Shown here one piece after another: positions 1 to 64,000 of a stretch of DNA of 64,000 nucleotides (the first letter of the stretch is position 1; each line of letters begins with the position of its first letter). This stretch comes from Oceanidesulfovibrio indonesiensis. GTDB lineage: Bacteria; Desulfobacterota; Desulfovibrionia; Desulfovibrionales; Desulfovibrionaceae. The stretch spans positions 124,001 to 188,000 of the forward strand of contig NZ_QMIE01000005.1 in NCBI RefSeq assembly GCF_007625075.1. The letters run 5' to 3'. The notes below the pieces were generated by a model. It saw only the letters and a program-made list of their open reading frames with translations, was not told the origin of the DNA and did no database searches. Both the position numbers and the translations under genes were made by a program.

Positions 1-987
1 CGTGACCAGGCGCGGATCGTTGTCGTGCGTTTCCGCGATGACGTGGCAGTGCCGGCCCGTGGTTGCCTCGTATTCGTCAACGGCGTCGGCAAGTTCGGCC
101 AGGATATGCACCGGCCTGCGGTCGTAGATGGCGTGGATGGCGTCGAGCCGGAATCCGTCCACGTGGTAGCGGTCCAGCCAGTGCAGGGCGTTGGCGATGA
201 AATAGTCGCGAACAAAGTCCGAGCCGGCGTCGTCGAAATTCACAGCCTCGCCCCAGGGCGTCTTGTAAGCGTTGGTGAAGTACGGACCGAAGTCGCGAAG
301 ATAGTTTCCTTCCGGCCCCAGGTGGTTGTAGACCACGTCCAGCACCACGGCCAGGCCGCGTTCGTGACAGGCGTCCACGAACCGCTTGAAGCCTTCCGGG
401 CCGCCGTACGCCTCGTGCACGGCAAAGAGGGAGACGCCATCGTATCCCCAGTTGCGTTTGCCCGGGCACGGCGCCACGGGCATGACCTCCACCCCGGTCA
501 CGCCGAGGCCCACGAGGTGGTCGAGCCGCTTGATTGCGCTGTCGAACGTGCCACGCTTGGTGAACGCGCCGACGTGCAACTCGTAGAGGATGAGCTCGTC
601 CAGCGGCGGCGGTGTGAAGTCCGCGACGGACCAGCCGTGCGCGTCGTGGTCCACCAGAGCCGACGGACCATGCACGCCCTCCGGCTGGCTGTGGCTGGCC
701 GGATCGGGCCTGGTGAACCATTCGACATGGTCCTTTCTGCGCAGCCTGAACCGATAGCGGTCCCCGGCGCTTAAGCCATTGGCCGTGGCTGACCACATGC
801 CGCCGGCCTGCTGCGCCATGGGGATGTCCCGCGACTCGGGGTCGAGCAACTCCAGCACGACATCCACGGCCCGCGGCGCCCAGAGAGGGAATATCCAGCG
901 CGCTTCCGGGTCGTGCGTTCCCCGCGGTCCAGGCAGCCTATAAGGCCCCGCAGACCGGCGCAGTCTTGCGTCGATGACTTTGCGCAT
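1..987 (-). CDS. treZ: malto-oligosyltrehalose trehalohydrolase, copy 1 (3' end outside window)
   Basis: The reading frame is open from an ATG at 987 to the left edge, giving 329 residues of an enzyme usually about 600 long. TreZ hydrolyses maltooligosyl trehalose to release trehalose in the cytoplasm. The first 120 residues form the N-terminal beta domain (FPLWAPRAVDVV near 33-44). The GH13 barrel follows, with LDVVYNHLGPEGNYL at about 216-230, the nucleophile Asp282 in FRLDAIHAIYD and the acid Glu319 in VIAETHDNDPRL. It is the last gene of a glgE-treS-glgB-treZ operon; its ATG directly follows the glgB stop codon. A second, clearly homologous treZ lies at 17468-19282. Family assignment is firm; the missing C-terminus cannot be judged. 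Confidence 0.93.
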   Translation of the reverse strand, partial: MRKVIDARLRRSAGPYRLPGPRGTHDPEARWIFPLWAPRAVDVVLELLDPESRDIPMAQQAGGMWSATANGLSAGDRYRFRLRRKDHVEWFTRPDPASHSQPEGVHGPSALVDHDAHGWSVADFTPPPLDELILYELHVGAFTKRGTFDSAIKRLDHLVGLGVTGVEVMPVAPCPGKRNWGYDGVSLFAVHEAYGGPEGFKRFVDACHERGLAVVLDVVYNHLGPEGNYLRDFGPYFTNAYKTPWGEAVNFDDAGSDFVRDYFIANALHWLDRYHVDGFRLDAIHAIYDRRPVHILAELADAVDEYEATTGRHCHVIAETHDNDPRLVT

Positions 988-2901
988 CTATTCCTTCCGC
1001 AAGAAAACGATGCCAAGCGGAGGCAGGGTAAGCGAGATGGAATCGTAGAACCCGTGCGAGGGCACGGGCTTGGACTCCACGCCGCCGAGATTGCCCCATC
1101 CGGCCCCCCCGTACTCGGTGGAGTCGCTGTTGAGAACCTCCCGCCAATAGCCGGCCGAGGGCACGCCGACGCGGTAGTTGGGACGCGGAACAGGTGTTGC
1201 GTTGAGTGCGACGAGCACGGTGCGGCCTTCGCCGTCCTTGCGCAGGAACACGACGATGGACTGATCGGCGTCGTGAAAATCGACCCAGGCGAAGCCGTCC
1301 TGGCTGAAATCCAGGGCATGGAGCGCGGGCTCTGCCTTGTAGAAGCGGTTGAGGTCCTCCATCCAGCGTTTTACGCCGTGATGGTTGTCGTACTCCAGCT
1401 GCTCCCAGGCCAGGGCGGCGTCGTGATTCCACTCCGGCCCTTGTCCGAACTCGCTGCCCATGAAGAGCAGCTTCTTGCCCGGATGCGCCCACATGTAGCC
1501 GTAGAGAAGGCGCAGGTTGGCGAACTTCTGCCAGGCGTCGCCAGGCATCTTGCCCAGGATGGAGCCCTTGCCGTGGACGACTTCGTCATGGGAGAGCGGC
1601 AGCACGAAGTTCTCGTTGAAGGCGTACCAGATGGAGAAGGTGAGCTGGCCCTGATGGTACTTGCGATGGATGGAGTCCATGGAGAAGTAGGCCAGGGTGT
1701 CGTGCATCCAGCCCATGTTCCACTTCATGCCGAAGCCGAGGCCGCCCAGGTAGGTGGGTCGGGAGACCTGTGGCCAGGCCGTGGACTCCTCGGCCATGGT
1801 CTGGGTGTCCGGGAATTCCTTGTACACGGCCTCGTTCATGATGCGCAGGAACTCTATGGCCTCGATGTTCTCGCGGCCGCCGAACTTGTTCGGTATCCAT
1901 TCGCCTTCCTTGCGGGAGTAGTCCAGGTAGAGCATGGAGGCTACGGCGTCCACGCGCAGGCCGTCGGCGTGGAACCTGTCCAGCCAGAAGATTCCGCTGG
2001 AAATGAGGAAGGAGCGGACTTCGTTGCGGCCGTAGTTGTAGATGGCGGACTGCCAGTCCGGGTGGTAGCCCTGGCGAGGGTCCTCGTGCTCGTAGAGGTG
2101 CGTGCCGTCGAAATAGCCGATGCCGTATTCGTTCGATGGAAAGTGGGAGGGCACCCAGTCCAGCAGCACGCCGATGCCTGCTGCGTGCAGTGCGTCCACG
2201 AGCCGCATGAAGTCCTGCGGTGTGCCGTAGCGGGAGGTGGGCGCGAAGTACCCAAGGGATTGGTAACCCCACGAGCCGTAGAACGGATGCTCCATGACGG
2301 GCAGGAACTCCACGTGGGTGAAACCCATTTCGTTGAGGTACGCCGGCAGCTGCTCGGCGAGCTCCAGATAGGAGAGGGAGCGGTAGCCATCCTCGGCCAC
2401 ACGGCGCCAGGAGCCCAGATGCATCTCGTAAATGGACATCGGGCTGGACAGGCCGTTCTTCTCGCCGCGGATGTTCATCCACCCGGAATCGTTCCAGGTG
2501 TAGTCCAGATCCCAGACCACGGAGGCGGTGTTGGGCGGCAGTTCCCAGCTGAAGGCGAAGGGGTCGCCTTTGTCCACCACGTAGCCGCCCACGCTGGATA
2601 CGATGTGGTACTTGTACATGGCGCCGCGGTCCACGCCGGGAACGAATCCTTCCCAGATGCCGGACTCGTCCCAACGCGGGGCGAGCGGGTGGGAATCCGT
2701 GTCCCAGCCGTTGAAATCGCCGGTTACGGAGACCTTGGCCGCGTTGGGCGCCCAGACAGAGAAATGCGTGCCGCGCACGCCGTCCACCTCCATGATGTGG
2801 GAACCCATCTTCTCGTACAGTCGGTAGTGACGACCTTCCCTGAACAGGTAGACGTCGTGTTCCGTCATCAAACCATTTCCGTAGAGGACGCGTTCGTCCA
2901 T
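988..2901 (-). CDS. glgB: 1,4-alpha-glucan branching enzyme
   Basis: This 637-residue protein transfers alpha-1,4 chains to make alpha-1,6 branches in glycogen-like glucan. Residues about 25-130 form a CBM48/N2 beta domain (THFSVWAPNAAKVSVTGDFN). The GH13 barrel follows, with the nucleophile Asp318 in GLRVDAVASMLYLDYSR and the catalytic Glu in MAEESTAWPQVSRP (Glu371/372). A C-terminal all-beta domain closes the protein. It lacks the extra N1 domain of the longer E. coli type (about 730 residues). Its ATG lies one base after the treS stop, so translation is probably coupled. Together with GlgE upstream it would make branched glucan from maltose 1-phosphate. Confidence 0.95.
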   Translation of the reverse strand: MDERVLYGNGLMTEHDVYLFREGRHYRLYEKMGSHIMEVDGVRGTHFSVWAPNAAKVSVTGDFNGWDTDSHPLAPRWDESGIWEGFVPGVDRGAMYKYHIVSSVGGYVVDKGDPFAFSWELPPNTASVVWDLDYTWNDSGWMNIRGEKNGLSSPMSIYEMHLGSWRRVAEDGYRSLSYLELAEQLPAYLNEMGFTHVEFLPVMEHPFYGSWGYQSLGYFAPTSRYGTPQDFMRLVDALHAAGIGVLLDWVPSHFPSNEYGIGYFDGTHLYEHEDPRQGYHPDWQSAIYNYGRNEVRSFLISSGIFWLDRFHADGLRVDAVASMLYLDYSRKEGEWIPNKFGGRENIEAIEFLRIMNEAVYKEFPDTQTMAEESTAWPQVSRPTYLGGLGFGMKWNMGWMHDTLAYFSMDSIHRKYHQGQLTFSIWYAFNENFVLPLSHDEVVHGKGSILGKMPGDAWQKFANLRLLYGYMWAHPGKKLLFMGSEFGQGPEWNHDAALAWEQLEYDNHHGVKRWMEDLNRFYKAEPALHALDFSQDGFAWVDFHDADQSIVVFLRKDGEGRTVLVALNATPVPRPNYRVGVPSAGYWREVLNSDSTEYGGAGWGNLGGVESKPVPSHGFYDSISLTLPPLGIVFLRKE

Positions 2902-2902
2902 A

Positions 2903-6250
<3,348 letters not shown>

Positions 6251-6259
6251 GGACACCAC

Positions 6260-8263
6260 CTACATGAAATAATCGAAGTCGGTTTCGCGCTTGAGCTTGC
6301 GCTTGAGCCGAAAGATGCGCGCAGGCAGCACCCGCGGGTCGAAGTCCATGCGGTTGCGGCGCCCCTGCCATACGAACTTGTCGTCGCCAAGCAGGTCGTG
6401 GACCATGTAGGTCTGGCTTTCGTCGATGCCGTATTCCTCCAGCGGCAGTGTGAGCGTGGCGGACTGCGGGTTGTGCGGGTCCAGATTCACGGCCACGAGG
6501 ATGACCTCGGAGCCGGGCTCTGCCTTGTCCGAACTTTCCTTGGCGAAGAAGATCACGAAGTCGTTGTCCGTGGGCAGAAAGCGCAGGTTCCAGGTCTGCT
6601 GCAGGGCCGGATTGTCTCGGCGTATCCTGTTGACCAGGGTGATGAAGGACCAGAGATTGCCGGGGCGGTCCAGGTCCCAATCCTTGATCTCGTATTTCTC
6701 GGAGTCCATGTAGTCGATGGTTCCGGGAACGGCCGTGTTCTCGCACAGCTCATAGGCCGGGCCGTAGACGCCGTAGTTGGAGGACAGCGTGGCCGCGAGC
6801 ACCAGGCGTATGATAAAGGCGGGGCGGCCGCCGTACTGCAGATACTCGGGCAGGATGTCAGGCGTGTTGGGCCAGAAGTTTGGCCGGAAGTAATCCCGCG
6901 GGGCGTGCTCCACGAGTTCGGTGAGGTATTGAGTAAGCTCGTGCTTGGAGTTGCGCCAGGTGAAATAGGTGTACGAGTGGGTGAAGCCGGCCTTGGCCAG
7001 CCGGTACATGATTTTGGGCCGGGTGAAGGCCTCGGACAGATAAATGACGTCCGGATGTTCCTTGCGCAGCTCGGCAAAACACCACTCCCAGAAAGGCAGA
7101 GGCTTGGTGTGGGGGTTGTCCACACGGAAGATGCGCACGCCGCGTTCGATCCAGAACACGAAGATGGATTTGAGTTCCTCCCACAAGCCTTTCCAGTCGT
7201 CACATTCGAAGTTGAAGGGGTAGACGTCCTGGTACTTCTTGGGCGGGTTTTCCGCATACTGGATGGTGCCGTCCGAGCGTTTCCTGAACCACTCGGGATG
7301 CTCCTTCACGTATGGGTGGTCCGGCGAGCACTGGAAGGCGATGTCAATGGCGATATCGATGGAGTGCTCTTCTCTGGCGACGCGAACCAGGCGTTCGAAA
7401 TCCTCCATGTCGCCGAGCTGGGGGTGCACGGCCTTGTGGCCGCCGTCTTCGCTGCCAATGGCCCAGGGCGAGCCCACATCGTCCGGCCCGGCATCCGGGC
7501 TGTTGTTCTTGCCCTTGCGGAACGTGGCGCCGATGGGATGGACAGGCGGCAGGTAGACCACGTCGAATCCGGCTTGGGCAATGCGCGGCAGCAGGTTCTC
7601 CAGCGCGGCGAAGGTGCCGTGGTTGCGGCCGACGCCCGTTGAGCGGGGGAAGACCTCGTACCAGGTGGAGAATGAGGCCTTGGCCGGCTCAGGTTCGATG
7701 ACCAGCTCAGTACCGTATTCGCAGAAGGTGTCCGGATCCGGATAGCGGGCCATGAGCTCTGAGACGCCGGCGCCGCCGGCAAGCAGCACGGCGTCGTCCT
7801 GCATGGACTCGCGCAGCATGGCGGCGTAGCGCAGCAGGTTGCCGCGGTCTTCGTCGACGGGGGCGCGCTGGGCCGCCTGCTCAATGAGCATGGCGCCGTC
7901 GGCGAGCTCCACAGCCACGTCCTGTCCGGCCGCATGCTTCTTCTTCAGCCCGTTCAGCCATGACGCGTATTGATCCACCCAGGCGCGCACCGTGAAGTAG
8001 TAGCGCTCCATGGCGTAGATTTCGAACTCCGCCGACCAGAGGTCGTTGACCCGGTGCTCCATTTCCAGAACGGTATGCGTCTGCTCGCTCTCGCGGCGAT
8101 ACAGGCACACGGCGCGTATGGAGTCGTGTCCATCCACCAGGATGTCAGCCTTGACCTCCACGGTTTCGTAGAGGGCGCGTTTTGCCGGAAACCGGCCGTC
8201 GTCCACTCGGGGCCGAAGGTTCTCGATGACCACCCGCTTTTTTCCATCGATTATAGGCAACAT
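6260..8263 (-). CDS. glgE: alpha-1,4-glucan:maltose-1-phosphate maltosyltransferase
   Basis: GlgE extends alpha-1,4-glucans with maltosyl units from maltose 1-phosphate. The protein has 667 residues from the ATG at 8263, which is preceded by AAAGGA; an in-frame start 63 bases further upstream would add residues without a good ribosome site. The N-terminal domain carries RVVIENLRPRVDDGRFP, and the GH13 barrel has the nucleophile Asp382 in FRVDNPHTKPLPFWEW and the acid Glu411 in LSEAFTRP. The 29-residue spacing is the same as in characterised GlgE. It is first in the glgE-treS/mak-glgB-treZ operon, so all four steps of the GlgE route plus a trehalose-releasing enzyme are co-transcribed. Confidence 0.95.
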   Translation of the reverse strand: MLPIIDGKKRVVIENLRPRVDDGRFPAKRALYETVEVKADILVDGHDSIRAVCLYRRESEQTHTVLEMEHRVNDLWSAEFEIYAMERYYFTVRAWVDQYASWLNGLKKKHAAGQDVAVELADGAMLIEQAAQRAPVDEDRGNLLRYAAMLRESMQDDAVLLAGGAGVSELMARYPDPDTFCEYGTELVIEPEPAKASFSTWYEVFPRSTGVGRNHGTFAALENLLPRIAQAGFDVVYLPPVHPIGATFRKGKNNSPDAGPDDVGSPWAIGSEDGGHKAVHPQLGDMEDFERLVRVAREEHSIDIAIDIAFQCSPDHPYVKEHPEWFRKRSDGTIQYAENPPKKYQDVYPFNFECDDWKGLWEELKSIFVFWIERGVRIFRVDNPHTKPLPFWEWCFAELRKEHPDVIYLSEAFTRPKIMYRLAKAGFTHSYTYFTWRNSKHELTQYLTELVEHAPRDYFRPNFWPNTPDILPEYLQYGGRPAFIIRLVLAATLSSNYGVYGPAYELCENTAVPGTIDYMDSEKYEIKDWDLDRPGNLWSFITLVNRIRRDNPALQQTWNLRFLPTDNDFVIFFAKESSDKAEPGSEVILVAVNLDPHNPQSATLTLPLEEYGIDESQTYMVHDLLGDDKFVWQGRRNRMDFDPRVLPARIFRLKRKLKRETDFDYFM

Positions 8264-8711
8264 GGGACGAAATCCTTTTAGAAGTGTCGGGTTTTCAGGT
8301 TGGGCCAAAAGGCCAGGTGCGCACATGAATCAGAGTGAATTACAGCAACCATGTATGGAGAATGCAATCGGTCAAACTTCGGGAAGCAACTCGAAAGCCG
8401 ACTTCATAGTACATTCCAGTATATAGGAGCGTAGCGGAAATATCCACCGGTTAAACCGAAACAACGAGACGCGGTCCTGGAAGCTTCGCTATCCTCCCGA
8501 CAATGAAGTGGTTTCAGTGTTCCAGTTTGATGAAAAATGGAATGCGGGCGTACAGTCAGGAACGGCCGCGCAGTATTGCACGTCAGCAATGTTCTGCCGC
8601 CCGACATCTCCCCGAACAGAGCGCCAAACCATGGCATCGATTCGGTATATATTGATGGTTGTCATTGCAACGACGGACCGTTCAAACGGCCCGGAAAAAA
8701 CCGGAGGAACC
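8264..8711. other. 448-base divergent intergenic region
   Basis: This gap separates the divergently transcribed glgE operon (minus) and the small coiled-coil gene (plus). It contains the candidate glgE promoter and an A/T-rich TATATATT stretch at 8646-8653 that could be a -10 element for the plus-strand gene. I see no convincing open frame, strong hairpin or repeat in the rest. Confidence 0.5.
8419..8447 (-). promoter_or_regulatory. candidate sigma-70 promoter of the glgE operon
   Basis: Read on the minus strand, TGGATA (8447-8442) and TATACT (8424-8419) are separated by 17 bases, matching the -35/-10 pattern at 4/6 and 5/6 positions. The start would lie about 150 bases upstream of the glgE ATG, leaving a long leader. 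It is the best match in the intergenic region but rests on consensus alone. Confidence 0.35.
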
Positions 8712-9005
8712 ATGAGCGAACAAGAAAAGGCTGCATACGAAAAAGAACTGGAAGCCAAGAAGCTGCGGGCCGAAGCGCGCATCAAGGAGTTGCAGGCCGA
8801 AGCGCAGAAAGCCGGCGATGAAGCCAAGGCCGAATACGAGGAGCGACTTTCCGATCTGCAGGAGAAGAAATCCCGGCTGGAAGACAGGCTCGCGCAACTA
8901 CGGGACAAAGCCGAAGGGGCGTGGCAGGAGCTCAAGAGCGGACTGGACAAGGCGGGCGAGGAGCTCGAATCGGCACTCAAGCGAGCCAAGGAAAAGCTGA
9001 GCTGA
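8712..9005 (+). CDS. small charged coiled-coil protein
   Basis: This protein has 97 residues and starts at an ATG preceded at ideal distance by GGAGGAA. The composition is almost entirely Glu, Lys, Ala, Arg and Leu in heptad-like order (AYEKELEAKKLRAEARIKEL and onward), so one long alpha helix or coiled coil is expected. There is no signal peptide, cysteine or membrane segment. It resembles the small stress-related coiled-coil proteins of many proteobacteria, but I recognise no defined family and assign no function. It stands alone between the glgE operon and a PAP2 phosphatase gene 73 bases downstream. Confidence 0.8.
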   Translation: MSEQEKAAYEKELEAKKLRAEARIKELQAEAQKAGDEAKAEYEERLSDLQEKKSRLEDRLAQLRDKAEGAWQELKSGLDKAGEELESALKRAKEKLS

Positions 9006-9023
9006 GCATGGTCTTCCGTGTCA

Positions 9024-9057
9024 CTCGCAGCGATCCGCCGCTTGCCTCGGCTGCGAG
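9024..9057 (+). terminator. hairpin downstream of the coiled-coil gene
   Basis: CTCGCAGC (9024-9031) pairs perfectly with GCTGCGAG (9050-9057) over an 18-base loop. No T-run follows, so it may be a weak terminator or mRNA end structure rather than a classical intrinsic terminator. Confidence 0.4.
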
Positions 9058-9078
9058 CCTTCCCGTACAGAAGGGCGG

Positions 9079-9882
9079 ATGACTGAGACAACATATGGAT
9101 ACGCCATTCTGGCCCTCATGCTTGTGCTGCTGGGGGTCGGGTGGCGCCTTGTCTGGCCGGTGTGGCGGCGGGTTCGCGAGCACACCGCTTCCGTGCGGGC
9201 GCTGGGTCCTCATGGCGTACTGGCAATGCTCGTCATCATAGCCCTGGCTGCCGCCCTGGCGTTCACGCTGCTCACTGCGGCTGTTCTGGAAGCCTCCGCC
9301 GCATTCCGGCTGGATGTCGCGGCCGCTTCTGTCTCCGAGTCTTTGCGCATATCGCCTCTTGTGGAACTGTTCAGCTGGGTCACGCACTTTGGCGATACGG
9401 TTACCCTCCTCACCGCCGCAGTTTTCGGTTTTGCGATGTATATGGCGTATGCGCGCCATGAACCGCTGTGGCCCTGTCTGATGACGCTGCTGGGGGCTCA
9501 GGCCACGACATGGCTCGGCAAATACGTGATCGGCAAACCACGGCCGGACCTGTCGCACATCGCTCCGGCGCTTCAGGTGGTCTCGCCGTCCTTTCCCAGC
9601 GCTCATGCATCCGGCGCCCTCACGGTCTACGGATTTCTGGGATACCTAGCGATCCGCACCATCCGCACGCCCGGTCATCGAGCCGAGGCGATCTACATTC
9701 TGTTCGTATATATTGGCTTGATAGGGCTGAGCCGGGTGTTCCTGGGCGTGCACTACGCCACAGACGTGCTCGGGGGGTGGCTGCTCGGCGCGTTCTGGCT
9801 GTGTCTGGGAATGGCTCTGGATATGCGCGCCCGTCACCATGGTTCGGAAGCGAAAGCCTCCACGACTATGCCGCACCCATAA
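9079..9882 (+). CDS. PAP2-family membrane phosphatase
   Basis: This 267-residue integral membrane protein has about six hydrophobic segments. The three phosphatase motifs of the PAP2/acid phosphatase superfamily are present: KYVIGKPRPD, PSFPSAHASGA and SRVFLGVHYATDVLGG. Such enzymes dephosphorylate undecaprenyl diphosphate, phosphatidylglycerol phosphate or phosphatidic acid at the outer face of the inner membrane; the exact lipid cannot be read from the sequence. The start follows a weak ribosome site. The gene is monocistronic and convergent with the superoxide reductase gene, with a strong hairpin between them. Confidence 0.9.
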   Translation: MTETTYGYAILALMLVLLGVGWRLVWPVWRRVREHTASVRALGPHGVLAMLVIIALAAALAFTLLTAAVLEASAAFRLDVAAASVSESLRISPLVELFSWVTHFGDTVTLLTAAVFGFAMYMAYARHEPLWPCLMTLLGAQATTWLGKYVIGKPRPDLSHIAPALQVVSPSFPSAHASGALTVYGFLGYLAIRTIRTPGHRAEAIYILFVYIGLIGLSRVFLGVHYATDVLGGWLLGAFWLCLGMALDMRARHHGSEAKASTTMPHP

Positions 9883-9883
9883 G

Positions 9884-9912
9884 GAGAGGCCGACGCATGA
9901 CGCCGGCCTCTC
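9884..9912. terminator. hairpin between convergent PAP2 and superoxide reductase genes
   Basis: GAGAGGCCG and CGGCCTCTC form a nearly perfect GC-rich stem around a short loop (9884-9912), directly after the PAP2 stop and 25 bases beyond the neelaredoxin stop. Its position suggests a bidirectional terminator, although clear T-runs are lacking. Confidence 0.55.
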
Positions 9913-9936
9913 AACCACTCTACGTGAACCGCAGCC

Positions 9937-10329
9937 TTACTTGAGGCTGATGGAGACGCTGTTCTCCCACAGTCCGTGGATGTTGCAGTATGCGGAAGCG
10001 AGCAGATCGCCGGGGGCGTCGGTCTTCATGGTGAAGGTCACGCCGTGGTGGGTGTAGACCGGGCCTTCGTTGGGGCCTTTGACGTCCTGGCCATGGGCCG
10101 AAAACTCGAATCCGCCGATCTGATAGGCGAACTTTCCGCCTTCGGGCTTGAAGTAGACGTTGATCCACTGGATATGGTGCTCGGTGGTGTTCGGGTGGGC
10201 GATTTCCTTGCCCAGAGTAACCTTCACGTCGAACATCTCACCCGCGGGCACGGACTCGGGACACTCGATCACGGGTACGTGTTTCTCGTTTTTCCAGTCA
10301 TCGGTTTGATACAGGTCGCCCATTTTCAT
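9937..10329 (-). CDS. class II superoxide reductase (neelaredoxin)
   Basis: This 130-residue cytoplasmic non-haem iron protein reduces superoxide to hydrogen peroxide without making oxygen, typical of anaerobes. The Fe(His)4Cys site is complete: His17 in EKHVPV, His45 in IAHPNTTE, His51 in HHIQW, and Cys115/His118 in YCNIHGLW; the flexible Lys16 is also present. There is no N-terminal desulforedoxin-type centre, which makes it class II rather than desulfoferrodoxin. The ATG at 10329 follows AAGGAGGA at good spacing. It is a single gene, convergent with PAP2. Confidence 0.94.
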   Translation of the reverse strand: MKMGDLYQTDDWKNEKHVPVIECPESVPAGEMFDVKVTLGKEIAHPNTTEHHIQWINVYFKPEGGKFAYQIGGFEFSAHGQDVKGPNEGPVYTHHGVTFTMKTDAPGDLLASAYCNIHGLWENSVSISLK

Positions 10330-10616
10330 TGCGGGAATCCTCCTTGAAGGAATGTTTGTGGCGCCGCCCGGCTTGCCTCGGTTCTCCCTGAGTATCGGCA
10401 CGAGAAAACAAGCAACTCCGGTGCGGAGATCAGTCGCATCCAATGGTGCATAGCATGATCGAGCGGAAAAGGGAAAGGAAGATGAGAATTCAGGGATGAG
10501 TGTGCTCCTTGCGCGCATCGCAACCCGGCGCGATGCGATGCGAGCAGGCACGGTTCGTTCCGGCATGGACTTTTGGATTGCCTCAGGGATATGTTCATAC
10601 AGGGAGGACTGCGACC

Positions 10617-11990
10617 ATGCTGACCCGGATCACGAACTTCTTATACAAACTGCTCGACAGTTTCTGGCTGCTGCCGACGGCCATGGCTGCATCTGGTGTT
10701 CTATTTGCGTACGTTTTCATCTCGCTGGACACCCTGATCGCAGACATGGGGCTGGGTCCGTTGCTCTTTCCCCTCGTGGCCGAAGGCATGGAAGGGGCGC
10801 GGGCCACACTTGCTGCCGTGTCGAGTTCAATGGTCACGGTCGTCAGCGTGACGTTTTCCGTCACCATGGTGGCGCTCACTCTGGCGACCTCGCAGTTCGG
10901 GCCGCGCCTTCTGGGCACCATCCTGCGCGACCGCAAGAGCCAGGCGTGTCTCGGCGCGTTCCTGCTCACGTATCTTTACAATCTGCTGGTGCTGCACAGC
11001 CTGGATGCGTTCGAGCCGGAGAAAGGGCCCCGAATTGCCGTGGCCATGGGGCTGGTGCTGGGCGTGGCGAGCTTCTTCGTGCTCATCTATTTCATCCAGC
11101 ACGTGGCGCTGTCCATCAAGGCGGATCAGGTCATCGCCTTGGTGTATAATGACCTGCGCGAGAACATCCAGCGTCTCTATCCCAGGGAGTTCACGTTGGA
11201 GGAGCTGCACCAGGCGCGGAAGAAGCCGGCGAAGCCGGCTTCGGGAGGTCCATGGGACGCAGAGCCAGCCTTGCCCAAGAATTTTGTGGACCAGGCCTAC
11301 GTCGTGCGCAGCAGAACGAGCGGCTATGTGCAGGCGCTCAGTATCGACTGGATTCTGAATCTGGCCCAGACCAGAAATCTTGTGATTCAGATGCTCGTCA
11401 GGCCGGGGGATTTCCTCATGGCCGGAGGGCGCATCGCCCTTGTCTGGCCCTACGAAAAGCACTACGAAGCATTGGAAGACAAACTGCGAGGCGCGCTGGT
11501 TCTGGGTTCGGACAGGACGCTGTATCAGGATCTGGAGTTCGCCATCCTCCAACTGGTTGAGGTCGCGTTGCGCGCCCTGTCGCCCGGCATCAACGATCCG
11601 CACACGGCCATCGTCTGCGTGGACCGCCTGGGCGTGGCTCTGGCGGAACTGGCCCGCCGGAACATGGGCTCGCCCTGGCGCATCAACGAAGAGGGCCGCG
11701 TCCGTGTGAAGCTCAAAACCTTCACCTTCGAAGGCGCCGTGGACGCCTCGTTCCACAAGATACGTCAGGCCATGGGCACCTCTCCCACAGTGGGCATCCG
11801 CATGCTCGAAGTGCTGGGCGCCGTGGCCGATGTGGCGCCGCGGGAGGAACAGCGGGCCGTCCTGCTGGAACAGGGCCGCATGGTGCTCGGCGAACTGGAG
11901 CGGGTGCTTCACGAAGAAAACGACATCGCCGACGCGCGCAAACGTTTCGATACGCTGCGGCGCACTGCGCAAGGCTTTCCTCCCGTGTAG
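10617..11990 (+). CDS. DUF2254 family membrane protein
   Basis: This protein has 457 residues from the ATG at 10617, which follows AGGGAGGA. Four hydrophobic segments fill the first 180 residues (LLPTAMAASGVLFAYVFI, then VVSVTFSVTMVALTLA, two further segments). A large soluble C-terminal part carries the family's conserved stretch LRALSPGINDPHTAIVCVD. DUF2254 proteins are widespread inner-membrane proteins of unknown function. It appears to be transcribed alone, divergently from the superoxide reductase gene. Confidence 0.85.
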   Translation: MLTRITNFLYKLLDSFWLLPTAMAASGVLFAYVFISLDTLIADMGLGPLLFPLVAEGMEGARATLAAVSSSMVTVVSVTFSVTMVALTLATSQFGPRLLGTILRDRKSQACLGAFLLTYLYNLLVLHSLDAFEPEKGPRIAVAMGLVLGVASFFVLIYFIQHVALSIKADQVIALVYNDLRENIQRLYPREFTLEELHQARKKPAKPASGGPWDAEPALPKNFVDQAYVVRSRTSGYVQALSIDWILNLAQTRNLVIQMLVRPGDFLMAGGRIALVWPYEKHYEALEDKLRGALVLGSDRTLYQDLEFAILQLVEVALRALSPGINDPHTAIVCVDRLGVALAELARRNMGSPWRINEEGRVRVKLKTFTFEGAVDASFHKIRQAMGTSPTVGIRMLEVLGAVADVAPREEQRAVLLEQGRMVLGELERVLHEENDIADARKRFDTLRRTAQGFPPV

Positions 11991-12191
11991 TCTTCCGGCC
12001 TACGGACCTGGTCGGAGTACGCTGTCATATTCATCAGCCGTTGGCCTATACCCCTGCCGCCCACGAGTCGTTACAGAATGTATAGTGGCTCAATGCGGCC
12101 AGGTTGGGCGTCGCTTCCCATTTTGCGTGTAACCGAAAGGGAACGGACCATTGGAACACAACGACAGCGACCATAGAGGAGACGCCTTGCG

Positions 12192-12614
12192 ATGAACGAA
12201 AAGACTCGAGAATTCCAGGAAATCATGAAGAAGAACGCGGCGAACATCCAATCGCCGGACTACTCGGGAGAGTTTGGCGAAACACTGGGCAAGCCCACCC
12301 ACAGACCAGAGGTGGAGCGGACCACCCCAAAGTCACTCAAATCCATGCTCGACGATACCGTCGTAATCGACGTGCAGCAGAATGCTTCGGAAAAGGTCAA
12401 AGGGTCAGTCGTCGTCACCTCGGAGGGACTCGACTGGCTGAACGGCCAAAAGCAGGACAACAACTATGTAGTTGTGGACGACCAGCCCGGCGAAAGCATC
12501 GCGGAGCGCGTCGCCCAGCACATGATCAACCGCAATTTCCCTTATGTGACTATTCTGGATGGCGGATTCTCCGCATGGAAAGATAGTGGCTTCCCCACCG
12601 AGCCACGCAAATAA
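12192..12614 (+). CDS. rhodanese-like domain protein lacking the catalytic cysteine
   Basis: This protein has 140 residues. The first 50 are charged and without recognised fold. Residues about 50-138 follow the rhodanese pattern (TVVIDVQQN, then YVVVDDQPGESIAERVA, and the terminal ILDGGFSAWKDSGFP). At the position of the active-site cysteine there is Asp97, and the whole protein contains no cysteine, so sulfur transfer by the normal mechanism is excluded. It may be a binding or regulatory domain. The start has a GAGGAGA site upstream. It sits between DUF2254 and another small gene of unknown function. Confidence 0.75.
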   Translation: MNEKTREFQEIMKKNAANIQSPDYSGEFGETLGKPTHRPEVERTTPKSLKSMLDDTVVIDVQQNASEKVKGSVVVTSEGLDWLNGQKQDNNYVVVDDQPGESIAERVAQHMINRNFPYVTILDGGFSAWKDSGFPTEPRK

Positions 12615-12833
12615 GCTTGGCATTCGGTTCGAGCGCGGCATTATCTGGACGGCGCCTGAATGACTGCGCGCAGAGTGCATGCTGACGGAGACCCCCACAG
12701 CTTGTATCGGTCCGTCGCTCATTGGCAAGCGTCGACCGGTGCCATCTGAATGGTTCGATTCGCTTCGCGCGCGAAAAGACACCGTGTCGCGAAGCACAAA
12801 GACAACTGACGAAACACAAAAGGAGAGTTCCGT

Positions 12834-13142
12834 ATGGCTACCCGTCAAGCGATGAATCAACCCTTTGCACAGTATCAGTCGGTCTGGAAGGAGTTCCTGG
12901 AAGGCATGGAGAAATCGCTGAACCAGGCGGAAAAGGAGATCGAAGAGGCTGCGAACATGCAGGATATCTGCACGGACGAATGGTGCGCGGCCACGGAGCA
13001 TTATCTCGACGACATCGCTAACGCGGTCTTCTCCATCAGCGAACCACGTTACAACGAGGACCCGGAGCTGGAAAAGAAGCTGAAAAGCCTGAAAAAGCGG
13101 GTGCATGAACTGTACAGCAAGTACAAGAGCACCGCAGGCTAG
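12834..13142 (+). CDS. small helical protein of unknown function
   Basis: This protein has 102 residues, highly charged and predicted helical, with three cysteines or near-cysteine positions around NMQDICTDEWCAATEH. The ATG at 12834 follows AAAGGAGA. There is no signal peptide or membrane segment. I do not recognise the family. A strong intrinsic terminator follows at 13170, so it is probably a single-gene transcript. Its size and setting resemble the coiled-coil gene at 8712, but the sequences are unrelated by eye. Confidence 0.75.
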   Translation: MATRQAMNQPFAQYQSVWKEFLEGMEKSLNQAEKEIEEAANMQDICTDEWCAATEHYLDDIANAVFSISEPRYNEDPELEKKLKSLKKRVHELYSKYKSTAG

Positions 13143-13169
13143 CATTTATCTGGCGTGGCAATCCATGGG

Positions 13170-13205
13170 GCCGGAAGCGCTTTTCCCGAGCGTTTCCGGC
13201 TTTTT
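13170..13205 (+). terminator. intrinsic terminator
   Basis: GCCGGAAGCGC pairs with GCGTTTCCGGC (one mismatch) and is followed by TTTTT. It ends the transcript of the small helical protein and insulates the TetR gene. Confidence 0.85.
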
Positions 13206-13275
13206 CCGTTTGTGAAGCGCCTTCAGCCATGCCCGCGCTGGTACGCGCGTTTCGATGCGGGAGGGGGGAATACTA

Positions 13276-13322
13276 TTGACAAAAAATGCTCAAGCGAAGA
13301 ATGTTGAATGAACAGTCATTCA
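13276..13322 (+). promoter_or_regulatory. promoter element and TetR-type palindromic operator
   Basis: A perfect -35 hexamer TTGACA lies at 13276-13281. Downstream, TGAATGA (13305-13311) and TCATTCA (13316-13322) form a perfect 7-base inverted repeat with a 4-base centre, overlapping the expected -10/start region and ending just before the ribosome site of the TetR gene. Both the size and position fit an autoregulatory TetR operator. Confidence 0.65.
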
Positions 13323-13336
13323 AGGAGATGCGCCCG

Positions 13337-13939
13337 ATGGGCAAGGTGGAAGCAATTCTCGATGCCGCGACATCGCTCTTCGCCAAGAAAGGATTCGATC
13401 AGACGACCGTGTCCGAAATCGCCGGCAAGGCCGGCGTGGCCAATGGCACGATCATCTATCACTTCAAGAGCAAAGAGAACCTGCTTTACGTAATGTCCTG
13501 GTTCACGCTGAACTCCTTGCACAAACGCACCCGCATGGAGGTCGCCGGCGCGTCCAGCGGCCTGGAGGGAGTGGACCTCTATGTCCGCGCATTTTATGGC
13601 TATCTCGGGGAGCAGCCCGATCAACTCCTGATTTATCTGCAGAACTCCGCCGTCAGCGCGCGGCATGCCGACCCGCTCCTGCTCAGCAATCTCCAGGCCC
13701 TGCGAACCCGCTACCTGGAGATGCTTACGGAACTCGTGCGCGAAGGCCTGGATGACGGCAGCATCGCGCCTTTCGAAACAGGCGGCCCAGAGGACGTCGC
13801 TCTCGGCATACAGGCGTCGTTGTTCGGCGCGGCATGGATGGTGCTCTGTCACCACCAGGAGTTGAAACCGCTGCTCAGGGAGTCTCTCGCCGCGGCGTAC
13901 ATGCGCCTTGCGGCGGAAGTCCGGGGGGCGGCTACATGA
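13337..13939 (+). CDS. TetR/AcrR family transcriptional regulator
   Basis: This protein has about 200 residues. The N-terminal helix-turn-helix is typical of TetR (ILDAATSLFAKKGFDQTTV then IAGKAGVANGTIIYHFKSKE). The C-terminal ligand-binding domain resembles the fatty-acid/multidrug type regulators (TetR_C). I favour the ATG at 13337 because AAGGAG lies 9 bases upstream; an ATG at 13328 touches that site and one at 13301 precedes the operator. The gene likely represses itself through the palindrome at 13305-13322. No obvious target operon is adjacent: the next gene is an MCP behind a repeat-filled spacer. Confidence 0.88.
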   Translation: MGKVEAILDAATSLFAKKGFDQTTVSEIAGKAGVANGTIIYHFKSKENLLYVMSWFTLNSLHKRTRMEVAGASSGLEGVDLYVRAFYGYLGEQPDQLLIYLQNSAVSARHADPLLLSNLQALRTRYLEMLTELVREGLDDGSIAPFETGGPEDVALGIQASLFGAAWMVLCHHQELKPLLRESLAAAYMRLAAEVRGAAT

Positions 13940-13956
13940 CATTGCCTGGGGCGCCA

Positions 13957-14083
13957 ATATTACTAGGAGCAAGAAATTTAAAACTTCTTGCTCCCGCGGC
14001 GTCACCGCGTGGCCCCGCCTGGAGCGTGGCCATCCTCATAACTGGGGCGCGAAAATGCAAGAATTTTCTGCTCCCAGTAATAT
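13957..14083. repeat. composite inverted hairpin repeat (REP/BIME-like), two units
   Basis: Unit A forms a perfect 10-base stem, GGAGCAAGAA (13966-13975) with TTCTTGCTCC (13985-13994). Unit B has ACTGGG/CCCAGT ends (14041-14078) and an inner GAAAAT/ATTTTC stem. The outer ends are also inverted copies: ATATTACTAGGAGCA at the left and TGCTCCCAGTAATAT at the right. The same core recurs at 40299-40344. It is non-coding and lies between the TetR and MCP genes. Confidence 0.7.
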
Positions 14084-14144
14084 GTTTGCTCCGCATTCCG
14101 GCGGCGTCAGCCGTGTCGCCACGCCGGAGACATGACCATACATT

Positions 14145-14187
14145 CAACCGGGAGCGAAAATGCGAGAGTGTCCTGTTCCCGGTGGTA
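14145..14187. repeat. third, diverged hairpin unit of the same type
   Basis: ACCGGGA and TCCCGGT form the stem ends, with an inner part that shares the words GGGAGCGAAAATGC and TCCTG with the neighbouring hairpins. It sits about 60 bases upstream of the MCP start and could influence its leader or be a degenerate repeat copy. Confidence 0.5.
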
Positions 14188-14246
14188 TCTGACGGCAGGG
14201 AACTCGGAAACGGCTCGCATACTTTCAGAAATTGTAGGGGGCGATT

Positions 14247-16292
14247 GTGAAGAATCTGAAGCTGGGAGTAAAACTCATCGGTGGGTTTATCCTCACCGCG
14301 CTCATTGCGCTGCTGGTCGGACTCGTCGGAATTTATGAAATGAACAACATAACAGTGCACATGGAAGAAATCGGCGAGCAGAACCTGCCGTCCGTCGCCA
14401 GCCTCAAAACGGTTCAGTCCAGTGTCCGCCGGCTGGAAGGGTCCATGCGCACTCTGATGAGCCCGTACATCGACAGCGAGACGCGCAGCAGTCAGTACGA
14501 GAGCGTGAAGCAGGCCCGGGAGGAATATGGCGGGGCGTTCGAAGTCTACGAACCCATGCCGAAAACATCCGAAGAAGCGCAGGAGTGGAACAGTTTCAAA
14601 AATTCCATCCAGGGCGCTGCCGACGCCAACAACCGGGCGATCGATCTGTCCAGGCAGCTCCAGCAACTCGATATCCTCAATCCTGATCGCTACCTCACGA
14701 ATGTCCAGATATTCCGCGGCGACCACTACAGCCTGGCCACGAACGTCGCCAAGCTCCTGCTCATGAACGAGAGTTTCGAGGGTGGGACCGACCCCACGGC
14801 CTGCCGGTTCGGCCAGTGGATGGGCTCCTACAGCACCACGAATCCGGAGATCGCCAGAGTCATTCAGCAGATGAAGGAGCCTCACGACCATTTCCACGAA
14901 ACGGTGGAGCGCATCAAGCGCGCCCAAACGCTGGGCGCGACCGAAGAAGCGCAACGGCTTTTCGTTCGGGAGATGATCCCCAGCGCAGAAGCCGTGTTCG
15001 GGTACTTCGAGACCTTGCGGGCCGAGGCTGATAAGTCCCGGCAGGTTTTTGACGACATGTCGGGGCTGCTCCTCGGTGAGTCGCAGCAGAAAACCAACGA
15101 AGCTGTCAGAAGCATAGAAAATCTTGTCGCGATGAATGAACAAGAAGCTGCAGATGCCGTGCAGGCAGCCCAGGCGGAGAGCGCCCAGGGTATGGTGATG
15201 ACCTCAGCCGGCATCGGGCTCGGCGTCGTCATCGCGCTCGCGCTGGGCATAATACTCACGCGTTCCATCACCAGGCCCATAGGAAAGGGGGTCACTTTTG
15301 CCGAGGCCATGGCCGAGGGCGACTTCACCCGCGAGCTGGACATCAACCAGAAGGACGAGGTGGGCGTGCTCGCCGCCGCGCTCAACAACATGGTGTTCCG
15401 CCTTCGGGAGATCGTGGCCGAGGTCCAGTCCGCGTCGGACAACGTCGCATCCGGCAGCGAGGAGCTCTCGGCTTCCTCGGAGAACCTTTCCCAGGGCGCC
15501 ACGGAACAGGCTGCCAGCGTGGAGGAGGTCTCCTCCTCCATGGAGCAGATGACCGCCAACATTCGCCAGAACGCCGAAAATGCAAAGCAGACCGAGGAGA
15601 TCGCCACCCGCGCCTCCAACGACGCCCAGGAAGGCGGCGCCGCGGTGAACCAGGCCGTGGAGGCGATGAAGAACATTGCCGAGAAAATTTCCATCATCGA
15701 GGAGATCGCCCGGCAGACCAACCTCCTGGCGCTGAACGCGGCCATTGAGGCGGCCCGGGCAGGCGAGCACGGCAAGGGTTTTGCCGTGGTCGCGGCCGAG
15801 GTGCGCAAACTCGCGGAACGCAGCGGCGCAGCGGCCCAGGAGATCAGCGAGCTCTCCACCAACACCGTGGGCGTGGCGGAACGCGCGGGCAAGATGTTCG
15901 CCGAACTCGTCCCCGAAATCCAGCGGAACGCCCAGCTCGTGCAGGAGATCGCCGCGGCTTCGGCAGAGCAGGACGCCGGCGCCGAGCAGATCAACAAGGC
16001 AGTCCAGCAACTCGATCAGGTGGTTCAGCAGAACGCTTCGGCAGCCGAGGAAATGGCCTCCACATCCGAAGAACTCTCCAGCCAGGCCGAGCAGCTGCAA
16101 AGCGCCATGGCCTTCTTCCGCGTAAACGGGGCCGGATCCCGCACCCGGGGCGCAACGAAGCGGACCGTGCAAGCGGCGCCTTCCCAGTCCCGCGGAAAGG
16201 CGGCCGAGCCCAAGCAGGTGACGGGCGCCAGGTCGGGATATGCTCTGGATATGTCCGAGGAAGACGACGACAATGATTTCGAGCGCTACTAA
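14247..16292 (+). CDS. methyl-accepting chemotaxis protein with periplasmic CZB-like sensor
   Basis: This 681-residue chemoreceptor starts at GTG with GGGGG upstream. TM1 spans about residues 8-30 and TM2 about 315-338, enclosing a periplasmic domain. HAMP follows ([20 protein letters not shown]), then a signalling domain with the hairpin tip [20 protein letters not shown]. The periplasmic part contains His160 in [11 protein letters not shown], Cys186 in CRFGQW, and His213/His217 in EPHDHFHE, which reproduces the zinc-ligand pattern (H-C-H-H) of the CZB domain normally found in the cytoplasm. The C-terminus has no obvious CheR pentapeptide. It is followed 12 bases later by cheW. Confidence 0.93.
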
Positions 16293-16304
16293 CGAGGTGC
16301 GCCC

Positions 16305-16823
16305 ATGGCAATCAATCTGACCAGCCAGTATCTGACCTTTACGCTGGATGAGAGCCTTTTCGCTCTGCCTATCGACAAGGTCCGCGAAGTGCTCGAACTC
16401 TCGCGCATCACGCGCATTCCACGGATGCCGGGATTTCTTCGGGGGGTCATCAATGTGCGCGGACACGCGGTGCCCGTGGCGGACATGCGGCGCAAGTTCG
16501 AACTCCCCGAGTCCGGCGACACCGTGGATACCTGCATCATCATTGTGGACGTGAGCGTGGAAGGCGAGAAAACCACCATCGGCGCCCTGGTGGACGCCGT
16601 GGACGAGGTGGCGGAACTTCCTGCGGACGCAGTGGAGCCGCCGCCCCGCATGGGACTCGCTGTGGATGCAGCGTTCATCAGCGGCATGGCGCGCCGCAAG
16701 GACAACTTCGTGATGATTCTCGATGTGGACAAGATATTCTCCGGCGAAGAGGTGGCCGCCATGAGCGGGGCCGGCAACGTTTCGCACGAGACCGAACATG
16801 AAACAGAGGAGGCCGTGGTATGA
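16305..16823 (+). CDS. cheW: chemotaxis coupling protein CheW
   Basis: This 172-residue protein couples receptors to the CheA kinase. The family pattern is clear: YLTFTLDESLFALPIDKVRE at the start, then IPRMPGFLRGVINVRGHAVP and VDAVDEVAELP. It has a 25-residue acidic tail (ETEHETEEAVV). It lies 12 bases after the MCP and overlaps the following gene by four bases (ATGA). The pairing suggests a dedicated receptor-coupler set; no cheA, cheR or cheB is in the window. Confidence 0.94.
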   Translation: MAINLTSQYLTFTLDESLFALPIDKVREVLELSRITRIPRMPGFLRGVINVRGHAVPVADMRRKFELPESGDTVDTCIIIVDVSVEGEKTTIGALVDAVDEVAELPADAVEPPPRMGLAVDAAFISGMARRKDNFVMILDVDKIFSGEEVAAMSGAGNVSHETEHETEEAVV

Positions 16824-17185
16824 AGAGCATCTCCATACGGCGCGCCCTGCTGACTATGGCCGTGGTGTGTTGCTTCCTTCTGTTGGCAGGAGGCGCATGG
16901 GCGCAGGACAATCTGCTCCCGCTGTGCCCGGGCGGCTCAGTGATGAGCAACTCCTCTCTGCCCAACGGCGCGGCCCAGATGGTGCAGTGCCCCGGTTCCG
17001 TGCAGGACGTGTACGCCCATTATCGAGCAGCCATGCAGCGCGCCGGCTACGATCTCGTGGTCGAAGCAATAGAGCCGGACCGCGGCGGCCTCGCCGGCAC
17101 GGCGGAGGACGGCGGCCGGATGTCCGTGACCATTTCCGTCGAGGGCGGAAAAACCGAGGTGGTCATAGACCGGACGAATCCCTGA
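16820..17185 (+). CDS. small secreted protein of unknown function
   Basis: This protein has 121 residues with a Sec signal peptide (hydrophobic ALLTMAVVCCFLLLAGGAWA, cleavage after AWA). The mature part has about 93 residues and two cysteines (LCPGGS and VQCPGS), which could form a disulfide in the periplasm. It overlaps the cheW stop by four bases and is probably translated with it, so it may serve the periplasmic sensor domain of the MCP; that is inference. I recognise no family. An intrinsic terminator follows at 17221. Confidence 0.8.
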   Translation: MKSISIRRALLTMAVVCCFLLLAGGAWAQDNLLPLCPGGSVMSNSSLPNGAAQMVQCPGSVQDVYAHYRAAMQRAGYDLVVEAIEPDRGGLAGTAEDGGRMSVTISVEGGKTEVVIDRTNP

Positions 17186-17220
17186 CATGAATCCGTGAAC
17201 TATCCTGGTCGAACCTGTGG

Positions 17221-17254
17221 AGGCGGCGCTTTTCCGGCGTCGCCTTCTTTTTTT
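17221..17254 (+). terminator. intrinsic terminator of the MCP-cheW operon
   Basis: AGGCGGCGC and GCGTCGCCT form a stem with one mismatch, followed by TTCTTTTTTT. It separates the chemotaxis operon from the second trehalose operon. Confidence 0.88.
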
Positions 17255-17313
17255 GGAGGACCCGGCCCGTTCGTCGCGCGCATGGCAAAGAAATGTCGAT
17301 TTCGACAGCGGCC

Positions 17314-17343
17314 TTGTAAGCGCTTTGCCGGCTGTGGTATAAA
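17314..17343 (+). promoter_or_regulatory. candidate promoter of treZ-GH57-treY
   Basis: TTGTAA (17314-17319) and TATAAA (17338-17343) are spaced by 18 bases, just after the chemotaxis terminator and 80-125 bases upstream of the possible treZ starts. The match is good at -10 and moderate at -35. Confidence 0.45.
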
Positions 17344-17467
17344 GCGCAGTACGTGCGGACGAGCGACTCGGGTGTCGTTCGGTGTGCATGTCGATGTAAA
17401 CACGTCAGTATCCGGACGCTCCATGCTCTCGGGCTGCGCCGGAGCTGTCCAGCTGGACAAAAGCGTT

Positions 17468-19282
17468 ATGCAAATCGGACCACATCAAGCCGGCGCCGGC
17501 CAGTGGCGGTTCTCGCTCTGGGCGCCGCGAGCACGATCAGTGGACCTGCTGCTCGGTGATTCTCCGGGCGTCCTCGACGTGGTTGTGCCCATGGAAGCGG
17601 CAGGCCAGGGCTACTGGCGGGCGGAGACGAACCACGCCAGGCCGGGAAGGCGCTATCGCTTTCGGCTCACGTATCCGGACGGATCGAGCGTGGAACGTGC
17701 CGACCCGGCTTCGCATCTGCAACTCGAAGACGTGCACGGCCCGTCCGTTGTGGTGGACCACGGCGCCTACGCATGGAGGCACGACCACTTCGCGCCGCCG
17801 CTCCTTGAAGAAACCATAATCTACGAACTGCACGTGGGAACCTTCACCCCGGACGGCACGTTCGACGCCGCGGCCAAGCGGCTGGACCACCTCGTGGAAC
17901 TCGGAATCACCGCCGTGGAGTTGATGCCGGTGGCGCAGTACCCCGGATCGCGCAACTGGGGCTACGACGGCGTCTACCCCTTTGCCGTGCATACGGCGTA
18001 CGGCGGGCCGGATGGGCTCAAGCAGTTCGTGGACGCCTGCCACGGCCGCGGTATCGCGGTGATTCTGGACGTGGTCTACAACCACCTGGGACCGGAAGGG
18101 AACTACCTGCGCGACTTCGGACCGTACTTCACCGCCGCGTACAAGACGCCGTGGGGCGAAGCCGTGAACTTCGATGGGCCCGGCTCCGACGGCGTACGCA
18201 ACTACTTCATTGAAAACGCTCTGCACTGGCTGGACCGTTACCGCATAGACGCCCTGCGGCTGGACGCCACCCACGCCATATTCGACCGCAGGCCCACGCA
18301 CATCCTCGCCGACATCGCCGAGGCGGTGGAGTCCTTGGCGGCGCACCTCGGCAGGCGGCTGCTCGTGATTGCCGAGAGCGACCTGAACGACCCCCGTCTC
18401 GTCAGACCCCGGGCGGCCAACGGCCTGGGGATGGACGCGGTGTGGTGTGACGATTTCCACCATGCTGTGCACGCCTTGCTTACCGAGGAACACGACGGCT
18501 ACTATATGGATTACGGCTCTGCGCAGAACGTGGCCCGCGCAATTGAAAACGGATTCGTCTACACCGGGCAGTACTCTCCGTTTCGCGGGCATGGCCACGG
18601 AGCGCCGTGCCCGGATGTGGACCCCGCGCGCTTCATAACCTGCATCCAGAACCACGATCAGGTAGGCAACCGCATGCTGGGCGATCGACTCGCCAGCCTC
18701 CTGGACTTCGAATCCTGCAAATGCGCCGCGGCCATGCTGCTTTTGTCCCCGCAGACGCCGCTTTTGTTCATGGGCGAGGAATTTGCCGAGGACAATCCCT
18801 TTCTCTACTTCATCAGCCACCTGGACTCAGACCTCGTGGACGCGGTGCGCCAGGGCCGCAAGAAGGAATTCGCCCACTTCATGGGAGGCGGGGAACCGCC
18901 CGATCCTCAGGGCGAAGCCACCTTCACCAAAAGCAAGCTGGACTGGTCCATGATCGAATCCAGCCGCGGGGCTGCCATGTTCGCGTGGTACAAGGCGCTC
19001 ATCGCGCTGCGCCGTTCCCTGCCGAAAGCGGAGCCTGGCGAAACGCGCGCCTGTCTGCTCCGGTCAGGCGATATCCTGCGGCTCGAACGAGGGCAGGAGC
19101 TCACTGCGTTCTTCAATCTGAGCAACACGAAAACATATCAGGAATTATCGGCGCACATGCCCTCTGGTCAATGGAGGACGACCCTTGATTCCGCAGACCG
19201 GCGTTTTGCCGGTGGGGGTAGTGACTCTTCCGGCCTGGGGTCCAGGGGCGTGCGCATATACACCAAGGAAACTTCCCGATGA
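17468..19282 (+). CDS. treZ: malto-oligosyltrehalose trehalohydrolase, copy 2
   Basis: This protein has 604 residues from the ATG at 17468; an ATG at 17423 would add 15. Neither has a strong ribosome site, and 17468 gives the usual TreZ start just before WRFSLWAPRA. The beta domain is followed by the GH13 barrel with LDVVYNHLGPEGNYL, the nucleophile Asp266 in ALRLDATHAIFD and the acid Glu303 in VIAESDLNDPRL. It releases trehalose from the maltooligosyl trehalose made by TreY, encoded two genes downstream. It overlaps the GH57 gene by four bases. It is clearly paralogous to treZ copy 1 (1-987), sharing long identical stretches. Confidence 0.94.
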   Translation: MQIGPHQAGAGQWRFSLWAPRARSVDLLLGDSPGVLDVVVPMEAAGQGYWRAETNHARPGRRYRFRLTYPDGSSVERADPASHLQLEDVHGPSVVVDHGAYAWRHDHFAPPLLEETIIYELHVGTFTPDGTFDAAAKRLDHLVELGITAVELMPVAQYPGSRNWGYDGVYPFAVHTAYGGPDGLKQFVDACHGRGIAVILDVVYNHLGPEGNYLRDFGPYFTAAYKTPWGEAVNFDGPGSDGVRNYFIENALHWLDRYRIDALRLDATHAIFDRRPTHILADIAEAVESLAAHLGRRLLVIAESDLNDPRLVRPRAANGLGMDAVWCDDFHHAVHALLTEEHDGYYMDYGSAQNVARAIENGFVYTGQYSPFRGHGHGAPCPDVDPARFITCIQNHDQVGNRMLGDRLASLLDFESCKCAAAMLLLSPQTPLLFMGEEFAEDNPFLYFISHLDSDLVDAVRQGRKKEFAHFMGGGEPPDPQGEATFTKSKLDWSMIESSRGAAMFAWYKALIALRRSLPKAEPGETRACLLRSGDILRLERGQELTAFFNLSNTKTYQELSAHMPSGQWRTTLDSADRRFAGGGSDSSGLGSRGVRIYTKETSR

Positions 19283-21741
19283 ACAGATATCTCTGCCTCC
19301 ATGGCCATTTCTATCAGCCGCCCCGCGAGAATCCGTGGCTCGAAGAGGTGGAACTCCAGGACTCCGCCAGCCCCTTCCACGACTGGAACCAGCGCATCAC
19401 GGCCGAATGCTACGGCCCCAACACCGGGGCCCGGATCATTGACGACGAAGGCCGCATCGCACGCATTGTGAACAACTACGCGCGGATGAGCTTCAACTTC
19501 GGCCCCACGCTGCTGTCCTGGATGGAGCGCCACAAGCCCGTGGTCTACGAAGCCATCATAGCCGCGGACCATGAAAGCCGGGATATCTTCGGCGGCCACG
19601 GCTCGGCCATCGCGCAGGTCTACAACCACATGATCATGCCCCTGGCAAACGAACGCGACCGCCGCACCCAGGTCTACTGGGGCGTGGAGGATTTCCGCCG
19701 CCGCTTCGGCCGGGACCCCGTGGGCATGTGGCTGCCGGAAACCGCCGTTGATCTGCGCACCTTGGATATCCTCCTCGACTACGGCATCAGGTTTACCGTT
19801 CTTGCGCCGCGGCAGGCGCATCGAGTTGCCGAACCGGATGGTTCCGAACCCACCAAGGGCGGCAAAAAAAAAGACGCCGCGAAAGAGCGGCACTGGATCG
19901 ACGTCTCCGGAGACCGCATCGACCCCACACGTCCCTACAAGATCAGTCTGCCGTCCGGTCGGGAAATGGCGCTGTTTTTCTACGACGGCCACATCTCCCA
20001 GGACCTCGCCTTCGGGGATCTGCTGGACTCGGGCGTGCGCTTCAAGGAACGGCTGCTCAACGTGTTCAGCGACGAGCGGGACTGGCCGCAACTCGTGCAC
20101 GTGGCCACGGACGGCGAAACATACGGACACCACCACAAGCACGGCGAGATGGCCCTGGCCTGGATGTTCGAGGATATCCTCAAAGACCACGAAGTCGCGC
20201 TCACCAACTATTCCCAATTTCTGGAGATGCACCCGCCTGAAGCCGAGGTGGAGATCTATGAAAATTCCTCCTGGAGCTGCGTGCACGGCGTGGAGCGCTG
20301 GCGCAGCGACTGCGGCTGCAATTCCGGCATGCATTTCGGCTGGAATCAGAAATGGCGCAAGCCCCTGCGCGAAGCCATGAACTGGCTGCGCGACAAAAGC
20401 GCAGACGTCTTTGACAAGCAGGGCCCCAAGTACCTGAACGATCCCTGGAAAGCCCGCGACGAGTACGTGAAGGTCGTGCTCGACCGCTCCTTCGAGAACG
20501 TGAACGCCTTCCTCTCCGAGCACGCCAAAAGCCCGCTGCCGCCGGAGCAGGTTGTCACCACCCTGAAGCTCTTGGAAATGCAGCGCTACGCGCAGCTCAT
20601 CTTCACGAGCTGCGCCTGGTTCTTCGACGAGGTCTCGGGCATCGAGACCGTGCAGGTCATGCAGTACGCCGCGCGCACCCTCCAGTTGCTCGGCGACCTC
20701 ACCGGCAAGAACTACGAGGACGAGTATCTGGAACTGCTTGGGAAAGCGCCAAGCAACGTTTATCCCTCCGCCAAGGACTCCTACCTGGAGAACGTCAAGC
20801 CGGCCCAGGTGGACCTGCTTCGCGCCGCCGCGCACTTCGCTATCTCGTCGTTCTTCGAGGAGTATCAGGAGTCTTTCGACTATGCGTGCTACTCCGTGAT
20901 CCACGAGTACTACAACCGGGTGCCGGCGGGCCGGCTCGGACTGGTTACCGGCAAGGCGCAGGTCACCTCCACGCTCACCCGCGAATCCGTTACAATCGCT
21001 TTCGCCGTACTGCACGCGGGCGACCACAACCTCAATTGCGGCGTGCGCTTCTACGAAGGCTCGGAAGCTTTCAACAAACTGGAGAAGGGGCTGCGCATTC
21101 CATTCGAGCGCGGGGACCTCACCGGCGCCATCCGCACCATGGACGAGCACTTCGGCAAGAACCTCTTCTCCGTATGGCACTTATTCAAAGACGAGCAGCG
21201 CCGCGTGGTGGACAAGGTGCTGGAGCCCGCCTACCAGCTGGCCGAAGCTGCCTACCGCCAGATATACGAAGGCAACCAGGCCATGCTGAATTTCCTGAGC
21301 TGGCTGCACATCCCCTCGCCGCGCCACTTCTTCGACGCTACGCAGTTCGTGGTCAACAACGATCTCAAGCAGATGTTCGAGCATGACGAGGTTGATCCTG
21401 AGCAGGTAAAGGCTTTGCTGGAGCAATGTGATCGCTGGAACCTGCCCCTTGATGAAAGCGTGGGGCACCATGCTTCAGAGTGGGTGAACCGTCGCATGGA
21501 CGAGTTCGCATTGACGCCGGATGACGTGGAATTGCTCGAGCACACCGTGGAGGTTCTGGAAAGGCTCGGGCCCATACCCATGGGCGCGCGCATATGGGAG
21601 GCGCAGAACATCTGCTACACCGAAGCCAGAGAGCTGATGGCCAACGGCAGAAGGCTGTTCGAGGCAAGCACCGACGACGGCACGCGCTGGGAACGCGCCT
21701 TTACCAGGCTGTGTGAACTGCTCAAGGTGAAGCCCAAATGA
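19279..21741 (+). CDS. GH57-family glycoside hydrolase (DUF3536 type)
   Basis: This 820-residue protein starts MNRYLCLHGHFYQPPRENPW, the GH57 beta-strand signature with its early histidine. The nucleophile is Glu154 in GMWLPETAVD and the acid Asp278 in VATDGETYGHHHKHGE. The C-terminal half is the helical DUF3536 region. GH57 enzymes act on alpha-glucans (amylase, amylopullulanase, branching or 4-alpha-glucanotransferase); the precise reaction of this subfamily is not settled. Its place between treZ and treY, with four-base overlaps on both sides, suggests it trims or debranches glucan for TreY. Confidence 0.9.
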   Translation: MNRYLCLHGHFYQPPRENPWLEEVELQDSASPFHDWNQRITAECYGPNTGARIIDDEGRIARIVNNYARMSFNFGPTLLSWMERHKPVVYEAIIAADHESRDIFGGHGSAIAQVYNHMIMPLANERDRRTQVYWGVEDFRRRFGRDPVGMWLPETAVDLRTLDILLDYGIRFTVLAPRQAHRVAEPDGSEPTKGGKKKDAAKERHWIDVSGDRIDPTRPYKISLPSGREMALFFYDGHISQDLAFGDLLDSGVRFKERLLNVFSDERDWPQLVHVATDGETYGHHHKHGEMALAWMFEDILKDHEVALTNYSQFLEMHPPEAEVEIYENSSWSCVHGVERWRSDCGCNSGMHFGWNQKWRKPLREAMNWLRDKSADVFDKQGPKYLNDPWKARDEYVKVVLDRSFENVNAFLSEHAKSPLPPEQVVTTLKLLEMQRYAQLIFTSCAWFFDEVSGIETVQVMQYAARTLQLLGDLTGKNYEDEYLELLGKAPSNVYPSAKDSYLENVKPAQVDLLRAAAHFAISSFFEEYQESFDYACYSVIHEYYNRVPAGRLGLVTGKAQVTSTLTRESVTIAFAVLHAGDHNLNCGVRFYEGSEAFNKLEKGLRIPFERGDLTGAIRTMDEHFGKNLFSVWHLFKDEQRRVVDKVLEPAYQLAEAAYRQIYEGNQAMLNFLSWLHIPSPRHFFDATQFVVNNDLKQMFEHDEVDPEQVKALLEQCDRWNLPLDESVGHHASEWVNRRMDEFALTPDDVELLEHTVEVLERLGPIPMGARIWEAQNICYTEARELMANGRRLFEASTDDGTRWERAFTRLCELLKVKPK

Positions 21742-24542
21742 GTTCCACGCCGCGCTCGACGTATCGGTTGCAGCTCTGCCCGGATTTCGGATTCGACCAG
21801 GCGCGCGAGATCGTGCCGTACCTCGCGGAACTCGGTATCAGTCATATCTACGCCTCGCCCATATTTACGGCGCGGCCCGGCTCCATGCATGGATACGACG
21901 TCTGCGACCCCAACGCCCTCAATCCGGAGCTGGGCGGCGAGCCTGGGTTCAAACGTCTCTCCTCGGCCGCATCCAAGGCAGGGCTGGGCTGGATTCAGGA
22001 CATCGTGCCCAACCACATGGCCGTGTCCGGCCACAATCGCATGCTCGTGGACTTGCTGGAGAACGGTCCGGCCTCGAAGTACTATCCGTTTTTCGACATC
22101 GAGTGGGACCACCCGCTCGAATCGTTCAAAGGCCGGATGCTGGCGCCGTTCCTGGGCAGCTTTTACGGCGAAACCCTGGAGCGCGGAGAAATACGCCTGG
22201 GCTACGATGACGACGGCTTCTTCATCAGCTACTACGAGCTGCGCCTGCCCCTGGCCATAGAGACCTACCCCCGGGTGGTCACCTACCGGCTGGAGGAGCT
22301 CACCGACGAGCTCGGGCTCGACCACCCGGACGTCATCAAGCTCATGGGGCTGCTCTACACCATCAAGACCCTGCCGGCCGAACGCGCTGACATGCAGCAG
22401 CGGCAGCATCAGGTCTATTTCATCAAGCGCATCCTCGCCGAGTTGTACGAGACGAGCGAGAGCGTTCGAGGGTTTCTGGACGAGAATCTTGCGTGGTTCA
22501 ACGGCGAGCGCGGTCCCGATTCGCCGGAGCGCTTCGACCTGCTCGACGCACTGCTCGGCGAACAGTACTTTCGTCTGTCTTTCTGGAAGGTAGCAGGGGA
22601 GGAAATCAACTATCGCCGGTTTTTTTCCATCAACGACCTCATCTCGCTACGCGCCCAGGACGCCGAGGTCTTCAGCGTCACCCACCAGCTCATTCTGGAC
22701 TATGTGCACGACGGCGTGTTCGACGGCCTGCGAATCGATCATATCGACGGCCTCTACGACCCTACCGCCTACCTCAAGCGGCTGCGGGACAACGCTCCGG
22801 ATTCGTACATCGTGGTCGAGAAGATACTGACCGGCGACGAGCCCCTGCCCGGTTTCTGGCCCATCCAGGGCGCCACCGGCTACTCATTCATGGGCAAAAC
22901 CGTGAGCTTTTTCGTGGACGCCGGAAACGAAGATGCCTTCGATACGATCTACCAGCGCTTCACCGGCCGCCGCCGTTCCATGCTCGATATCGCCGCGGGC
23001 AACAAGCGCCGGATCATCGAGCGCCACATGGGCGGGGACGTGGAGAACATGGCGCGGCTCGTCAACTCGGTCTCCTCCAAAGACCGCCACGCCTTCGACA
23101 TCACCTTTCCGGCGCTTCGCCGGGCCATCACGGAACTGCTCATACGCTTCCCGGTATACCGCACCTACATCTCCAACGAGGCGTTCCGGCCGGCGGACCT
23201 CGTCTACATCCGCACGGCCATCCGCGATTCCGTGAAGGCCAGCCCGGAGCTGTCCAAGGAGTTCGATTTCCTGGACCGCTTCCTGCTTTTGGAGTTCGAC
23301 GAGCGCATCTCCGACGAGGACCGCCGCGAGTGGATCAACTTCGTCATGCGCTTCCAGCAGGTGACGGGGCCGCTCATGGCCAAAGGCGTGGAGGACACCA
23401 CGTTTTACGTGGCCAATCGCCTGCTCTGCCTCAACGAGGTGGGCAGCGAGCCCTGGCACTTCGGAATTTCGTCCGCCGGTTTCCACACCTATCTGCTGGA
23501 ACGCCAGAAGTACTGGCCCAACGCCATGAACGCCACGGCCACGCACGACCACAAGCGAGGAGAGGACGCCCGCGTGCGCCTCGCCGTTCTGTCAGAGTTT
23601 CCGGATGAGTGGCGCGAGGCCCTGAAGCGGTTCGAACGCATCAACCGTCGCAAAAAGGCCACGGAACGCGGCCGGACCCAGCCCACAGCGAACGACGAGT
23701 ATTTCATCTACCAGACCCTGCTTGCGACCTGGCCCTTTGACTGGCCAAAAAAGCGCGACGAGTACGCCGAGCGGATCAAGGCGTACATGGTCAAAGCCTT
23801 GCGCGAGGGCAAGGAGAACTCCAACTGGATCGAGCCGGACGAGGGCTACGAGAACGCCTGCCTCTCCTTCGTGGACGCCTTGCTGCGGCCGCGCGCCAAG
23901 AACGCTTTCCTGCGAGAGTTCACCCCCCTGGTGAAGAAGGTCGCCGAGGCCGGCATGGTCAACTCCCTGGCGCAGTTGACGATCAAGCTGATGGCGCCCG
24001 GCGTGCCGGACTTCTACCAGGGCGTGGAGAACTGGGACCTCTCTCTGGTGGACCCGGACAACCGTCGGCCCGTGGACTACGAGTGGCGGACCCGGACCCT
24101 TGCCGACCTCAAGAAACGATTCGAACGCAAACCCCGCGAGCTGCCGACCGAGCTGCTGGACACGGCCGAGGATGGCCGGGTGAAGCTCTTCATCACGCAC
24201 CGCGGCCTGGCCGTACGCAACGGGCTGCCCGAGCTCTTCGCCCAGGGCGAGTACCTGCCCCTGGAATTCGAGGGCGAACGCGCCGCGAATGCATTCGGAT
24301 TCGTGCGCCGGCATGAAGAAGACGCCGTCATGGTCCTGGCCCCGCGGTTCACGGCATCCATCCCCAAGGACGGTCGTTTCCCCCTGAACGCCTTCTGGGA
24401 AGGCGTGCGCATTACCTCGGACTGGCTGCCGCCCGGGCGGTGGACCAACGCCTTCACCGGCCAGGTGTTCGATGCCACCCCGACGTCCGTGCGCCAGATT
24501 CTGGCCGATTTTCCCGCGGCCGTGCTGGTCCGGGGAGAATAA
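21738..24542 (+). CDS. treY: maltooligosyl trehalose synthase
   Basis: TreY isomerises the reducing-end alpha-1,4 bond of a maltodextrin to alpha,alpha-1,1, giving maltooligosyl trehalose. The protein has 934 residues. The start STYRLQLCPDFGFDQAREIV and the motif YASPIFTARPGSMHGYDV are diagnostic. The nucleophile is Asp334 in GLRIDHIDGLYDP, the catalytic Glu lies in IVVEKILTGDEPLPG, and GVPDFYQGVENWDLSLVDPD near the end is family-typical. It is the last gene of treZ-GH57-treY and is followed by a hairpin at 24583. With TreZ it converts glycogen-type glucan to trehalose. Confidence 0.95.
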   Translation: MSSTPRSTYRLQLCPDFGFDQAREIVPYLAELGISHIYASPIFTARPGSMHGYDVCDPNALNPELGGEPGFKRLSSAASKAGLGWIQDIVPNHMAVSGHNRMLVDLLENGPASKYYPFFDIEWDHPLESFKGRMLAPFLGSFYGETLERGEIRLGYDDDGFFISYYELRLPLAIETYPRVVTYRLEELTDELGLDHPDVIKLMGLLYTIKTLPAERADMQQRQHQVYFIKRILAELYETSESVRGFLDENLAWFNGERGPDSPERFDLLDALLGEQYFRLSFWKVAGEEINYRRFFSINDLISLRAQDAEVFSVTHQLILDYVHDGVFDGLRIDHIDGLYDPTAYLKRLRDNAPDSYIVVEKILTGDEPLPGFWPIQGATGYSFMGKTVSFFVDAGNEDAFDTIYQRFTGRRRSMLDIAAGNKRRIIERHMGGDVENMARLVNSVSSKDRHAFDITFPALRRAITELLIRFPVYRTYISNEAFRPADLVYIRTAIRDSVKASPELSKEFDFLDRFLLLEFDERISDEDRREWINFVMRFQQVTGPLMAKGVEDTTFYVANRLLCLNEVGSEPWHFGISSAGFHTYLLERQKYWPNAMNATATHDHKRGEDARVRLAVLSEFPDEWREALKRFERINRRKKATERGRTQPTANDEYFIYQTLLATWPFDWPKKRDEYAERIKAYMVKALREGKENSNWIEPDEGYENACLSFVDALLRPRAKNAFLREFTPLVKKVAEAGMVNSLAQLTIKLMAPGVPDFYQGVENWDLSLVDPDNRRPVDYEWRTRTLADLKKRFERKPRELPTELLDTAEDGRVKLFITHRGLAVRNGLPELFAQGEYLPLEFEGERAANAFGFVRRHEEDAVMVLAPRFTASIPKDGRFPLNAFWEGVRITSDWLPPGRWTNAFTGQVFDATPTSVRQILADFPAAVLVRGE

Positions 24543-24570
24543 GGCGGGGCGTTGGCAGGAATGGACGAAA

Positions 24571-24613
24571 GCCTCCGGCGGCAAGGGGATCACTGATCCC
24601 CTTGACCCCTGAA
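24571..24613. repeat. GCCTCCGGCGGC-type intergenic element with hairpin
   Basis: The word GCCTCCGGCGGC is followed by a perfect hairpin, AAGGGGATCA with TGATCCCCTT (24583-24603). A second copy of the leading word is at 25061. Elements of this look are common after genes in Desulfovibrio-type genomes and probably act as terminators of the treY operon. Confidence 0.55.
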
Positions 24614-24697
24614 CAGGAATTAACAAGCGGCAAAACACCAGTTAGCCAGGACAGCCCTATATCAGTTTGTGTAAAGCATGATTAAGAGAAAGGAGCT

Positions 24698-25039
24698 ATG
24701 AGAATGAAACGCTATGTATTGTTTCTAAGTGTATTGTCGCTGTTGTTAATGGCATCGATAAGCTTTGCAGGCAGAAGTGGCGAGGAGATATTCCAAACCA
24801 TGGCCTGCGGCGCGTGCCACAAGATGGAGGAATCCACTCCCATGAATCCATCGGTCGCGAAGATTGCCGAGGCGTATCAGGGCAAGAAGCAACAGCTGAT
24901 TGATTATCTGAATGGCGAAAGCGAGCCGATCATCGACCCTGCCAAGGCGAATCTGATGAAAAGCAGCCTCCGCAGAACAAAAGAGCTGCCGGAAGAGGAG
25001 CGCGTCGCCCTTGCGGAATATATGCTGTCGGCGCAGTAG
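24698..25039 (+). CDS. periplasmic monohaem c-type cytochrome
   Basis: This protein has 113 residues with a signal peptide (about residues 1-24, ending SISFA). The mature 89 residues carry one haem site, Cys37-x-x-Cys40-His41 in MACGACHK, and a likely distal ligand Met87 in AKANLMKSSL, giving a class I, cytochrome c553-like small electron carrier. The start ATG at 24698 follows AAAGGAG. It is monocistronic: terminator-like elements lie on both sides. Its redox partner is not indicated by the neighbours. Confidence 0.9.
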   Translation: MRMKRYVLFLSVLSLLLMASISFAGRSGEEIFQTMACGACHKMEESTPMNPSVAKIAEAYQGKKQQLIDYLNGESEPIIDPAKANLMKSSLRRTKELPEEERVALAEYMLSAQ

Positions 25040-25060
25040 CCGTATCTGAGTGCATTTACG

Positions 25061-25144
25061 CCTCCGGCGGCCAGGGAAATCTTCAATGAAAAGGTCAAAA
25101 GGGGTTCTGGGGGTAAGAGCCTTTCTTCAGAAAGGTTTTCTCCC
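25061..25144 (+). terminator. CCTCCGGCGGCC element with terminator hairpin
   Basis: The leading CCTCCGGCGGCCAGGG matches the element at 24571. At its downstream end CCTTTC (25120-25125) and GAAAGG (25130-25135) pair around TTCA and are followed by TTTTC, a plausible intrinsic terminator for the cytochrome gene. Confidence 0.6.
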
Positions 25145-25166
25145 AGTGCAACGGGCAAAACTTTTT

Positions 25167-25610
25167 CTAAATCGTCGTCAAGCCCTCCCGCTCCGCCGGT
25201 TGCTCGCGTTCCTGCTCCTGTTCGTATTCCTTCTCCAGTTCATTGAGGCGTTGCTTCAGTTCGTTGAGTTCCTTTTGCAGCGCATCGAGATCATCGGCCA
25301 GCGCCTCCCCGGCTTTCTCGCCCCATTCATCGAGCTTTTTCCGGAGGCTCTCGCCGAGCTTGTCGGCGTAGCGGCGGGCTGCATCGAGGGCGTCTTTGGC
25401 CGCTTTCTCGGCCTCTTCAGCCTCCTGGCGGAACGCGCTCGTACCGTTGTCGTTTTGGGTGCGGTTTCCGGAGTCGTCATCCGCAACAGCCAGAAAAGTG
25501 AAAGGCAGATCGGTGCGCGTGTTCGTGTGGGCCGCGTCGGAAGCCCGGGCAGTGTCAGCAATCAAGGCGATGCAGACCAGGATGGCGAGGCAGATGATGA
25601 GCGTGCGCAT
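25167..25610 (-). CDS. secreted coiled-coil protein
   Basis: This protein has 147 residues. A Sec signal peptide (LIICLAILVCIALIADTARA) is followed by about 40 polar residues and then a long Ala/Glu/Lys/Leu-rich helix (about 60-140) that should form a coiled coil. There are no cysteines after the signal. The ATG follows GAGGAGA. It lies 59 bases downstream of the MFS gene and may share its transcript. A structural or envelope role is possible; no family is recognised. Confidence 0.75.
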   Translation of the reverse strand: MRTLIICLAILVCIALIADTARASDAAHTNTRTDLPFTFLAVADDDSGNRTQNDNGTSAFRQEAEEAEKAAKDALDAARRYADKLGESLRKKLDEWGEKAGEALADDLDALQKELNELKQRLNELEKEYEQEQEREQPAEREGLTTI

Positions 25611-25669
25611 AGCGTCTCCTCGGTGTGCGGCGGTTGGTATGGTGTGTGGCCACTAGGCCGTCGAAAGAG

Positions 25670-26983
25670 TCATTCGGCGAGGACGTCGTCCTTTGCAGCT
25701 TCGCCTTTCACGATCTCCTCGTGCGCTTCGGCGGCCTTGGGTACTGTAAGCAATATAAGCCCGCCGGCAAGAAAGAGGAAGATCACAGTGGACATGCCCA
25801 CGCGCTGGCTCCCCGAAATATACGTGAGCCATCCCACGATGAGCGGCCCGGCGAAAGACGTGAGCTTGCCGGACAGGGCGTAGAGTCCGAAGAACTGGTT
25901 GCGCAGTTCGGGTGGCGCGGTGCGCGCCATGTACGAGCGGCTGGCGGACTGGATGGGGCCGAAGAACAGGCCGAGCACGCACCCCACCACGAGGAACCAC
26001 AGCTTGGACGACAGAAATAGCATGATCGTGCCCGGCACGAGCAGGCCCGCGATGGACAGCAGGATGGTGGGCTTGGGGCCGATCCAGTCGTCCACCCAGG
26101 CAAAGGCGAATGCGCCGAGCCCTGCCGTGATGTTGAGGGCCACGCCGAAGAGCAGAACCTCCTGGGCGCTCATGCCGATGACTCCGGCCGCATAGATGCC
26201 GCCGAATGCGAAGACCGTTCCCAGGCCGTCGTTGTACAGCATGCGGGCGATGAGGAAGCGCACGATGTGTTTGTACTGGCGCACGTGGGCTATGGAGTCC
26301 TTGAGCTGCCGCATCCCCTGGACCGCGGCCTTGCCCAGCGGCGTGCCTGTGGATGGGGTGTCCGGCGTGAACAGGAACAAAGGAAGCGCGAACAGCGCAT
26401 ACCATGCTCCAGCCAGCAGCACCGTTGCCCGCACGTCAAGCGCATTGTCAGAGCCAAGCGGGATAAGCGGATTATCCCCCACGAACAGGAAGAACGAAAG
26501 CACCAGGCAGGAGAGGCCGCCCACATAGCCGGCCGCCCAGCCCCAGCCGGACCAGCGGCCAGTGCGCTTGTTGGGCACGAGATCCGAGAGCATGGCGTTG
26601 TAGAAGATGAGCGCGTACTCCGAGCCGATGGTGCCGAGACCCACGCCGATGAGCGCGAGCAGGACAAACGACGGCTCCGGCTGGACGAACCACAGGGTGA
26701 AGGTCGCGGCGATGCAGAGCAGGGTGAAGAAGCCGATCCACGGTTTGCGCCGACCTACGCGATCCGCCACCGCGCCCAGCAGCGGTCCGCCCAGGGCGAT
26801 GGTCAATCCGGCCGCGCTGATCATGTTGCCCCACAGGTGTGTGCCGGCCGTGGGGTTTTCGGCCACCGCCTTGGTGAAGTAGGCGGCGAAGATGAAAGTC
26901 TGGATGGGCGTGACGAAGCCGTTGTTGGCGCAGTCGTACAGCGCCCAGGACACCATCTCCTTGCGGTTGGCGAAGCGGCTCAC
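25670..26983 (-). CDS. MFS transporter (UMF1/Atg22-like)
   Basis: This 437-residue protein has about 12 transmembrane segments. The start MVSWALYDCANNGFVTPIQT and the loop VADRVGRRKPWIGFF are typical of the UMF1 family of the major facilitator superfamily. Its substrate is unknown. It overlaps the upstream acyl-ACP synthetase/acyltransferase gene by four bases. In E. coli the MFS protein LplT flips lysophospholipids and is encoded next to Aas, so this pairing suggests a similar job here; that is inference, since LplT belongs to a different MFS branch. Confidence 0.85.
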   Translation of the reverse strand: MSRFANRKEMVSWALYDCANNGFVTPIQTFIFAAYFTKAVAENPTAGTHLWGNMISAAGLTIALGGPLLGAVADRVGRRKPWIGFFTLLCIAATFTLWFVQPEPSFVLLALIGVGLGTIGSEYALIFYNAMLSDLVPNKRTGRWSGWGWAAGYVGGLSCLVLSFFLFVGDNPLIPLGSDNALDVRATVLLAGAWYALFALPLFLFTPDTPSTGTPLGKAAVQGMRQLKDSIAHVRQYKHIVRFLIARMLYNDGLGTVFAFGGIYAAGVIGMSAQEVLLFGVALNITAGLGAFAFAWVDDWIGPKPTILLSIAGLLVPGTIMLFLSSKLWFLVVGCVLGLFFGPIQSASRSYMARTAPPELRNQFFGLYALSGKLTSFAGPLIVGWLTYISGSQRVGMSTVIFLFLAGGLILLTVPKAAEAHEEIVKGEAAKDDVLAE

Positions 26984-29760
26984 GCATCTTCCCCGGAACG
27001 CTTGTCATTATCCTGAAGTGATGCGCCCAGTTCTGCCACGCGCTCGCGCAGGCCGCGCATGATCCGTTCCTGCACAGGCACGCCGTCGTTGGGCGCGTTT
27101 GCCAGCAACTCGGCTGTGCTTACAGGCTTGCCAAATGCGACGGTGATTTTGGCCAGCCTGGGAATGAACCGGCCTACGGGCATGGCGTCGCACGTGCCGG
27201 AGATGTACGTGGGGATCATGGGTAGACCGTGCTCCTTGAGCAGCAGGCCGAGGCCGGGACGGAACTCGCGCATCTGGCAGGTTCGTGAGCGCACGCCCTC
27301 CGGGAACCAGACCATGGACGAGCCGGAGCGCAGGGCGGCGGAGCCCAGGGCCAGAGAGGTAGCAACGCCGCGGTCCGGGTCTATCGGCACGGCACGGGCC
27401 AGCCTGGCGAAGAAGCTGTTGAAGCGGTTGGCGAACGCCGCGCCGGTCCAGGCGGCGAACTGGAAGCGGGTGAGGGTGCGGAAATCCATGGCCGAGATGA
27501 CCGCGAAGGGGTCGAGGTAGCTTACGTGGTTCGGCGTCACCACGCATTGTCCGCAGTTTTTGAGGTTCTCCAGCCCGCGGACCTCCAGGCGGAAGAATAT
27601 CTTGAAGAGCGATTTGACGAAGGCGAGCATGAACCGCGCGACGAACCGCTGCCAGGCCGAAATGGGCTTGAGGTAGGTGTGATCTTCCTCGTTCAGGTAG
27701 GCGTCCGGGTTGGTTACCGGATCCTCCCGGCGCACTGGCGCCCCGGTCGCCGCTGCCCCCTTGTCGCCCCGCTCCTTCACGGCGGCGAGAAGGTCGCGCA
27801 CCGTTTCCACGGAACCGGCGTCCTCCTCGGTTAGCTCCGCCCCGGTGATGGAGCGTATCTCCAGAGTCAGGGTGAGCCATTCCAGCGAGTCCACGCCGAG
27901 ATCGATCTGCAGGTGGGAATCCGGCTTCAGGCCGGCGCGGGGATGCTTTTCGGCAAGATGCTCCCAGACCTTGCCCGCGGCTGTATTATCCAGAAGTTCC
28001 TGGTCCTCGGGAGCCATGTTCTCATAAGCCATGGGCTGGAGGGATTCCGGGGCCTTGTCCGCCTCGCCGGTGCGGGCGCGCTCGAAAAGCTCCGGGAGCA
28101 GATGGCGGCGGATCTTGCCCAGACGCGTGCGGGGGATGGGCTCGCGCGAGAGGGCGAGCTCCGTGGGCCGCATGTACGAAGGCAGTTTGCGGGAAACCAT
28201 GGCCACGGCCTCGCGCATCACCTCCATGGGATCGGAGCGCATGGCCCGCACTTCCTTCTCGTCCGGCACCAGCACGGCGGCGAGCTTGCCCGCATGCTCC
28301 AGCACGCCGGATTCGGCAATGGCCGGGTGGTCGTCAAGGGCCGCCTCGATGGGCTCGGGCTGCACGTTCTCCCCGCCCTGGGTGACGATGAGGGTGGAGG
28401 CGCGGCCGGCGAGTTCCAGAAAGCCATCCGGGCCGATGGAGCCCAGGTCGCCCGTGCGGAACCAGACAGTGCCGCTCTCGTCCGTGTACAGCGCTTCCGC
28501 GGTTTTTTCGGGCAGGCCGCGGTAGCCGCCGAAGACGCCGGGACCGCTGGCATGGACCTCGCCCTGGCCGGCGGCGGGTTTGCCGGACTGCTCTTCGTCG
28601 TCTCCCTGGGCCTCCATAGGTACGATTTTCAGATCCACACCCGGAATGGCCTTGCCCACGGTATCCAGCCGGCCGGCGCCGGGCGGGTTGATGGTGAGGA
28701 TGGGCGATGTCTCGGTGAGGCCGTAGCCGATTGCCACGCGCCAGCCCAGTCCTTCCATGGTCCGCGCCAGCTGCGGGTCCAGGGCGGAGCCGCCGGAGGC
28801 CGTGATGCGCACGTTCTTGCCGAAACGCTCATGCAGCGAGCCGAAGAGTTTTTTCCCGAGGTAGAGGCCGGTTTTCTCGCGCGTCCAGATGGAGAGAGCG
28901 AGGAGCTTGGCGAACAGGGTTTTGGCGACGAGGCCGCGTTCGCCCACCCGGGCCTCGATGCCGGAAATGAGCGCGGAATAGAGCCGGGGCACGCCGATGA
29001 TCACGGATACGTCGCCTTCGCTCATGGAGCGCACCAGCTGCGGACCGGTGAAGGCGGCCGGCAGGATGGTGGTGAGACCCAGGGAGAAGGGCGCGAAGAT
29101 GCCGATGACGAACGGGTACACGTGGTGGAGCGGCAGCGGCAGCAGCAGCCTGTCGCCGGGGCCGATGAGCCCTGTGTGCGCCACGGCGTTCATCTGGAAA
29201 GCGAGGTTGGCGTGGGTCAGGGGCACGCCCTTGGGCGGGCCGGTTGTGCCGGAGGTATAGAAAAGCGCGGCCTGGTCTTCGGGCGTTACCTCAGGCAGTT
29301 CAGGCCCATCCGGATCAGCGAGCGCAAAAAGGGATTGCGGATCATCCGCAGGCAGGTCCAGCCGCAGGATGCGCGGCGGGTTTTCGAGTTCCAGGGATGC
29401 GAGGTGTTCCGCGGATTCCTCCACGCAGACCGCCATGAAAGGTTGGGCGTCGCCCAGCACATGCGTCAGCTGTTCCTCTCCGAATTGCATATCCACGGGC
29501 ATTGCCGTGGCGCCGGAGGCCATGACGGCGAGGACCGCAGCCAGTGTTTCCCATCGTGTGGGGGCGAGCAGGGCGACGTGCTTGCCGGATTCGACGCCGG
29601 CGGCGCGCAGGCCCCGGGCAAGCGCATCCACACGGCCGGCGAATTCCTGGTAACTGATGGATGTCGAATCCTCTTCGTCGAAAGCGAGGACGGCTTCGGT
29701 ATTGTCGTATCCGGGCATGGCCCGGACAAGCTCCTGCATGGTGGCGAGCGTTCGGTTCAC
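26980..29760 (-). CDS. acyl-ACP synthetase / acyl carrier / acyltransferase fusion (Aas-like)
   Basis: This 926-residue protein has three domains. Residues about 20-560 are an AMP-forming acyl-adenylating enzyme (FYTSGTTGPPKGVP at 167-180, YGLTETSP at 346-353, FRTGDLGSIGPDG). Residues about 590-665 are an acyl carrier domain with the phosphopantetheine serine Ser625 in DLGVDSLEW. Residues about 700-900 are a PlsC-type acyltransferase with the catalytic NHVSYLD (His745, Asp750) and FPEGVRSR (819-826). E. coli Aas has the synthetase and acyltransferase in the reverse order and no built-in carrier. Likely role: activate free fatty acids and reacylate lysophospholipids. Co-transcribed with an MFS gene. 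Confidence 0.9.
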   Translation of the reverse strand: MNRTLATMQELVRAMPGYDNTEAVLAFDEEDSTSISYQEFAGRVDALARGLRAAGVESGKHVALLAPTRWETLAAVLAVMASGATAMPVDMQFGEEQLTHVLGDAQPFMAVCVEESAEHLASLELENPPRILRLDLPADDPQSLFALADPDGPELPEVTPEDQAALFYTSGTTGPPKGVPLTHANLAFQMNAVAHTGLIGPGDRLLLPLPLHHVYPFVIGIFAPFSLGLTTILPAAFTGPQLVRSMSEGDVSVIIGVPRLYSALISGIEARVGERGLVAKTLFAKLLALSIWTREKTGLYLGKKLFGSLHERFGKNVRITASGGSALDPQLARTMEGLGWRVAIGYGLTETSPILTINPPGAGRLDTVGKAIPGVDLKIVPMEAQGDDEEQSGKPAAGQGEVHASGPGVFGGYRGLPEKTAEALYTDESGTVWFRTGDLGSIGPDGFLELAGRASTLIVTQGGENVQPEPIEAALDDHPAIAESGVLEHAGKLAAVLVPDEKEVRAMRSDPMEVMREAVAMVSRKLPSYMRPTELALSREPIPRTRLGKIRRHLLPELFERARTGEADKAPESLQPMAYENMAPEDQELLDNTAAGKVWEHLAEKHPRAGLKPDSHLQIDLGVDSLEWLTLTLEIRSITGAELTEEDAGSVETVRDLLAAVKERGDKGAAATGAPVRREDPVTNPDAYLNEEDHTYLKPISAWQRFVARFMLAFVKSLFKIFFRLEVRGLENLKNCGQCVVTPNHVSYLDPFAVISAMDFRTLTRFQFAAWTGAAFANRFNSFFARLARAVPIDPDRGVATSLALGSAALRSGSSMVWFPEGVRSRTCQMREFRPGLGLLLKEHGLPMIPTYISGTCDAMPVGRFIPRLAKITVAFGKPVSTAELLANAPNDGVPVQERIMRGLRERVAELGASLQDNDKRSGEDA

Positions 29761-29819
29761 TTGGGAATGACTCCTTGCATGCGAAGAAAGAATAAGGAAA
29801 GAGGCAGGCTTCGGGGTGT

Positions 29820-29964
29820 CAGGCTGTTGAGAGACGTCCTATTGCTGCGTTGGTAAAAAGGTCAAACTCTCACGTACTGGAGGTGCGCTTTGCGCTTGAG
29901 TATTTTGCGCCGTACACTCGAACATTGTTGAGCAGTCTGCGAAGACGACTTTTTCAACGGCCAG
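29820..29964 (-). repeat. dispersed intergenic repeat, copy 1 (145 bp)
   Basis: Read on the minus strand this matches the element at 62410-62537. Shared blocks include TTCGAGTGTACGGCGC (vs TTCGAGCACAAGGCGC), AGTACGTGAGAGTTTGA and GCAATAGGACGT, ending TCAACAGCCTG. One plus-strand end reads CAGGCTGTTGA and the other TTTTCAACGGCCAG, so the ends are imperfect inverted repeats. It fills the gap between the Aas-like and YihY genes and has no coding capacity. Confidence 0.7.
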
Positions 29965-29992
29965 GGGGGCGCATGTCCCGCAAGGCGGTATT

Positions 29993-31378
29993 TCAACTTG
30001 AAGCGGATTCGGCCGGTTCAGAAGTATCCTCGCGGGCTGTGCGGTGCAAGTCTGCGAGCCCGGCGAGGCTCAGGTTGTGTTCGCTTTCGGCGATGCAGCC
30101 GTGCAGCAGCCGGAACGCTTCCACGAGGCGTGGGAACTTGTCCAGCACGACATCGTCGCTACCCGCATAGTTGCGTTGGGCAAAATGGTCCACCACGTCC
30201 TGAATCCTGATATGGTCCGGGGATTTGATGAGGCTCACGCGTTCTTCCTCGCCGGCATCCATGATTCCGACAAAGCCGGCCTCGGCAAGGATGTAGATGG
30301 TGTCTTCCACGAGGGAACGCGGCAGTCCGAGTCGACCCGCAATTTCGCGTAAGGTCGGCGGCTGCTGCCTGGAGAAAAAGTTCTCCGTGAGCGTGACGAG
30401 CAGGGCAAGCCCTACGCGCTGCCGTTCCTCCTCGGACAGTGTTTCATATTTTGCCTCCCGCGCCTGGTGGCGGAAGTTCTGGAACGTGAAACACATCTCC
30501 GCCCCGATCAGCACGATGGCCCAGCTTGCGTACAGCCAGACGAGGAAGATGGGCAGTTGCGCGAAACTGCCATATATGGCGTTGGATCGCGCCACCCCCA
30601 CCTGGAATTCCACGTAGAACCACTGAGCGATCTGCCAGATGGTGCCGGCGATGATGGCGCCGTATATGGCCGGAAGTATCTGGACCTTAGTGTTGGGGAA
30701 GAATTTGTAGAGGAAAGCAAGCGCCGCCCAGACCGCCAGATAAGGCAGAACCTTGAGAAACAGCACGTACATTTCGCTCATGATGGAGTACTCGAGCAGC
30801 GACTGCACGAACTCGTTGTTCTGCATCGTGGCGGTCGCGCTGATGGCCACTATAATGAGCACCGGGAAGACGAGGCTCACGGAGATGTAGTCCGCTATCT
30901 TGCGGCCCACGGGCCGAGAGCGCTTGGCCGCCCAGATGGTGTTGAAGGAGTTCTCGATGTTGGAGAGCAGGCTGATGACCGTGAAAAACAGAAATCCCGT
31001 GCCCACGGCGCCCAGCGTGCTCACGTTGGTCTTGTTGATGTATTCGATGATGGTGTCCACGATCTGCTCACGGCCGGCGGCCACTTCCAGAAGTATGTCC
31101 CGGATGTATGGCGTGTTCTGGAATCCCAGTCCCTTGAGCACGGAGAAGGCCACGGCCAGAAACGGGACGATGGACAGGATGGTCGCGTAGGTGAGGGCTG
31201 AGGCGCGCAGGAAGACGCGGTCCTTGTTCACGCCATCAACAAGGATGATGATCCACTTGAGTATGTTTGTGGCAATGCGCTTGAGCCGCGAGCTTCCGAC
31301 GGAATCGTGTGTCCAGAGCTCGTGGCGAATGAAATGTTCAGCGCGGAACAGCGTTCGCGAGACCAGGCCTTCGGACAT
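29993..31378 (-). CDS. YihY/BrkB family membrane protein with C-terminal winged-helix-like extension
   Basis: This protein has 461 residues. Residues about 35-310 are the YihY (UPF0761) membrane domain with about six transmembrane segments; LRASALTYATILSIVPFLAV and AQLPIFLVWLYASWAIVLIG are family-typical. The family was once called RNase BN, wrongly; its function is unknown. Residues about 325-400 look like a winged helix (LTENFFSRQQPPTLREIAGR then VEDTIYILAEAGFVGIMD), an extension found in only part of the family. The ATG at 31378 has GAGG upstream. It stands between the repeat element and the aldehyde oxidoreductase operon. Confidence 0.88.
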   Translation of the reverse strand: MSEGLVSRTLFRAEHFIRHELWTHDSVGSSRLKRIATNILKWIIILVDGVNKDRVFLRASALTYATILSIVPFLAVAFSVLKGLGFQNTPYIRDILLEVAAGREQIVDTIIEYINKTNVSTLGAVGTGFLFFTVISLLSNIENSFNTIWAAKRSRPVGRKIADYISVSLVFPVLIIVAISATATMQNNEFVQSLLEYSIMSEMYVLFLKVLPYLAVWAALAFLYKFFPNTKVQILPAIYGAIIAGTIWQIAQWFYVEFQVGVARSNAIYGSFAQLPIFLVWLYASWAIVLIGAEMCFTFQNFRHQAREAKYETLSEEERQRVGLALLVTLTENFFSRQQPPTLREIAGRLGLPRSLVEDTIYILAEAGFVGIMDAGEEERVSLIKSPDHIRIQDVVDHFAQRNYAGSDDVVLDKFPRLVEAFRLLHGCIAESEHNLSLAGLADLHRTAREDTSEPAESASS

Positions 31379-31434
31379 GTGGTCCTCGTATGCGTGCGCC
31401 TGCCGGCCGCGACAGGCGCACGCTGCGTATCAGA

Positions 31435-33186
31435 TCAGGTGGACGCCATCTTCATGATCGCATCGGCATAGTTCTTTTGCACATCCCACATGAATGTTTC
31501 GTCTATCTTGCCGCGCCATGTTTCCACCTCGGTAAAGCGCTTGGGAATCTTCACTGCGTGCGGGTCGAAGCCGGTGGCGATTTTGAGTTTCCAGCGCAGC
31601 TGCTGGACGTTGGCCGAGGCCTGGGTGAGGTTGTCGGCCATGTCCGTGAGCTCCACGGCGGCGAGCGCCTCCTGCAACGCGTCGTGCGTGTACACGGAAC
31701 GCGCGAACAGGCAGGAGACCATGGAACACAACTCCATACGGCCCTGTTCGTCTTCCACCAGGAACTTCACCGCGGCGTCGGTATCCTGCTCCTTGCGCTT
31801 CTGATCGTATGAGTAAGCGCCGGTGTCCAGGTGCGAGTGGCGGAACGAGGTTGCCTGGGAGGCAAAGTAGACTTCGCCGGTTGCGTAGCCTGCCATCTCC
31901 TGGCCGAGCACGCAGGCGAAGTCTCCGCCGCCGTATTTTTCCGCCGCCACAAGCGAGCCTTGCGCCAGGGTCTTGTAGAAGTCGTTGGACGCGAGGCCGA
32001 GGTGTCGGATCGCCTGCGCGTAACCCTTCACGTCGCCGAACCTGAGCGGAACGAGGGTTTCCTTTTCGGAAATGAGACCAGTATCCAGGGCCTCGGTGGC
32101 CCAGGCCAGGGCCACGCCTGCGCTCATCACATCCAGACCGACCTTCTCCGTCTCCTCCAGCAGCACGAGCACGTTGGAGGCTGCGTCCAGCCCGAGCATG
32201 GAGCCCATGGCGAAGATGGGCTCGTAGTCGTAGCTGACCTGGCGGTAGAGGAACTCGTGGTCCTTGGCGAACTGCTGGCGCAACAGGCCGATGTGCACGC
32301 AGCCCACGGGGCAGCCGGCGCATGCGGTCTGTCGCAGCAGGAGTTCCTCGGCAAAGGTCTCGCCGGATATCCTGTCCACGGCCGGGTCGCTGGTGGCCTG
32401 GAGGTTGCGCCATGGCAGCGATTTCAGCTCGTTGAGCGGGATGAGGTTCTGCGGCGTGCCCAGGTCGTGGTACTTGCGCATCATGTCCGTGGCGGTAACC
32501 TTCTGGAAGAAGTCCTTGTATATCTTGGCGTACGCCTTGCCGCCGGGCATCTGGAAGTCCGCGTCGCCCTCCATGGCAACGGCCTTCAGATTCTTGAGGC
32601 CCATAATCGCGCCGGCTCCGAGACGTCCGAAGTGGCGGTAGGTGTCCACGTTGATGCAGGCGTAGCTCGAACCTTTTTCCCCGGCCGGCCCGATACGGAT
32701 GATGGAGCGGTGGCCGCGGGAATCGGAACTGCGGGTGAGGCTGCGCAGCAGCTTGCCCGTGGAGAAGACGTCCTTGCCCCGCAGGTAGTGGACGTCCTTG
32801 ATCTGCATGGACCGCGAGCCGGCCTGTAGCACGGACAGGGTTGCAGCGCGGCCGGTGATCATAAGCGCGTGGTAGCCGGCAAAGCGCATGGCCAGAGCCA
32901 TACGGCCGCCGGCGTGGCTCTCAGCGTATTGCTCGTGGTAGGGCGATTTGAAGGCGCAGACCACCTTGCTCATGAGCGGGTAGTAGCCGGTGAGCGGGCC
33001 GATTGCGAAAATCAGGGGTTGGTCCGGGTGGTGCGCCGGCTCCTGTGGCAGGCCGTATTCGTCGTACAGCGCTGCGGCCAGGCCGGAGCCGCCGAGGGCA
33101 TCCACGGGATTGCCGAACTCCAGGACCCGGGACTTGCGTGCCGTGAGATCCACATGGAGGACGCGGAAATGTTCTTGAGTCCACAT
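31435..33186 (-). CDS. aldehyde ferredoxin oxidoreductase family protein
   Basis: This 583-residue tungsten- or molybdenum-pterin enzyme oxidises aldehydes to acids with ferredoxin as acceptor. The N-terminal domain begins LHVDLTARKSRVLEFG and carries SKVVCAFKSPYHEQYAESHAG-type pterin-binding sequence. The [4Fe-4S] motif CAGCPVGC lies near residue 285, with a further cysteine in MVSCLFARSVYT near the end. GGAGGAG precedes the ATG. It is the last gene of a pyk-ferredoxin-AOR operon, one base after the ferredoxin stop. The aldehyde substrate cannot be read from sequence. Confidence 0.92.
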   Translation of the reverse strand: MWTQEHFRVLHVDLTARKSRVLEFGNPVDALGGSGLAAALYDEYGLPQEPAHHPDQPLIFAIGPLTGYYPLMSKVVCAFKSPYHEQYAESHAGGRMALAMRFAGYHALMITGRAATLSVLQAGSRSMQIKDVHYLRGKDVFSTGKLLRSLTRSSDSRGHRSIIRIGPAGEKGSSYACINVDTYRHFGRLGAGAIMGLKNLKAVAMEGDADFQMPGGKAYAKIYKDFFQKVTATDMMRKYHDLGTPQNLIPLNELKSLPWRNLQATSDPAVDRISGETFAEELLLRQTACAGCPVGCVHIGLLRQQFAKDHEFLYRQVSYDYEPIFAMGSMLGLDAASNVLVLLEETEKVGLDVMSAGVALAWATEALDTGLISEKETLVPLRFGDVKGYAQAIRHLGLASNDFYKTLAQGSLVAAEKYGGGDFACVLGQEMAGYATGEVYFASQATSFRHSHLDTGAYSYDQKRKEQDTDAAVKFLVEDEQGRMELCSMVSCLFARSVYTHDALQEALAAVELTDMADNLTQASANVQQLRWKLKIATGFDPHAVKIPKRFTEVETWRGKIDETFMWDVQKNYADAIMKMAST

Positions 33187-33187
33187 G

Positions 33188-33643
33188 CTATTGCTCCTCC
33201 ATATGGCCGAAGGGGGCGCATTCCGGGGCCAGGGCCGCTTCCTTGTCCGGTTCGTCCACCAGCTCCAGACAGCCTTGCGGGCAGAAAGGCACGCAGCGGC
33301 CGCAGTGGATGCACAGATACGGCAGACCTTCGCCGAGATAGATCGCGTCCACCGGACAGGCCTCGGCGCAGGCTCCGCAGCGGATGCACAGGGAATGCTT
33401 GACCTTCACGCCGCCGCCTTCACGCTGTGTGAGCGCGTCCGTGGGGCAGGCCAGGGCGCAGGGCGCCGGGTTGCAGGCCACGCAGAGCTTTGCCTCGAAC
33501 CCGGTGGTCATGCCGCCGGAGGAGTGTATGCGTATCCCGGCCATGGACCAGGAGAATTTCTTGTGGACCTGCCGTGCGCAGGCCAGCGAGCAGGAATGGC
33601 ATCCAATGCATCGCTCCATGCGGTTGGCGAGCAGTACTTTCAT
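33188..33643 (-). CDS. four-cluster ferredoxin-type electron transfer protein
   Basis: This 151-residue protein carries 16 cysteines in four [4Fe-4S] binding groups: Cys12/15/18/22, Cys54/57/62/66, Cys86/89/92/96 and Cys111/114/117/121. The layout resembles the HycB/DmsB-like ferredoxin subunits that pair with molybdo- and tungsto-enzymes. It lacks a signal peptide, so it acts in the cytoplasm. It lies between pyruvate kinase (11-base gap) and the aldehyde ferredoxin oxidoreductase (1-base gap), so it is most likely the dedicated electron acceptor or subunit of that enzyme. A longer upstream reading through pyk in the same frame is not a real start. Confidence 0.92.
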   Translation of the reverse strand: MKVLLANRMERCIGCHSCSLACARQVHKKFSWSMAGIRIHSSGGMTTGFEAKLCVACNPAPCALACPTDALTQREGGGVKVKHSLCIRCGACAEACPVDAIYLGEGLPYLCIHCGRCVPFCPQGCLELVDEPDKEAALAPECAPFGHMEEQ

Positions 33644-33654
33644 AAAAACGATCC

Positions 33655-35085
33655 TTACTTCGTATAGATTTTGATTTCGTTGGTGGATGTGGACTTCTGG
33701 CCCGGCGTGGGCTGGCCCGAGGTGATGATGATCTTGTCGCCCGGGCGGAAGTCCGTGCTTGCCTGGATGAAATCCTCCACGCGTTCCACGTGGTCGCGGC
33801 CGTTGCCCGGAATGTGCACCGGTCGGATGCCCCAGAAATAGTTGAGGTATCGCGCGACTGTCTGATCCGGGGTAACCGCGTAGATCATGTGCGCGGGGCG
33901 CCGGCTGGAGATGAGCCGCGCCGTGGTGCCAAGCTGAGAGTGCGAGGCGATGGCCCGTGCGCCGGAATTCTGGGCGATGAGCGCTGCCGAGTAGGCCAGA
34001 TACTTGGCCGGGGACGACTCCTCCGCCGGGAAGTAGGGCTGCTTGAGCCGTTCGCGGAAATATTCCTCGGCGTGCTTGGCGACCTCGTCGATGAACTTGA
34101 CCGCGGCGACCGGGTGTTCGCCGGCCGCGGTTTCCTCGGAAAGCATCACGCAGTCCGCGCCGTCCAGAATGGCATTGGCAACGTCCGTAGCCTCGGCGCG
34201 GGTGGGTATGGGGTTGCGCACCATGGAGAGCAGCATCTGTGTGGCCACGATGGAGGCCTTCTGGGCGTGGCGCGCGGCGCGGATGATTCGTTTCTGGATG
34301 ACCGGAACTTCGCTCAGGGGGCATTCCAGGCCGAGGTCGCCGCGGGCGACCATCACAGCGTCGGCCAGATGCAGGATGTCGCTCAGGGTGTCCACGGCGT
34401 TGCGGCGTTCCAGCTTGGCCACCAGTGGCACGGCCTTGCCGTGGCGCTTGAGTTCGCGAAGAGCGTCTTCGATATCCTCCGGGCCCTGCACGAAGCTGAT
34501 GGCCAGCGCATCGATCCCGGCGTCGACGCCTTCTTTGAGGTCTATGCGGTCCTTGTCCGTGAGCGCGGGCAGCCTGTGCAGCTTGCCCGGAAAGGCAATG
34601 CCTTTGCGCGAGGTCAACGGCCCACCGGCCAGGGCGCGAAGTTCATAGAGCTTGTTGACCTTGAGGACGCGGACGACCTCGTATTGCAGGAGACCGTCGG
34701 AAAGGGACACCTGCATGCCGGGTTCGAGGTCCTCCAGCAGCTCGGGCACGTCCAGTGGGATGAAAACGCCGTCGCCGGACTCGGAGCGCATCTCCGGCAA
34801 TCCGAGGAAGGAGTGCTCGTCCTGATGGATTGTGAGCGGAGAGTTTTCGATCTCGCCGATGCGTGTCTTGGGGCCGCAGAGGTCACCCATGATGGTCAGC
34901 GGATGGTCGAACTCCTGCTCCACCTCGCGGATGGACCTGATGATCGGTTCGAACGATTTTGCGTCGCCATGGGAAAAATTCAGCCGGAAAACCCGCACGC
35001 CGTGCGTGGCCATGGCCTTGATTGTTTCCTTGTCTTTGGACGCGGGTCCGATGGTTGCGACGATTTTTGTGCGCATGTCGAGCAT
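33655..35085 (-). CDS. pyk: pyruvate kinase
   Basis: This 476-residue glycolytic enzyme transfers phosphate from PEP to ADP. The start MRTKIVATIGPASKDKETI, the PEP/metal site VMVARGDLGLECPL, and SEETAAGEHPVAAVKF are all in place, followed by the C-terminal allosteric domain. GGAGA lies upstream of the ATG. It heads an operon with a polyferredoxin and an aldehyde ferredoxin oxidoreductase and is divergent from the secreted dikinase-like gene at 35392. The link to an aldehyde oxidoreductase suggests coupling of lower glycolysis with ferredoxin reduction; that is inference. Confidence 0.95.
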   Translation of the reverse strand: MLDMRTKIVATIGPASKDKETIKAMATHGVRVFRLNFSHGDAKSFEPIIRSIREVEQEFDHPLTIMGDLCGPKTRIGEIENSPLTIHQDEHSFLGLPEMRSESGDGVFIPLDVPELLEDLEPGMQVSLSDGLLQYEVVRVLKVNKLYELRALAGGPLTSRKGIAFPGKLHRLPALTDKDRIDLKEGVDAGIDALAISFVQGPEDIEDALRELKRHGKAVPLVAKLERRNAVDTLSDILHLADAVMVARGDLGLECPLSEVPVIQKRIIRAARHAQKASIVATQMLLSMVRNPIPTRAEATDVANAILDGADCVMLSEETAAGEHPVAAVKFIDEVAKHAEEYFRERLKQPYFPAEESSPAKYLAYSAALIAQNSGARAIASHSQLGTTARLISSRRPAHMIYAVTPDQTVARYLNYFWGIRPVHIPGNGRDHVERVEDFIQASTDFRPGDKIIITSGQPTPGQKSTSTNEIKIYTK

Positions 35086-35391
35086 GGCCGAAGTATCTCC
35101 TGGCGCCAGAGTTCCAAAAAGGGTTTCGACAATTACCCAAACTACCGGCTTTCGAGCCGATAGTCCACAGCCCTGCCTGAAGGATGCCGGTTGCGGCGGA
35201 AAATCGTCTCGGAAAGGCAGGAATCCTGCACCAGGTGCCTTGTGAATGCACGTGTGCGGCTTGCATATTTTTCAATCGATGTCATAGTAGAGAATAGCCC
35301 TGAACATCTTGATCTTCCATGCGATGTGCCTGAACCGTGCGCTGCGGGTCGGGTCTGCCGGAAAATCGATCCAAATGAGGTATGCTGCTCA
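35086..35391. other. 306-base divergent intergenic region
   Basis: This gap contains the promoters of pyk (minus) and of the secreted dikinase-like gene (plus). A possible plus-strand pair is TTGCAT near 35260 with TAGTAG 18 bases later. A short palindrome GCACCAGGTGC lies near 35229. The plus frame stays open through this region up to the gene, but codon use and the position of the signal peptide argue against it being coding. Confidence 0.45.
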
Positions 35392-38300
35392 ATGACGTTG
35401 TATCGGGATTTTGTTGCATGGCGCCGCCCAGTCGTCCTGGGAATGCTGTTTTCATTCTGTTGCTTCGCGTTGTCCGTTCCCGCTGCTGCGGACGCCGCCG
35501 TGTCTGCGGAGTTCGATCCGGAGCGGGCCGCCTCGCTGCGGGCGCATTGGAGCCGGGTCCAGTCGGCCTTCAAGGGTCCCTACACCATAAACTACTGCAC
35601 CTGCGCCAACGGCGAGCGCGCGCCGGTGGCGGACGAGAACCTCAACGTGCGCAGCGATCCGTGCGGCGAACTTTTCGGTGCGAGGGAGCTCTTCTGCTCC
35701 GCTTACCGCACGAACCTTGCCCGGGACATGGGCGAACAATACGGCCTGTGGGTGGCGAACATCTTTGCCAACGAGACCCATACCTGGGACGAGCGAAAGC
35801 CTTATGACGAGATCGCCAAGGGGTTCATCCTCGAACGATATTACATGGACCATTTTCCGGAAAAGCCGCTGACCGTGTTCAAGTCCACGGGCGGGATCTC
35901 CGGCGCTGAATTCGAGGCCCGATACGCTCCCCGGTTTTTCGCCAGATACTACGCCACCGAGGAGTGGGAGGACTTCACCCACTACCTGGTGCAGTACGAG
36001 TTGCAGCGCCACTTCTTCGTGGGCGAAGACGAGGGGGTAATTCATCGGGCGCGCAACATATCCTCGGCCATCCGCAACAGTTACGAGCCGTTCAAGCCGC
36101 TGCGGGATCTTATCCACAACCAGATGTCGCCTGGTCTCGTACCCATGATCGAGGAGTTCCAGAGACGCCACCCCCAGGCCGGACAGCGCGAGCGATTCGA
36201 GCAACTCAAGGCTACGCTCCGGAGCCTTACTTCCGTGAACGTGGAGTCTTTGTCCCGCTTCGCGAGTTCCGCGCCTTCCCAGGCCTTGCGCGACAAGCTG
36301 GCGGAGGTTCTGGCCGCACAGCCGGGCATCCAGCGCGCCGAGGCCTTGGGGGCACTCGTTGCGGCGTGCCGCTCGGCTGTGGCAGCCGGAAGCCTTACGC
36401 CGGAGGAAGCGGTTCGTGTGGTGGACTTGGCCGTGGCGGCAAATGGCGTGCTCACTGCCGAATCCCTGGCCCTGACCGAAAAGAAAACCCCGCGGACGGC
36501 GCGCGAAACCCTGGCTCTCATGCAGGCCCTGGCCGACGGCGGCTACGGCGCCGGGCTTATCTCCGCCCGTGAGCATGACGAGGCCCATCGCATCTTCGGA
36601 CAGCTTCTGGCCCGGGAATCCATGCGGACCGGCGATATGACACAGGAGCTGGAGCGCGCAATGCGCGTTGTGGAGTGGGCGCAGTCCTCCATCCGCGGCG
36701 TGTTCGGCGATGTGTGGGGTGCATGGACCGTTGTCTTCCCCGAGGTCTCGCGCTTCCCGGACGACGTCATCCGTTCCTCACCCCTGTTCGTATACGCGCG
36801 GTTGGGCAACGCGCTGGCCGACGCGCTTCATGCGGAATTAGAGATGAACCACGAGGTGCTGGGCCTTCGCATGAACCAGGGCGTGCGGCCGCTGAATCCT
36901 GGCCTGGCGTTCGGTCCGCTTGTGTATTTCGATGATGGGAAGAACTACACCCGCGACAACATCGTCGCTCTGGAGTCCACCAGCGCTGAACTGGACCCCG
37001 TTGCCGGCATCGTCACGCGGGACGAGGGCAATGCCGTCTCCCATGTGCAGCTTCTGGCCCGCGCGCTGGGCGTGCCCAACGCGGTCTTTTTATCGCAGGC
37101 ATGGGAGCGTCTCCAGGGGCTCGAAGGCTTCCCCATGTTCTACGCCGTCACACCCATGGGACGGGTGGTGCTCAAGCTCGAAGCCGAGATGGGGCCGGAA
37201 GACAGGGCCATCCTCGCCGAGTACCGCAAGAACATGAAACGCAACGGCGAAGGCGACGGCCGGCGCCCAGGCTCCGTGTTGCGCCTCGATGCTGAAAGGC
37301 TGGACCTGTCCGTGGACAAACCTATGCCGCTGGGCGAGGTGCGGAGAAAGGATTCCGGCGTGTTCTGCGGCCCCAAGGCAGCGTTTCTCGGCGAGTTGCG
37401 GCATTATTTTCCTGACAACGTGGCCGCCGCCGTGGTCCTGCCCTTTGGGGTGTATGCAGATCATTTCGACAGGGCCGTTGTGGCGCAGCCGGGAAACTCC
37501 ACGATCCAGGCGCCGGTCGGCATACCGCTCAAGGCGTACGTCCATGGCGTGTATGACAGATACTTCGGTGAAATGCTGACCGATTCGAAACTTTCGGCGG
37601 ACGACCTCGCGCAGTGGATCAAGCCGCGGCTCGAAGTGATCCGCCATTCCATCGAGGCAATCACTCTGGACTCAGAACTGACGGCGACTCTCCGGAAAAC
37701 GCTGGAGGGCGAAGGGCTCATCGACAAAACCGGCAACTCGCCCACCGGCATTTTCGTGCGTTCGGACACGAACGCGGAAGACCTGCCGGACTTCAACGGC
37801 GCGGGCCTCAACCTCACGCTCTTCAACCTGCGCAGCTTCGAGGATGTACTCGAAGGCATCAAGGAAGTCTGGGCCTCGCCTTTCACCTACCGCTCCTTTT
37901 CCTGGAGGCAGACGGTGATCAGCAACCCGGAGCATATCTACCCGTCGTTGCTGCTTATGGAGTCGGTGCCTTCGGAGAAGTCCGGCGTGCTTGTCACAGC
38001 GGATGTGGTCAGCGGCGACATGGATGGCCTCACCGTGGCCACGGCAGAAGGCGTGGGCGGCACCGTGGACGGCTCCCCAGCCGAGACTCTGTTCGTGCAA
38101 AACGGCGAGGTGCGGCTCCTCAGCCAGTTCAAGTCTCCCTTCCGGCGGCTGCTGTCCAGTGACGGCGGCGCGTACATGACGCGCTCAACAGGCAGGGAAT
38201 GGGTGCTTAGCGGCGACGAGTTGGACCAGATCGTGGATGCGGCACGCACCATAGAGCGGGAGTTTGAGCCGGCGATGTCGTCCGACGGCCGACGCCTTCC

Positions 38301-38472
38301 CTGGGATATCGAGTTCGGATTCGTGGACGGCACGCTTTCCCTGTTCCAGGCCAGACCGTTCGTGGGCAACTCGGATATCCGAAACCTGCCAGCCCTGGCG
38401 GCGCTGGACGACGATCTCGCTAAACGGGAAAACGAATCCTTTTCTCTCAAGGAGACCATCACATGGCAGTAA
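35392..38472 (+). CDS. secreted PEP-synthase/glucan-water-dikinase-like phosphotransferase
   Basis: This protein has 1026 residues from the ATG at 35392, the start that gives a signal peptide (Arg11-Arg12, hydrophobic VVLGMLFSFCCFALSVP, cleavage near ADA-AVS). Residues about 40-480 are an unrecognised domain with several cysteines (NYCTCANGE). Residues about 500-610 are a phosphohistidine swivel domain with His551 in GNAVSHVQLLARALGVP. Residues about 655-1015 are an ATP-grasp domain of the PPDK_N type: Lys662 in GPKAAFLGEL, Arg790 in FVRSDTNAEDLPDFNGAGL, VWASPFTYRSFSWRQ, and IEFGFVDGTLSLFQARPF. The PEP/pyruvate TIM barrel is absent, and the His domain precedes the ATP domain, as in glucan water dikinases. 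It should act outside the cytoplasm, which is unusual for an ATP enzyme. The next gene overlaps its end by ten bases. Confidence 0.85.
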   Translation: MTLYRDFVAWRRPVVLGMLFSFCCFALSVPAAADAAVSAEFDPERAASLRAHWSRVQSAFKGPYTINYCTCANGERAPVADENLNVRSDPCGELFGARELFCSAYRTNLARDMGEQYGLWVANIFANETHTWDERKPYDEIAKGFILERYYMDHFPEKPLTVFKSTGGISGAEFEARYAPRFFARYYATEEWEDFTHYLVQYELQRHFFVGEDEGVIHRARNISSAIRNSYEPFKPLRDLIHNQMSPGLVPMIEEFQRRHPQAGQRERFEQLKATLRSLTSVNVESLSRFASSAPSQALRDKLAEVLAAQPGIQRAEALGALVAACRSAVAAGSLTPEEAVRVVDLAVAANGVLTAESLALTEKKTPRTARETLALMQALADGGYGAGLISAREHDEAHRIFGQLLARESMRTGDMTQELERAMRVVEWAQSSIRGVFGDVWGAWTVVFPEVSRFPDDVIRSSPLFVYARLGNALADALHAELEMNHEVLGLRMNQGVRPLNPGLAFGPLVYFDDGKNYTRDNIVALESTSAELDPVAGIVTRDEGNAVSHVQLLARALGVPNAVFLSQAWERLQGLEGFPMFYAVTPMGRVVLKLEAEMGPEDRAILAEYRKNMKRNGEGDGRRPGSVLRLDAERLDLSVDKPMPLGEVRRKDSGVFCGPKAAFLGELRHYFPDNVAAAVVLPFGVYADHFDRAVVAQPGNSTIQAPVGIPLKAYVHGVYDRYFGEMLTDSKLSADDLAQWIKPRLEVIRHSIEAITLDSELTATLRKTLEGEGLIDKTGNSPTGIFVRSDTNAEDLPDFNGAGLNLTLFNLRSFEDVLEGIKEVWASPFTYRSFSWRQTVISNPEHIYPSLLLMESVPSEKSGVLVTADVVSGDMDGLTVATAEGVGGTVDGSPAETLFVQNGEVRLLSQFKSPFRRLLSSDGGAYMTRSTGREWVLSGDELDQIVDAARTIEREFEPAMSSDGRRLPWDIEFGFVDGTLSLFQARPFVGNSDIRNLPALAALDDDLAKRENESFSLKETITWQ

Positions 38473-40193
38473 GAGTGATCTCACAGAAGATTTTTTATCC
38501 CGGAAGAACAGCGCAACAGAAATGCCTCCGGCAGTCGGAACAGCAATGTTCTTCAGGCATCCCCGTACCGGGTTCAAGGAATGGTATTTCATTGTTTTTC
38601 AAGAGTATCATCGCGTGCCTGGCGGTTCTGCTCGGCCTGGCAGCTCCGTCCGCCAATGCCGCCCCAGCCGGGGTCTGGGAGCCCACGGGCAAGCCGGGCA
38701 TCTGGTTCGTCTGGTACGCGCCGTCTTTCTATACAGGCTATGCCCCGCGCAGCCAGGAGGCGGACAAGGTTCACATCCATATGGGGCGCGGCAACCAGGT
38801 GCGCATCACCGTGGTGATGACGGAAGAACTCATCGACAACTACCCGCAGGATCTCATGCTGCGCGAGGACACGATCACCGAGCTCGTGGAAAAGGACGTC
38901 ATCGACCTGTACATGAACATGAGCTGGGAGCGGTTCCAGGAAACCCTGGCCGACCATGGCGTGCGGGAGTTGGCAGAATCCAAGGCAAGCATGGACCCGG
39001 CCGAGTACCGCCGCAAGAGCCTGGAGCTCATGCGCGCGCTCAACCCGGACCAGGTCTGGCACATCCAGATGAACGCCGGCGGCCTGTGTTCCGGCTGGCT
39101 GGAGCGGCACCAGGGCGCGCAACCGGCGAATGCCTCGGACAAGCTCGCCCTGGTCAACGACATCCTGCCCACACGGCTGTGGCACATGGAGATGACTCAG
39201 GAGCTGGAGCAGACGCTGAGCCAGGCGCTGGCCGCCCAGGACGCCGAAGGCGTGATGCCTCTGCTGAAGGCCGCGGCCGGCGACCTCTACCCGGTGGAGG
39301 ACGGCCGTATCGATGTCTGGGAATATACAACCATCTACCCGGCGGGCACGCATGACAGCTTCACCACCGTGGACGGCGAGCGCATCCCCAACTTCCCGGT
39401 CACGGGCGTGTGGGATCTGACCTCGCGCGACTACGGCAAGGGCCAGCTCGGCATGGTGGACTATCTTTCCACCAACCCGGGATACGGCTTCATCACCATG
39501 CTGCCGTACCAGCACGCGGGCAGCTACTACTACAACGCCTTCCACAACGACGGCATACGCATCCCCGTGAGCAAGAGCTTCATGCCCCAGGAATGGAAAA
39601 ACGTGCAGACCGAACGCGAGGGCGAGCACGCCGGCCAGTTCTGGGCCTGCAGCCGCGGCCCTGTCTCCCACGGGTGCACGCGGGTTCCTTCGGACCTCAT
39701 GGGCGAGTTCCGCCACATCCTGCCCTCGGATGCGGAAAAGGCGCGCGGGTTGCCCACTTTCCGAAACGATTCAGCTTGCTTCGACGTATACGACATCGAC
39801 GGCGACGGAACGCCCGAGGTCATGGGCATCAAGTATTATCTTGCCTACCGCGCGGTTAAGCCGCGCGATCCCGTGGAAATCCGCGTGAAGAACACGCGTG
39901 ATGCCTATTACCCATGGCTGTATGGAAAAAGCGCTTTCGTTTGGAACGAAGACGGCTCCGTGACCTTCCCCAAGGCCCGCACGTGCCAGTTCGTGGGTCG
40001 CAAGGCCGTAGCCGGAAAGGTGTACGAAAACGTGAGGCTTTTTGAGCCGGACTACCACGGCGGGGACAAGCTCCAGTTCTACACCCTCAACCCGGTGAAC
40101 TTCGAGACCGATCCGGGCTTCACGTTCAATCGCGAACTCAGGAACGTGGGCTGGGGTTACAAAGCGGACAGGAAGAAGCTTTTCCTCGAATAG
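38463..40193 (+). CDS. secreted L,D-transpeptidase-like protein A
   Basis: This protein has 576 residues. The ATG at 38463 has AAGGAG upstream inside the preceding gene; it gives an unusually long N-region before the hydrophobic segment at 47-66 (cleavage near SANA-AP). A TTG at 38592 is an alternative start with a normal signal peptide. Residues 70-300 form a domain shared with the next gene (FYTGYAPRSQEADKVHIHMG). Residues about 330-430 carry a YkuD-like catalytic pair: His in NAFHNDG and Cys405 in SRGPVSHGCTRVPSD, matching the SHGC-x-R signature. DIDGDGTPEVMG is a calcium-loop-like motif. Likely periplasmic; peptidoglycan is the usual substrate of YkuD enzymes, but the surrounding fold is divergent. 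Confidence 0.82.
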   Translation: MAVRVISQKIFYPGRTAQQKCLRQSEQQCSSGIPVPGSRNGISLFFKSIIACLAVLLGLAAPSANAAPAGVWEPTGKPGIWFVWYAPSFYTGYAPRSQEADKVHIHMGRGNQVRITVVMTEELIDNYPQDLMLREDTITELVEKDVIDLYMNMSWERFQETLADHGVRELAESKASMDPAEYRRKSLELMRALNPDQVWHIQMNAGGLCSGWLERHQGAQPANASDKLALVNDILPTRLWHMEMTQELEQTLSQALAAQDAEGVMPLLKAAAGDLYPVEDGRIDVWEYTTIYPAGTHDSFTTVDGERIPNFPVTGVWDLTSRDYGKGQLGMVDYLSTNPGYGFITMLPYQHAGSYYYNAFHNDGIRIPVSKSFMPQEWKNVQTEREGEHAGQFWACSRGPVSHGCTRVPSDLMGEFRHILPSDAEKARGLPTFRNDSACFDVYDIDGDGTPEVMGIKYYLAYRAVKPRDPVEIRVKNTRDAYYPWLYGKSAFVWNEDGSVTFPKARTCQFVGRKAVAGKVYENVRLFEPDYHGGDKLQFYTLNPVNFETDPGFTFNRELRNVGWGYKADRKKLFLE

Positions 40194-40298
40194 TCGTTGA
40201 CAAACGCGCACTCGCGCGGCGAAAAGCTCGGCAATCAGGATCCGTTCCGACAGATTTTTCCCTGGGGTGCGGAGTCAGCAAACCTGTGTCCCAGGGAA

Positions 40299-40344
40299 TT
40301 ATTACTGGGAGCAGAATGTTTGAACATCCTGCTCTGAGTAATAT
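40299..40344. repeat. long palindromic hairpin, REP-like family member
   Basis: ATTACTGGGAGCAGAATGTT (40301-40320) pairs with the complementary arm at 40323-40342 with only two mismatches around a 2-base loop. The same core words, ATTACT-GGGAGCA and TGCTC-AGTAAT, form the hairpins at 13957-14083. It lies between the two transpeptidase-like genes and might also attenuate transcription between them. Confidence 0.7.
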
Positions 40345-40428
40345 GAAACGGGCGGGTCTTGCCAAGCTGCTCTCCGGCTTTGGAGCGTCTTGAGCTTGAA
40401 AAGGTTTAGAATCTCTTGTTCATTTATC

Positions 40429-40437
40429 TGATACAAT
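40429..40437 (+). promoter_or_regulatory. candidate extended -10 promoter for protein B
   Basis: TGATACAAT (TG at 40429-40430, TACAAT at 40432-40437) matches an extended -10 element in an A/T-rich stretch, 170 bases upstream of the next start codon. No good -35 hexamer is present at the right distance. Confidence 0.4.
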
Positions 40438-40606
40438 TAGGGATTGTTTCGGATCGAGGGTCTTGCCTCAAGGCGAAGATGCATTAACCTCAAAAACAGT
40501 GTTGCTGTAATTTCGGAGCGCGACGGTATGGCCTGCGCGCATCCGCTCATCCCGGTGGTTGGCTCCTGTCCATCCACCCCAGACGTTTTCATCCGAGGTG
40601 TACTTC

Positions 40607-42496
40607 ATGACGAAGACCATCCGTTCCGGTCGCTCTGTAGCCTTGCGCGTTGCCGTGTACTCCATTGCCGCAGCCGTGTTCCTCGCCGCCTTGTTCCAGC
40701 TGGACGACACGATCTCTGCCCAGCCGCTGGAGCACTACAAGGAGCAGGCGCAGGAAGCCGCAAGAAAAGCCTGGGAACTCGACCAGATCCGCCCCAAAGC
40801 CGGTGCGGCGGGCGTGGGAATCGAGCAGAAGCCCGCCATGGTGGATCTCACCAGGCCAGGCATGCTCAAAGTGGAATCCTCCATTTGGGAAGAGACCCGA
40901 AGCGAGATTCCCGGCATTTTTTTCTACAGGCTCGAGCCCATGTTCTACACGGGCTTCGCCCCGCGCATACAGGACCCCAGGATGGTTCACACCTATCTCG
41001 GCCGCGGCAACCAGCTGCGCGTCACGGCTGTGCTCAGCGAGCAGGCGCTCGGCGAATACCTCCAGGATATCGCACTGCGCTATCTCACGGTCCAGGCGCT
41101 CATTGACGAGGGAAAGCTGGAGCTGACCCAGAACACCCAGTGGGAGCGGTTCAAGACGATCATTGATGCCGAGGGCATCATGGCGCTGGCCGCCGGCTCG
41201 GAGTTCATGGACGACGAGGCCTACCGCGCCATGGCGCTGACCAAGATGGCCGCGCTGAATCCCGGCCGCGTTTTTCACATCAAGATCGACATGCGCGAGC
41301 GGCTCCGCGATTGGGCGGAGGCTGAACTGGCCGGCGCCGGGGCGAGTGACCCCCGCGCAGGCCTCGCCGTGGTCAATGGCATGCTGCCCACTCGCTTCAA
41401 ACTGACCAACATGACCGCGGCCCTCGCCGAAAAGCTGGACGCCGCGGCCGCCGCCTGGAGCGCCTATGCGCAGGCAGGGACCGATGCGGGGTTCGAGGCG
41501 TTTTTCGCCGCGGCGAGCGATCTGTTCCATGAAGCCGCAGGAGGCGTGTACTCGATCAATGAGCACGGCTACATGGATCATTGGGAGTTCACCGCCATCT
41601 ATCCCGTGGGCACGCTGAACCAGTACGTGCAGCACGAAGGCAAGCAGATACCGCTGTACCCCTGCCCGGGCGTGCGGCAGGTCTGCTACCACCAGCGCAC
41701 CAAAGTGGCCGACCATATCTCCGAGACCGGCAGCTACGGTTTCACACCCTGGATTCCCTACATGCACGTGGGGTCCAGGCTGCACAACTCCTTCCACTCC
41801 CTGTGGTTCCGCATAGACGCCCGCAGCTATTCCGAAATTCCGGACGAGTGGCGCGCAGTGACCGAAGGCAAGCGCGAGGACACGCCGTATCCGTACCTCT
41901 GGCTGGTCAGCCGCGGTCCCATGTCCCAGGGATGCACCCATGTGAATGCAGGGTTCCTGAACGAACTCAGGCAGATATTCCCGTCCACCGAGGAGAATCT
42001 CTCGCAGGTCATCACCTTCCGCAACAAGTACCAGCACTACGATGTCTTCGACATAGACGGCAACGGCGAGCCCGAAGTCATGGGCGTGGCCTACTTCCAT
42101 GCCTACGCGCTCTCCAACAAGAAGCCGGCCAAACGCCGCGCCCCGGCCGAGCGCAAGGCTTTCTACGAGTGGCTGTACGGCTCCGGCTACCGCTACGACG
42201 AAAACGACCGCGTGATCTTCGAGGAGGCCGTCACCTCCGCCTTTGTGGGTAAGAAAGCCGAGGAAGGCCGTGTGTATCGCGATATTCCATTGTACGAGGC
42301 CGAATACTTCGGCGAATCCATCCAGTTCTACAAGACGCAGCCTGTGGACTTCATCCGCGAACTGCGCCGGGTGGCTGTGGGCTACGACCTGGACGAGCGC
42401 ATCCTGGGCCTCAGCCAGCCTGTGGAGCCGCAGAAACTGCGCGCAGAAGCGTGTGTCAGATCCCCTGTGTCCGAGCCCCGGACCACGGTGGAGTAG
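40607..42496 (+). CDS. secreted L,D-transpeptidase-like protein B
   Basis: This protein has 629 residues from the ATG at 40607 (GAGGTG upstream). An N-terminal signal peptide or anchor (VALRVAVYSIAAAVFLAALF) is present. It is a paralogue of protein A over its full length: FYTGFAPRIQDPRMVHTYLG matches A's corresponding segment. The catalytic-type motif is altered: Cys443 in SRGPMSQGCTHVNAG, so the usual His before GC is Gln and the Arg after is His, while the upstream HNSFHS histidines remain. DIDGNGEPEVMG repeats the calcium-loop-like motif. The altered motif may mean a different reaction or loss of activity. A strong terminator follows at 42527. Confidence 0.8.
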   Translation: MTKTIRSGRSVALRVAVYSIAAAVFLAALFQLDDTISAQPLEHYKEQAQEAARKAWELDQIRPKAGAAGVGIEQKPAMVDLTRPGMLKVESSIWEETRSEIPGIFFYRLEPMFYTGFAPRIQDPRMVHTYLGRGNQLRVTAVLSEQALGEYLQDIALRYLTVQALIDEGKLELTQNTQWERFKTIIDAEGIMALAAGSEFMDDEAYRAMALTKMAALNPGRVFHIKIDMRERLRDWAEAELAGAGASDPRAGLAVVNGMLPTRFKLTNMTAALAEKLDAAAAAWSAYAQAGTDAGFEAFFAAASDLFHEAAGGVYSINEHGYMDHWEFTAIYPVGTLNQYVQHEGKQIPLYPCPGVRQVCYHQRTKVADHISETGSYGFTPWIPYMHVGSRLHNSFHSLWFRIDARSYSEIPDEWRAVTEGKREDTPYPYLWLVSRGPMSQGCTHVNAGFLNELRQIFPSTEENLSQVITFRNKYQHYDVFDIDGNGEPEVMGVAYFHAYALSNKKPAKRRAPAERKAFYEWLYGSGYRYDENDRVIFEEAVTSAFVGKKAEEGRVYRDIPLYEAEYFGESIQFYKTQPVDFIRELRRVAVGYDLDERILGLSQPVEPQKLRAEACVRSPVSEPRTTVE

Positions 42497-42526
42497 CAGA
42501 AGCGCCACATGCAATGAATTGCAAGG

Positions 42527-42559
42527 AAGGCGGCTTTCACACCGAGAGCCGCCTTTTTT
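42527..42559 (+). terminator. intrinsic terminator
   Basis: AAGGCGGCT (42527-42535) and AGCCGCCTT (42547-42555) form a perfect stem followed by a T-run. It ends the transcript of protein B, so the transporter gene downstream needs its own promoter. Confidence 0.9.
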
Positions 42560-42696
42560 CATGACGATCACCCGGCATATCTGGCATTATTTCAAGATAG
42601 TGTGCTACACGGATTTGAAAGACGGCCAGATAGGAGTCCGAATGAGCGGTCCGGACTGCTTTAAACGTCTCCATCTCCAGCCGTAGCGAGAGGTTC

Positions 42697-44031
42697 ATGG
42701 GGTTTCTCAAGCGATGTCTGCTCTACGCCGAGGGGGCGAAGCCGTTCCTGTGTCGGCCCGTTGTGCGTTCGTGTTTCCTTTTTTCTGATTTTTTCCTTAT
42801 CATAACAGCACTTTATCTGCTAAAGCCCACCAGCCGCTCCTTCTTCATCGAGAACCTGGGGGCGGAAATGCTGCCCTACGTATGGATCGGCACCGCCCTG
42901 ACCATGGGCACCTTCATCGGTTACTACAACCGGTTGATCGTGCGGCGCGCGCGGCTCCATGTGGTGCTGGGCTCCTGCATGTTTTTCATTATCCTGCTGC
43001 TTTTTTTCAGCGCGGCTTTGGCAGGCATGGTGGATATGCCCGCACTGGTGAAGGCCAGCGCAGCCGGCTACTATATCTTTGTGGACATCGTGGGCGTCAT
43101 TCTGGTGGAGCAGTTCTGGTCCCTGTCCAACGCCGTGCACACGGCGGAGGAGGGCAAGCACTACTACGGTTTCATCGGCACTGGCGGTCTTGTGGGCGGG
43201 GTCGCCGGCGGCGGCATCTCGGCGTTTCTGCTCCAGAAGGCGCATCTGGACAGCGCGGACATTCTGCTGGTGGCGGCCGGTGTGCTGCTGCTCATATTCG
43301 CCCTCACGCTGTTTCTCGGCTGGCTCGGCGTGTACGACGAGGTGCGGGCCAAAGACGGCCAACGGGGCAAAGAGGCGGCGGCTGGGTGGCGGGCGCTGTT
43401 CAAGAACCGCTACATCGGGCTCATCGCCTTGCTTCTGCTGCTGGCGCAGCTCGCCTCGCCGCTGGTGGACTACCAGTTCCTTTCGATCGTGGAGCAGGCT
43501 TACACGGACCTGGACAAACGCACCGCATTCCTTTCGCTGTTCTTCAGCATACTCGGCGGGGTTGCCATAGCCATCAACCTGGCCGTCACGCCGCTTGTGC
43601 ACCGCTACCTGGGGGTCATCGCCGGATTGTTGGTGCAGCCTTTGCTCATGGGCATTGCGTCCTTCGGCTTCTTCCTCCAGCCCGTAGCGCTCATGGGAGC
43701 CATCTCCAAGGTGTCGGACCGCGGTCTCAGCTACTCCATCAATCGCGCATCCAAAGAGATTCTCTACGTGCCGGTGGACCCGGTGCTCATGTATCAGGCC
43801 AAGGCGTGGATCGACATGTTCGGCTACCGGCTGTTCAAGGTCCTGGGCTCCATGGTCATCCTGCTGCTCACGCAGTGGCTGCCGTTCAAGGTGCAGCTGC
43901 CGCACCTGAGCTTCCTCATCATGGGAATCTGCGGTATCTGGATCGCCATCATCTGGGCCATCCGGCCGGAATACTATGCGTTGGCACGGACCAATGCTTC
44001 CGGCGAAGAAAAATCCGGAGGGCTTTCGTAG
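42697..44031 (+). CDS. nucleotide (ATP/ADP) translocase-family transporter
   Basis: This 444-residue membrane protein has about 11-12 transmembrane segments. The segment LKPTSRSFFIENLGAEMLPY near the start and SKEILYVPVDPVLMYQAKAW with IDMFGYRLFKVLGS near residues 345-380 match the conserved blocks of the Npt1/Npt2 nucleotide transporter (AAA antiporter) family. Members in intracellular bacteria and plastids exchange ATP for ADP; those of free-living bacteria are mostly uncharacterised. Its position beside a secreted ATP-grasp enzyme makes nucleotide export to the periplasm an attractive but unproven role. Confidence 0.82.
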   Translation: MGFLKRCLLYAEGAKPFLCRPVVRSCFLFSDFFLIITALYLLKPTSRSFFIENLGAEMLPYVWIGTALTMGTFIGYYNRLIVRRARLHVVLGSCMFFIILLLFFSAALAGMVDMPALVKASAAGYYIFVDIVGVILVEQFWSLSNAVHTAEEGKHYYGFIGTGGLVGGVAGGGISAFLLQKAHLDSADILLVAAGVLLLIFALTLFLGWLGVYDEVRAKDGQRGKEAAAGWRALFKNRYIGLIALLLLLAQLASPLVDYQFLSIVEQAYTDLDKRTAFLSLFFSILGGVAIAINLAVTPLVHRYLGVIAGLLVQPLLMGIASFGFFLQPVALMGAISKVSDRGLSYSINRASKEILYVPVDPVLMYQAKAWIDMFGYRLFKVLGSMVILLLTQWLPFKVQLPHLSFLIMGICGIWIAIIWAIRPEYYALARTNASGEEKSGGLS

Positions 44032-44079
44032 GAGGAATACGGGATGCCCGCGGCCACGGGGAGCGCGGCCCGGAAATAA

Positions 44080-44688
44080 TTATCCCCAGAACCAGTAGAC
44101 GCAGGCCTGCAGCAGGCCTATGAACGCGCCGAGCACGCCGCCCAGGTATTCGATGAAACGGAACTCGCGCTTCAGAATCGATTCGAGCACGGCTTCCAGT
44201 TCGTCGATGGAGAATTCCTCAACCTTCTTGCGGACCATCTCGCCCACGTCGAGCTGGTCTTCGAGTTCCTCGGCTGCGATGTCCAGCACCTTGGGGATGA
44301 AACGGACGAGTTGCTCTGAGACGAGGTCACGGACCTTGCCCTTGACCTGGTCGTTCAGGAACATGGCGGCCATGGGGATGGAGGCCGGCAGGCGTTCGTT
44401 GATGAGCCTCTCAACGTAGGCGTCGGCCACGATCTGGAATCGGGCCTGGAAGGATGGGTCGCGGATCAGCGCGGACACGTCTTCCTGGGAAATGAGCTCC
44501 TGCTCGACCATGGCGCCGAGGTTGACGGCCAGGGCTTTTTGTCTTTTGGGAAATACACCGTGCAGCGTGAAGCCGAGAATGCGCCCGGGTTTCTTGGGGC
44601 GGAACAGCATCTTCACCGCGAGGCGGTTGGTGAGCCATCCGATGAGGCCGCAGATCAGCGGGGAGACGATGAAAATGGTCCAGGACAT
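44080..44688 (-). CDS. DUF445 family membrane protein
   Basis: This protein has 202 residues. The hydrophobic start IFIVSPLICGLIGWLTNRLAVKMLF and a terminal hydrophobic segment (YLGGVLGAFIGLLQACVYWF) flank a helical, charged middle, the hairpin-like pattern of DUF445 (YheB-like) proteins. The function is unknown. It is convergent with the transporter gene, 48 bases away, and divergent from the cobalamin gene cluster. Confidence 0.86.
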   Translation of the reverse strand: MSWTIFIVSPLICGLIGWLTNRLAVKMLFRPKKPGRILGFTLHGVFPKRQKALAVNLGAMVEQELISQEDVSALIRDPSFQARFQIVADAYVERLINERLPASIPMAAMFLNDQVKGKVRDLVSEQLVRFIPKVLDIAAEELEDQLDVGEMVRKKVEEFSIDELEAVLESILKREFRFIEYLGGVLGAFIGLLQACVYWFWG

Positions 44689-44927
44689 TGGAGTGGGGTA
44701 GCGTCGTTTGGTTGCGGTGGCAGGTTTTCCGCCGGATTCGACGGGTGGACTGCGTCACCAAAAGGTCATAGTTTCTATTACTGGATGCACGAAATGGTTA
44801 CCATTCTCGGCCTCGCAAAATAATAAGCACACGTGAACGGCGGGAAGAAGCGGCGAAGGCCGCGGGCGGGGATGCCGGACATGCGCCGTCGCCAGTCATA
44901 ACGAGTCCAGCTCAAGGAGTCTACGGT

Positions 44928-45170
44928 ATGAAATACATCATTTTTGAAGACCAGGCCGGCCACGCCGTGCCGATTATTTTTCCCGACAAGATAGGCCATG
45001 CCGAGATGCGCGAGCAGATGCCTTACGGCACAGTGCGTTCCTGCGGCTACGTGGAGTTCGGGGCCGACAACCGGTTCCAGTGCCACGGCGATTGTCAGGA
45101 ACTCGAAGCACGCTCTCTGGACGGCGACGCCGAGACTATAGCCGCCGCATTCGGCCGGGAGGAGTTGTAG
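44928..45170 (+). CDS. small protein of unknown function
   Basis: This protein has 80 residues, starting at an ATG with AAGGAG upstream. It is soluble and slightly acidic, with two cysteines in RSCGYVEFG and QCHGDCQE (three in all). I recognise no family. It lies two bases upstream of the DUF493 gene and probably starts the long operon that continues into cbiA, so it may be only a passenger of the tetrapyrrole cluster. Confidence 0.72.
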   Translation: MKYIIFEDQAGHAVPIIFPDKIGHAEMREQMPYGTVRSCGYVEFGADNRFQCHGDCQELEARSLDGDAETIAAAFGREEL

Positions 45171-45172
45171 AC

Positions 45173-45439
45173 GTGCTGACGGATCAAGCCCTCGAGTCCC
45201 TGCGAAAGAAGCTCGAAGAGTGTCATGAATGGCCGTGCCGGTACATGTTCAAGTTCATCGTGCCGCAAGAGCAGAGCCACCAGCTCTGCGCCGTGCTGGA
45301 CATGATGCCCGCCTGCGAGCGGGCCTCCAGTTCCGGCAAGTACGTGAGCATCACCATCGAGGAGAAGATGTCCTCTCCTGATGAGGTGGTCATGATCTAC
45401 CAGAAAGCGTCCACGGTGCCGGGAGTGCTCGCATTGTGA
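45173..45439 (+). CDS. DUF493 (YbeD-like) family protein
   Basis: This protein has 88 residues from a GTG start preceded by GGGAGGAG. The segment WPCRYMFKFIVPQEQSHQL and the terminal VMIYQKASTVPGVLAL fit the small ferredoxin-like-fold DUF493 family, thought to be regulatory or ligand-binding. It is co-transcribed with the preceding small gene and lies 34 bases before cbiA. Confidence 0.82.
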   Translation: MLTDQALESLRKKLEECHEWPCRYMFKFIVPQEQSHQLCAVLDMMPACERASSSGKYVSITIEEKMSSPDEVVMIYQKASTVPGVLAL

Positions 45440-45473
45440 TGTGCGACCGCTTCCGGAGTCGGCAGGTGCGTGC

Positions 45474-47000
45474 ATGAACGAGCCGTCCGATAAGCTCTGC
45501 TCCCTTCGCGGCCTTGCCGTGGCTGCGCCCCGTTCCGGTTCCGGCAAGACGCTCTTCACACTGGGTCTGCTTGCCTCTTTCACCCGCCGGAGCCACACGG
45601 TGCAGGCCTACAAGGCTGGACCGGATTTCATCGACCCCGGCCACCACACGGCGCTTACAGGGCGACCCAGCCAGAACCTGGACGGGTGGATGCTCGGCCG
45701 GCGCTCCTGCCAGGACATCTTTGCCCGCTCGGCGCGACGTCCCATACAGGACCGCGTGCCGGATATCCTGCTTCTGGAAGGCGTCATGGGCCTGTTCGAC
45801 GGCGCCTCCGGACGCACCGAAACAGGCTCCACGGCCGAGCTCGCCAAGTGGCTGGGGCTGCCCGTGCTCATCGTGCTCGACGCCCGCTCCATGGCCCGCA
45901 CCGCTGCGGCCATCGCGCACGGCCTGGCCACATTCGACCCCGGCCTGCCCGTGGCCGGCGTGGTGCTCAACCGCGTGAGCTCGGCCACTCATCGCGAGCT
46001 TCTCGAAGAATCTTTTGAGGCGTTGGACCTGCCGTTGCTGGGCTGCCTGATGAACGATGCCGAGATGGACGTGCCGTCGCGCCATCTGGGGCTCGTCACG
46101 GCGGAGGACCGGCCGACGGACGCGACGTTCGCGGACCGCCTTGCCGATTGGGTCGAGTCCGGCGTGGACGTGGAAAAACTGCTCCATGTACTGCCCGACG
46201 TATCCAGAAATGTGGACATCTGCGCAGCCGCGAACGGCTCCGGCATAACGGCCGAAGACGCGGACAATGAAGGGGCGTGCCGGCCTGTCGATTTGTCTAT
46301 GAATTTGGATGCGCAGCCAGCTGAGATGGTGGTGCGCATCGCAGTGGCGCGAGACGCCGCCTTCTCATTTTACTATGACGAAAACCTGCGTTTGCTGGAA
46401 GCTGCAGGGGCAGAGCTTGCGTTCTTCTCGCCCCTCGCGGACAGCGCTTTGCCCAAGGACATCGGCGGTGTCTATCTCGGCGGGGGGTATCCGGAACTCC
46501 ACGCCGACGCGCTCGCAAATAATGTGAAGCTGCGCGAGGAGATTCGCAAGCGCTCCCTGCGCGGCCTGCCTGTGTACGCCGAATGCGGCGGCTACATGTA
46601 TCTGATGCGTTCCCTCACGGACGGTGATGGACGCCGGCTGCTCATGGCCGGGGTGTTTCCCTGGGCCGCGGTAATGGACTCGCGCCGGCGCGGGCTGGGG
46701 TACCGCGAAGTTACAACCACGGCGGATACCCTGCTCGGTCCTGCAGGAACCGTCCTGCGCGGCCACGAGTTCCATTATTCCTTCACGTCCGAGTTTCCGG
46801 ACGACGCTGCTTTGCTGGACGCCGGGGTCCAACCGGTCTACGCTGTGACCGACAGACGGGGGGAGCTTCTCACAGTCACCGGATACAGCGCCGGCGGCGT
46901 GCTCGCCTCTTATGTACACCTGCATTTCGGCAGCAATCCTCAGGCGGCGCGATGCTTTGTGGAACGCTGCCGAACGTACTGGAACAAAGAGAATGTCTGA
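45474..47000 (+). CDS. cbiA: cobyrinic acid a,c-diamide synthase
   Basis: This 508-residue enzyme amidates cobyrinate at the a and c side chains using glutamine and ATP. The N-terminal P-loop domain shows AAPRSGSGKTLFTLGLL and YKAGPDFIDPGHH; the C-terminal glutamine amidotransferase-like domain has YLGGGYPELHADAL and the nucleophile Cys in VYAECGGYMYLM. I chose the ATG at 45474; a GTG at 45441 would add 11 residues without a family match. It overlaps cbiC by eight bases. Confidence 0.94.
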   Translation: MNEPSDKLCSLRGLAVAAPRSGSGKTLFTLGLLASFTRRSHTVQAYKAGPDFIDPGHHTALTGRPSQNLDGWMLGRRSCQDIFARSARRPIQDRVPDILLLEGVMGLFDGASGRTETGSTAELAKWLGLPVLIVLDARSMARTAAAIAHGLATFDPGLPVAGVVLNRVSSATHRELLEESFEALDLPLLGCLMNDAEMDVPSRHLGLVTAEDRPTDATFADRLADWVESGVDVEKLLHVLPDVSRNVDICAAANGSGITAEDADNEGACRPVDLSMNLDAQPAEMVVRIAVARDAAFSFYYDENLRLLEAAGAELAFFSPLADSALPKDIGGVYLGGGYPELHADALANNVKLREEIRKRSLRGLPVYAECGGYMYLMRSLTDGDGRRLLMAGVFPWAAVMDSRRRGLGYREVTTTADTLLGPAGTVLRGHEFHYSFTSEFPDDAALLDAGVQPVYAVTDRRGELLTVTGYSAGGVLASYVHLHFGSNPQAARCFVERCRTYWNKENV

Positions 47001-47676
47001 CTCAGTAAAGATCAAGGACCTTCGCACGCCGGAGGCCATCGAGTGCGGCTCCATGGCGATCATCGACGCCGAAGTGCCGGAGCCGCGACCCTATGCCGGT
47101 GACGAGTGGATCGTGGTCCGGCGCATGATCCACGCCACCGCTGATTTCGAACTGCTCGATCTGGTGCGCTTCCATCCGGACGCCGTTACTGCGGCCCTGA
47201 ATGCGCTGGCGCATGGCGGCCTCGTACTCACGGATACGGAAATGGCCCGCGCCGGGCTGCCTGTGCGGCGGTTCGAGCCCTTCGGCTCGCGCGTGGAATG
47301 TCTGATGAACGATCCCGAGGTCATCCGCCGCGCCGGAGAGCAGGGCTCCACCCGCGCCACTGTGGCCGTGGACGTGGCGGCCGAACGGTACGGGGGGCTG
47401 GCGGGCGCGATCCTGCTCGTGGGTAATGCGCCCACGGCGCTGCTGCGCATTCTGGAGCGTTGCCGGGACGGGTCCATTGCACCGGCCCTGGTGCTCGGCA
47501 TGCCAGTAGGCTTCGTGAACGCCGCTGAGTCCAAGGCGCTGCTCATGGAGCAGTCGTTCGTACCCTACATCGCCGTCTCCGGCCGCAAGGGCGGCTCAGC
47601 CCTGGCGGCCGCAGCGCTCAACGCCCTGGCGCAGCTGGCCTTGGACAGACGATCGGCCGACCAGCACAGGAGTTGA
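46993..47676 (+). CDS. cbiC: cobalt-precorrin-8 methylmutase
   Basis: This 227-residue enzyme moves the C-11 methyl group to C-12, making cobyrinate. The catalytic histidine is in VRRMIHATADFE, and ALVLGMPVGFVNAAESKALL and YIAVSGRKGGSALAAAALNA are family signatures. The ATG overlaps the end of cbiA (46993-47000), so translation is coupled. The FUSC-family gene follows immediately. Confidence 0.94.
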   Translation: MSDSVKIKDLRTPEAIECGSMAIIDAEVPEPRPYAGDEWIVVRRMIHATADFELLDLVRFHPDAVTAALNALAHGGLVLTDTEMARAGLPVRRFEPFGSRVECLMNDPEVIRRAGEQGSTRATVAVDVAAERYGGLAGAILLVGNAPTALLRILERCRDGSIAPALVLGMPVGFVNAAESKALLMEQSFVPYIAVSGRKGGSALAAAALNALAQLALDRRSADQHRS

Positions 47677-47678
47677 GC

Positions 47679-48794
47679 ATGGGCCTCGCCATGCGTCTGG
47701 AACCAGCCCAGGTCCGCCACGCCCTGCGCGTGGGCATTGCCGCGGTCGTCACCCTTGTCATCGCCGAGTTCTTCAATCTGGAGCAGGGATACTGGGCCGT
47801 CATCTCCGCCATCATCGTGATGCATGCGACCATGGGCCGCTCGCTCACCGCCGGCTGGGCCCGCATCCTGGGCACGGCCGTGGGGGCTACGCTGAGCGCC
47901 ATAGCTGTGCTGCTCCTGGGCGATACGCCGCTTTCACTGGGTCTGGCCATCTTCCTCACGCTGCTGGTGTGCGGATACCTGACCTATCTCCACGAGGCGT
48001 TCCGCATGGCCGGCGTCACCGCCGGCATAGTCATCCTCGTTGGCGCCGGCGAGGCCAACATTATCCACACGGCGTTCGTCCGTTTTCTCGAAATCTCCCT
48101 GGGCGTGACCGTGGCCATGGTCGTGTCCATGATCTTCCTGCCTTCGCGGGCCACTGCCGGTTTGCTCAAGGGCATCGCCGACAATCTGGATACCGAGGCA
48201 GTTCTATACGGTACGCTCGTGAGCGGGTGCCTCGACAACAGATACGACGAGGATCGTGTATCCGAACTCAAAAGTCGCATCCACGCTTCGCAGAACGCCA
48301 ACGCAACGCTCCTGAACGAAGCGCGCAAGGAACCGACAGGGCTTTCCAAACGCAAAATCGTGGTGTCCAATTTTGTAGACTGGGAGCTGCGGTTGTTCGA
48401 GGATCTGTTGTCCCTGGACCATGCCGCGCGGGAGCTTGCGAGCGAGGCGCTGCACAAGCGCATGCGCAAGGCCTTGAGCTCGCTCGGCAAGGCTACGGAG
48501 CAGGCGCTGTCCGCCATGGCGGCGTCCCTGCGGGACGAACGCGCAAGACCCCGCGCCGACGGACCGGAGGCGGATGCTCTGCGCGTGGCGCTGCATGAGG
48601 TGGAACACGGTCTGACGGAGCTAAGGCGGCGCAAGGAGTCGGCATCCTATTCGCTCACCGAGGTCTCGCACTTCTTCTCCCTGGTCTTTGCCATGCGCGA
48701 AGCCGCCTCGGAATGTTTCCGCGGATTCGAACTTCTGGGCCAACTCGAAATGGCCAAGGGCGAGCGCCGCGTCATGCCGGCGGTGGGCGCATGA
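47679..48794 (+). CDS. FUSC-family membrane protein inside the cobalamin operon
   Basis: This protein has 371 residues from the ATG at 47679 (GGAG seven bases upstream; a TTG at 47673 is also in frame). The N-terminal 150 residues hold five to six transmembrane segments with the FUSC pattern (LEQGYWAVISAIIVMHATMG then RILGTAVGATLSA), and the rest is a long cytoplasmic helical region. FUSC proteins include aromatic-acid exporters such as AaeB. It starts two bases after the cbiC stop and overlaps cbiD by four bases, so it is a true operon member. A role in transport of a pathway compound is inference. Confidence 0.85.
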   Translation: MGLAMRLEPAQVRHALRVGIAAVVTLVIAEFFNLEQGYWAVISAIIVMHATMGRSLTAGWARILGTAVGATLSAIAVLLLGDTPLSLGLAIFLTLLVCGYLTYLHEAFRMAGVTAGIVILVGAGEANIIHTAFVRFLEISLGVTVAMVVSMIFLPSRATAGLLKGIADNLDTEAVLYGTLVSGCLDNRYDEDRVSELKSRIHASQNANATLLNEARKEPTGLSKRKIVVSNFVDWELRLFEDLLSLDHAARELASEALHKRMRKALSSLGKATEQALSAMAASLRDERARPRADGPEADALRVALHEVEHGLTELRRRKESASYSLTEVSHFFSLVFAMREAASECFRGFELLGQLEMAKGERRVMPAVGA

Positions 48795-49957
48795 AACGCG
48801 ACGCAAAGGCCCTGCGCACCGGGTTCACTACGGGCACTGCCGCCGCGGCTGCCGCCAAGGCGGCGACAATTCTACTTCTGGGCCACGAACCGCCTGAGGT
48901 TGTGGAGGTGCCTCTGCCGTCGTCCTGGAACGGCGCCGATGCGCCGCCCAGGCTCACAATTCCGATCCACAAGTGCGCGGCGCTTCCGTACGGTGGCGCC
49001 CTGGCCGGGGTGGTCAAGGACGCCGGGGATGATCCGGACGTAACGGATGGCGCGCTGATCCTGGCCGAAGTGCACCTCCTCAAGGAGGAGGGCGACCTGT
49101 CCGATACGACCTTGCGCGTGGAGGTGGCGGGGGGAGCCGGCGTGGGCCGCGTGACGTTGCCTGGATTGCCGGTGTCGCCTGGGCTGGCCGCGATAAATCC
49201 CGAGCCGCTGCGGCAGATCGAGTACGCGGTGTACGAGGCGGTGAAGGCATCGGGCAAGACCGTCGCCGGCGTCATTCGCGTTATTGTTTCCGTACCGGAT
49301 GGCGAACGCCTTGCAAAAAAGACCATGAACCCGGCGCTGGGCATACTGGGCGGCATTTCGATTCTTGGGACGCGCGGCACGGTGAAGCCGTTCAGCCACG
49401 AGGCGTATCTGGCCACGGTGCGTCAGGCTTTGGATGTCGCCAGGGCCACGGGTGCGCAAGAAATCATACTCGCCACGGGCGGCCGCAGCGAACGATTCGC
49501 GCGGGGGCTCTGGCCGGAGAACCCGCCCACGGCGTTCGTCCAGGCCGGCGACCTTTTCGCCGCCGGGTGCGAGGAGGCGGCGCAGCGCGGTTTTGCGAAA
49601 GCCCACTGGGCCGTATTTTTTGGCAAGCTGGCCAAGATGGCGCAGGGGTTGCCCTCCACGCACGCCAGGGAGGGCAAACTCGACCTCGCAGCGCTTGTTG
49701 AGCGCGCCCGCACGGCAGGCCTGGCCGGGGAGCAGCTGGACAGGGCCCGGGAATCCGCCACCGCTCGGGGCGTGCTCCAGGCCGCGCGCGAATGTCCGGA
49801 CGGCCAGTCCGTGACCAGGCGTCTGGCGGAAGCTCTGGCGCACGACGCGGCGGACCATGCCTGCCGTTTCTGCAACTTCGCCATGCCCGTAGGCGTGGCG
49901 GTTTTCGATGAACAGGGCGGCATCGTGTGTCTGGTGGAACCGGACGGAATGTCGTAA
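48791..49957 (+). CDS. cbiD: cobalt-precorrin-5B C1-methyltransferase
   Basis: This 388-residue enzyme performs the C-1 methylation of the anaerobic cobalamin pathway. The start ALRTGFTTGTAAAAAAKAA is the family signature, followed by IPIHKCAALPYGGALAGVVKD-type and GGISILGTRGTVKPFS segments. The ATG at 48791 overlaps the FUSC stop (ATGA). Presence of cbiD, not cobF, indicates the oxygen-independent route. Confidence 0.94.
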   Translation: MKRDAKALRTGFTTGTAAAAAAKAATILLLGHEPPEVVEVPLPSSWNGADAPPRLTIPIHKCAALPYGGALAGVVKDAGDDPDVTDGALILAEVHLLKEEGDLSDTTLRVEVAGGAGVGRVTLPGLPVSPGLAAINPEPLRQIEYAVYEAVKASGKTVAGVIRVIVSVPDGERLAKKTMNPALGILGGISILGTRGTVKPFSHEAYLATVRQALDVARATGAQEIILATGGRSERFARGLWPENPPTAFVQAGDLFAAGCEEAAQRGFAKAHWAVFFGKLAKMAQGLPSTHAREGKLDLAALVERARTAGLAGEQLDRARESATARGVLQAARECPDGQSVTRRLAEALAHDAADHACRFCNFAMPVGVAVFDEQGGIVCLVEPDGMS

Positions 49958-49967
49958 GGTACGAAGC

Positions 49968-51200
49968 ATGTCGATACACGTCGTTGGACTCGGTATGGAC
50001 CCGGGCGTTCTGCCCGAGGAGCACGAAGAGCGAATTTATCTGGCCCAGGTGCTTGTGGGCGGCGAACGCCAGCTCGAATGGTTCGATGACCACCCGGCCG
50101 AGAAGCTGGTGGTCAAAGCGCCCCTCGATCCGGTGCTGCAAACCATCGGCGAGCGTGTGCAGGAGGGCAAGGAAGTGGTGGTCGTCGCCTCCGGCGACCC
50201 CCTTTACTTCGGCATTGCGCACACGCTTATCCGTCGGTTCGGCGAGGGCGAGGTGGACATCCTGCCCAACATTTCCAGCCTCCAGGCCGCGGCGTCGCGC
50301 ATCAAGACTCCGTGGCAGGAGGTCGTCTCCGTCTCGCTGCACGGCCGGCAGAACATGGGCGAGCTGTTGTCCCTGCTCATGCAGCACGACAAAGTCGCCG
50401 CCCTCACGGACCAGCGCAACATCCCGTCGGCCATCGCCCAGACGCTGCTGGAACGCGCCGTGGTCGAGAACGGATCGAACAAGCCTCCATTCATGCTCTG
50501 GGTGTTCGAGGACATGGAGAGCGAGAAGGAGCGCGTTTCCCGCTACACGCTGGAAGAAGCGGCGCAGATGAGCTTCTCCCGGCTGAACATGGTCCTGGTG
50601 GAGCGCACGGCGCCTGCGCCCGGGGAGTTGCGCACCGGCATACCGGACGAAGCGTTCTGCTGCGAGAGTCGCGTCATCACCAAGTGGCCGGTGCGGGCCG
50701 TGGGTCTGGCCGGGCTGGGACCGGTTCCCGGCGACGTGGTCTGGGACCTGGGCGCGGGCTGCGGCGCCGTGTCCATCGAGGCGGCCGCGATCATTCGCCG
50801 CGGCAGGATCATCGCCGTGGAGCGCCGCGGCGGCCGGGTGGCCGACATCCGCAGGAATGTAGCCAGGTTCGGCGCGCTCATCGTGGAGGCGGTGCACGGC
50901 ACGGCTCCGGAGTGTCTGGAGGAGCTCCCGGAACCGGACAAGATTTTCATCGGCGGCGGGCTCTCCACCACCACGGAGCTGCTGGAGATCGCCGCATCGC
51001 GCCTGAAGCCGGGCGGCCGGATGGTGATTCACTGCGTGCTGCTGGACTCTCTCGCGCTGGTCAAGGCGTTCCTCAAGCAGAACTTCTGGCCGCACGAGGT
51101 GACGCTCATACACCCGAGCCAGTCGCGCGAGCTCGCAGGCGACATCCACTTCAAGGCGCACAACCCCGTCTTCGTCATCAGCGCGAGCAAACCGGAATAA
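49968..51200 (+). CDS. cobL: cobalt-precorrin-7 C5/C15-methyltransferase and decarboxylase (CbiE-CbiT fusion)
   Basis: This 410-residue protein joins two methyltransferases. Residues 1-200 are the CbiE-type tetrapyrrole methylase (IHVVGLGMDPGVLPEEHEER, VVASGDPLYFG). Residues about 215-410 are the CbiT-type class I methyltransferase (VVWDLGAGCGAVSIEAAAI then VHGTAPECLEELP, PDKIFIGGG). It methylates C-5 and C-15 and decarboxylates C-12's acetate. The ATG follows AAGGT; it lies ten bases after cbiD. Confidence 0.94.
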   Translation: MSIHVVGLGMDPGVLPEEHEERIYLAQVLVGGERQLEWFDDHPAEKLVVKAPLDPVLQTIGERVQEGKEVVVVASGDPLYFGIAHTLIRRFGEGEVDILPNISSLQAAASRIKTPWQEVVSVSLHGRQNMGELLSLLMQHDKVAALTDQRNIPSAIAQTLLERAVVENGSNKPPFMLWVFEDMESEKERVSRYTLEEAAQMSFSRLNMVLVERTAPAPGELRTGIPDEAFCCESRVITKWPVRAVGLAGLGPVPGDVVWDLGAGCGAVSIEAAAIIRRGRIIAVERRGGRVADIRRNVARFGALIVEAVHGTAPECLEELPEPDKIFIGGGLSTTTELLEIAASRLKPGGRMVIHCVLLDSLALVKAFLKQNFWPHEVTLIHPSQSRELAGDIHFKAHNPVFVISASKPE

Positions 51201-51204
51201 CACC

Positions 51205-52002
51205 GTGGCCGACCCGTATTCCAACCGACCGGCCGTGTCCTTCGTGGGCGCGGGGCCCGGCGATCCCGAACTCGTCACCCTCAAGGCGGCGCGGCGCATC
51301 GCCGAGGCTGATCTCGTGCTCTATGCCGGCTCCCTGGTGCCGCGGACAACCATTCAAAGCGCAAAGGATGGCGCGACCATCGCCGATTCCTCCTCCATGA
51401 CGCTGGAGGAAACACATGCCATGATGATGGAAACAGTCCGCCGGGGCGGGATGGTGGCGCGCGTGCACACCGGCGACCCCTCGCTTTACGGCGCCGTGCG
51501 GGAACAGGCCGCGTTGCTGGACAAAGAAGGCGTGTCGTACGAGATCGTGCCCGGGGTGACCGCGGCCTTTGCCGCTGCGGCAGCCGCCAGGGTCGGTCTT
51601 ACCGAGCCCGAGCGCACGCAGACCCTGGTGATCACCCGACTGGCCGGCCGTACGCCCGTGCCGGAGCGGGAGCGTCTTGCCTCGCTGGCTGCGCACGGCT
51701 GCACCATTGCGGTCTATCTGAGCGGAGAGAAACCGGAAGACCTGCGCGAGGAGCTGCACGCCGCCGGTCTGGACGATGAGACGCGCATAGTGGTGGCGCA
51801 CAAGGTGGGGCAACCGGAAGAAACGATCCATCACGCGAGGCTGGGCGACGTTCCTGCGCTGGTTCGCGACAAAGGTCTAACCCGGCAGACGGTGTATCTT
51901 GTGCTGCCGTGGCTTGCCGAAGGCGAAGCCCCGGCGCGTTCCCGGCTGTATGCTCCGGATTTCGGCCACGGCTGGCGGGAAGCGGATTCCACAGACGATT
52001 GA
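51205..52002 (+). CDS. cbiF: cobalt-precorrin-4 C11-methyltransferase
   Basis: This 265-residue SAM-dependent methylase starts at GTG four bases after the CbiET stop. The family motifs are VSFVGAGPGDPELVTLKAAR, the loop VARVHTGDPSLYGAVREQ, and VPGVTAAFAAAAA. It methylates C-11 in ring-contracted cobalt-precorrin-4. The C-terminus is slightly longer than in CbiF of enterobacteria and polar. It is the last cobalamin gene of this transcript before yjbQ. Confidence 0.93.
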   Translation: MADPYSNRPAVSFVGAGPGDPELVTLKAARRIAEADLVLYAGSLVPRTTIQSAKDGATIADSSSMTLEETHAMMMETVRRGGMVARVHTGDPSLYGAVREQAALLDKEGVSYEIVPGVTAAFAAAAAARVGLTEPERTQTLVITRLAGRTPVPERERLASLAAHGCTIAVYLSGEKPEDLREELHAAGLDDETRIVVAHKVGQPEETIHHARLGDVPALVRDKGLTRQTVYLVLPWLAEGEAPARSRLYAPDFGHGWREADSTDD

Positions 52003-52046
52003 AACGAGCCGATGATCCCTGACCGGCTTCACACAGGAGAGCGACC

Positions 52047-52445
52047 ATGCAGCAGATCGACGTGCGGACCGGCTCCCGCGAGGAGCTGGTGGACATCACG
52101 GACACGGTTCAGAAAATCGCGGCGGAGTCCGGCGTGTCGGAGGGCGCGCTGCTTTTGTTCTGCGCCCACACCACGGGCGCCATCACCGTGAACGAGAACG
52201 CCGACCCCAGCGTGATGCGCGACATTGTGGTGAACATGGCCAAACTCGTGCCGCGCTCCGGCGATTACCGTCACGCCGAAGGCAACTCGGACGCGCATAT
52301 CAAGTCCAGCCTGTTCGGGCCTTCGCTCATGCTCATCATCAGCGGCGGCCGGGTCCAGCTGGGCACGTGGCAGGGCGTCTACTTCTGCGAGTTCGACGGC
52401 CCGCGCTCCCGCAAAGTCTGGGCACAGGTCCTGCCCGGGGCGTAG
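52047..52445 (+). CDS. yjbQ: YjbQ family protein (secondary thiamine-phosphate synthase type)
   Basis: This 132-residue protein is of the UPF0047/YjbQ family: LLLFCAHTTGAITVNENADP, then RHAEGNSDAHIKSSLFGPS and GTWQGVYFCEFDGPR. The conserved His and Glu residues form a metal-like site; E. coli YjbQ shows a weak thiamine phosphate synthase activity, and the physiological role is uncertain. CAGGAGAG lies upstream of the ATG. It is 44 bases after cbiF and probably on the same transcript, followed by two strong hairpins. Confidence 0.9.
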   Translation: MQQIDVRTGSREELVDITDTVQKIAAESGVSEGALLLFCAHTTGAITVNENADPSVMRDIVVNMAKLVPRSGDYRHAEGNSDAHIKSSLFGPSLMLIISGGRVQLGTWQGVYFCEFDGPRSRKVWAQVLPGA

Positions 52446-52448
52446 TTT

Positions 52449-52504
52449 CGAGGGGCATCGCCCCTCGCGCTCGTTGCCAGGGAGCGGTGCTCCCTGGCAA
52501 CGAG
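52449..52504. terminator. two tandem perfect hairpins between convergent yjbQ and gpsA
   Basis: Hairpin one (52449-52467) pairs CGAGGGGC with GCCCCTCG around ATC. Hairpin two (52470-52504) has a perfect 16-base stem, CTCGTTGCCAGGGAGC with its complement, around GGT. No T-run follows on either strand. They probably act as a bidirectional terminator or transcript-stabilising structures. Confidence 0.65.
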
Positions 52505-52525
52505 GTATTCTGTCATCGTAATCGG

Positions 52526-53518
52526 TTATTCTTCTTTCAGTGGACGGGTCATGAGTTCTTTCACGGCGCTGTCGGCGTCCTTGTCCTCGTAAAGGATCTG
52601 GTAGACAGTTTCGGTGATGGGCAGCTCCACGGATAGTTTTTCCGCCAGGAAGTGGACTGCTTCCGTGGTTTTCACGCCTTCGGCAACCATCTTCATTTCG
52701 CCCAGAATATCGGAAAGGGAGCGGCCTTCGCCCAGCAGGAGACCCACGCGGCGGTTGCGGGAAAGTTCGCCCGTGCAGGTGAGCACGAGGTCGCCCAGGC
52801 CGGCGAGGCCCATGAAGGTGTCCGCTTTGGCGCCCATGGCCTTGCCCAGGCGGCCCATCTCGGCCAGACCGCGTGTGATGAGCGCAGCCCGGGCGTTGGA
52901 GCCGTACCCCAGGCCGTCCGAAATGCCGGCGGCGATGGCGATGATGTTCTTCACCGCGCCGCCCAGCTCCACGCCGCGCACGTCCGGATTCGTGTACACG
53001 CGGAAGTAGGGTGTGGTCAGAGTGTCCTGCAACTCCCTGCAAAGCTTCTTGTCCGCGCAGCCAAGTGCTACGGCCGTGGGCATCTCCCTGGCCACCTCCA
53101 GGGCGAAGGACGGACCCGAGAGCATGGCGAAGGATGGCTTGAGTCCGCCCAACTCCTCGGCCACCACTTCGCTCATGGTCTTGAGTCCCTCCACCTCGAT
53201 GCCCTTGCTCGCGCAGATGATGACGGGCTTCTTGGGCAGCAGGTAGCGCATCTCGCGCAGCACGGATCGGACGAACTGGCTGGGGATGGCGATGAGGATG
53301 GCGCCGGCGCCGTCCAGAACCTGCTCGATCTCCTGGGAAGCGACGAGATTTTCCGAGAGCTTGACGCCGGGCAAGTACCAGGTGTTCTCGTGTTGGGAGC
53401 GGAATTGGGCGAGCAGGGTCTGCTCGCGCACCCAGATGGAGACGGCCACGCCTTTCTTGGCAAGCATGTTGCCCAGGCTGGTGCCCCAGCTTCCGCCGCC
53501 GATAACCGCTATTTTCAT
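52526..53518 (-). CDS. gpsA: glycerol-3-phosphate dehydrogenase (NAD(P)+)
   Basis: This 330-residue enzyme makes sn-glycerol 3-phosphate from dihydroxyacetone phosphate for phospholipid synthesis. The Rossmann motif GGGSWGTSLGNMLAKKG is at the N-terminus, the catalytic Lys is in GGAVKNIIAIAAGISDGLG, and GLAGLGDLVLTCTGELSRNR is family-typical. GGAGGATCC precedes the ATG. It is transcribed against the surrounding tetrapyrrole genes and separates the two cobalamin segments. Confidence 0.96.
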   Translation of the reverse strand: MKIAVIGGGSWGTSLGNMLAKKGVAVSIWVREQTLLAQFRSQHENTWYLPGVKLSENLVASQEIEQVLDGAGAILIAIPSQFVRSVLREMRYLLPKKPVIICASKGIEVEGLKTMSEVVAEELGGLKPSFAMLSGPSFALEVAREMPTAVALGCADKKLCRELQDTLTTPYFRVYTNPDVRGVELGGAVKNIIAIAAGISDGLGYGSNARAALITRGLAEMGRLGKAMGAKADTFMGLAGLGDLVLTCTGELSRNRRVGLLLGEGRSLSDILGEMKMVAEGVKTTEAVHFLAEKLSVELPITETVYQILYEDKDADSAVKELMTRPLKEE

Positions 53519-53728
53519 GGATCCTCCAGTGGTTCGCGATGGTCGTGTATGGTGCCCCGGGGCTGGCGAGAACAAGATGCGACGCCCCAGTACAGGGGTT
53601 GGTGTACATTCCCGCGCCGCATGGAGGCAAGAGGGGGCGCCGGGGAACTTGCCAGCGCATGCACGCTCCTGGTAGTTCCTGGTGCTTTGCCGGAAGAAGA
53701 AGCGCACAGATGCGCCAAGGAGCATAGC

Positions 53729-54220
53729 ATGCGAGAATTTTCCGAGAAAGAGCGCGCGATACTTCGCGAGGTTCAGGCGCAACTGCCGGACGACGCGGCG
53801 CCTTTCGCGCGTATAGCGGAGAAGGTGGGCGCCACGGAGGGCGAGGTTCTGGCCCTGTTGCAGGAGTTGGTGGAGGCCGGCGTGATCCGCCGGTTCGGCG
53901 CGTCGCTCAAGCACCAGAAAGCCGGCTACGGCGCCAACGTCATGGTGGCCTGGCGGATAGACGACGCGCAAAAGCGTGACGAAGCAGGCGCCTTTATGGC
54001 GCAAAGTCCGCATATCTCCCACGCCTACTACAGGCCGCCGCCGCAGACCGGCGAGGCGGCCGAGCGCTGGCCGTACTCGGTCTTTACCATGGTCCACGGC
54101 AAGTCCCGCGAGGAATGCCTGGGAACCGTGGAACAACTGTCCAAGGAAATCGGCGTCGAGGATTATGCGCTCCTGTTCAGCAAGAAGGAGCTCAAGAAAT
54201 CCTCCATGACGTATTTTTAA
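53729..54220 (+). CDS. ahbB: siroheme decarboxylase subunit AhbB (Lrp/AsnC fold)
   Basis: This 163-residue protein has a winged-helix Lrp-like start (FSEKERAILREVQAQLPDD, IRRFGASLKHQKAGYGANVM) and an AsnC-like effector half (WPYSVFTMVHGKSREEC, ending KELKKSSMTYF). Such proteins are often labelled regulators, but AhbA/AhbB decarboxylate siroheme to didecarboxysiroheme in the alternative haem pathway. The HQKAGYGANVMVAW segment and SMTYF end point to the AhbB subunit. AAGGAG precedes the ATG at 53729. It lies 39 bases upstream of hemL, a fitting context. AhbA is not in the window. Confidence 0.85.
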   Translation: MREFSEKERAILREVQAQLPDDAAPFARIAEKVGATEGEVLALLQELVEAGVIRRFGASLKHQKAGYGANVMVAWRIDDAQKRDEAGAFMAQSPHISHAYYRPPPQTGEAAERWPYSVFTMVHGKSREECLGTVEQLSKEIGVEDYALLFSKKELKKSSMTYF

Positions 54221-54259
54221 TTTCGTATATCTGCAGCCATCCAGGAGAGGAATACCATC

Positions 54260-55528
54260 ATGCAGACATCCAGAACCCTGTTCGAACGTGCGTCCAGGTG
54301 CATCCCCGGCGGCGTGAACAGCCCCGTGCGCGCCTGCCTCGGCGTTTCGGCGGAGCCCGTGTTCATCAGCAAAGGCTACGGCTCCCGCATTACGGACGTG
54401 GACGGCAAGGAGTACATCGACTTCGTCATGAGCTGGGGACCACTGCTCCTGGGACATTGCCACCCGGAGGTTCTCAACGCGGCCCTCGAGGCTCTGGAAA
54501 ATGGATCGAGCTTCGGCGCTCCCTGCGAGGGTGAGGTGCTGTTGGCGGAAAAGCTCTGCAACGCGCTGCCTTCCGTGGACATGGTGCGCATGGTGAACTC
54601 AGGCACGGAGGCGACCATGAGCGCCCTGCGCCTGGCCCGCGGCTACACGGGACGCGCCAAGGTGCTGAAGTTTGAAGGCTGCTACCACGGCCATGCGGAT
54701 GCGTTTCTGGCCTCGGCCGGCTCTGGCGTTGCCACGCTTTCCATTCCCGGCACCCCCGGCGTGCCCCCGGCCACGGTGCAGGATACCCTGCTCGCGCCGT
54801 ACAACGACCTGGAGGCGGTGCGCTGCCTTTTTGAGAAATGCCCGGACGAGATCGCCGCGATCATCGTGGAGCCAATGGCCGGCAACATGGGCCTGGTGCC
54901 CCCGGCTGAAGGTTTCCTCCAGGGACTGCGCGACCTCTGCGACGCTTATGGCGCGCTGCTCATCTTCGACGAGGTCATCACCGGATTCCGCCTGTCCTAC
55001 TCCGGGGCGCAGGGACGTTTCGGCGTGACTCCGGACCTGACCACCCTGGGCAAGATCATCGGCGGCGGCTTCCCGGTTGGCGCGTACGGCGGCAAGCGAG
55101 AGATCATGGAGCGCATCGCCCCGTGCGGCGACGTATACCAGGCGGGCACCCTCTCGGGTAACCCGGTGGCCATGGCTGCGGGCCTCGCCACGCTGGAGGC
55201 CCTGGAGCTGGCCAACTACGACGGCCTCGAAGCACGCACCCGCGCCTTTGCCGGAGAAATAGCCTCCATCCTCAGAGAGAAGGGGGCGCCGGTCACGCTG
55301 AACACGCTGGCCTCCATGTACACCCTGTTCTTTACGGAAGGCCCGGTCACGGACTTCGCCTCGGCCAAGACAGCCAATGGCGACATGTACGCGAGCTTTT
55401 ATCGCCAGATGCGCGATGCCGGCGTCTACCTGGCGCCGTCCGGGTTCGAGTGCACCATGGTCTCCTTCGCGCACACGGAGCGCGACTTCGACCAGGCGCT
55501 CGAGGCCGTGCGCAACGTGCACCTCTAG
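54260..55528 (+). CDS. hemL: glutamate-1-semialdehyde 2,1-aminomutase
   Basis: This 422-residue PLP enzyme makes 5-aminolevulinate, the first committed tetrapyrrole precursor in the C5 pathway. [19 protein letters not shown], the substrate-site [19 protein letters not shown], and the PLP-lysine segment [18 protein letters not shown] are diagnostic. GGAGAGG lies upstream. It follows ahbB and precedes cbiG, so precursor supply, haem branch and cobalamin branch are co-encoded. Confidence 0.96.
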
Positions 55529-55545
55529 CGGCCAAGGAGACGGCG

Positions 55546-56616
55546 CTGGACGAGGACATATCGAAGACACTCCGGCCTGCCGGATCGGTCGCCGTCTGGG
55601 CGCTGACCCCGGCAGGCGCGGCACTGGGCCGGCGCATCGCGACCGGCCTGGATGCGGTGCTGCACATGAACCGGCGCGCCGCAGGCGCTGACGCGGAAGA
55701 GGGCGCAGCGGTTTTTGACACGCTGGGCGAGGCCCTGGCCCGGGAGTATCGCAACTATTCCGGCCACGTGCTCATCTGCGCCGCGGGCATAGCCGTGCGG
55801 CTGTTGGCGCCGTTGCTCACGGACAAGACGAACGACCCGGCCGTGGTGGTCTGCGACCAGGCAGGCCGCCACGCCGTAAGCCTCGTGTCCGGCCATCTGG
55901 GCGGAGCCAACACCCTGGCCCGGAACGTGGCGGTCATCACGGGCGGCGAGGCCGTCATCACCACAGCCACGGACACCGCGGGCCTGCCGGCCGTGGACGA
56001 GCTCGCAGCCGAGTCCGGATTGACCATCGCGACCATGGCGGACGCCCGGACCGTGAGCGCTTCGCTGCTCGCCGGTGCGCGTCTGCAGCTGTTCGACCCG
56101 GACAACCGGCTCGGTCTCGACAGCGAGCACGAATCCCTTTTCGAGCGGATCGACGATCCGGAGCATCTCTCGGCCCCATCTGTGGCAGTGGACTGGCGCC
56201 TGCGTGCGACATACGCTGCCGAGGGCGTTCTGCATCTGATTCCCCGGGCTGTATGCGTGGGCATTGGCTGCCGCCGGGGCATTGCAGCTGATATCGTGGA
56301 CGAAGCACTGGACAGGTTCCTGCGGGGCAATGCCATAGCGCCCGCGGCTCTTTGCGGCCTGGCGTCCATAGACGCCAAAGCCGGGGAGGCGGGCATTCTC
56401 GAAACGGCCCGGAAACGGGGTCTTTCATTGACAATATATACGGCGCGCGAGCTGGGGGAGGTGGAGGTTCCCAACCCCTCGGCGCGCGTGGCCAGCCATA
56501 TGGGAGTAGAAAGCGTATGCGAAGCCGCGGCGATTCTTTTCGCGGAGAAGGGGGAGCTCGTGGTTCCCAAGACAGTATGGAACGGCGTGACCCTGGCCGC
56601 GGCGGTGCGGAAATGA
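55546..56616 (+). CDS. cbiG: cobalt-precorrin-5A hydrolase (probable CTG start)
   Basis: This protein has about 356 residues and opens the delta-lactone of cobalt-precorrin-5A. The core HVLICAAGIAVRLLAPLLTD, then VSLVSGHLGGANTLAR and VCVGIGCRRGIAADIVDEAL are CbiG signatures. In frame there is no ATG, GTG or TTG between the hemL stop and the conserved start GSVAVWALTPAG. A CTG at 55546 lies six bases after a perfect AAGGAG (55533-55538), so non-canonical initiation is likely. The only in-frame ATG upstream (55450) is deep inside hemL. Its stop overlaps the cbiH start (ATGA). Confidence 0.9.
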   Translation: MDEDISKTLRPAGSVAVWALTPAGAALGRRIATGLDAVLHMNRRAAGADAEEGAAVFDTLGEALAREYRNYSGHVLICAAGIAVRLLAPLLTDKTNDPAVVVCDQAGRHAVSLVSGHLGGANTLARNVAVITGGEAVITTATDTAGLPAVDELAAESGLTIATMADARTVSASLLAGARLQLFDPDNRLGLDSEHESLFERIDDPEHLSAPSVAVDWRLRATYAAEGVLHLIPRAVCVGIGCRRGIAADIVDEALDRFLRGNAIAPAALCGLASIDAKAGEAGILETARKRGLSLTIYTARELGEVEVPNPSARVASHMGVESVCEAAAILFAEKGELVVPKTVWNGVTLAAAVRK

Positions 56617-57386
56617 CGCCGTTGTGGGTGGTTTCCACGGGACCCGGGGATGTGTGTCTGCTGCCGCCCCTGGCCGTGGGGGCCCTGGAGCAGGCCGAAG
56701 TGGTGGCCGGCTACGGCCGGTATCTGGACCTGCTGCCTGCTGAACTGCTGGAAGGCAAGGACATCATGCGGACCGGCATGACGGGCGAGGTGGCGCGGTG
56801 CAGCGCGGCCCTTGAGACGGCGTTTGCCGGCAGGCCCACGGCCGTGGTCAGCGGGGGAGACGCGGGCATCTACGGCATGGCCGGCCTGGTGTACGAACTT
56901 GCGTACGAAAAGGGCTATACGGAGCGGGTGGAGATCGAGGTGGTTCCCGGCATACCTGCTCTGTCCGCGGCGGCTGCGCTTCTGGGCGCACCGCTCATGC
57001 ACGATTTCGCGGCCATCTCCCTGAGCGATCGGCTGACACCGTGGGAGATCATCGAAAAACGCGTCAAACACGCGGCCCTTGGGGACTTCGTCATGGTGAT
57101 CTACAATCCGCGCTCAAAGGGCAGGTCGTGGCAGCTGGGGCGTGTCCTGAAACTGTTGCAGACGGTGAAATCCGTAGAAACACCAGTGGGAGTCGTGAGG
57201 CAGGCGTACAGAGAAGGGCAGAGCGTGGACATAGAAAAACTGGGTACGCTGGATCCCCAGACGGTGGACATGCTGACGGTGCTGGTGGTGGGCTCTGCGA
57301 GTACTCGAGTGCTGGGCAAACATTTAGTCACGCCGCGCGGTTATTTGGAGAAATACGGAGCCGGTCCGGGCCCGGGCGTTCTATAG
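56613..57386 (+). CDS. cbiH: cobalt-precorrin-3 C17-methyltransferase
   Basis: This 257-residue SAM-dependent methylase performs C-17 methylation with ring contraction. PLWVVSTGPGDVCLLPPLAV, the loop AVVSGGDAGIYGMAGLVYEL, and PGIPALSAAAALLGAPLMHDF are the family motifs; DFVMVIYNPRSKGR follows. The ATG overlaps the cbiG stop. It ends the hemL-cbiG-cbiH transcript. Other steps (cbiL, cbiJ, cbiK/X, cbiP, cbiB) are outside the window. Confidence 0.94.
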   Translation: MTPLWVVSTGPGDVCLLPPLAVGALEQAEVVAGYGRYLDLLPAELLEGKDIMRTGMTGEVARCSAALETAFAGRPTAVVSGGDAGIYGMAGLVYELAYEKGYTERVEIEVVPGIPALSAAAALLGAPLMHDFAAISLSDRLTPWEIIEKRVKHAALGDFVMVIYNPRSKGRSWQLGRVLKLLQTVKSVETPVGVVRQAYREGQSVDIEKLGTLDPQTVDMLTVLVVGSASTRVLGKHLVTPRGYLEKYGAGPGPGVL

Positions 57387-57708
57387 AGGTGTCGGATACG
57401 CCGTCAATCTGCGAAATCTCAAAAAGCCTTGCGCACTTACGGATTTTGTGTTTCCATGATGCTCGCCGTGGAGTATAAAGCAACACAAGTTTAGGACGCA
57501 ATTGCATCGTACATACATTGCAGAACATTGTATGAGTCCGTCACGCAGCATACCACGCAGGGGGAACGCATGAACGGACAGGTGCGAGCCAACGGAGCTC
57601 CGATTTCCTCCCATGCCGGCACTATCGCTTTCATGTCGCTCGGTTCCGACGATGCGGTGCTTTCCTTCCGGCTTTTCGCCCACACAATATTTGAACGGAA
57701 GGTGATGT
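57387..57708. other. 322-base intergenic region
   Basis: It contains a promoter candidate at 57451 and a possible small gene at 57570. No terminator is visible directly after cbiH, and there is no cobalamin riboswitch signature. The rest is without recognised structure. Confidence 0.5.
57451..57479 (+). promoter_or_regulatory. candidate promoter of the acidic coiled-coil gene
   Basis: TTTCCA (57451-57456) and TATAAA (57474-57479) are separated by 17 bases. The predicted transcript start lies about 220 bases upstream of the ATG at 57709. Confidence 0.4.
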
Positions 57709-57725
57709 ATGTCCAAGGTTCCTGA
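57570..57725 (+). CDS. possible small leader protein
   Basis: A 51-residue frame begins at an ATG with GGGGGA five bases upstream and ends 17 bases inside the next gene. The sequence (FMSLGSDDAVLSFRLFAHTIF near the middle) has no recognised motif. The ribosome site and the overlap with the following start would suit a leader or coupled gene, but coding cannot be shown from one sequence. Confidence 0.3.
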   Translation: MNGQVRANGAPISSHAGTIAFMSLGSDDAVLSFRLFAHTIFERKVMYVQGS

Positions 57726-60700
57726 ACTGGACCTGCATGACGACGAAATCCTCGAGCTGGAGGATATCGTGGAGACCTCTGACGCCGGAGACGATTTCTC
57801 GGCGGACGCCTCGGATCTCGACTTGAGTTTCGAGCAGGAGCTTGAGGATCTGTTCTCCAATTCATCTGATGAAAACGCGACTCAGGCGCCTCCTTCCGCA
57901 CAGGCAGCCAGTATTGCGGCAGATGAGTTCGAGGGGCTCGAGTTCGAATCCGGCGACACCATCGACCTCAGCGGCTTCGAACTCGGCGAAACCGACGCCG
58001 CCGCCGGGGGCGATGAGATCATGGACCTCGTGGAACCACTGGAGACGGCCCATTTCGACATGGATGGCGACGACGATCTTGCAGCCACCACGGTGCTCTC
58101 CTCGCGCGACCAGAACCAGGATCTTGACGATCTGGACGACCTCGATTTTGGGAGCGGCGAGGACGAGACGAGCGAGAACCTGGCCGCCACCACAGTCATG
58201 TCCGTAATGCCCGGACAGAACGAACGCCTTGCCGACGTGGGCGATTTCGACCTCGAAGCAGAGGATGAGCTGACGCTCGACCTGGGCGAAGACGACGAGA
58301 ACGAGGACCAGGCCGACGCTTTTGTGGAAGACGAGGACTTCGACATTTCAGGGCTCGACGAGCTGCTCGGATCCGATGAAGCCGCGGCCGACGATATCGG
58401 CCCCATGGCCTCCACCGCGGATATCGATGCGGCCGAACTGGGCCTCGAGGAAATCGACCTTGAAACCACGGCCGTGCAGGATAGAGAGACTCTGCCCGAA
58501 CCGGAAGAGGTGGAGTCCTACACCCACACCGCCGACCTCGACGTTCTCGGGCTGGAAGACCTTATCTCCGACCTCGAGCTTCCGGATCAGGAATCCACCG
58601 GCGATGACGTGCCGGCCGGCGAGTTCAATATCGAGGACTTCGTGGGCGGCGAAGACGACATGCAGTTCGAGGACATCACGGAAGAGTCGACAATCGATGC
58701 GACGGACGAAACCGGCGAACTCATCGATCTGGGCCTCGAAGATATCGTGGAGAAGGAAAAAGCCCCCCAGCAGGAATCCGGACCGGACGCCGAGGAACCA
58801 GCCATGGATTTCGGCGAAGATCTCGTGGATCTTTCCGACACATTCGACGAATCCCTCGGGGGGGTCGAAGGGCTCGACGATGCGATGACCATGGAGAGCG
58901 CCGCGGAAGAAACCGCTTCCGCAGAAGCCGGCGGCGAGGAGTGGGATATCGATCTGTCTTCGGCCGAACTCGTCCCAGAACCCCAGCCAGAACCTTCATT
59001 CGAAGAGGATGAGATCGAGGAAGCTGCGGTGGAGGAGACGGCGGAGGAAGAAACCGTGGCTGAAGCCGCCGCCCTCGAAGAGGAGTGGACCTACGAGACC
59101 AGGGAATCCGTCCAGCCGGAAGAGGTTTCATTCGAAGAACCAGCCCCGGGCGAGGGCGCGACGGAAACCGCTCCGGAACCTGCGCCCGTCGCAGCGGAGG
59201 CGGCCCCCGCCCCTGCCATGGATCAGGAGGCCGTGGAGCAGCTCCTCGCCACGCTCGAGGCCATGGAGTCTCGCATTCACTCCCTGGAAGCTGTCGTAGC
59301 AGAGCGGGATGCGTTGCAGAGCCGTGTTGCGTCCCTGGAAAGCGAATTGGCCCGGGTCACAGAGTCGGCCGACTCCCTGGAGCAGTCCGTGCGCCAGGCC
59401 GTGGACAAACTCGATACGAGCCTGGGCGAAAGCGGCGCCGTTGCCGCGCTGGTCGCGCAACGGCTCGACGACTTCCGGCAGAGCCTGGAGGCCAGAGAGC
59501 CTGCCAGGGACGAGGAGCTGGCAAACCGTGTGCAACAGCTCAAATCCGCTCTGGAGCAAGGCCGGGCCGAACAGACCGCGAAGCTGGACGAGCTAGCCCA
59601 GAAGACTGAACGTCTGAACGAACTGGATGTCCTGACGGAGAAAGTTGCCCGGACGCCATCCCCGAACGATATGCGGATCGCCGCCACAGAGGCCGCGCAA
59701 GCCGTTGCTGATGAAACAGCGCATGCCGTGGCGAAGGAAGCCGCACAGGCGGCGGCTGGCGAAAAGCTGCAACTGGCTCTGGCAGAGGACGGCGAGGTGT
59801 CCAGAAAGCTTGCCGAGGCCCTGAGCAAGGCAACGGAGTCCTTGCGCCAGGAGCTTGCGGAGCAGATCGCAGGCGTGAAGAAAACGGTCGAAGAAGCCGC
59901 CGCATCGCAGGCGGACGAGGGCGAACGGGCTGAGGCCGTGCGCGCGTCTGTCCGCGAAGAGCTGGACAAGGCTCTCGGCGAGGGCGGCGATGCCGGCACG
60001 GCGCTGCGTGAAACCGTGACGACTGCGGTGGAGGGTCTGCGCCAGGAGCTTGCGGAGCAGATAGAGGGCGTGAAGAAAACGGCCGAGGAAGCCGCCGCAT
60101 CGCAGGTGGACGAAGGTGAACGGGCCGAGGCCGTGCGCGCGTCTGTCCGCGAGGAGCTGGACAAGGCTCTTGCCGAGGGCGGAGCCGTCGCATCCAAAAT
60201 CGAAGAGCGGATCGGCGCGGTGGAAGAATCGGCCAGGCTGGACAACATGGCCCTCGAATCACGCCTGAGCCAGGTCATCGATCGGTTCGGCGACCCGGAC
60301 ACAGTGCCCGAACCCGTCATCAACGCCATCAGCAGCGGTATCGTGGAGGCCATGGACGAGGGCGGACCCTTCCACAGCCGTCTGGAAGAGCGCATCGCCG
60401 AGGTTGCCAGGGAACGGCAGAGGGACCTGGAGTCTTTCGCCTCCAAAGTGGACGAGGTGCTGAAAACCTTCCGCGAGGAAGGCGTCTCCCGCACGGAGCT
60501 GGATTCCCTGGTGGGCGAGAAGCTCGCCGGATTGGAAGAGTCACTGCGCGGCGCCATGCTCACCGCAGAGGATGTGGCCGGCATTGTGGACGAACGCACC
60601 ACCCCTGCCGTGGAGCAGGTGCGCGGAGAGCTTGCCGGCGACTTGTTCAGCGAGGTGAAGGACAAGGTGATCGAGTATGTGGAGCAGGGCGTGGCCAAGG

Positions 60701-61170
60701 AAAGCGAACGACTCGATGCGCTTGTGGACTCTCGCATGAAGGAACTCGGCGAGCAGGTGCGTCCTTCCACGGAAAGCATGCACGCCGCCGCATCGGATGC
60801 GCTCGATCAAGCGTTGCCACAGTTCCGCGCCTCCCTCGTGGAGGAGTTGGCCTCGCACACCGCCAGCCAGCCGTTGGACGAGAATACGCAAAACGCCATC
60901 ACTGAAGCTGTGGAAACGCGGATGCGCGATTCCCTGTCCGAAGATTCGGATATCTACGAGAGCCTGGTGGGGAATCTCACCGAGCAGCTTGAACGCGTCA
61001 TACGCGAAGGGGTGGAAAGCCTGGAGCGCAAGACCGTGAGCCACGAGGACTGGAACGTAATGGCCGCGAGACTGCGCCAGGAACTCACCGCCAGGATCGA
61101 GAGCGAGGCCGCAAAATCCGCGGCGCGCATCATCCGCGAGGAGATCAGCAACCTGCTCGGCGAGGACTGA
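57709..61170 (+). CDS. large acidic coiled-coil protein of unknown function
   Basis: This protein has 1153 residues. Residues 1-500 are extremely acidic and low in complexity, with repeated Asp/Glu/Leu words (ELDLHDDEILELEDIVE, DLDDLDDLDFGSGEDE). Residues about 500-1140 are a long Ala/Glu/Lys/Arg/Leu coiled coil. Within it a 65-residue unit occurs twice in tandem (protein words LRQELAEQI-GVKKT, DEGERAEAVRASVREELDKA); the DNA period is 195 bases (59842 and 60037). There is no signal peptide or membrane segment, so it is probably cytoplasmic. The layout recalls polar scaffold proteins such as the acidic part of FimV, but no LysM or other defined domain is present. Intrinsic terminators follow. 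Confidence 0.85.
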   Translation: MSKVPELDLHDDEILELEDIVETSDAGDDFSADASDLDLSFEQELEDLFSNSSDENATQAPPSAQAASIAADEFEGLEFESGDTIDLSGFELGETDAAAGGDEIMDLVEPLETAHFDMDGDDDLAATTVLSSRDQNQDLDDLDDLDFGSGEDETSENLAATTVMSVMPGQNERLADVGDFDLEAEDELTLDLGEDDENEDQADAFVEDEDFDISGLDELLGSDEAAADDIGPMASTADIDAAELGLEEIDLETTAVQDRETLPEPEEVESYTHTADLDVLGLEDLISDLELPDQESTGDDVPAGEFNIEDFVGGEDDMQFEDITEESTIDATDETGELIDLGLEDIVEKEKAPQQESGPDAEEPAMDFGEDLVDLSDTFDESLGGVEGLDDAMTMESAAEETASAEAGGEEWDIDLSSAELVPEPQPEPSFEEDEIEEAAVEETAEEETVAEAAALEEEWTYETRESVQPEEVSFEEPAPGEGATETAPEPAPVAAEAAPAPAMDQEAVEQLLATLEAMESRIHSLEAVVAERDALQSRVASLESELARVTESADSLEQSVRQAVDKLDTSLGESGAVAALVAQRLDDFRQSLEAREPARDEELANRVQQLKSALEQGRAEQTAKLDELAQKTERLNELDVLTEKVARTPSPNDMRIAATEAAQAVADETAHAVAKEAAQAAAGEKLQLALAEDGEVSRKLAEALSKATESLRQELAEQIAGVKKTVEEAAASQADEGERAEAVRASVREELDKALGEGGDAGTALRETVTTAVEGLRQELAEQIEGVKKTAEEAAASQVDEGERAEAVRASVREELDKALAEGGAVASKIEERIGAVEESARLDNMALESRLSQVIDRFGDPDTVPEPVINAISSGIVEAMDEGGPFHSRLEERIAEVARERQRDLESFASKVDEVLKTFREEGVSRTELDSLVGEKLAGLEESLRGAMLTAEDVAGIVDERTTPAVEQVRGELAGDLFSEVKDKVIEYVEQGVAKESERLDALVDSRMKELGEQVRPSTESMHAAASDALDQALPQFRASLVEELASHTASQPLDENTQNAITEAVETRMRDSLSEDSDIYESLVGNLTEQLERVIREGVESLERKTVSHEDWNVMAARLRQELTARIESEAAKSAARIIREEISNLLGED
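59842..60231 (+). repeat. two tandem 195-bp coding repeats
   Basis: Two consecutive units of 195 bases (59842-60036 and 60037-60231) share long identical runs in their first about 150 bases, encoding a 65-residue coiled-coil unit. The high DNA identity suggests a recent internal duplication. Confidence 0.75.
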
Positions 61171-61201
61171 GCGCCAGTCACGGGCGAGTGAAAGCAATTT
61201 C

Positions 61202-61231
61202 GGAGGGCCGCCTCAGGCGGCCTTCCTTTTT
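61202..61231 (+). terminator. intrinsic terminator
   Basis: GGAGGGCCGCCT pairs with AGGCGGCCTTCC (one G-T pair) and is followed by TTTTT. It ends the transcript of the acidic coiled-coil gene. Confidence 0.88.
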
Positions 61232-61314
61232 GGGTTCGCAGGCTCTCGACTGTGCGGGCGGACAGTGGTAACGGATCAGAAAAAAGAAGGGGCCTCTCGG
61301 GTTTTTTCTTTTTT

Positions 61315-61371
61315 CCCGTCCGGTGCGCTCTCTGACGCGGTCGAGGCCATTTCCCCCCGGACGGGTTTTTT
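61315..61371 (+). terminator. second terminator-like hairpin, upstream of the small gene
   Basis: CCCGTCCGG (61315-61323) and CCGGACGGG (61357-61365) form a perfect stem with a 33-base loop and are followed by TTTTTT. Lying 90 bases upstream of the next start codon, it may be a back-up terminator or a leader attenuator. Confidence 0.6.
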
Positions 61372-61462
61372 GCTTGCGCACTGCGCAGGCGCGCCACGAT
61401 ACGAACCCAGTTCAGAGAAACGAGCGCCGGCCACAGCCGGCAGACGTTGCGGAGGCATGCAC

Positions 61463-61642
61463 GTGGACAAGGAGAAGGCGCAAGCGCTCCAGGTGACCAA
61501 GGAGATCGTCGTCAAGTTCATCGAGGTCGGACGGGTCTCGCCCCAGAATTTCCAGGAGTTTTTCCCCGCCATATATGAGCGGGTGCGGGAAACCCTGCGC
61601 GAGGACGCAGGCGGCGCCGAAAGCGGGGAGACTCGTGACTGA
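61463..61642 (+). CDS. small conserved-looking protein upstream of ubiE
   Basis: This protein has 59 residues from a GTG whose spacing to GGAGG (seven bases) is ideal; an ATG at 61457 sits too close to that site. The sequence ALQVTKEIVVKFIEVGRVSP then NFQEFFPAIYERVRETL is helical and soluble, with a polar tail. Its stop overlaps the GTG start of ubiE by eight bases, so it is co-translated with the quinone methyltransferase. I recognise no characterised family. Confidence 0.78.
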   Translation: MDKEKAQALQVTKEIVVKFIEVGRVSPQNFQEFFPAIYERVRETLREDAGGAESGETRD

Positions 61643-62387
61643 AGGGTCGCCGCAGGATTTCGACAGCAAGGAAAGCCACGCCGGCAGGGTGCAGGCCATG
61701 TTCGGCCGCATCTCGCGCTGGTACGACTTCCTCAACCATTTTCTGAGTCTGGGGCTCGATATTTACTGGCGGCGGGTGCTCGTGCGCGAGGCTGAACCGC
61801 CGGAGGGACGCGGCCACATCGTGGACCTCGCGGCCGGAACGCTGGACGTGACTGTCATGCTCGCCGAACGATATCCGCAAGCGCGGGTTACGGCCGCGGA
61901 TTTTTCCAAGCCCATGCTGGAGCAGGGTGTGGCCAAGGTCAAAAAGCGCGGCCTGGAGGACCGGGTCGCCACGGTGCTGGCGGATGGCAGGCGGCTGCCT
62001 TTGGCGGACTCCTCGGCCGCATGCATGACCGTGGCCTTCGGCATCCGCAACATCAAGCCGCGGCAGGACGCTTACACCGAGGTGCTGCGCGTGCTGGAAC
62101 CGGGCGGACGGTTTCTCATCCTGGAGTTCGGCAGCGGCAAAAAGCGCATCCTGCGGGGCATCTACAATGTCTATCTGAACTATCTGCTGCCGCTGGCGGG
62201 ACGAATCGTTTCCGGCGACAAGCACGCCTACCAGTACCTGGCCGATACCATACGCGCCTTTCCGGACGAGCGCGCCCTGGCCAGGGAACTGCTGGATTCC
62301 GGGTTCGAGACGGTATTCTGCCTGCCGCTCAGCTGGGGCATCGTGAATTTGCACATTGCCGAGGCACCGCGCAACGGACAGCGCTAG
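61635..62387 (+). CDS. ubiE: demethylmenaquinone methyltransferase
   Basis: This 250-residue SAM-dependent methyltransferase performs the last step of menaquinone synthesis (menG in organisms with menaquinone only). VQAMFGRISRWYDFLNHFLS, the SAM motif IVDLAAGTLDVTVML, and VAFGIRNIKPRQDAYTEVLR are diagnostic. The GTG start at 61635 (GGGGAG upstream) overlaps the preceding small gene. A sulfate-reducing anaerobe would use menaquinone in its membrane electron chain. Confidence 0.93.
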   Translation: MTEGSPQDFDSKESHAGRVQAMFGRISRWYDFLNHFLSLGLDIYWRRVLVREAEPPEGRGHIVDLAAGTLDVTVMLAERYPQARVTAADFSKPMLEQGVAKVKKRGLEDRVATVLADGRRLPLADSSAACMTVAFGIRNIKPRQDAYTEVLRVLEPGGRFLILEFGSGKKRILRGIYNVYLNYLLPLAGRIVSGDKHAYQYLADTIRAFPDERALARELLDSGFETVFCLPLSWGIVNLHIAEAPRNGQR

Positions 62388-62409
62388 GGAGCGCCGAAAA
62401 ACTGCTTTG

Positions 62410-62537
62410 CAGGCTGTTCAAAAATTGTTCGAGCACAAGGCGCGAGAAAACAGATCAAGGCCGACGCATACTTTTCAGGTACGTGAGAGTTTGATCGTAT
62501 TGAGGCGCACAGCAATCGGACGTATTTCAACAGCCTG
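62410..62537 (+). repeat. dispersed intergenic repeat, copy 2 (128 bp)
   Basis: It begins CAGGCTGTTCAAAAA and ends TTTCAACAGCCTG, a 13-base imperfect terminal inverted repeat. It matches the reverse complement of 29820-29964, with shared words such as GTACGTGAGAGTTTGA and GCAAT-GGACGT. It separates ubiE from the DUF2065 gene and ends exactly one base before that gene's stop codon. Confidence 0.75.
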
Positions 62538-62735
62538 TCAGGAGCGAACGACAAGGACGATCACGAGTCCGACCACCATGGCCATCAGCCCCAACCCGCG
62601 CAGGAAGGACGGCGGCCGTTCGGCAATCATCCTGAGGACGTTCGGCATGCGCTCAGCGAAAAGGAAATACGGCAATCCTTCGATAATGAAGGCAAGACCC
62701 AGGGCCGTGGCGAAAATTTTCCAGTTGAAATCCAT
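62538..62735 (-). CDS. DUF2065 small membrane protein
   Basis: This protein has 65 residues with two transmembrane helices: FATALGLAFIIEGLPYFLFA and LGLMAMVVGLVIVLVV. The pattern matches the small DUF2065 (YjeT-like) family of unknown function, inner membrane. The ATG at 62735 gives the family-typical start; frames opening further upstream add non-conserved residues. Its 3' end abuts the repeat element, and it is divergent from the nucleotide-sugar dehydrogenase. Confidence 0.83.
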   Translation of the reverse strand: MDFNWKIFATALGLAFIIEGLPYFLFAERMPNVLRMIAERPPSFLRGLGLMAMVVGLVIVLVVRS

Positions 62736-62794
62736 TCCATCAAAATAGACGTGTTCCAAGCCGATTGTAAAGCGGAATACAAAAGGACGTTGAT

Positions 62795-64000
62795 ATGATT
62801 GTCGATTTTGAAGCATTGTGCAGCAAGGACCGGGCCGTCGCCGTGGTGGGGCTCGGGTACGTGGGCCTGCCGCTGGCCGTAGCGCTGGCGCCGCACTTTC
62901 GGGTCATCGGGTTCGACATCAATGAAGCCCGCATTGCGGAGCTGGAAAAAGGTCATGACAGGACCCGCGAGGTGGCGGACGCCAAGCTCGCGGCGGCGGA
63001 GCTCGAGTTCACCAGCGATGCGAGCAGGCTCGCCGAAGCAGGCGTCATCATCGTGGCGGTGCCCACGCCCATTGATTCCTCCCGCAACCCGGACCGCGGC
63101 CCTGTGTTGGCCGCATCCAGAACCGTGGGCCGTAACATGGCCAAAGGCGCTGTGGTGGTATACGAATCCACGGTCTATCCGGGACTGACCGAAGAGGAGT
63201 GCGTGCCCATTCTGGAGCATGAATCCGGCCTGACCTGCGGCGTGGATTTCACCGTGGGCTACTCGCCGGAGCGCATCAACCCGGGCGATAAGGTCCACAC
63301 CCTGGAGACCATCGTAAAGGTGGTGGCCGGGCAGGACGAGCCCACGGGCGAGTTGCTCGGGAAGCTTTACGGCACCGTGGTCACAGCCGGCATCCACCGC
63401 GCCTCCACCATCAAGGTGGCAGAGGCCGCCAAGGTCATCGAGAATACTCAGCGCGACCTGAACATTGCGTTGATGAACGAGCTTTCGTTGATTTTCGATC
63501 GCATGGGCATAGACACGCGCGAGGTGCTTGCCGCAGCCGGCACCAAGTGGAACTTCCTGCCGTTCTCGCCCGGCCTGGTGGGCGGCCACTGCATTGGCGT
63601 GGACCCCTACTACCTGACCTTCAAAGCCCAGCAGGTGGACTACCACCCCGAGGTCATCCTTGCCGGCCGGCGCATCAATGACGGCATGGGCAGGCACGTG
63701 GCTCAGCGCTGCATCAAGATGATGATCCAGAACGGTGGTTGCACATCCCAAAGCAGGGTGGCCGTGCTCGGCCTGACCTTCAAGGAAAATGTCCCGGACC
63801 TGCGCAACACCCGCGCCATCGACGTGATCCGCGAGATAGAAGAGTACAACTGCGAGGTCCTGGTGCACGATCCTCTGGTCGACCCGGAGGAAGCGCGCGA
63901 GGAGTACGGGCTGGAGCTGGTGGGCGTGGATGCGCTCAAGGATCTGGACGCCATTGTCCTGACCGTGGGGCATGAGGAGTTCACAGCGTTCACGCCGGAG
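62795..64000 (+). CDS. nucleotide-sugar dehydrogenase (UDP-HexNAc/UDP-glucose type; 3' end outside window)
   Basis: This frame is open for 402 codons to the right edge; relatives have about 420-430. The Rossmann motif is VAVVGLGYVGLPLAVALAPH, and the catalytic Cys266 sits in GLVGGHCIGVDPYYL; VAVLGLTFKENVPDLRNTRA starts the C-terminal domain. These match the TviB/WbpA group that oxidises C-6 of UDP-GlcNAc, UDP-GalNAc or UDP-glucose for surface polysaccharide. AAAGGA precedes the ATG. A polysaccharide locus probably continues to the right. Confidence 0.93.
   Translation, partial: MIVDFEALCSKDRAVAVVGLGYVGLPLAVALAPHFRVIGFDINEARIAELEKGHDRTREVADAKLAAAELEFTSDASRLAEAGVIIVAVPTPIDSSRNPDRGPVLAASRTVGRNMAKGAVVVYESTVYPGLTEEECVPILEHESGLTCGVDFTVGYSPERINPGDKVHTLETIVKVVAGQDEPTGELLGKLYGTVVTAGIHRASTIKVAEAAKVIENTQRDLNIALMNELSLIFDRMGIDTREVLAAAGTKWNFLPFSPGLVGGHCIGVDPYYLTFKAQQVDYHPEVILAGRRINDGMGRHVAQRCIKMMIQNGGCTSQSRVAVLGLTFKENVPDLRNTRAIDVIREIEEYNCEVLVHDPLVDPEEAREEYGLELVGVDALKDLDAIVLTVGHEEFTAFTPE

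Follow-up and report, generated by a model that had tools for sequence, protein, structure and literature searches.

A conserved gene neighbourhood suggests an ATP-dependent enzyme system outside the cytoplasm, possibly supplied by an NTT-family transporter

The periplasm is taught to be a compartment free of ATP. What, then, would an apparently exported ATP-cleaving enzyme do there, and could a transporter encoded close by provide its nucleotide? This question is raised by four genes in the stretch of 64,000 nucleotides analysed here (the window), which comes from Oceanidesulfovibrio indonesiensis (contig NZ_QMIE01000005.1, positions 124,001 to 188,000). All four ORFs were found on the plus strand, at the coordinates and in the order given in a preliminary description of the locus: gene 1 (35392..38472), gene 2 (38463..40193), whose start overlaps the stop of gene 1 by 10 nt, gene 3 (40607..42496), 413 nt further on, and gene 4 (42697..44031). 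They are thus four consecutive genes, with the correction that they do not make up one transcription unit: RNA folding shows a strong intrinsic-terminator-like hairpin with a T-run between genes 3 and 4 (42520..42561, plus strand; -25.3 kcal/mol, z -6.4, equalled by none of 200 shuffles), which rules out a single four-gene operon. A promoter scan found no sigma-70-like site, such a scan being uninformative for the host organism. The sister species carries the same four genes in identical order (locus L005) and the neighbourhood recurs across phyla (see below), so the gene set is more than a chance juxtaposition.

Gene 1 encodes a protein of 1026 aa with a predicted signal peptide (about residues 1-36; 35392..35499), a hydrophobic N-terminus that is also present in homologues from many phyla, followed by a large helical N-terminal domain that matches no family. 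Pfam places a PEP-utiliser mobile domain at residues 531-571 (E 2e-4; 21.5 bits, slightly below the curated cut-off of 23.1) and PPDK_N at residues 735-995 (E 4e-27), the ATP-grasp domain as a whole extending over about residues 650-991 (37339..38364). The predicted phosphoryl-carrier residue, His551, lies in the motif SHVQLLAR (codon at 37042..37044) and is invariant in all 54 aligned dikinase homologues, as are K662, R790, D972, E974, Q986 and R988 of the ATP-grasp domain, the last three of which align with E297, Q309 and R311 of Listeria Rph (5fbs). In the AlphaFold2 model (pLDDT 89.9) the ATP domain resembles that of rifampin phosphotransferase 5hv6 (Foldseek, prob 1.00, TMt 0.84). Cys71 and Cys91 are likewise invariant, which fits a disulphide bond formed in an oxidising compartment. 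The reading of gene 1 as a signal-peptide-bearing phosphohistidine/ATP-grasp protein is thus borne out by domains, motif and N-terminus.

Its PPDK_N domain with conserved ATP residues and its phosphohistidine domain relate gene 1 to Rph and to the PEP synthase/PPDK superfamily, from which it differs in other respects. In Rph the order is ATP-grasp, RIF-binding and His domains, whereas gene 1, predicted to be exported, carries its His domain ahead of the ATP-grasp domain; a rifampin-binding domain was not found, and NCBIfam RIF_Ptrans_rph scored 66 bits against a cut-off of 999. Unlike PEP synthase and PPDK, gene 1 has the large unmatched helical domain and gave no Pfam match to the PEP/pyruvate-binding barrel (PEP-utilisers_C), and its matches to NCBIfam PEP synthase models fall far below the cut-offs. 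In plant GWD, as is generally known, a His domain is followed by a C-terminal ATP-grasp domain. Gene 1 shares this order with GWD and phosphoglucan water dikinase, as well as a style of motif (e.g. SHV and RSD.N.EDL..F.GAGL), but it is bacterial and predicted to be exported, and the Pfam scan matched no carbohydrate- or starch-binding domain in it.

Genes 2 and 3 encode paralogues of 576 and 629 aa, 37-38% identical, with signal-like N-termini and the motifs SRGPVSHGCT and SRGPMSQGCT, respectively; the SQGC of gene 3 is SHGC in the sister species. Among 32 homologues of this Cys family, H361, S402, G404 and C405 (gene 2 numbering) are invariant and H403 is kept in at least 90%. Secretion, the invariant Cys in SHGC and the invariant His and Ser upstream of it are reminiscent of YkuD L,D-transpeptidases. 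However, neither protein matched any Pfam family (at E 0.1 none was hit, YkuD, PF03734, included) or NCBIfam family, 44 residues separate His from Cys, and a profile-profile comparison with YkuD gave 8% probability. Gene 2, the paralogue searched against the PDB, had no sequence match there, and with its AlphaFold2 model (pLDDT 87.1) the top Foldseek match was an L,D-transpeptidase at a non-significant score (E 0.19, prob 0.23), the best matches including M. tuberculosis enzymes. Two secreted paralogues with S-H/Q-G-C motifs are therefore present as previously described, whereas the YkuD label is a matter of motif and weak fold resemblance, and strict YkuD membership is not established. We refer to them as Cys-type hydrolase/transferase-like proteins.

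Gene 4 encodes a membrane protein of 444 aa (P0004) of the NTT/TLC (ATP/ADP carrier) family, in agreement with its earlier annotation as a nucleotide-translocase-family transporter. It scores 67.5 bits against PF03219 (TLC; curated cut-off 21) and matches the solved ADP/ATP carriers 9j3n (E 7e-10) and 9j3j (E 4e-8) in phmmer; its score against NCBIfam TIGR00769, 70.8, is below the cut-off of 387. These matches relate it to Chlamydia Npt, plastid AtNTT1, bacterial NTT and NTT-HEAT carriers, from which it differs by its occurrence in free-living bacteria beside a predicted exported ATP enzyme and by divergence at some residues. The essential charged residues of AtNTT1 are K155, E245, E385 and K527. 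With a chain numbering of +84, which fits E245, E385 and K527, P0004 has D130, D258 and K381 at the positions of E245, E385 and K527, and Ser at the apparent position of K155, a region beyond reliable alignment. In the NTT-HEAT partners found at other loci, the residues corresponding to E245 and K527 are Ala and Thr. Divergence of P0004 and the NTT-HEAT partners at these charged residues may speak against nucleotide transport; among the NTT partners as a whole, 33 of 36 have an acidic residue where AtNTT1 has E385, and neither K369 nor E354 varies. NTT carriers occur in many free-living bacteria, where their role is not known (Major et al., 2017; PMC5381601).

The preliminary description had raised the possibility of a neighbourhood confined to close relatives. 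Our scan found at least 570 homologous stretches. Far from being so confined, the combination of a dikinase, an NTT and secreted hydrolase-like proteins is present in at least six phyla, namely Thermodesulfobacteriota, Myxococcota, Pseudomonadota, Bacteroidota, Gemmatimonadota and Acidobacteriota. Unbiased clustering of the neighbours at 82 loci returned NTT at 54, two beta-lactamase-fold serine hydrolases, SH and SH2, at 52 and 50, and the Cys family at 23, the next family being found at 5. SH and SH2 match Pfam Beta-lactamase2 (PF13354) and resemble class A beta-lactamase-like serine hydrolases in keeping SxxK, SxN and KSG (K(S/T)G), conserved in at least 90% of 50 SH and 43 SH2 sequences; they are mutually exclusive with the Cys family, which takes their place in the window. 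The dikinase, SH, SH2 and Cys families all show signal-peptide-like N-termini throughout; in the dikinase family 83% of raw ORFs have one, as against 31% of soluble-like neighbour ORFs. Searching genome and viral contigs with the first four Cys-family seeds had returned nothing, these seeds being too narrow, and it was the dikinase-based scan that recovered the family. Among 72,556 plasmids there was no Cys-family match and no full-length dikinase homologue, which rules out a plasmid system.

An NTT lies within 9 kb in 33 of the 39 loci that have at least 5 kb of flank on each side. Six loci have none nearby despite full flanks (L021, L053, L060, L064, L081 and L092); in the genome of L064 an NTT lies about 11 kb from the dikinase, and further apparent exceptions have an additional dikinase of the SH type. 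The NTT of the window is 58% and 57% identical to those of the SH-type loci L087 and L080, and only 27-29% identical to those at L011, L015 and L016, whose dikinases are the nearest relatives of gene 1 (51-52% identity). Bacteroidota loci use NTT-HEAT fusions, matching the fusion class of Major et al. (2017; PMC5381601). NTT partners have thus been exchanged, and that the dikinase was paired anew with NTTs of different types is an argument for a functional link between the two.

Presence and absence across genomes point the same way. In 198 Flavobacteriales genomes, dikinase and NTT-HEAT occur in the same five and the rest have neither (p about 4e-10, if genomes are independent). Weak partial matches in genomes G547 and G559 were treated as noise. 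Each of the five dikinase-bearing genomes of a gammaproteobacterial order also has an NTT, compared with 40/195 overall (p about 3e-4), and in three of the five the NTT adjoins the dikinase. In the same order, 35/195 genomes have an NTT and no dikinase, which rules out that every bacterial NTT is paired with one; at 15 such NTT-alone loci, and at one more NTT locus from a genome that has a dikinase, no fixed partners were found beyond clade synteny. That some loci lack an NTT, that NTTs also occur without the dikinase, and that a terminator sets gene 4 apart in the window all count against the joint system inferred below.

What is read directly in these genomes is which genes are present, that their catalytic residues are intact, that signal peptides are encoded, that the neighbourhood is deeply conserved and that the NTT co-occurs with it. 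From this we infer a location, a use of ATP, a nucleotide transport with its direction, an acceptor and a role for the hydrolase-like pair as follows. The gene 1 product would be exported and, judging from its domains, cleave ATP to AMP and phosphate via a phosphohistidine; an acceptor in the cell envelope or periplasm would receive one of the phosphates, or thereby be activated. The NTT-family exchanger in the inner membrane would supply ATP and/or return the spent nucleotide, and the two secreted Cys enzymes may act on the same substrate as the dikinase, for which a component of the cell envelope, e.g. peptidoglycan, is the likeliest candidate, the two beta-lactamase-fold serine enzymes filling their place in other bacteria. 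We consider it somewhat probable that the locus is such an NTT-supplied, extracytoplasmic ATP-dependent system. Recurrence in six phyla and co-occurrence in two genome samples favour the joint system previously proposed; with the Cys pair replaced elsewhere by SH and SH2, it is better described as a dikinase, an NTT and one of two alternative secreted families. For free-living Gram-negative bacteria, we see even chances that the NTT exports cytosolic ATP to the periplasm, where the secreted dikinase, acting with one or the other of two unrelated acyl-enzyme families, would phosphorylate or ligate an envelope component. Dikinases make AMP and known NTTs exchange ATP for ADP, so that on paper the cycle of nucleotides stays open, which counts against the NTT-supplied system; a 5'-nucleotidase was found in only two loci, L011 and L015. 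We found no description of the system in the open-access literature on periplasmic kinases, secreted ATP-grasp enzymes, NTT gene context and bacterial water dikinases. We take it to be a widespread and apparently undescribed means of running ATP-dependent reactions beyond the cytoplasm, with NTT supply as the most likely arrangement.

The same genes may be read in other ways. In AmpG, which shares the MFS fold, the cargo is muropeptides; the NTT partner might similarly carry a non-nucleotide cargo, for instance a product or fragment freed by the secreted enzymes, the dikinase taking its ATP from dying neighbours or leakage. The partial loss of the known charged residues, most marked in NTT-HEAT partners, would fit, as would the NTT-family protein NTT4 of S. 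negevensis, for which no nucleotide transport was observed (PMC5381601). We nevertheless regard this as a minor possibility: nucleotides are the sole functional precedent in the carrier family, the acidic E385 position and the invariant K369 and E354 are retained, and a constitutive periplasmic enzyme living on leaked ATP would need no conserved NTT partner. Transport might also run inward, an extracytoplasmic dikinase working in reverse to form ATP, with AMP and a phosphorylated polymer as its substrates, for import by the NTT. Pyruvate phosphate dikinase is indeed reversible, but water-dikinase reactions run strongly toward AMP, as is generally known. It is for ATP import that NTTs are best known (PMC5381601); however, gene 1 lacks the pyruvate/PEP barrel and the hosts are not obligate parasites, which makes an inward run scarcely credible.

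Detoxification by a periplasmic Rph relative that inactivates an antibiotic, alongside beta-lactamase-like and transpeptidase-like enzymes, is suggested by rifampin phosphotransferase being the closest solved fold of the ATP domain and by SH and SH2 belonging to Beta-lactamase2. It seems quite unlikely given the domain order, the missing rifampin-binding domain, and a patchy yet old distribution with a conserved NTT and no full-length homologue on plasmids, unlike mobile resistance genes. Finally, the neighbours might share merely a regulator or a common mobile history, as the patchy distribution, the separate termination of gene 4 and the loci without an NTT would allow. This we hold to be very unlikely, since the same few families alone recur around 82 loci in at least six phyla, NTTs of different subfamilies have been recruited repeatedly, and presence and absence agree in independent genomes.

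If the NTT-supplied system is real, the pairing of a secreted ATP-cleaving enzyme with a carrier of the ATP/ADP family would overturn the view of an ATP-free periplasm for many bacteria and point to a new ATP-driven chemistry of the cell envelope, and some of the NTTs whose presence in free-living bacteria is unexplained would gain a function. The role of these carriers also becomes testable, as the cultured hosts Maribacter, Arenibacter, Flagellimonas, Guyparkeria and Aestuariicella permit genetics.

The four plus-strand genes reported in the preliminary description are all present: a dikinase-like gene (gene 1, 35392-38472), two Cys-family genes (gene 2, 38463-40193, and gene 3, 40607-42496), and an NTT/TLC-family transporter gene (gene 4, 42697-44031). 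The stop of gene 1 falls within the start region of gene 2, the spacing between genes 2 and 3 is 413 nt, and a strong terminator-like hairpin lies between genes 3 and 4. The sister species (locus L005) has the four genes in unchanged order (71%, 73%, 77%, and 86% identity). Divergently upstream, the window encodes an aldehyde ferredoxin oxidoreductase, a ferredoxin-like 4Fe-4S protein, and a pyruvate kinase (31435-35085); the pyruvate kinase and oxidoreductase keep this position in the sister species. The cobalamin-biosynthesis-like run that follows the locus (45441-51200; CbiA-, CbiC-, CbiD-, and CbiE/T-like by reading) is not a member of the system.

In gene 1, Pfam identifies a PEP-utiliser His domain (531-571) and then PPDK_N (735-995), the ATP-grasp part coming last, while the same scan found no PEP/pyruvate barrel. 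The N-terminal 490 residues are helical, with no match to known proteins. In a confident AlphaFold2 model (pLDDT 89.9), the ATP domain matches that of rifampin phosphotransferase (5hv6; probability 1.00, TM-score 0.84 by target length). The 54 aligned dikinase homologues all share His551, Lys662, Arg790, Asp972, Glu974, Gln986, and Arg988, of which Glu974, Gln986, and Arg988 align with E297, Q309, and R311 of Listeria Rph. Given these domains, the fold match, and the retained catalytic residues, the predicted enzyme should be active.

A hydrophobic N-terminal segment is found in 83% of raw dikinase ORFs (n=78), against 31% of the soluble-like unlabelled neighbours that served as comparison, and several dikinase ORFs lacking it are extended upstream beyond the likely start. 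The N-terminus of the L069 dikinase, MIRLLIICLLLFNFPHFARGQ, is a classic Sec signal typical of the set. Cys 71 and Cys 91 are invariant in 54/54 homologues. Signal-peptide-like N-termini also characterize the Cys family and two beta-lactamase-fold serine hydrolase partners (Pfam Beta-lactamase2) found at other loci, SH and SH2. Dikinase, SH, SH2, and Cys family are accordingly extracytoplasmic by prediction, not by proof.

Genes 2 and 3 have no match in Pfam or NCBIfam, nor has gene 2, the PDB query, any sequence match there. They had been described as secreted paralogues with YkuD-like motifs, and an SHGC-type motif is indeed present, H361, S402, G404, and C405 being invariant among 32 members. 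However, the best Foldseek matches of the confident gene 2 model (pLDDT 87.1), M. tuberculosis L,D-transpeptidases, are non-significant (E 0.19, probability 0.23), and against YkuD proteins the family profile reaches only 8% probability, aligning on the SHGC motif; we therefore do not file the family as YkuD. Its members are candidate Cys acyl-transfer enzymes. A 660-aa open frame antisense to gene 3 (40589-42571, minus strand), with a similar frame in the sister species, most likely just reflects the high GC content.

The neighbourhood is conserved beyond close relatives, a point on which the preliminary description hung: a search with the N-terminal domain in 395 genomes of the phylum found the dikinase gene in four other families, and a scan of the genome collection yielded no fewer than 570 homologous stretches, the best 80 being fetched. 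We clustered every ORF lying up to 9 kb from the dikinase at 82 loci, a sample ranked by similarity to gene 1 rather than a census, without choosing families beforehand. The recurrent neighbours were NTT (54), SH (52), SH2 (50), and the Cys family (23), any other occurring at most five times. Where the flank reaches 5 kb or more on each side (39 loci), an NTT lies no further than 9 kb away in 33. SH and Cys family are together in none of 79 loci, and their switch is a single change on the dikinase tree. Both SH and SH2 keep the SxxK, SxN, and KSG serine-enzyme motifs. At L095:9625-12100, L044:277-2504, L047:2-2112, and L048:919-3136, the NTT and SH2 genes sit close together in divergent orientation; such pairs sometimes lie at least 7 kb from the dikinase, which suggests a sub-module.

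Gene 4 exceeds the PF03219 cut-off and aligns with solved ADP/ATP carriers. At three of the essential AtNTT1 positions, E245, E385, and K527, it has Asp, Asp, and Lys. Across 36 NTTs linked to dikinases, an acidic residue (D or E) occupies the E385 position in 33; the other two positions split 20 to 16, between D and Ala at E245 and between Lys and Thr at K527. Given this mixture, gene 4 is a putative nucleotide carrier.

PF03219 occurs in 29 of 32 genomes picked from dikinase loci and in 0/14 controls, and coordinates place the NTT about 10 kb or less from the dikinase in 25 of these 29. Because that choice favoured loci with an NTT, two other samples weigh more. Among 198 tool-drawn Flavobacteriales genomes, five have the dikinase and exactly those five an NTT-HEAT protein (~4 kb away in four pairs, ~11 kb in the fifth). 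Among 195 genomes of a gammaproteobacterial order, NTT is found in 40, including all five with the dikinase, adjacent to it in three (G502, G717, and G803). Simple probabilities, ignoring shared descent, are 4e-10 and 3e-4, respectively. NTT is rare within the window's own order; genome G016 has a close NTT (55% identical), no Cys family, and an SH-type dikinase ~17 kb off on the same contig. Four genomes have the NTT away from the first dikinase, and three of them (G514, G516, and G517) carry an SH-type dikinase, which is a second dikinase in G516 and G517 and lies ~6 kb from the NTT in G516. A common gammaproteobacterial NTT subfamily (L124-L138 and L141; motif LRPIRDNMG) has no conserved partners beyond clade synteny.

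The dikinases of loci L011, L015, and L016 share 51-52% identity with that of the window, whereas the corresponding NTTs share 27-29%; the window NTT is closer to those of SH-type loci L087 and L080 (58% and 57%), and NTT-HEAT fusions are the Bacteroidota partner type. NTTs of differing kinds have thus entered dikinase loci on more than one occasion; if there were no functional link, this would be difficult to account for. After the Cys-family gene, loci L011 (15511-18774), L015 (15158-18445), and L016 (6251-9496) have a second transporter-like gene. Its product in L011 carries HEAT repeats together with a cyclic-nucleotide-binding domain, so that some loci contain a pair of NTT-type proteins.

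Neighbourhood, co-occurrence, and partner exchange together give strong comparative support to the suggested link between a secreted ATP enzyme and a carrier-family transporter, its biochemical steps being a proposal. In the simplest model, NTT would swap ATP from the cytosol for spent nucleotide; the dikinase, once exported, would phosphorylate itself at His551 and hand the phosphate to an envelope acceptor, releasing AMP and phosphate; and the Cys or Ser enzymes would process the same substrate. Both alternative partner families resemble enzymes acting on peptidoglycan stem peptides; the likeness is firm for SH/SH2 (class A beta-lactamase relatives) and weak for the Cys family. We therefore favour a peptidoglycan-linked acceptor, as a guess and not as a result. 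NTT and NTT-HEAT proteins of free-living bacteria, with roles unknown, were described by Major et al. (2017; PMC5381601) without the dikinase gene context, and our searches of the open-access literature turned up neither a secreted dikinase nor this gene set. Because no described system explains this widespread and easily tested pattern, we rate it highly.

Known NTTs exchange ATP with ADP, while the dikinase product should be AMP, a weak point of the model. A 5'-nucleotidase-like gene, present only at L011 (6683-8413) and L015 (7233-9008), separates the Cys-family gene from the dikinase gene; its L011 product has a lipoprotein-like N-terminus, and the gene would fit AMP disposal outside the cytoplasm.
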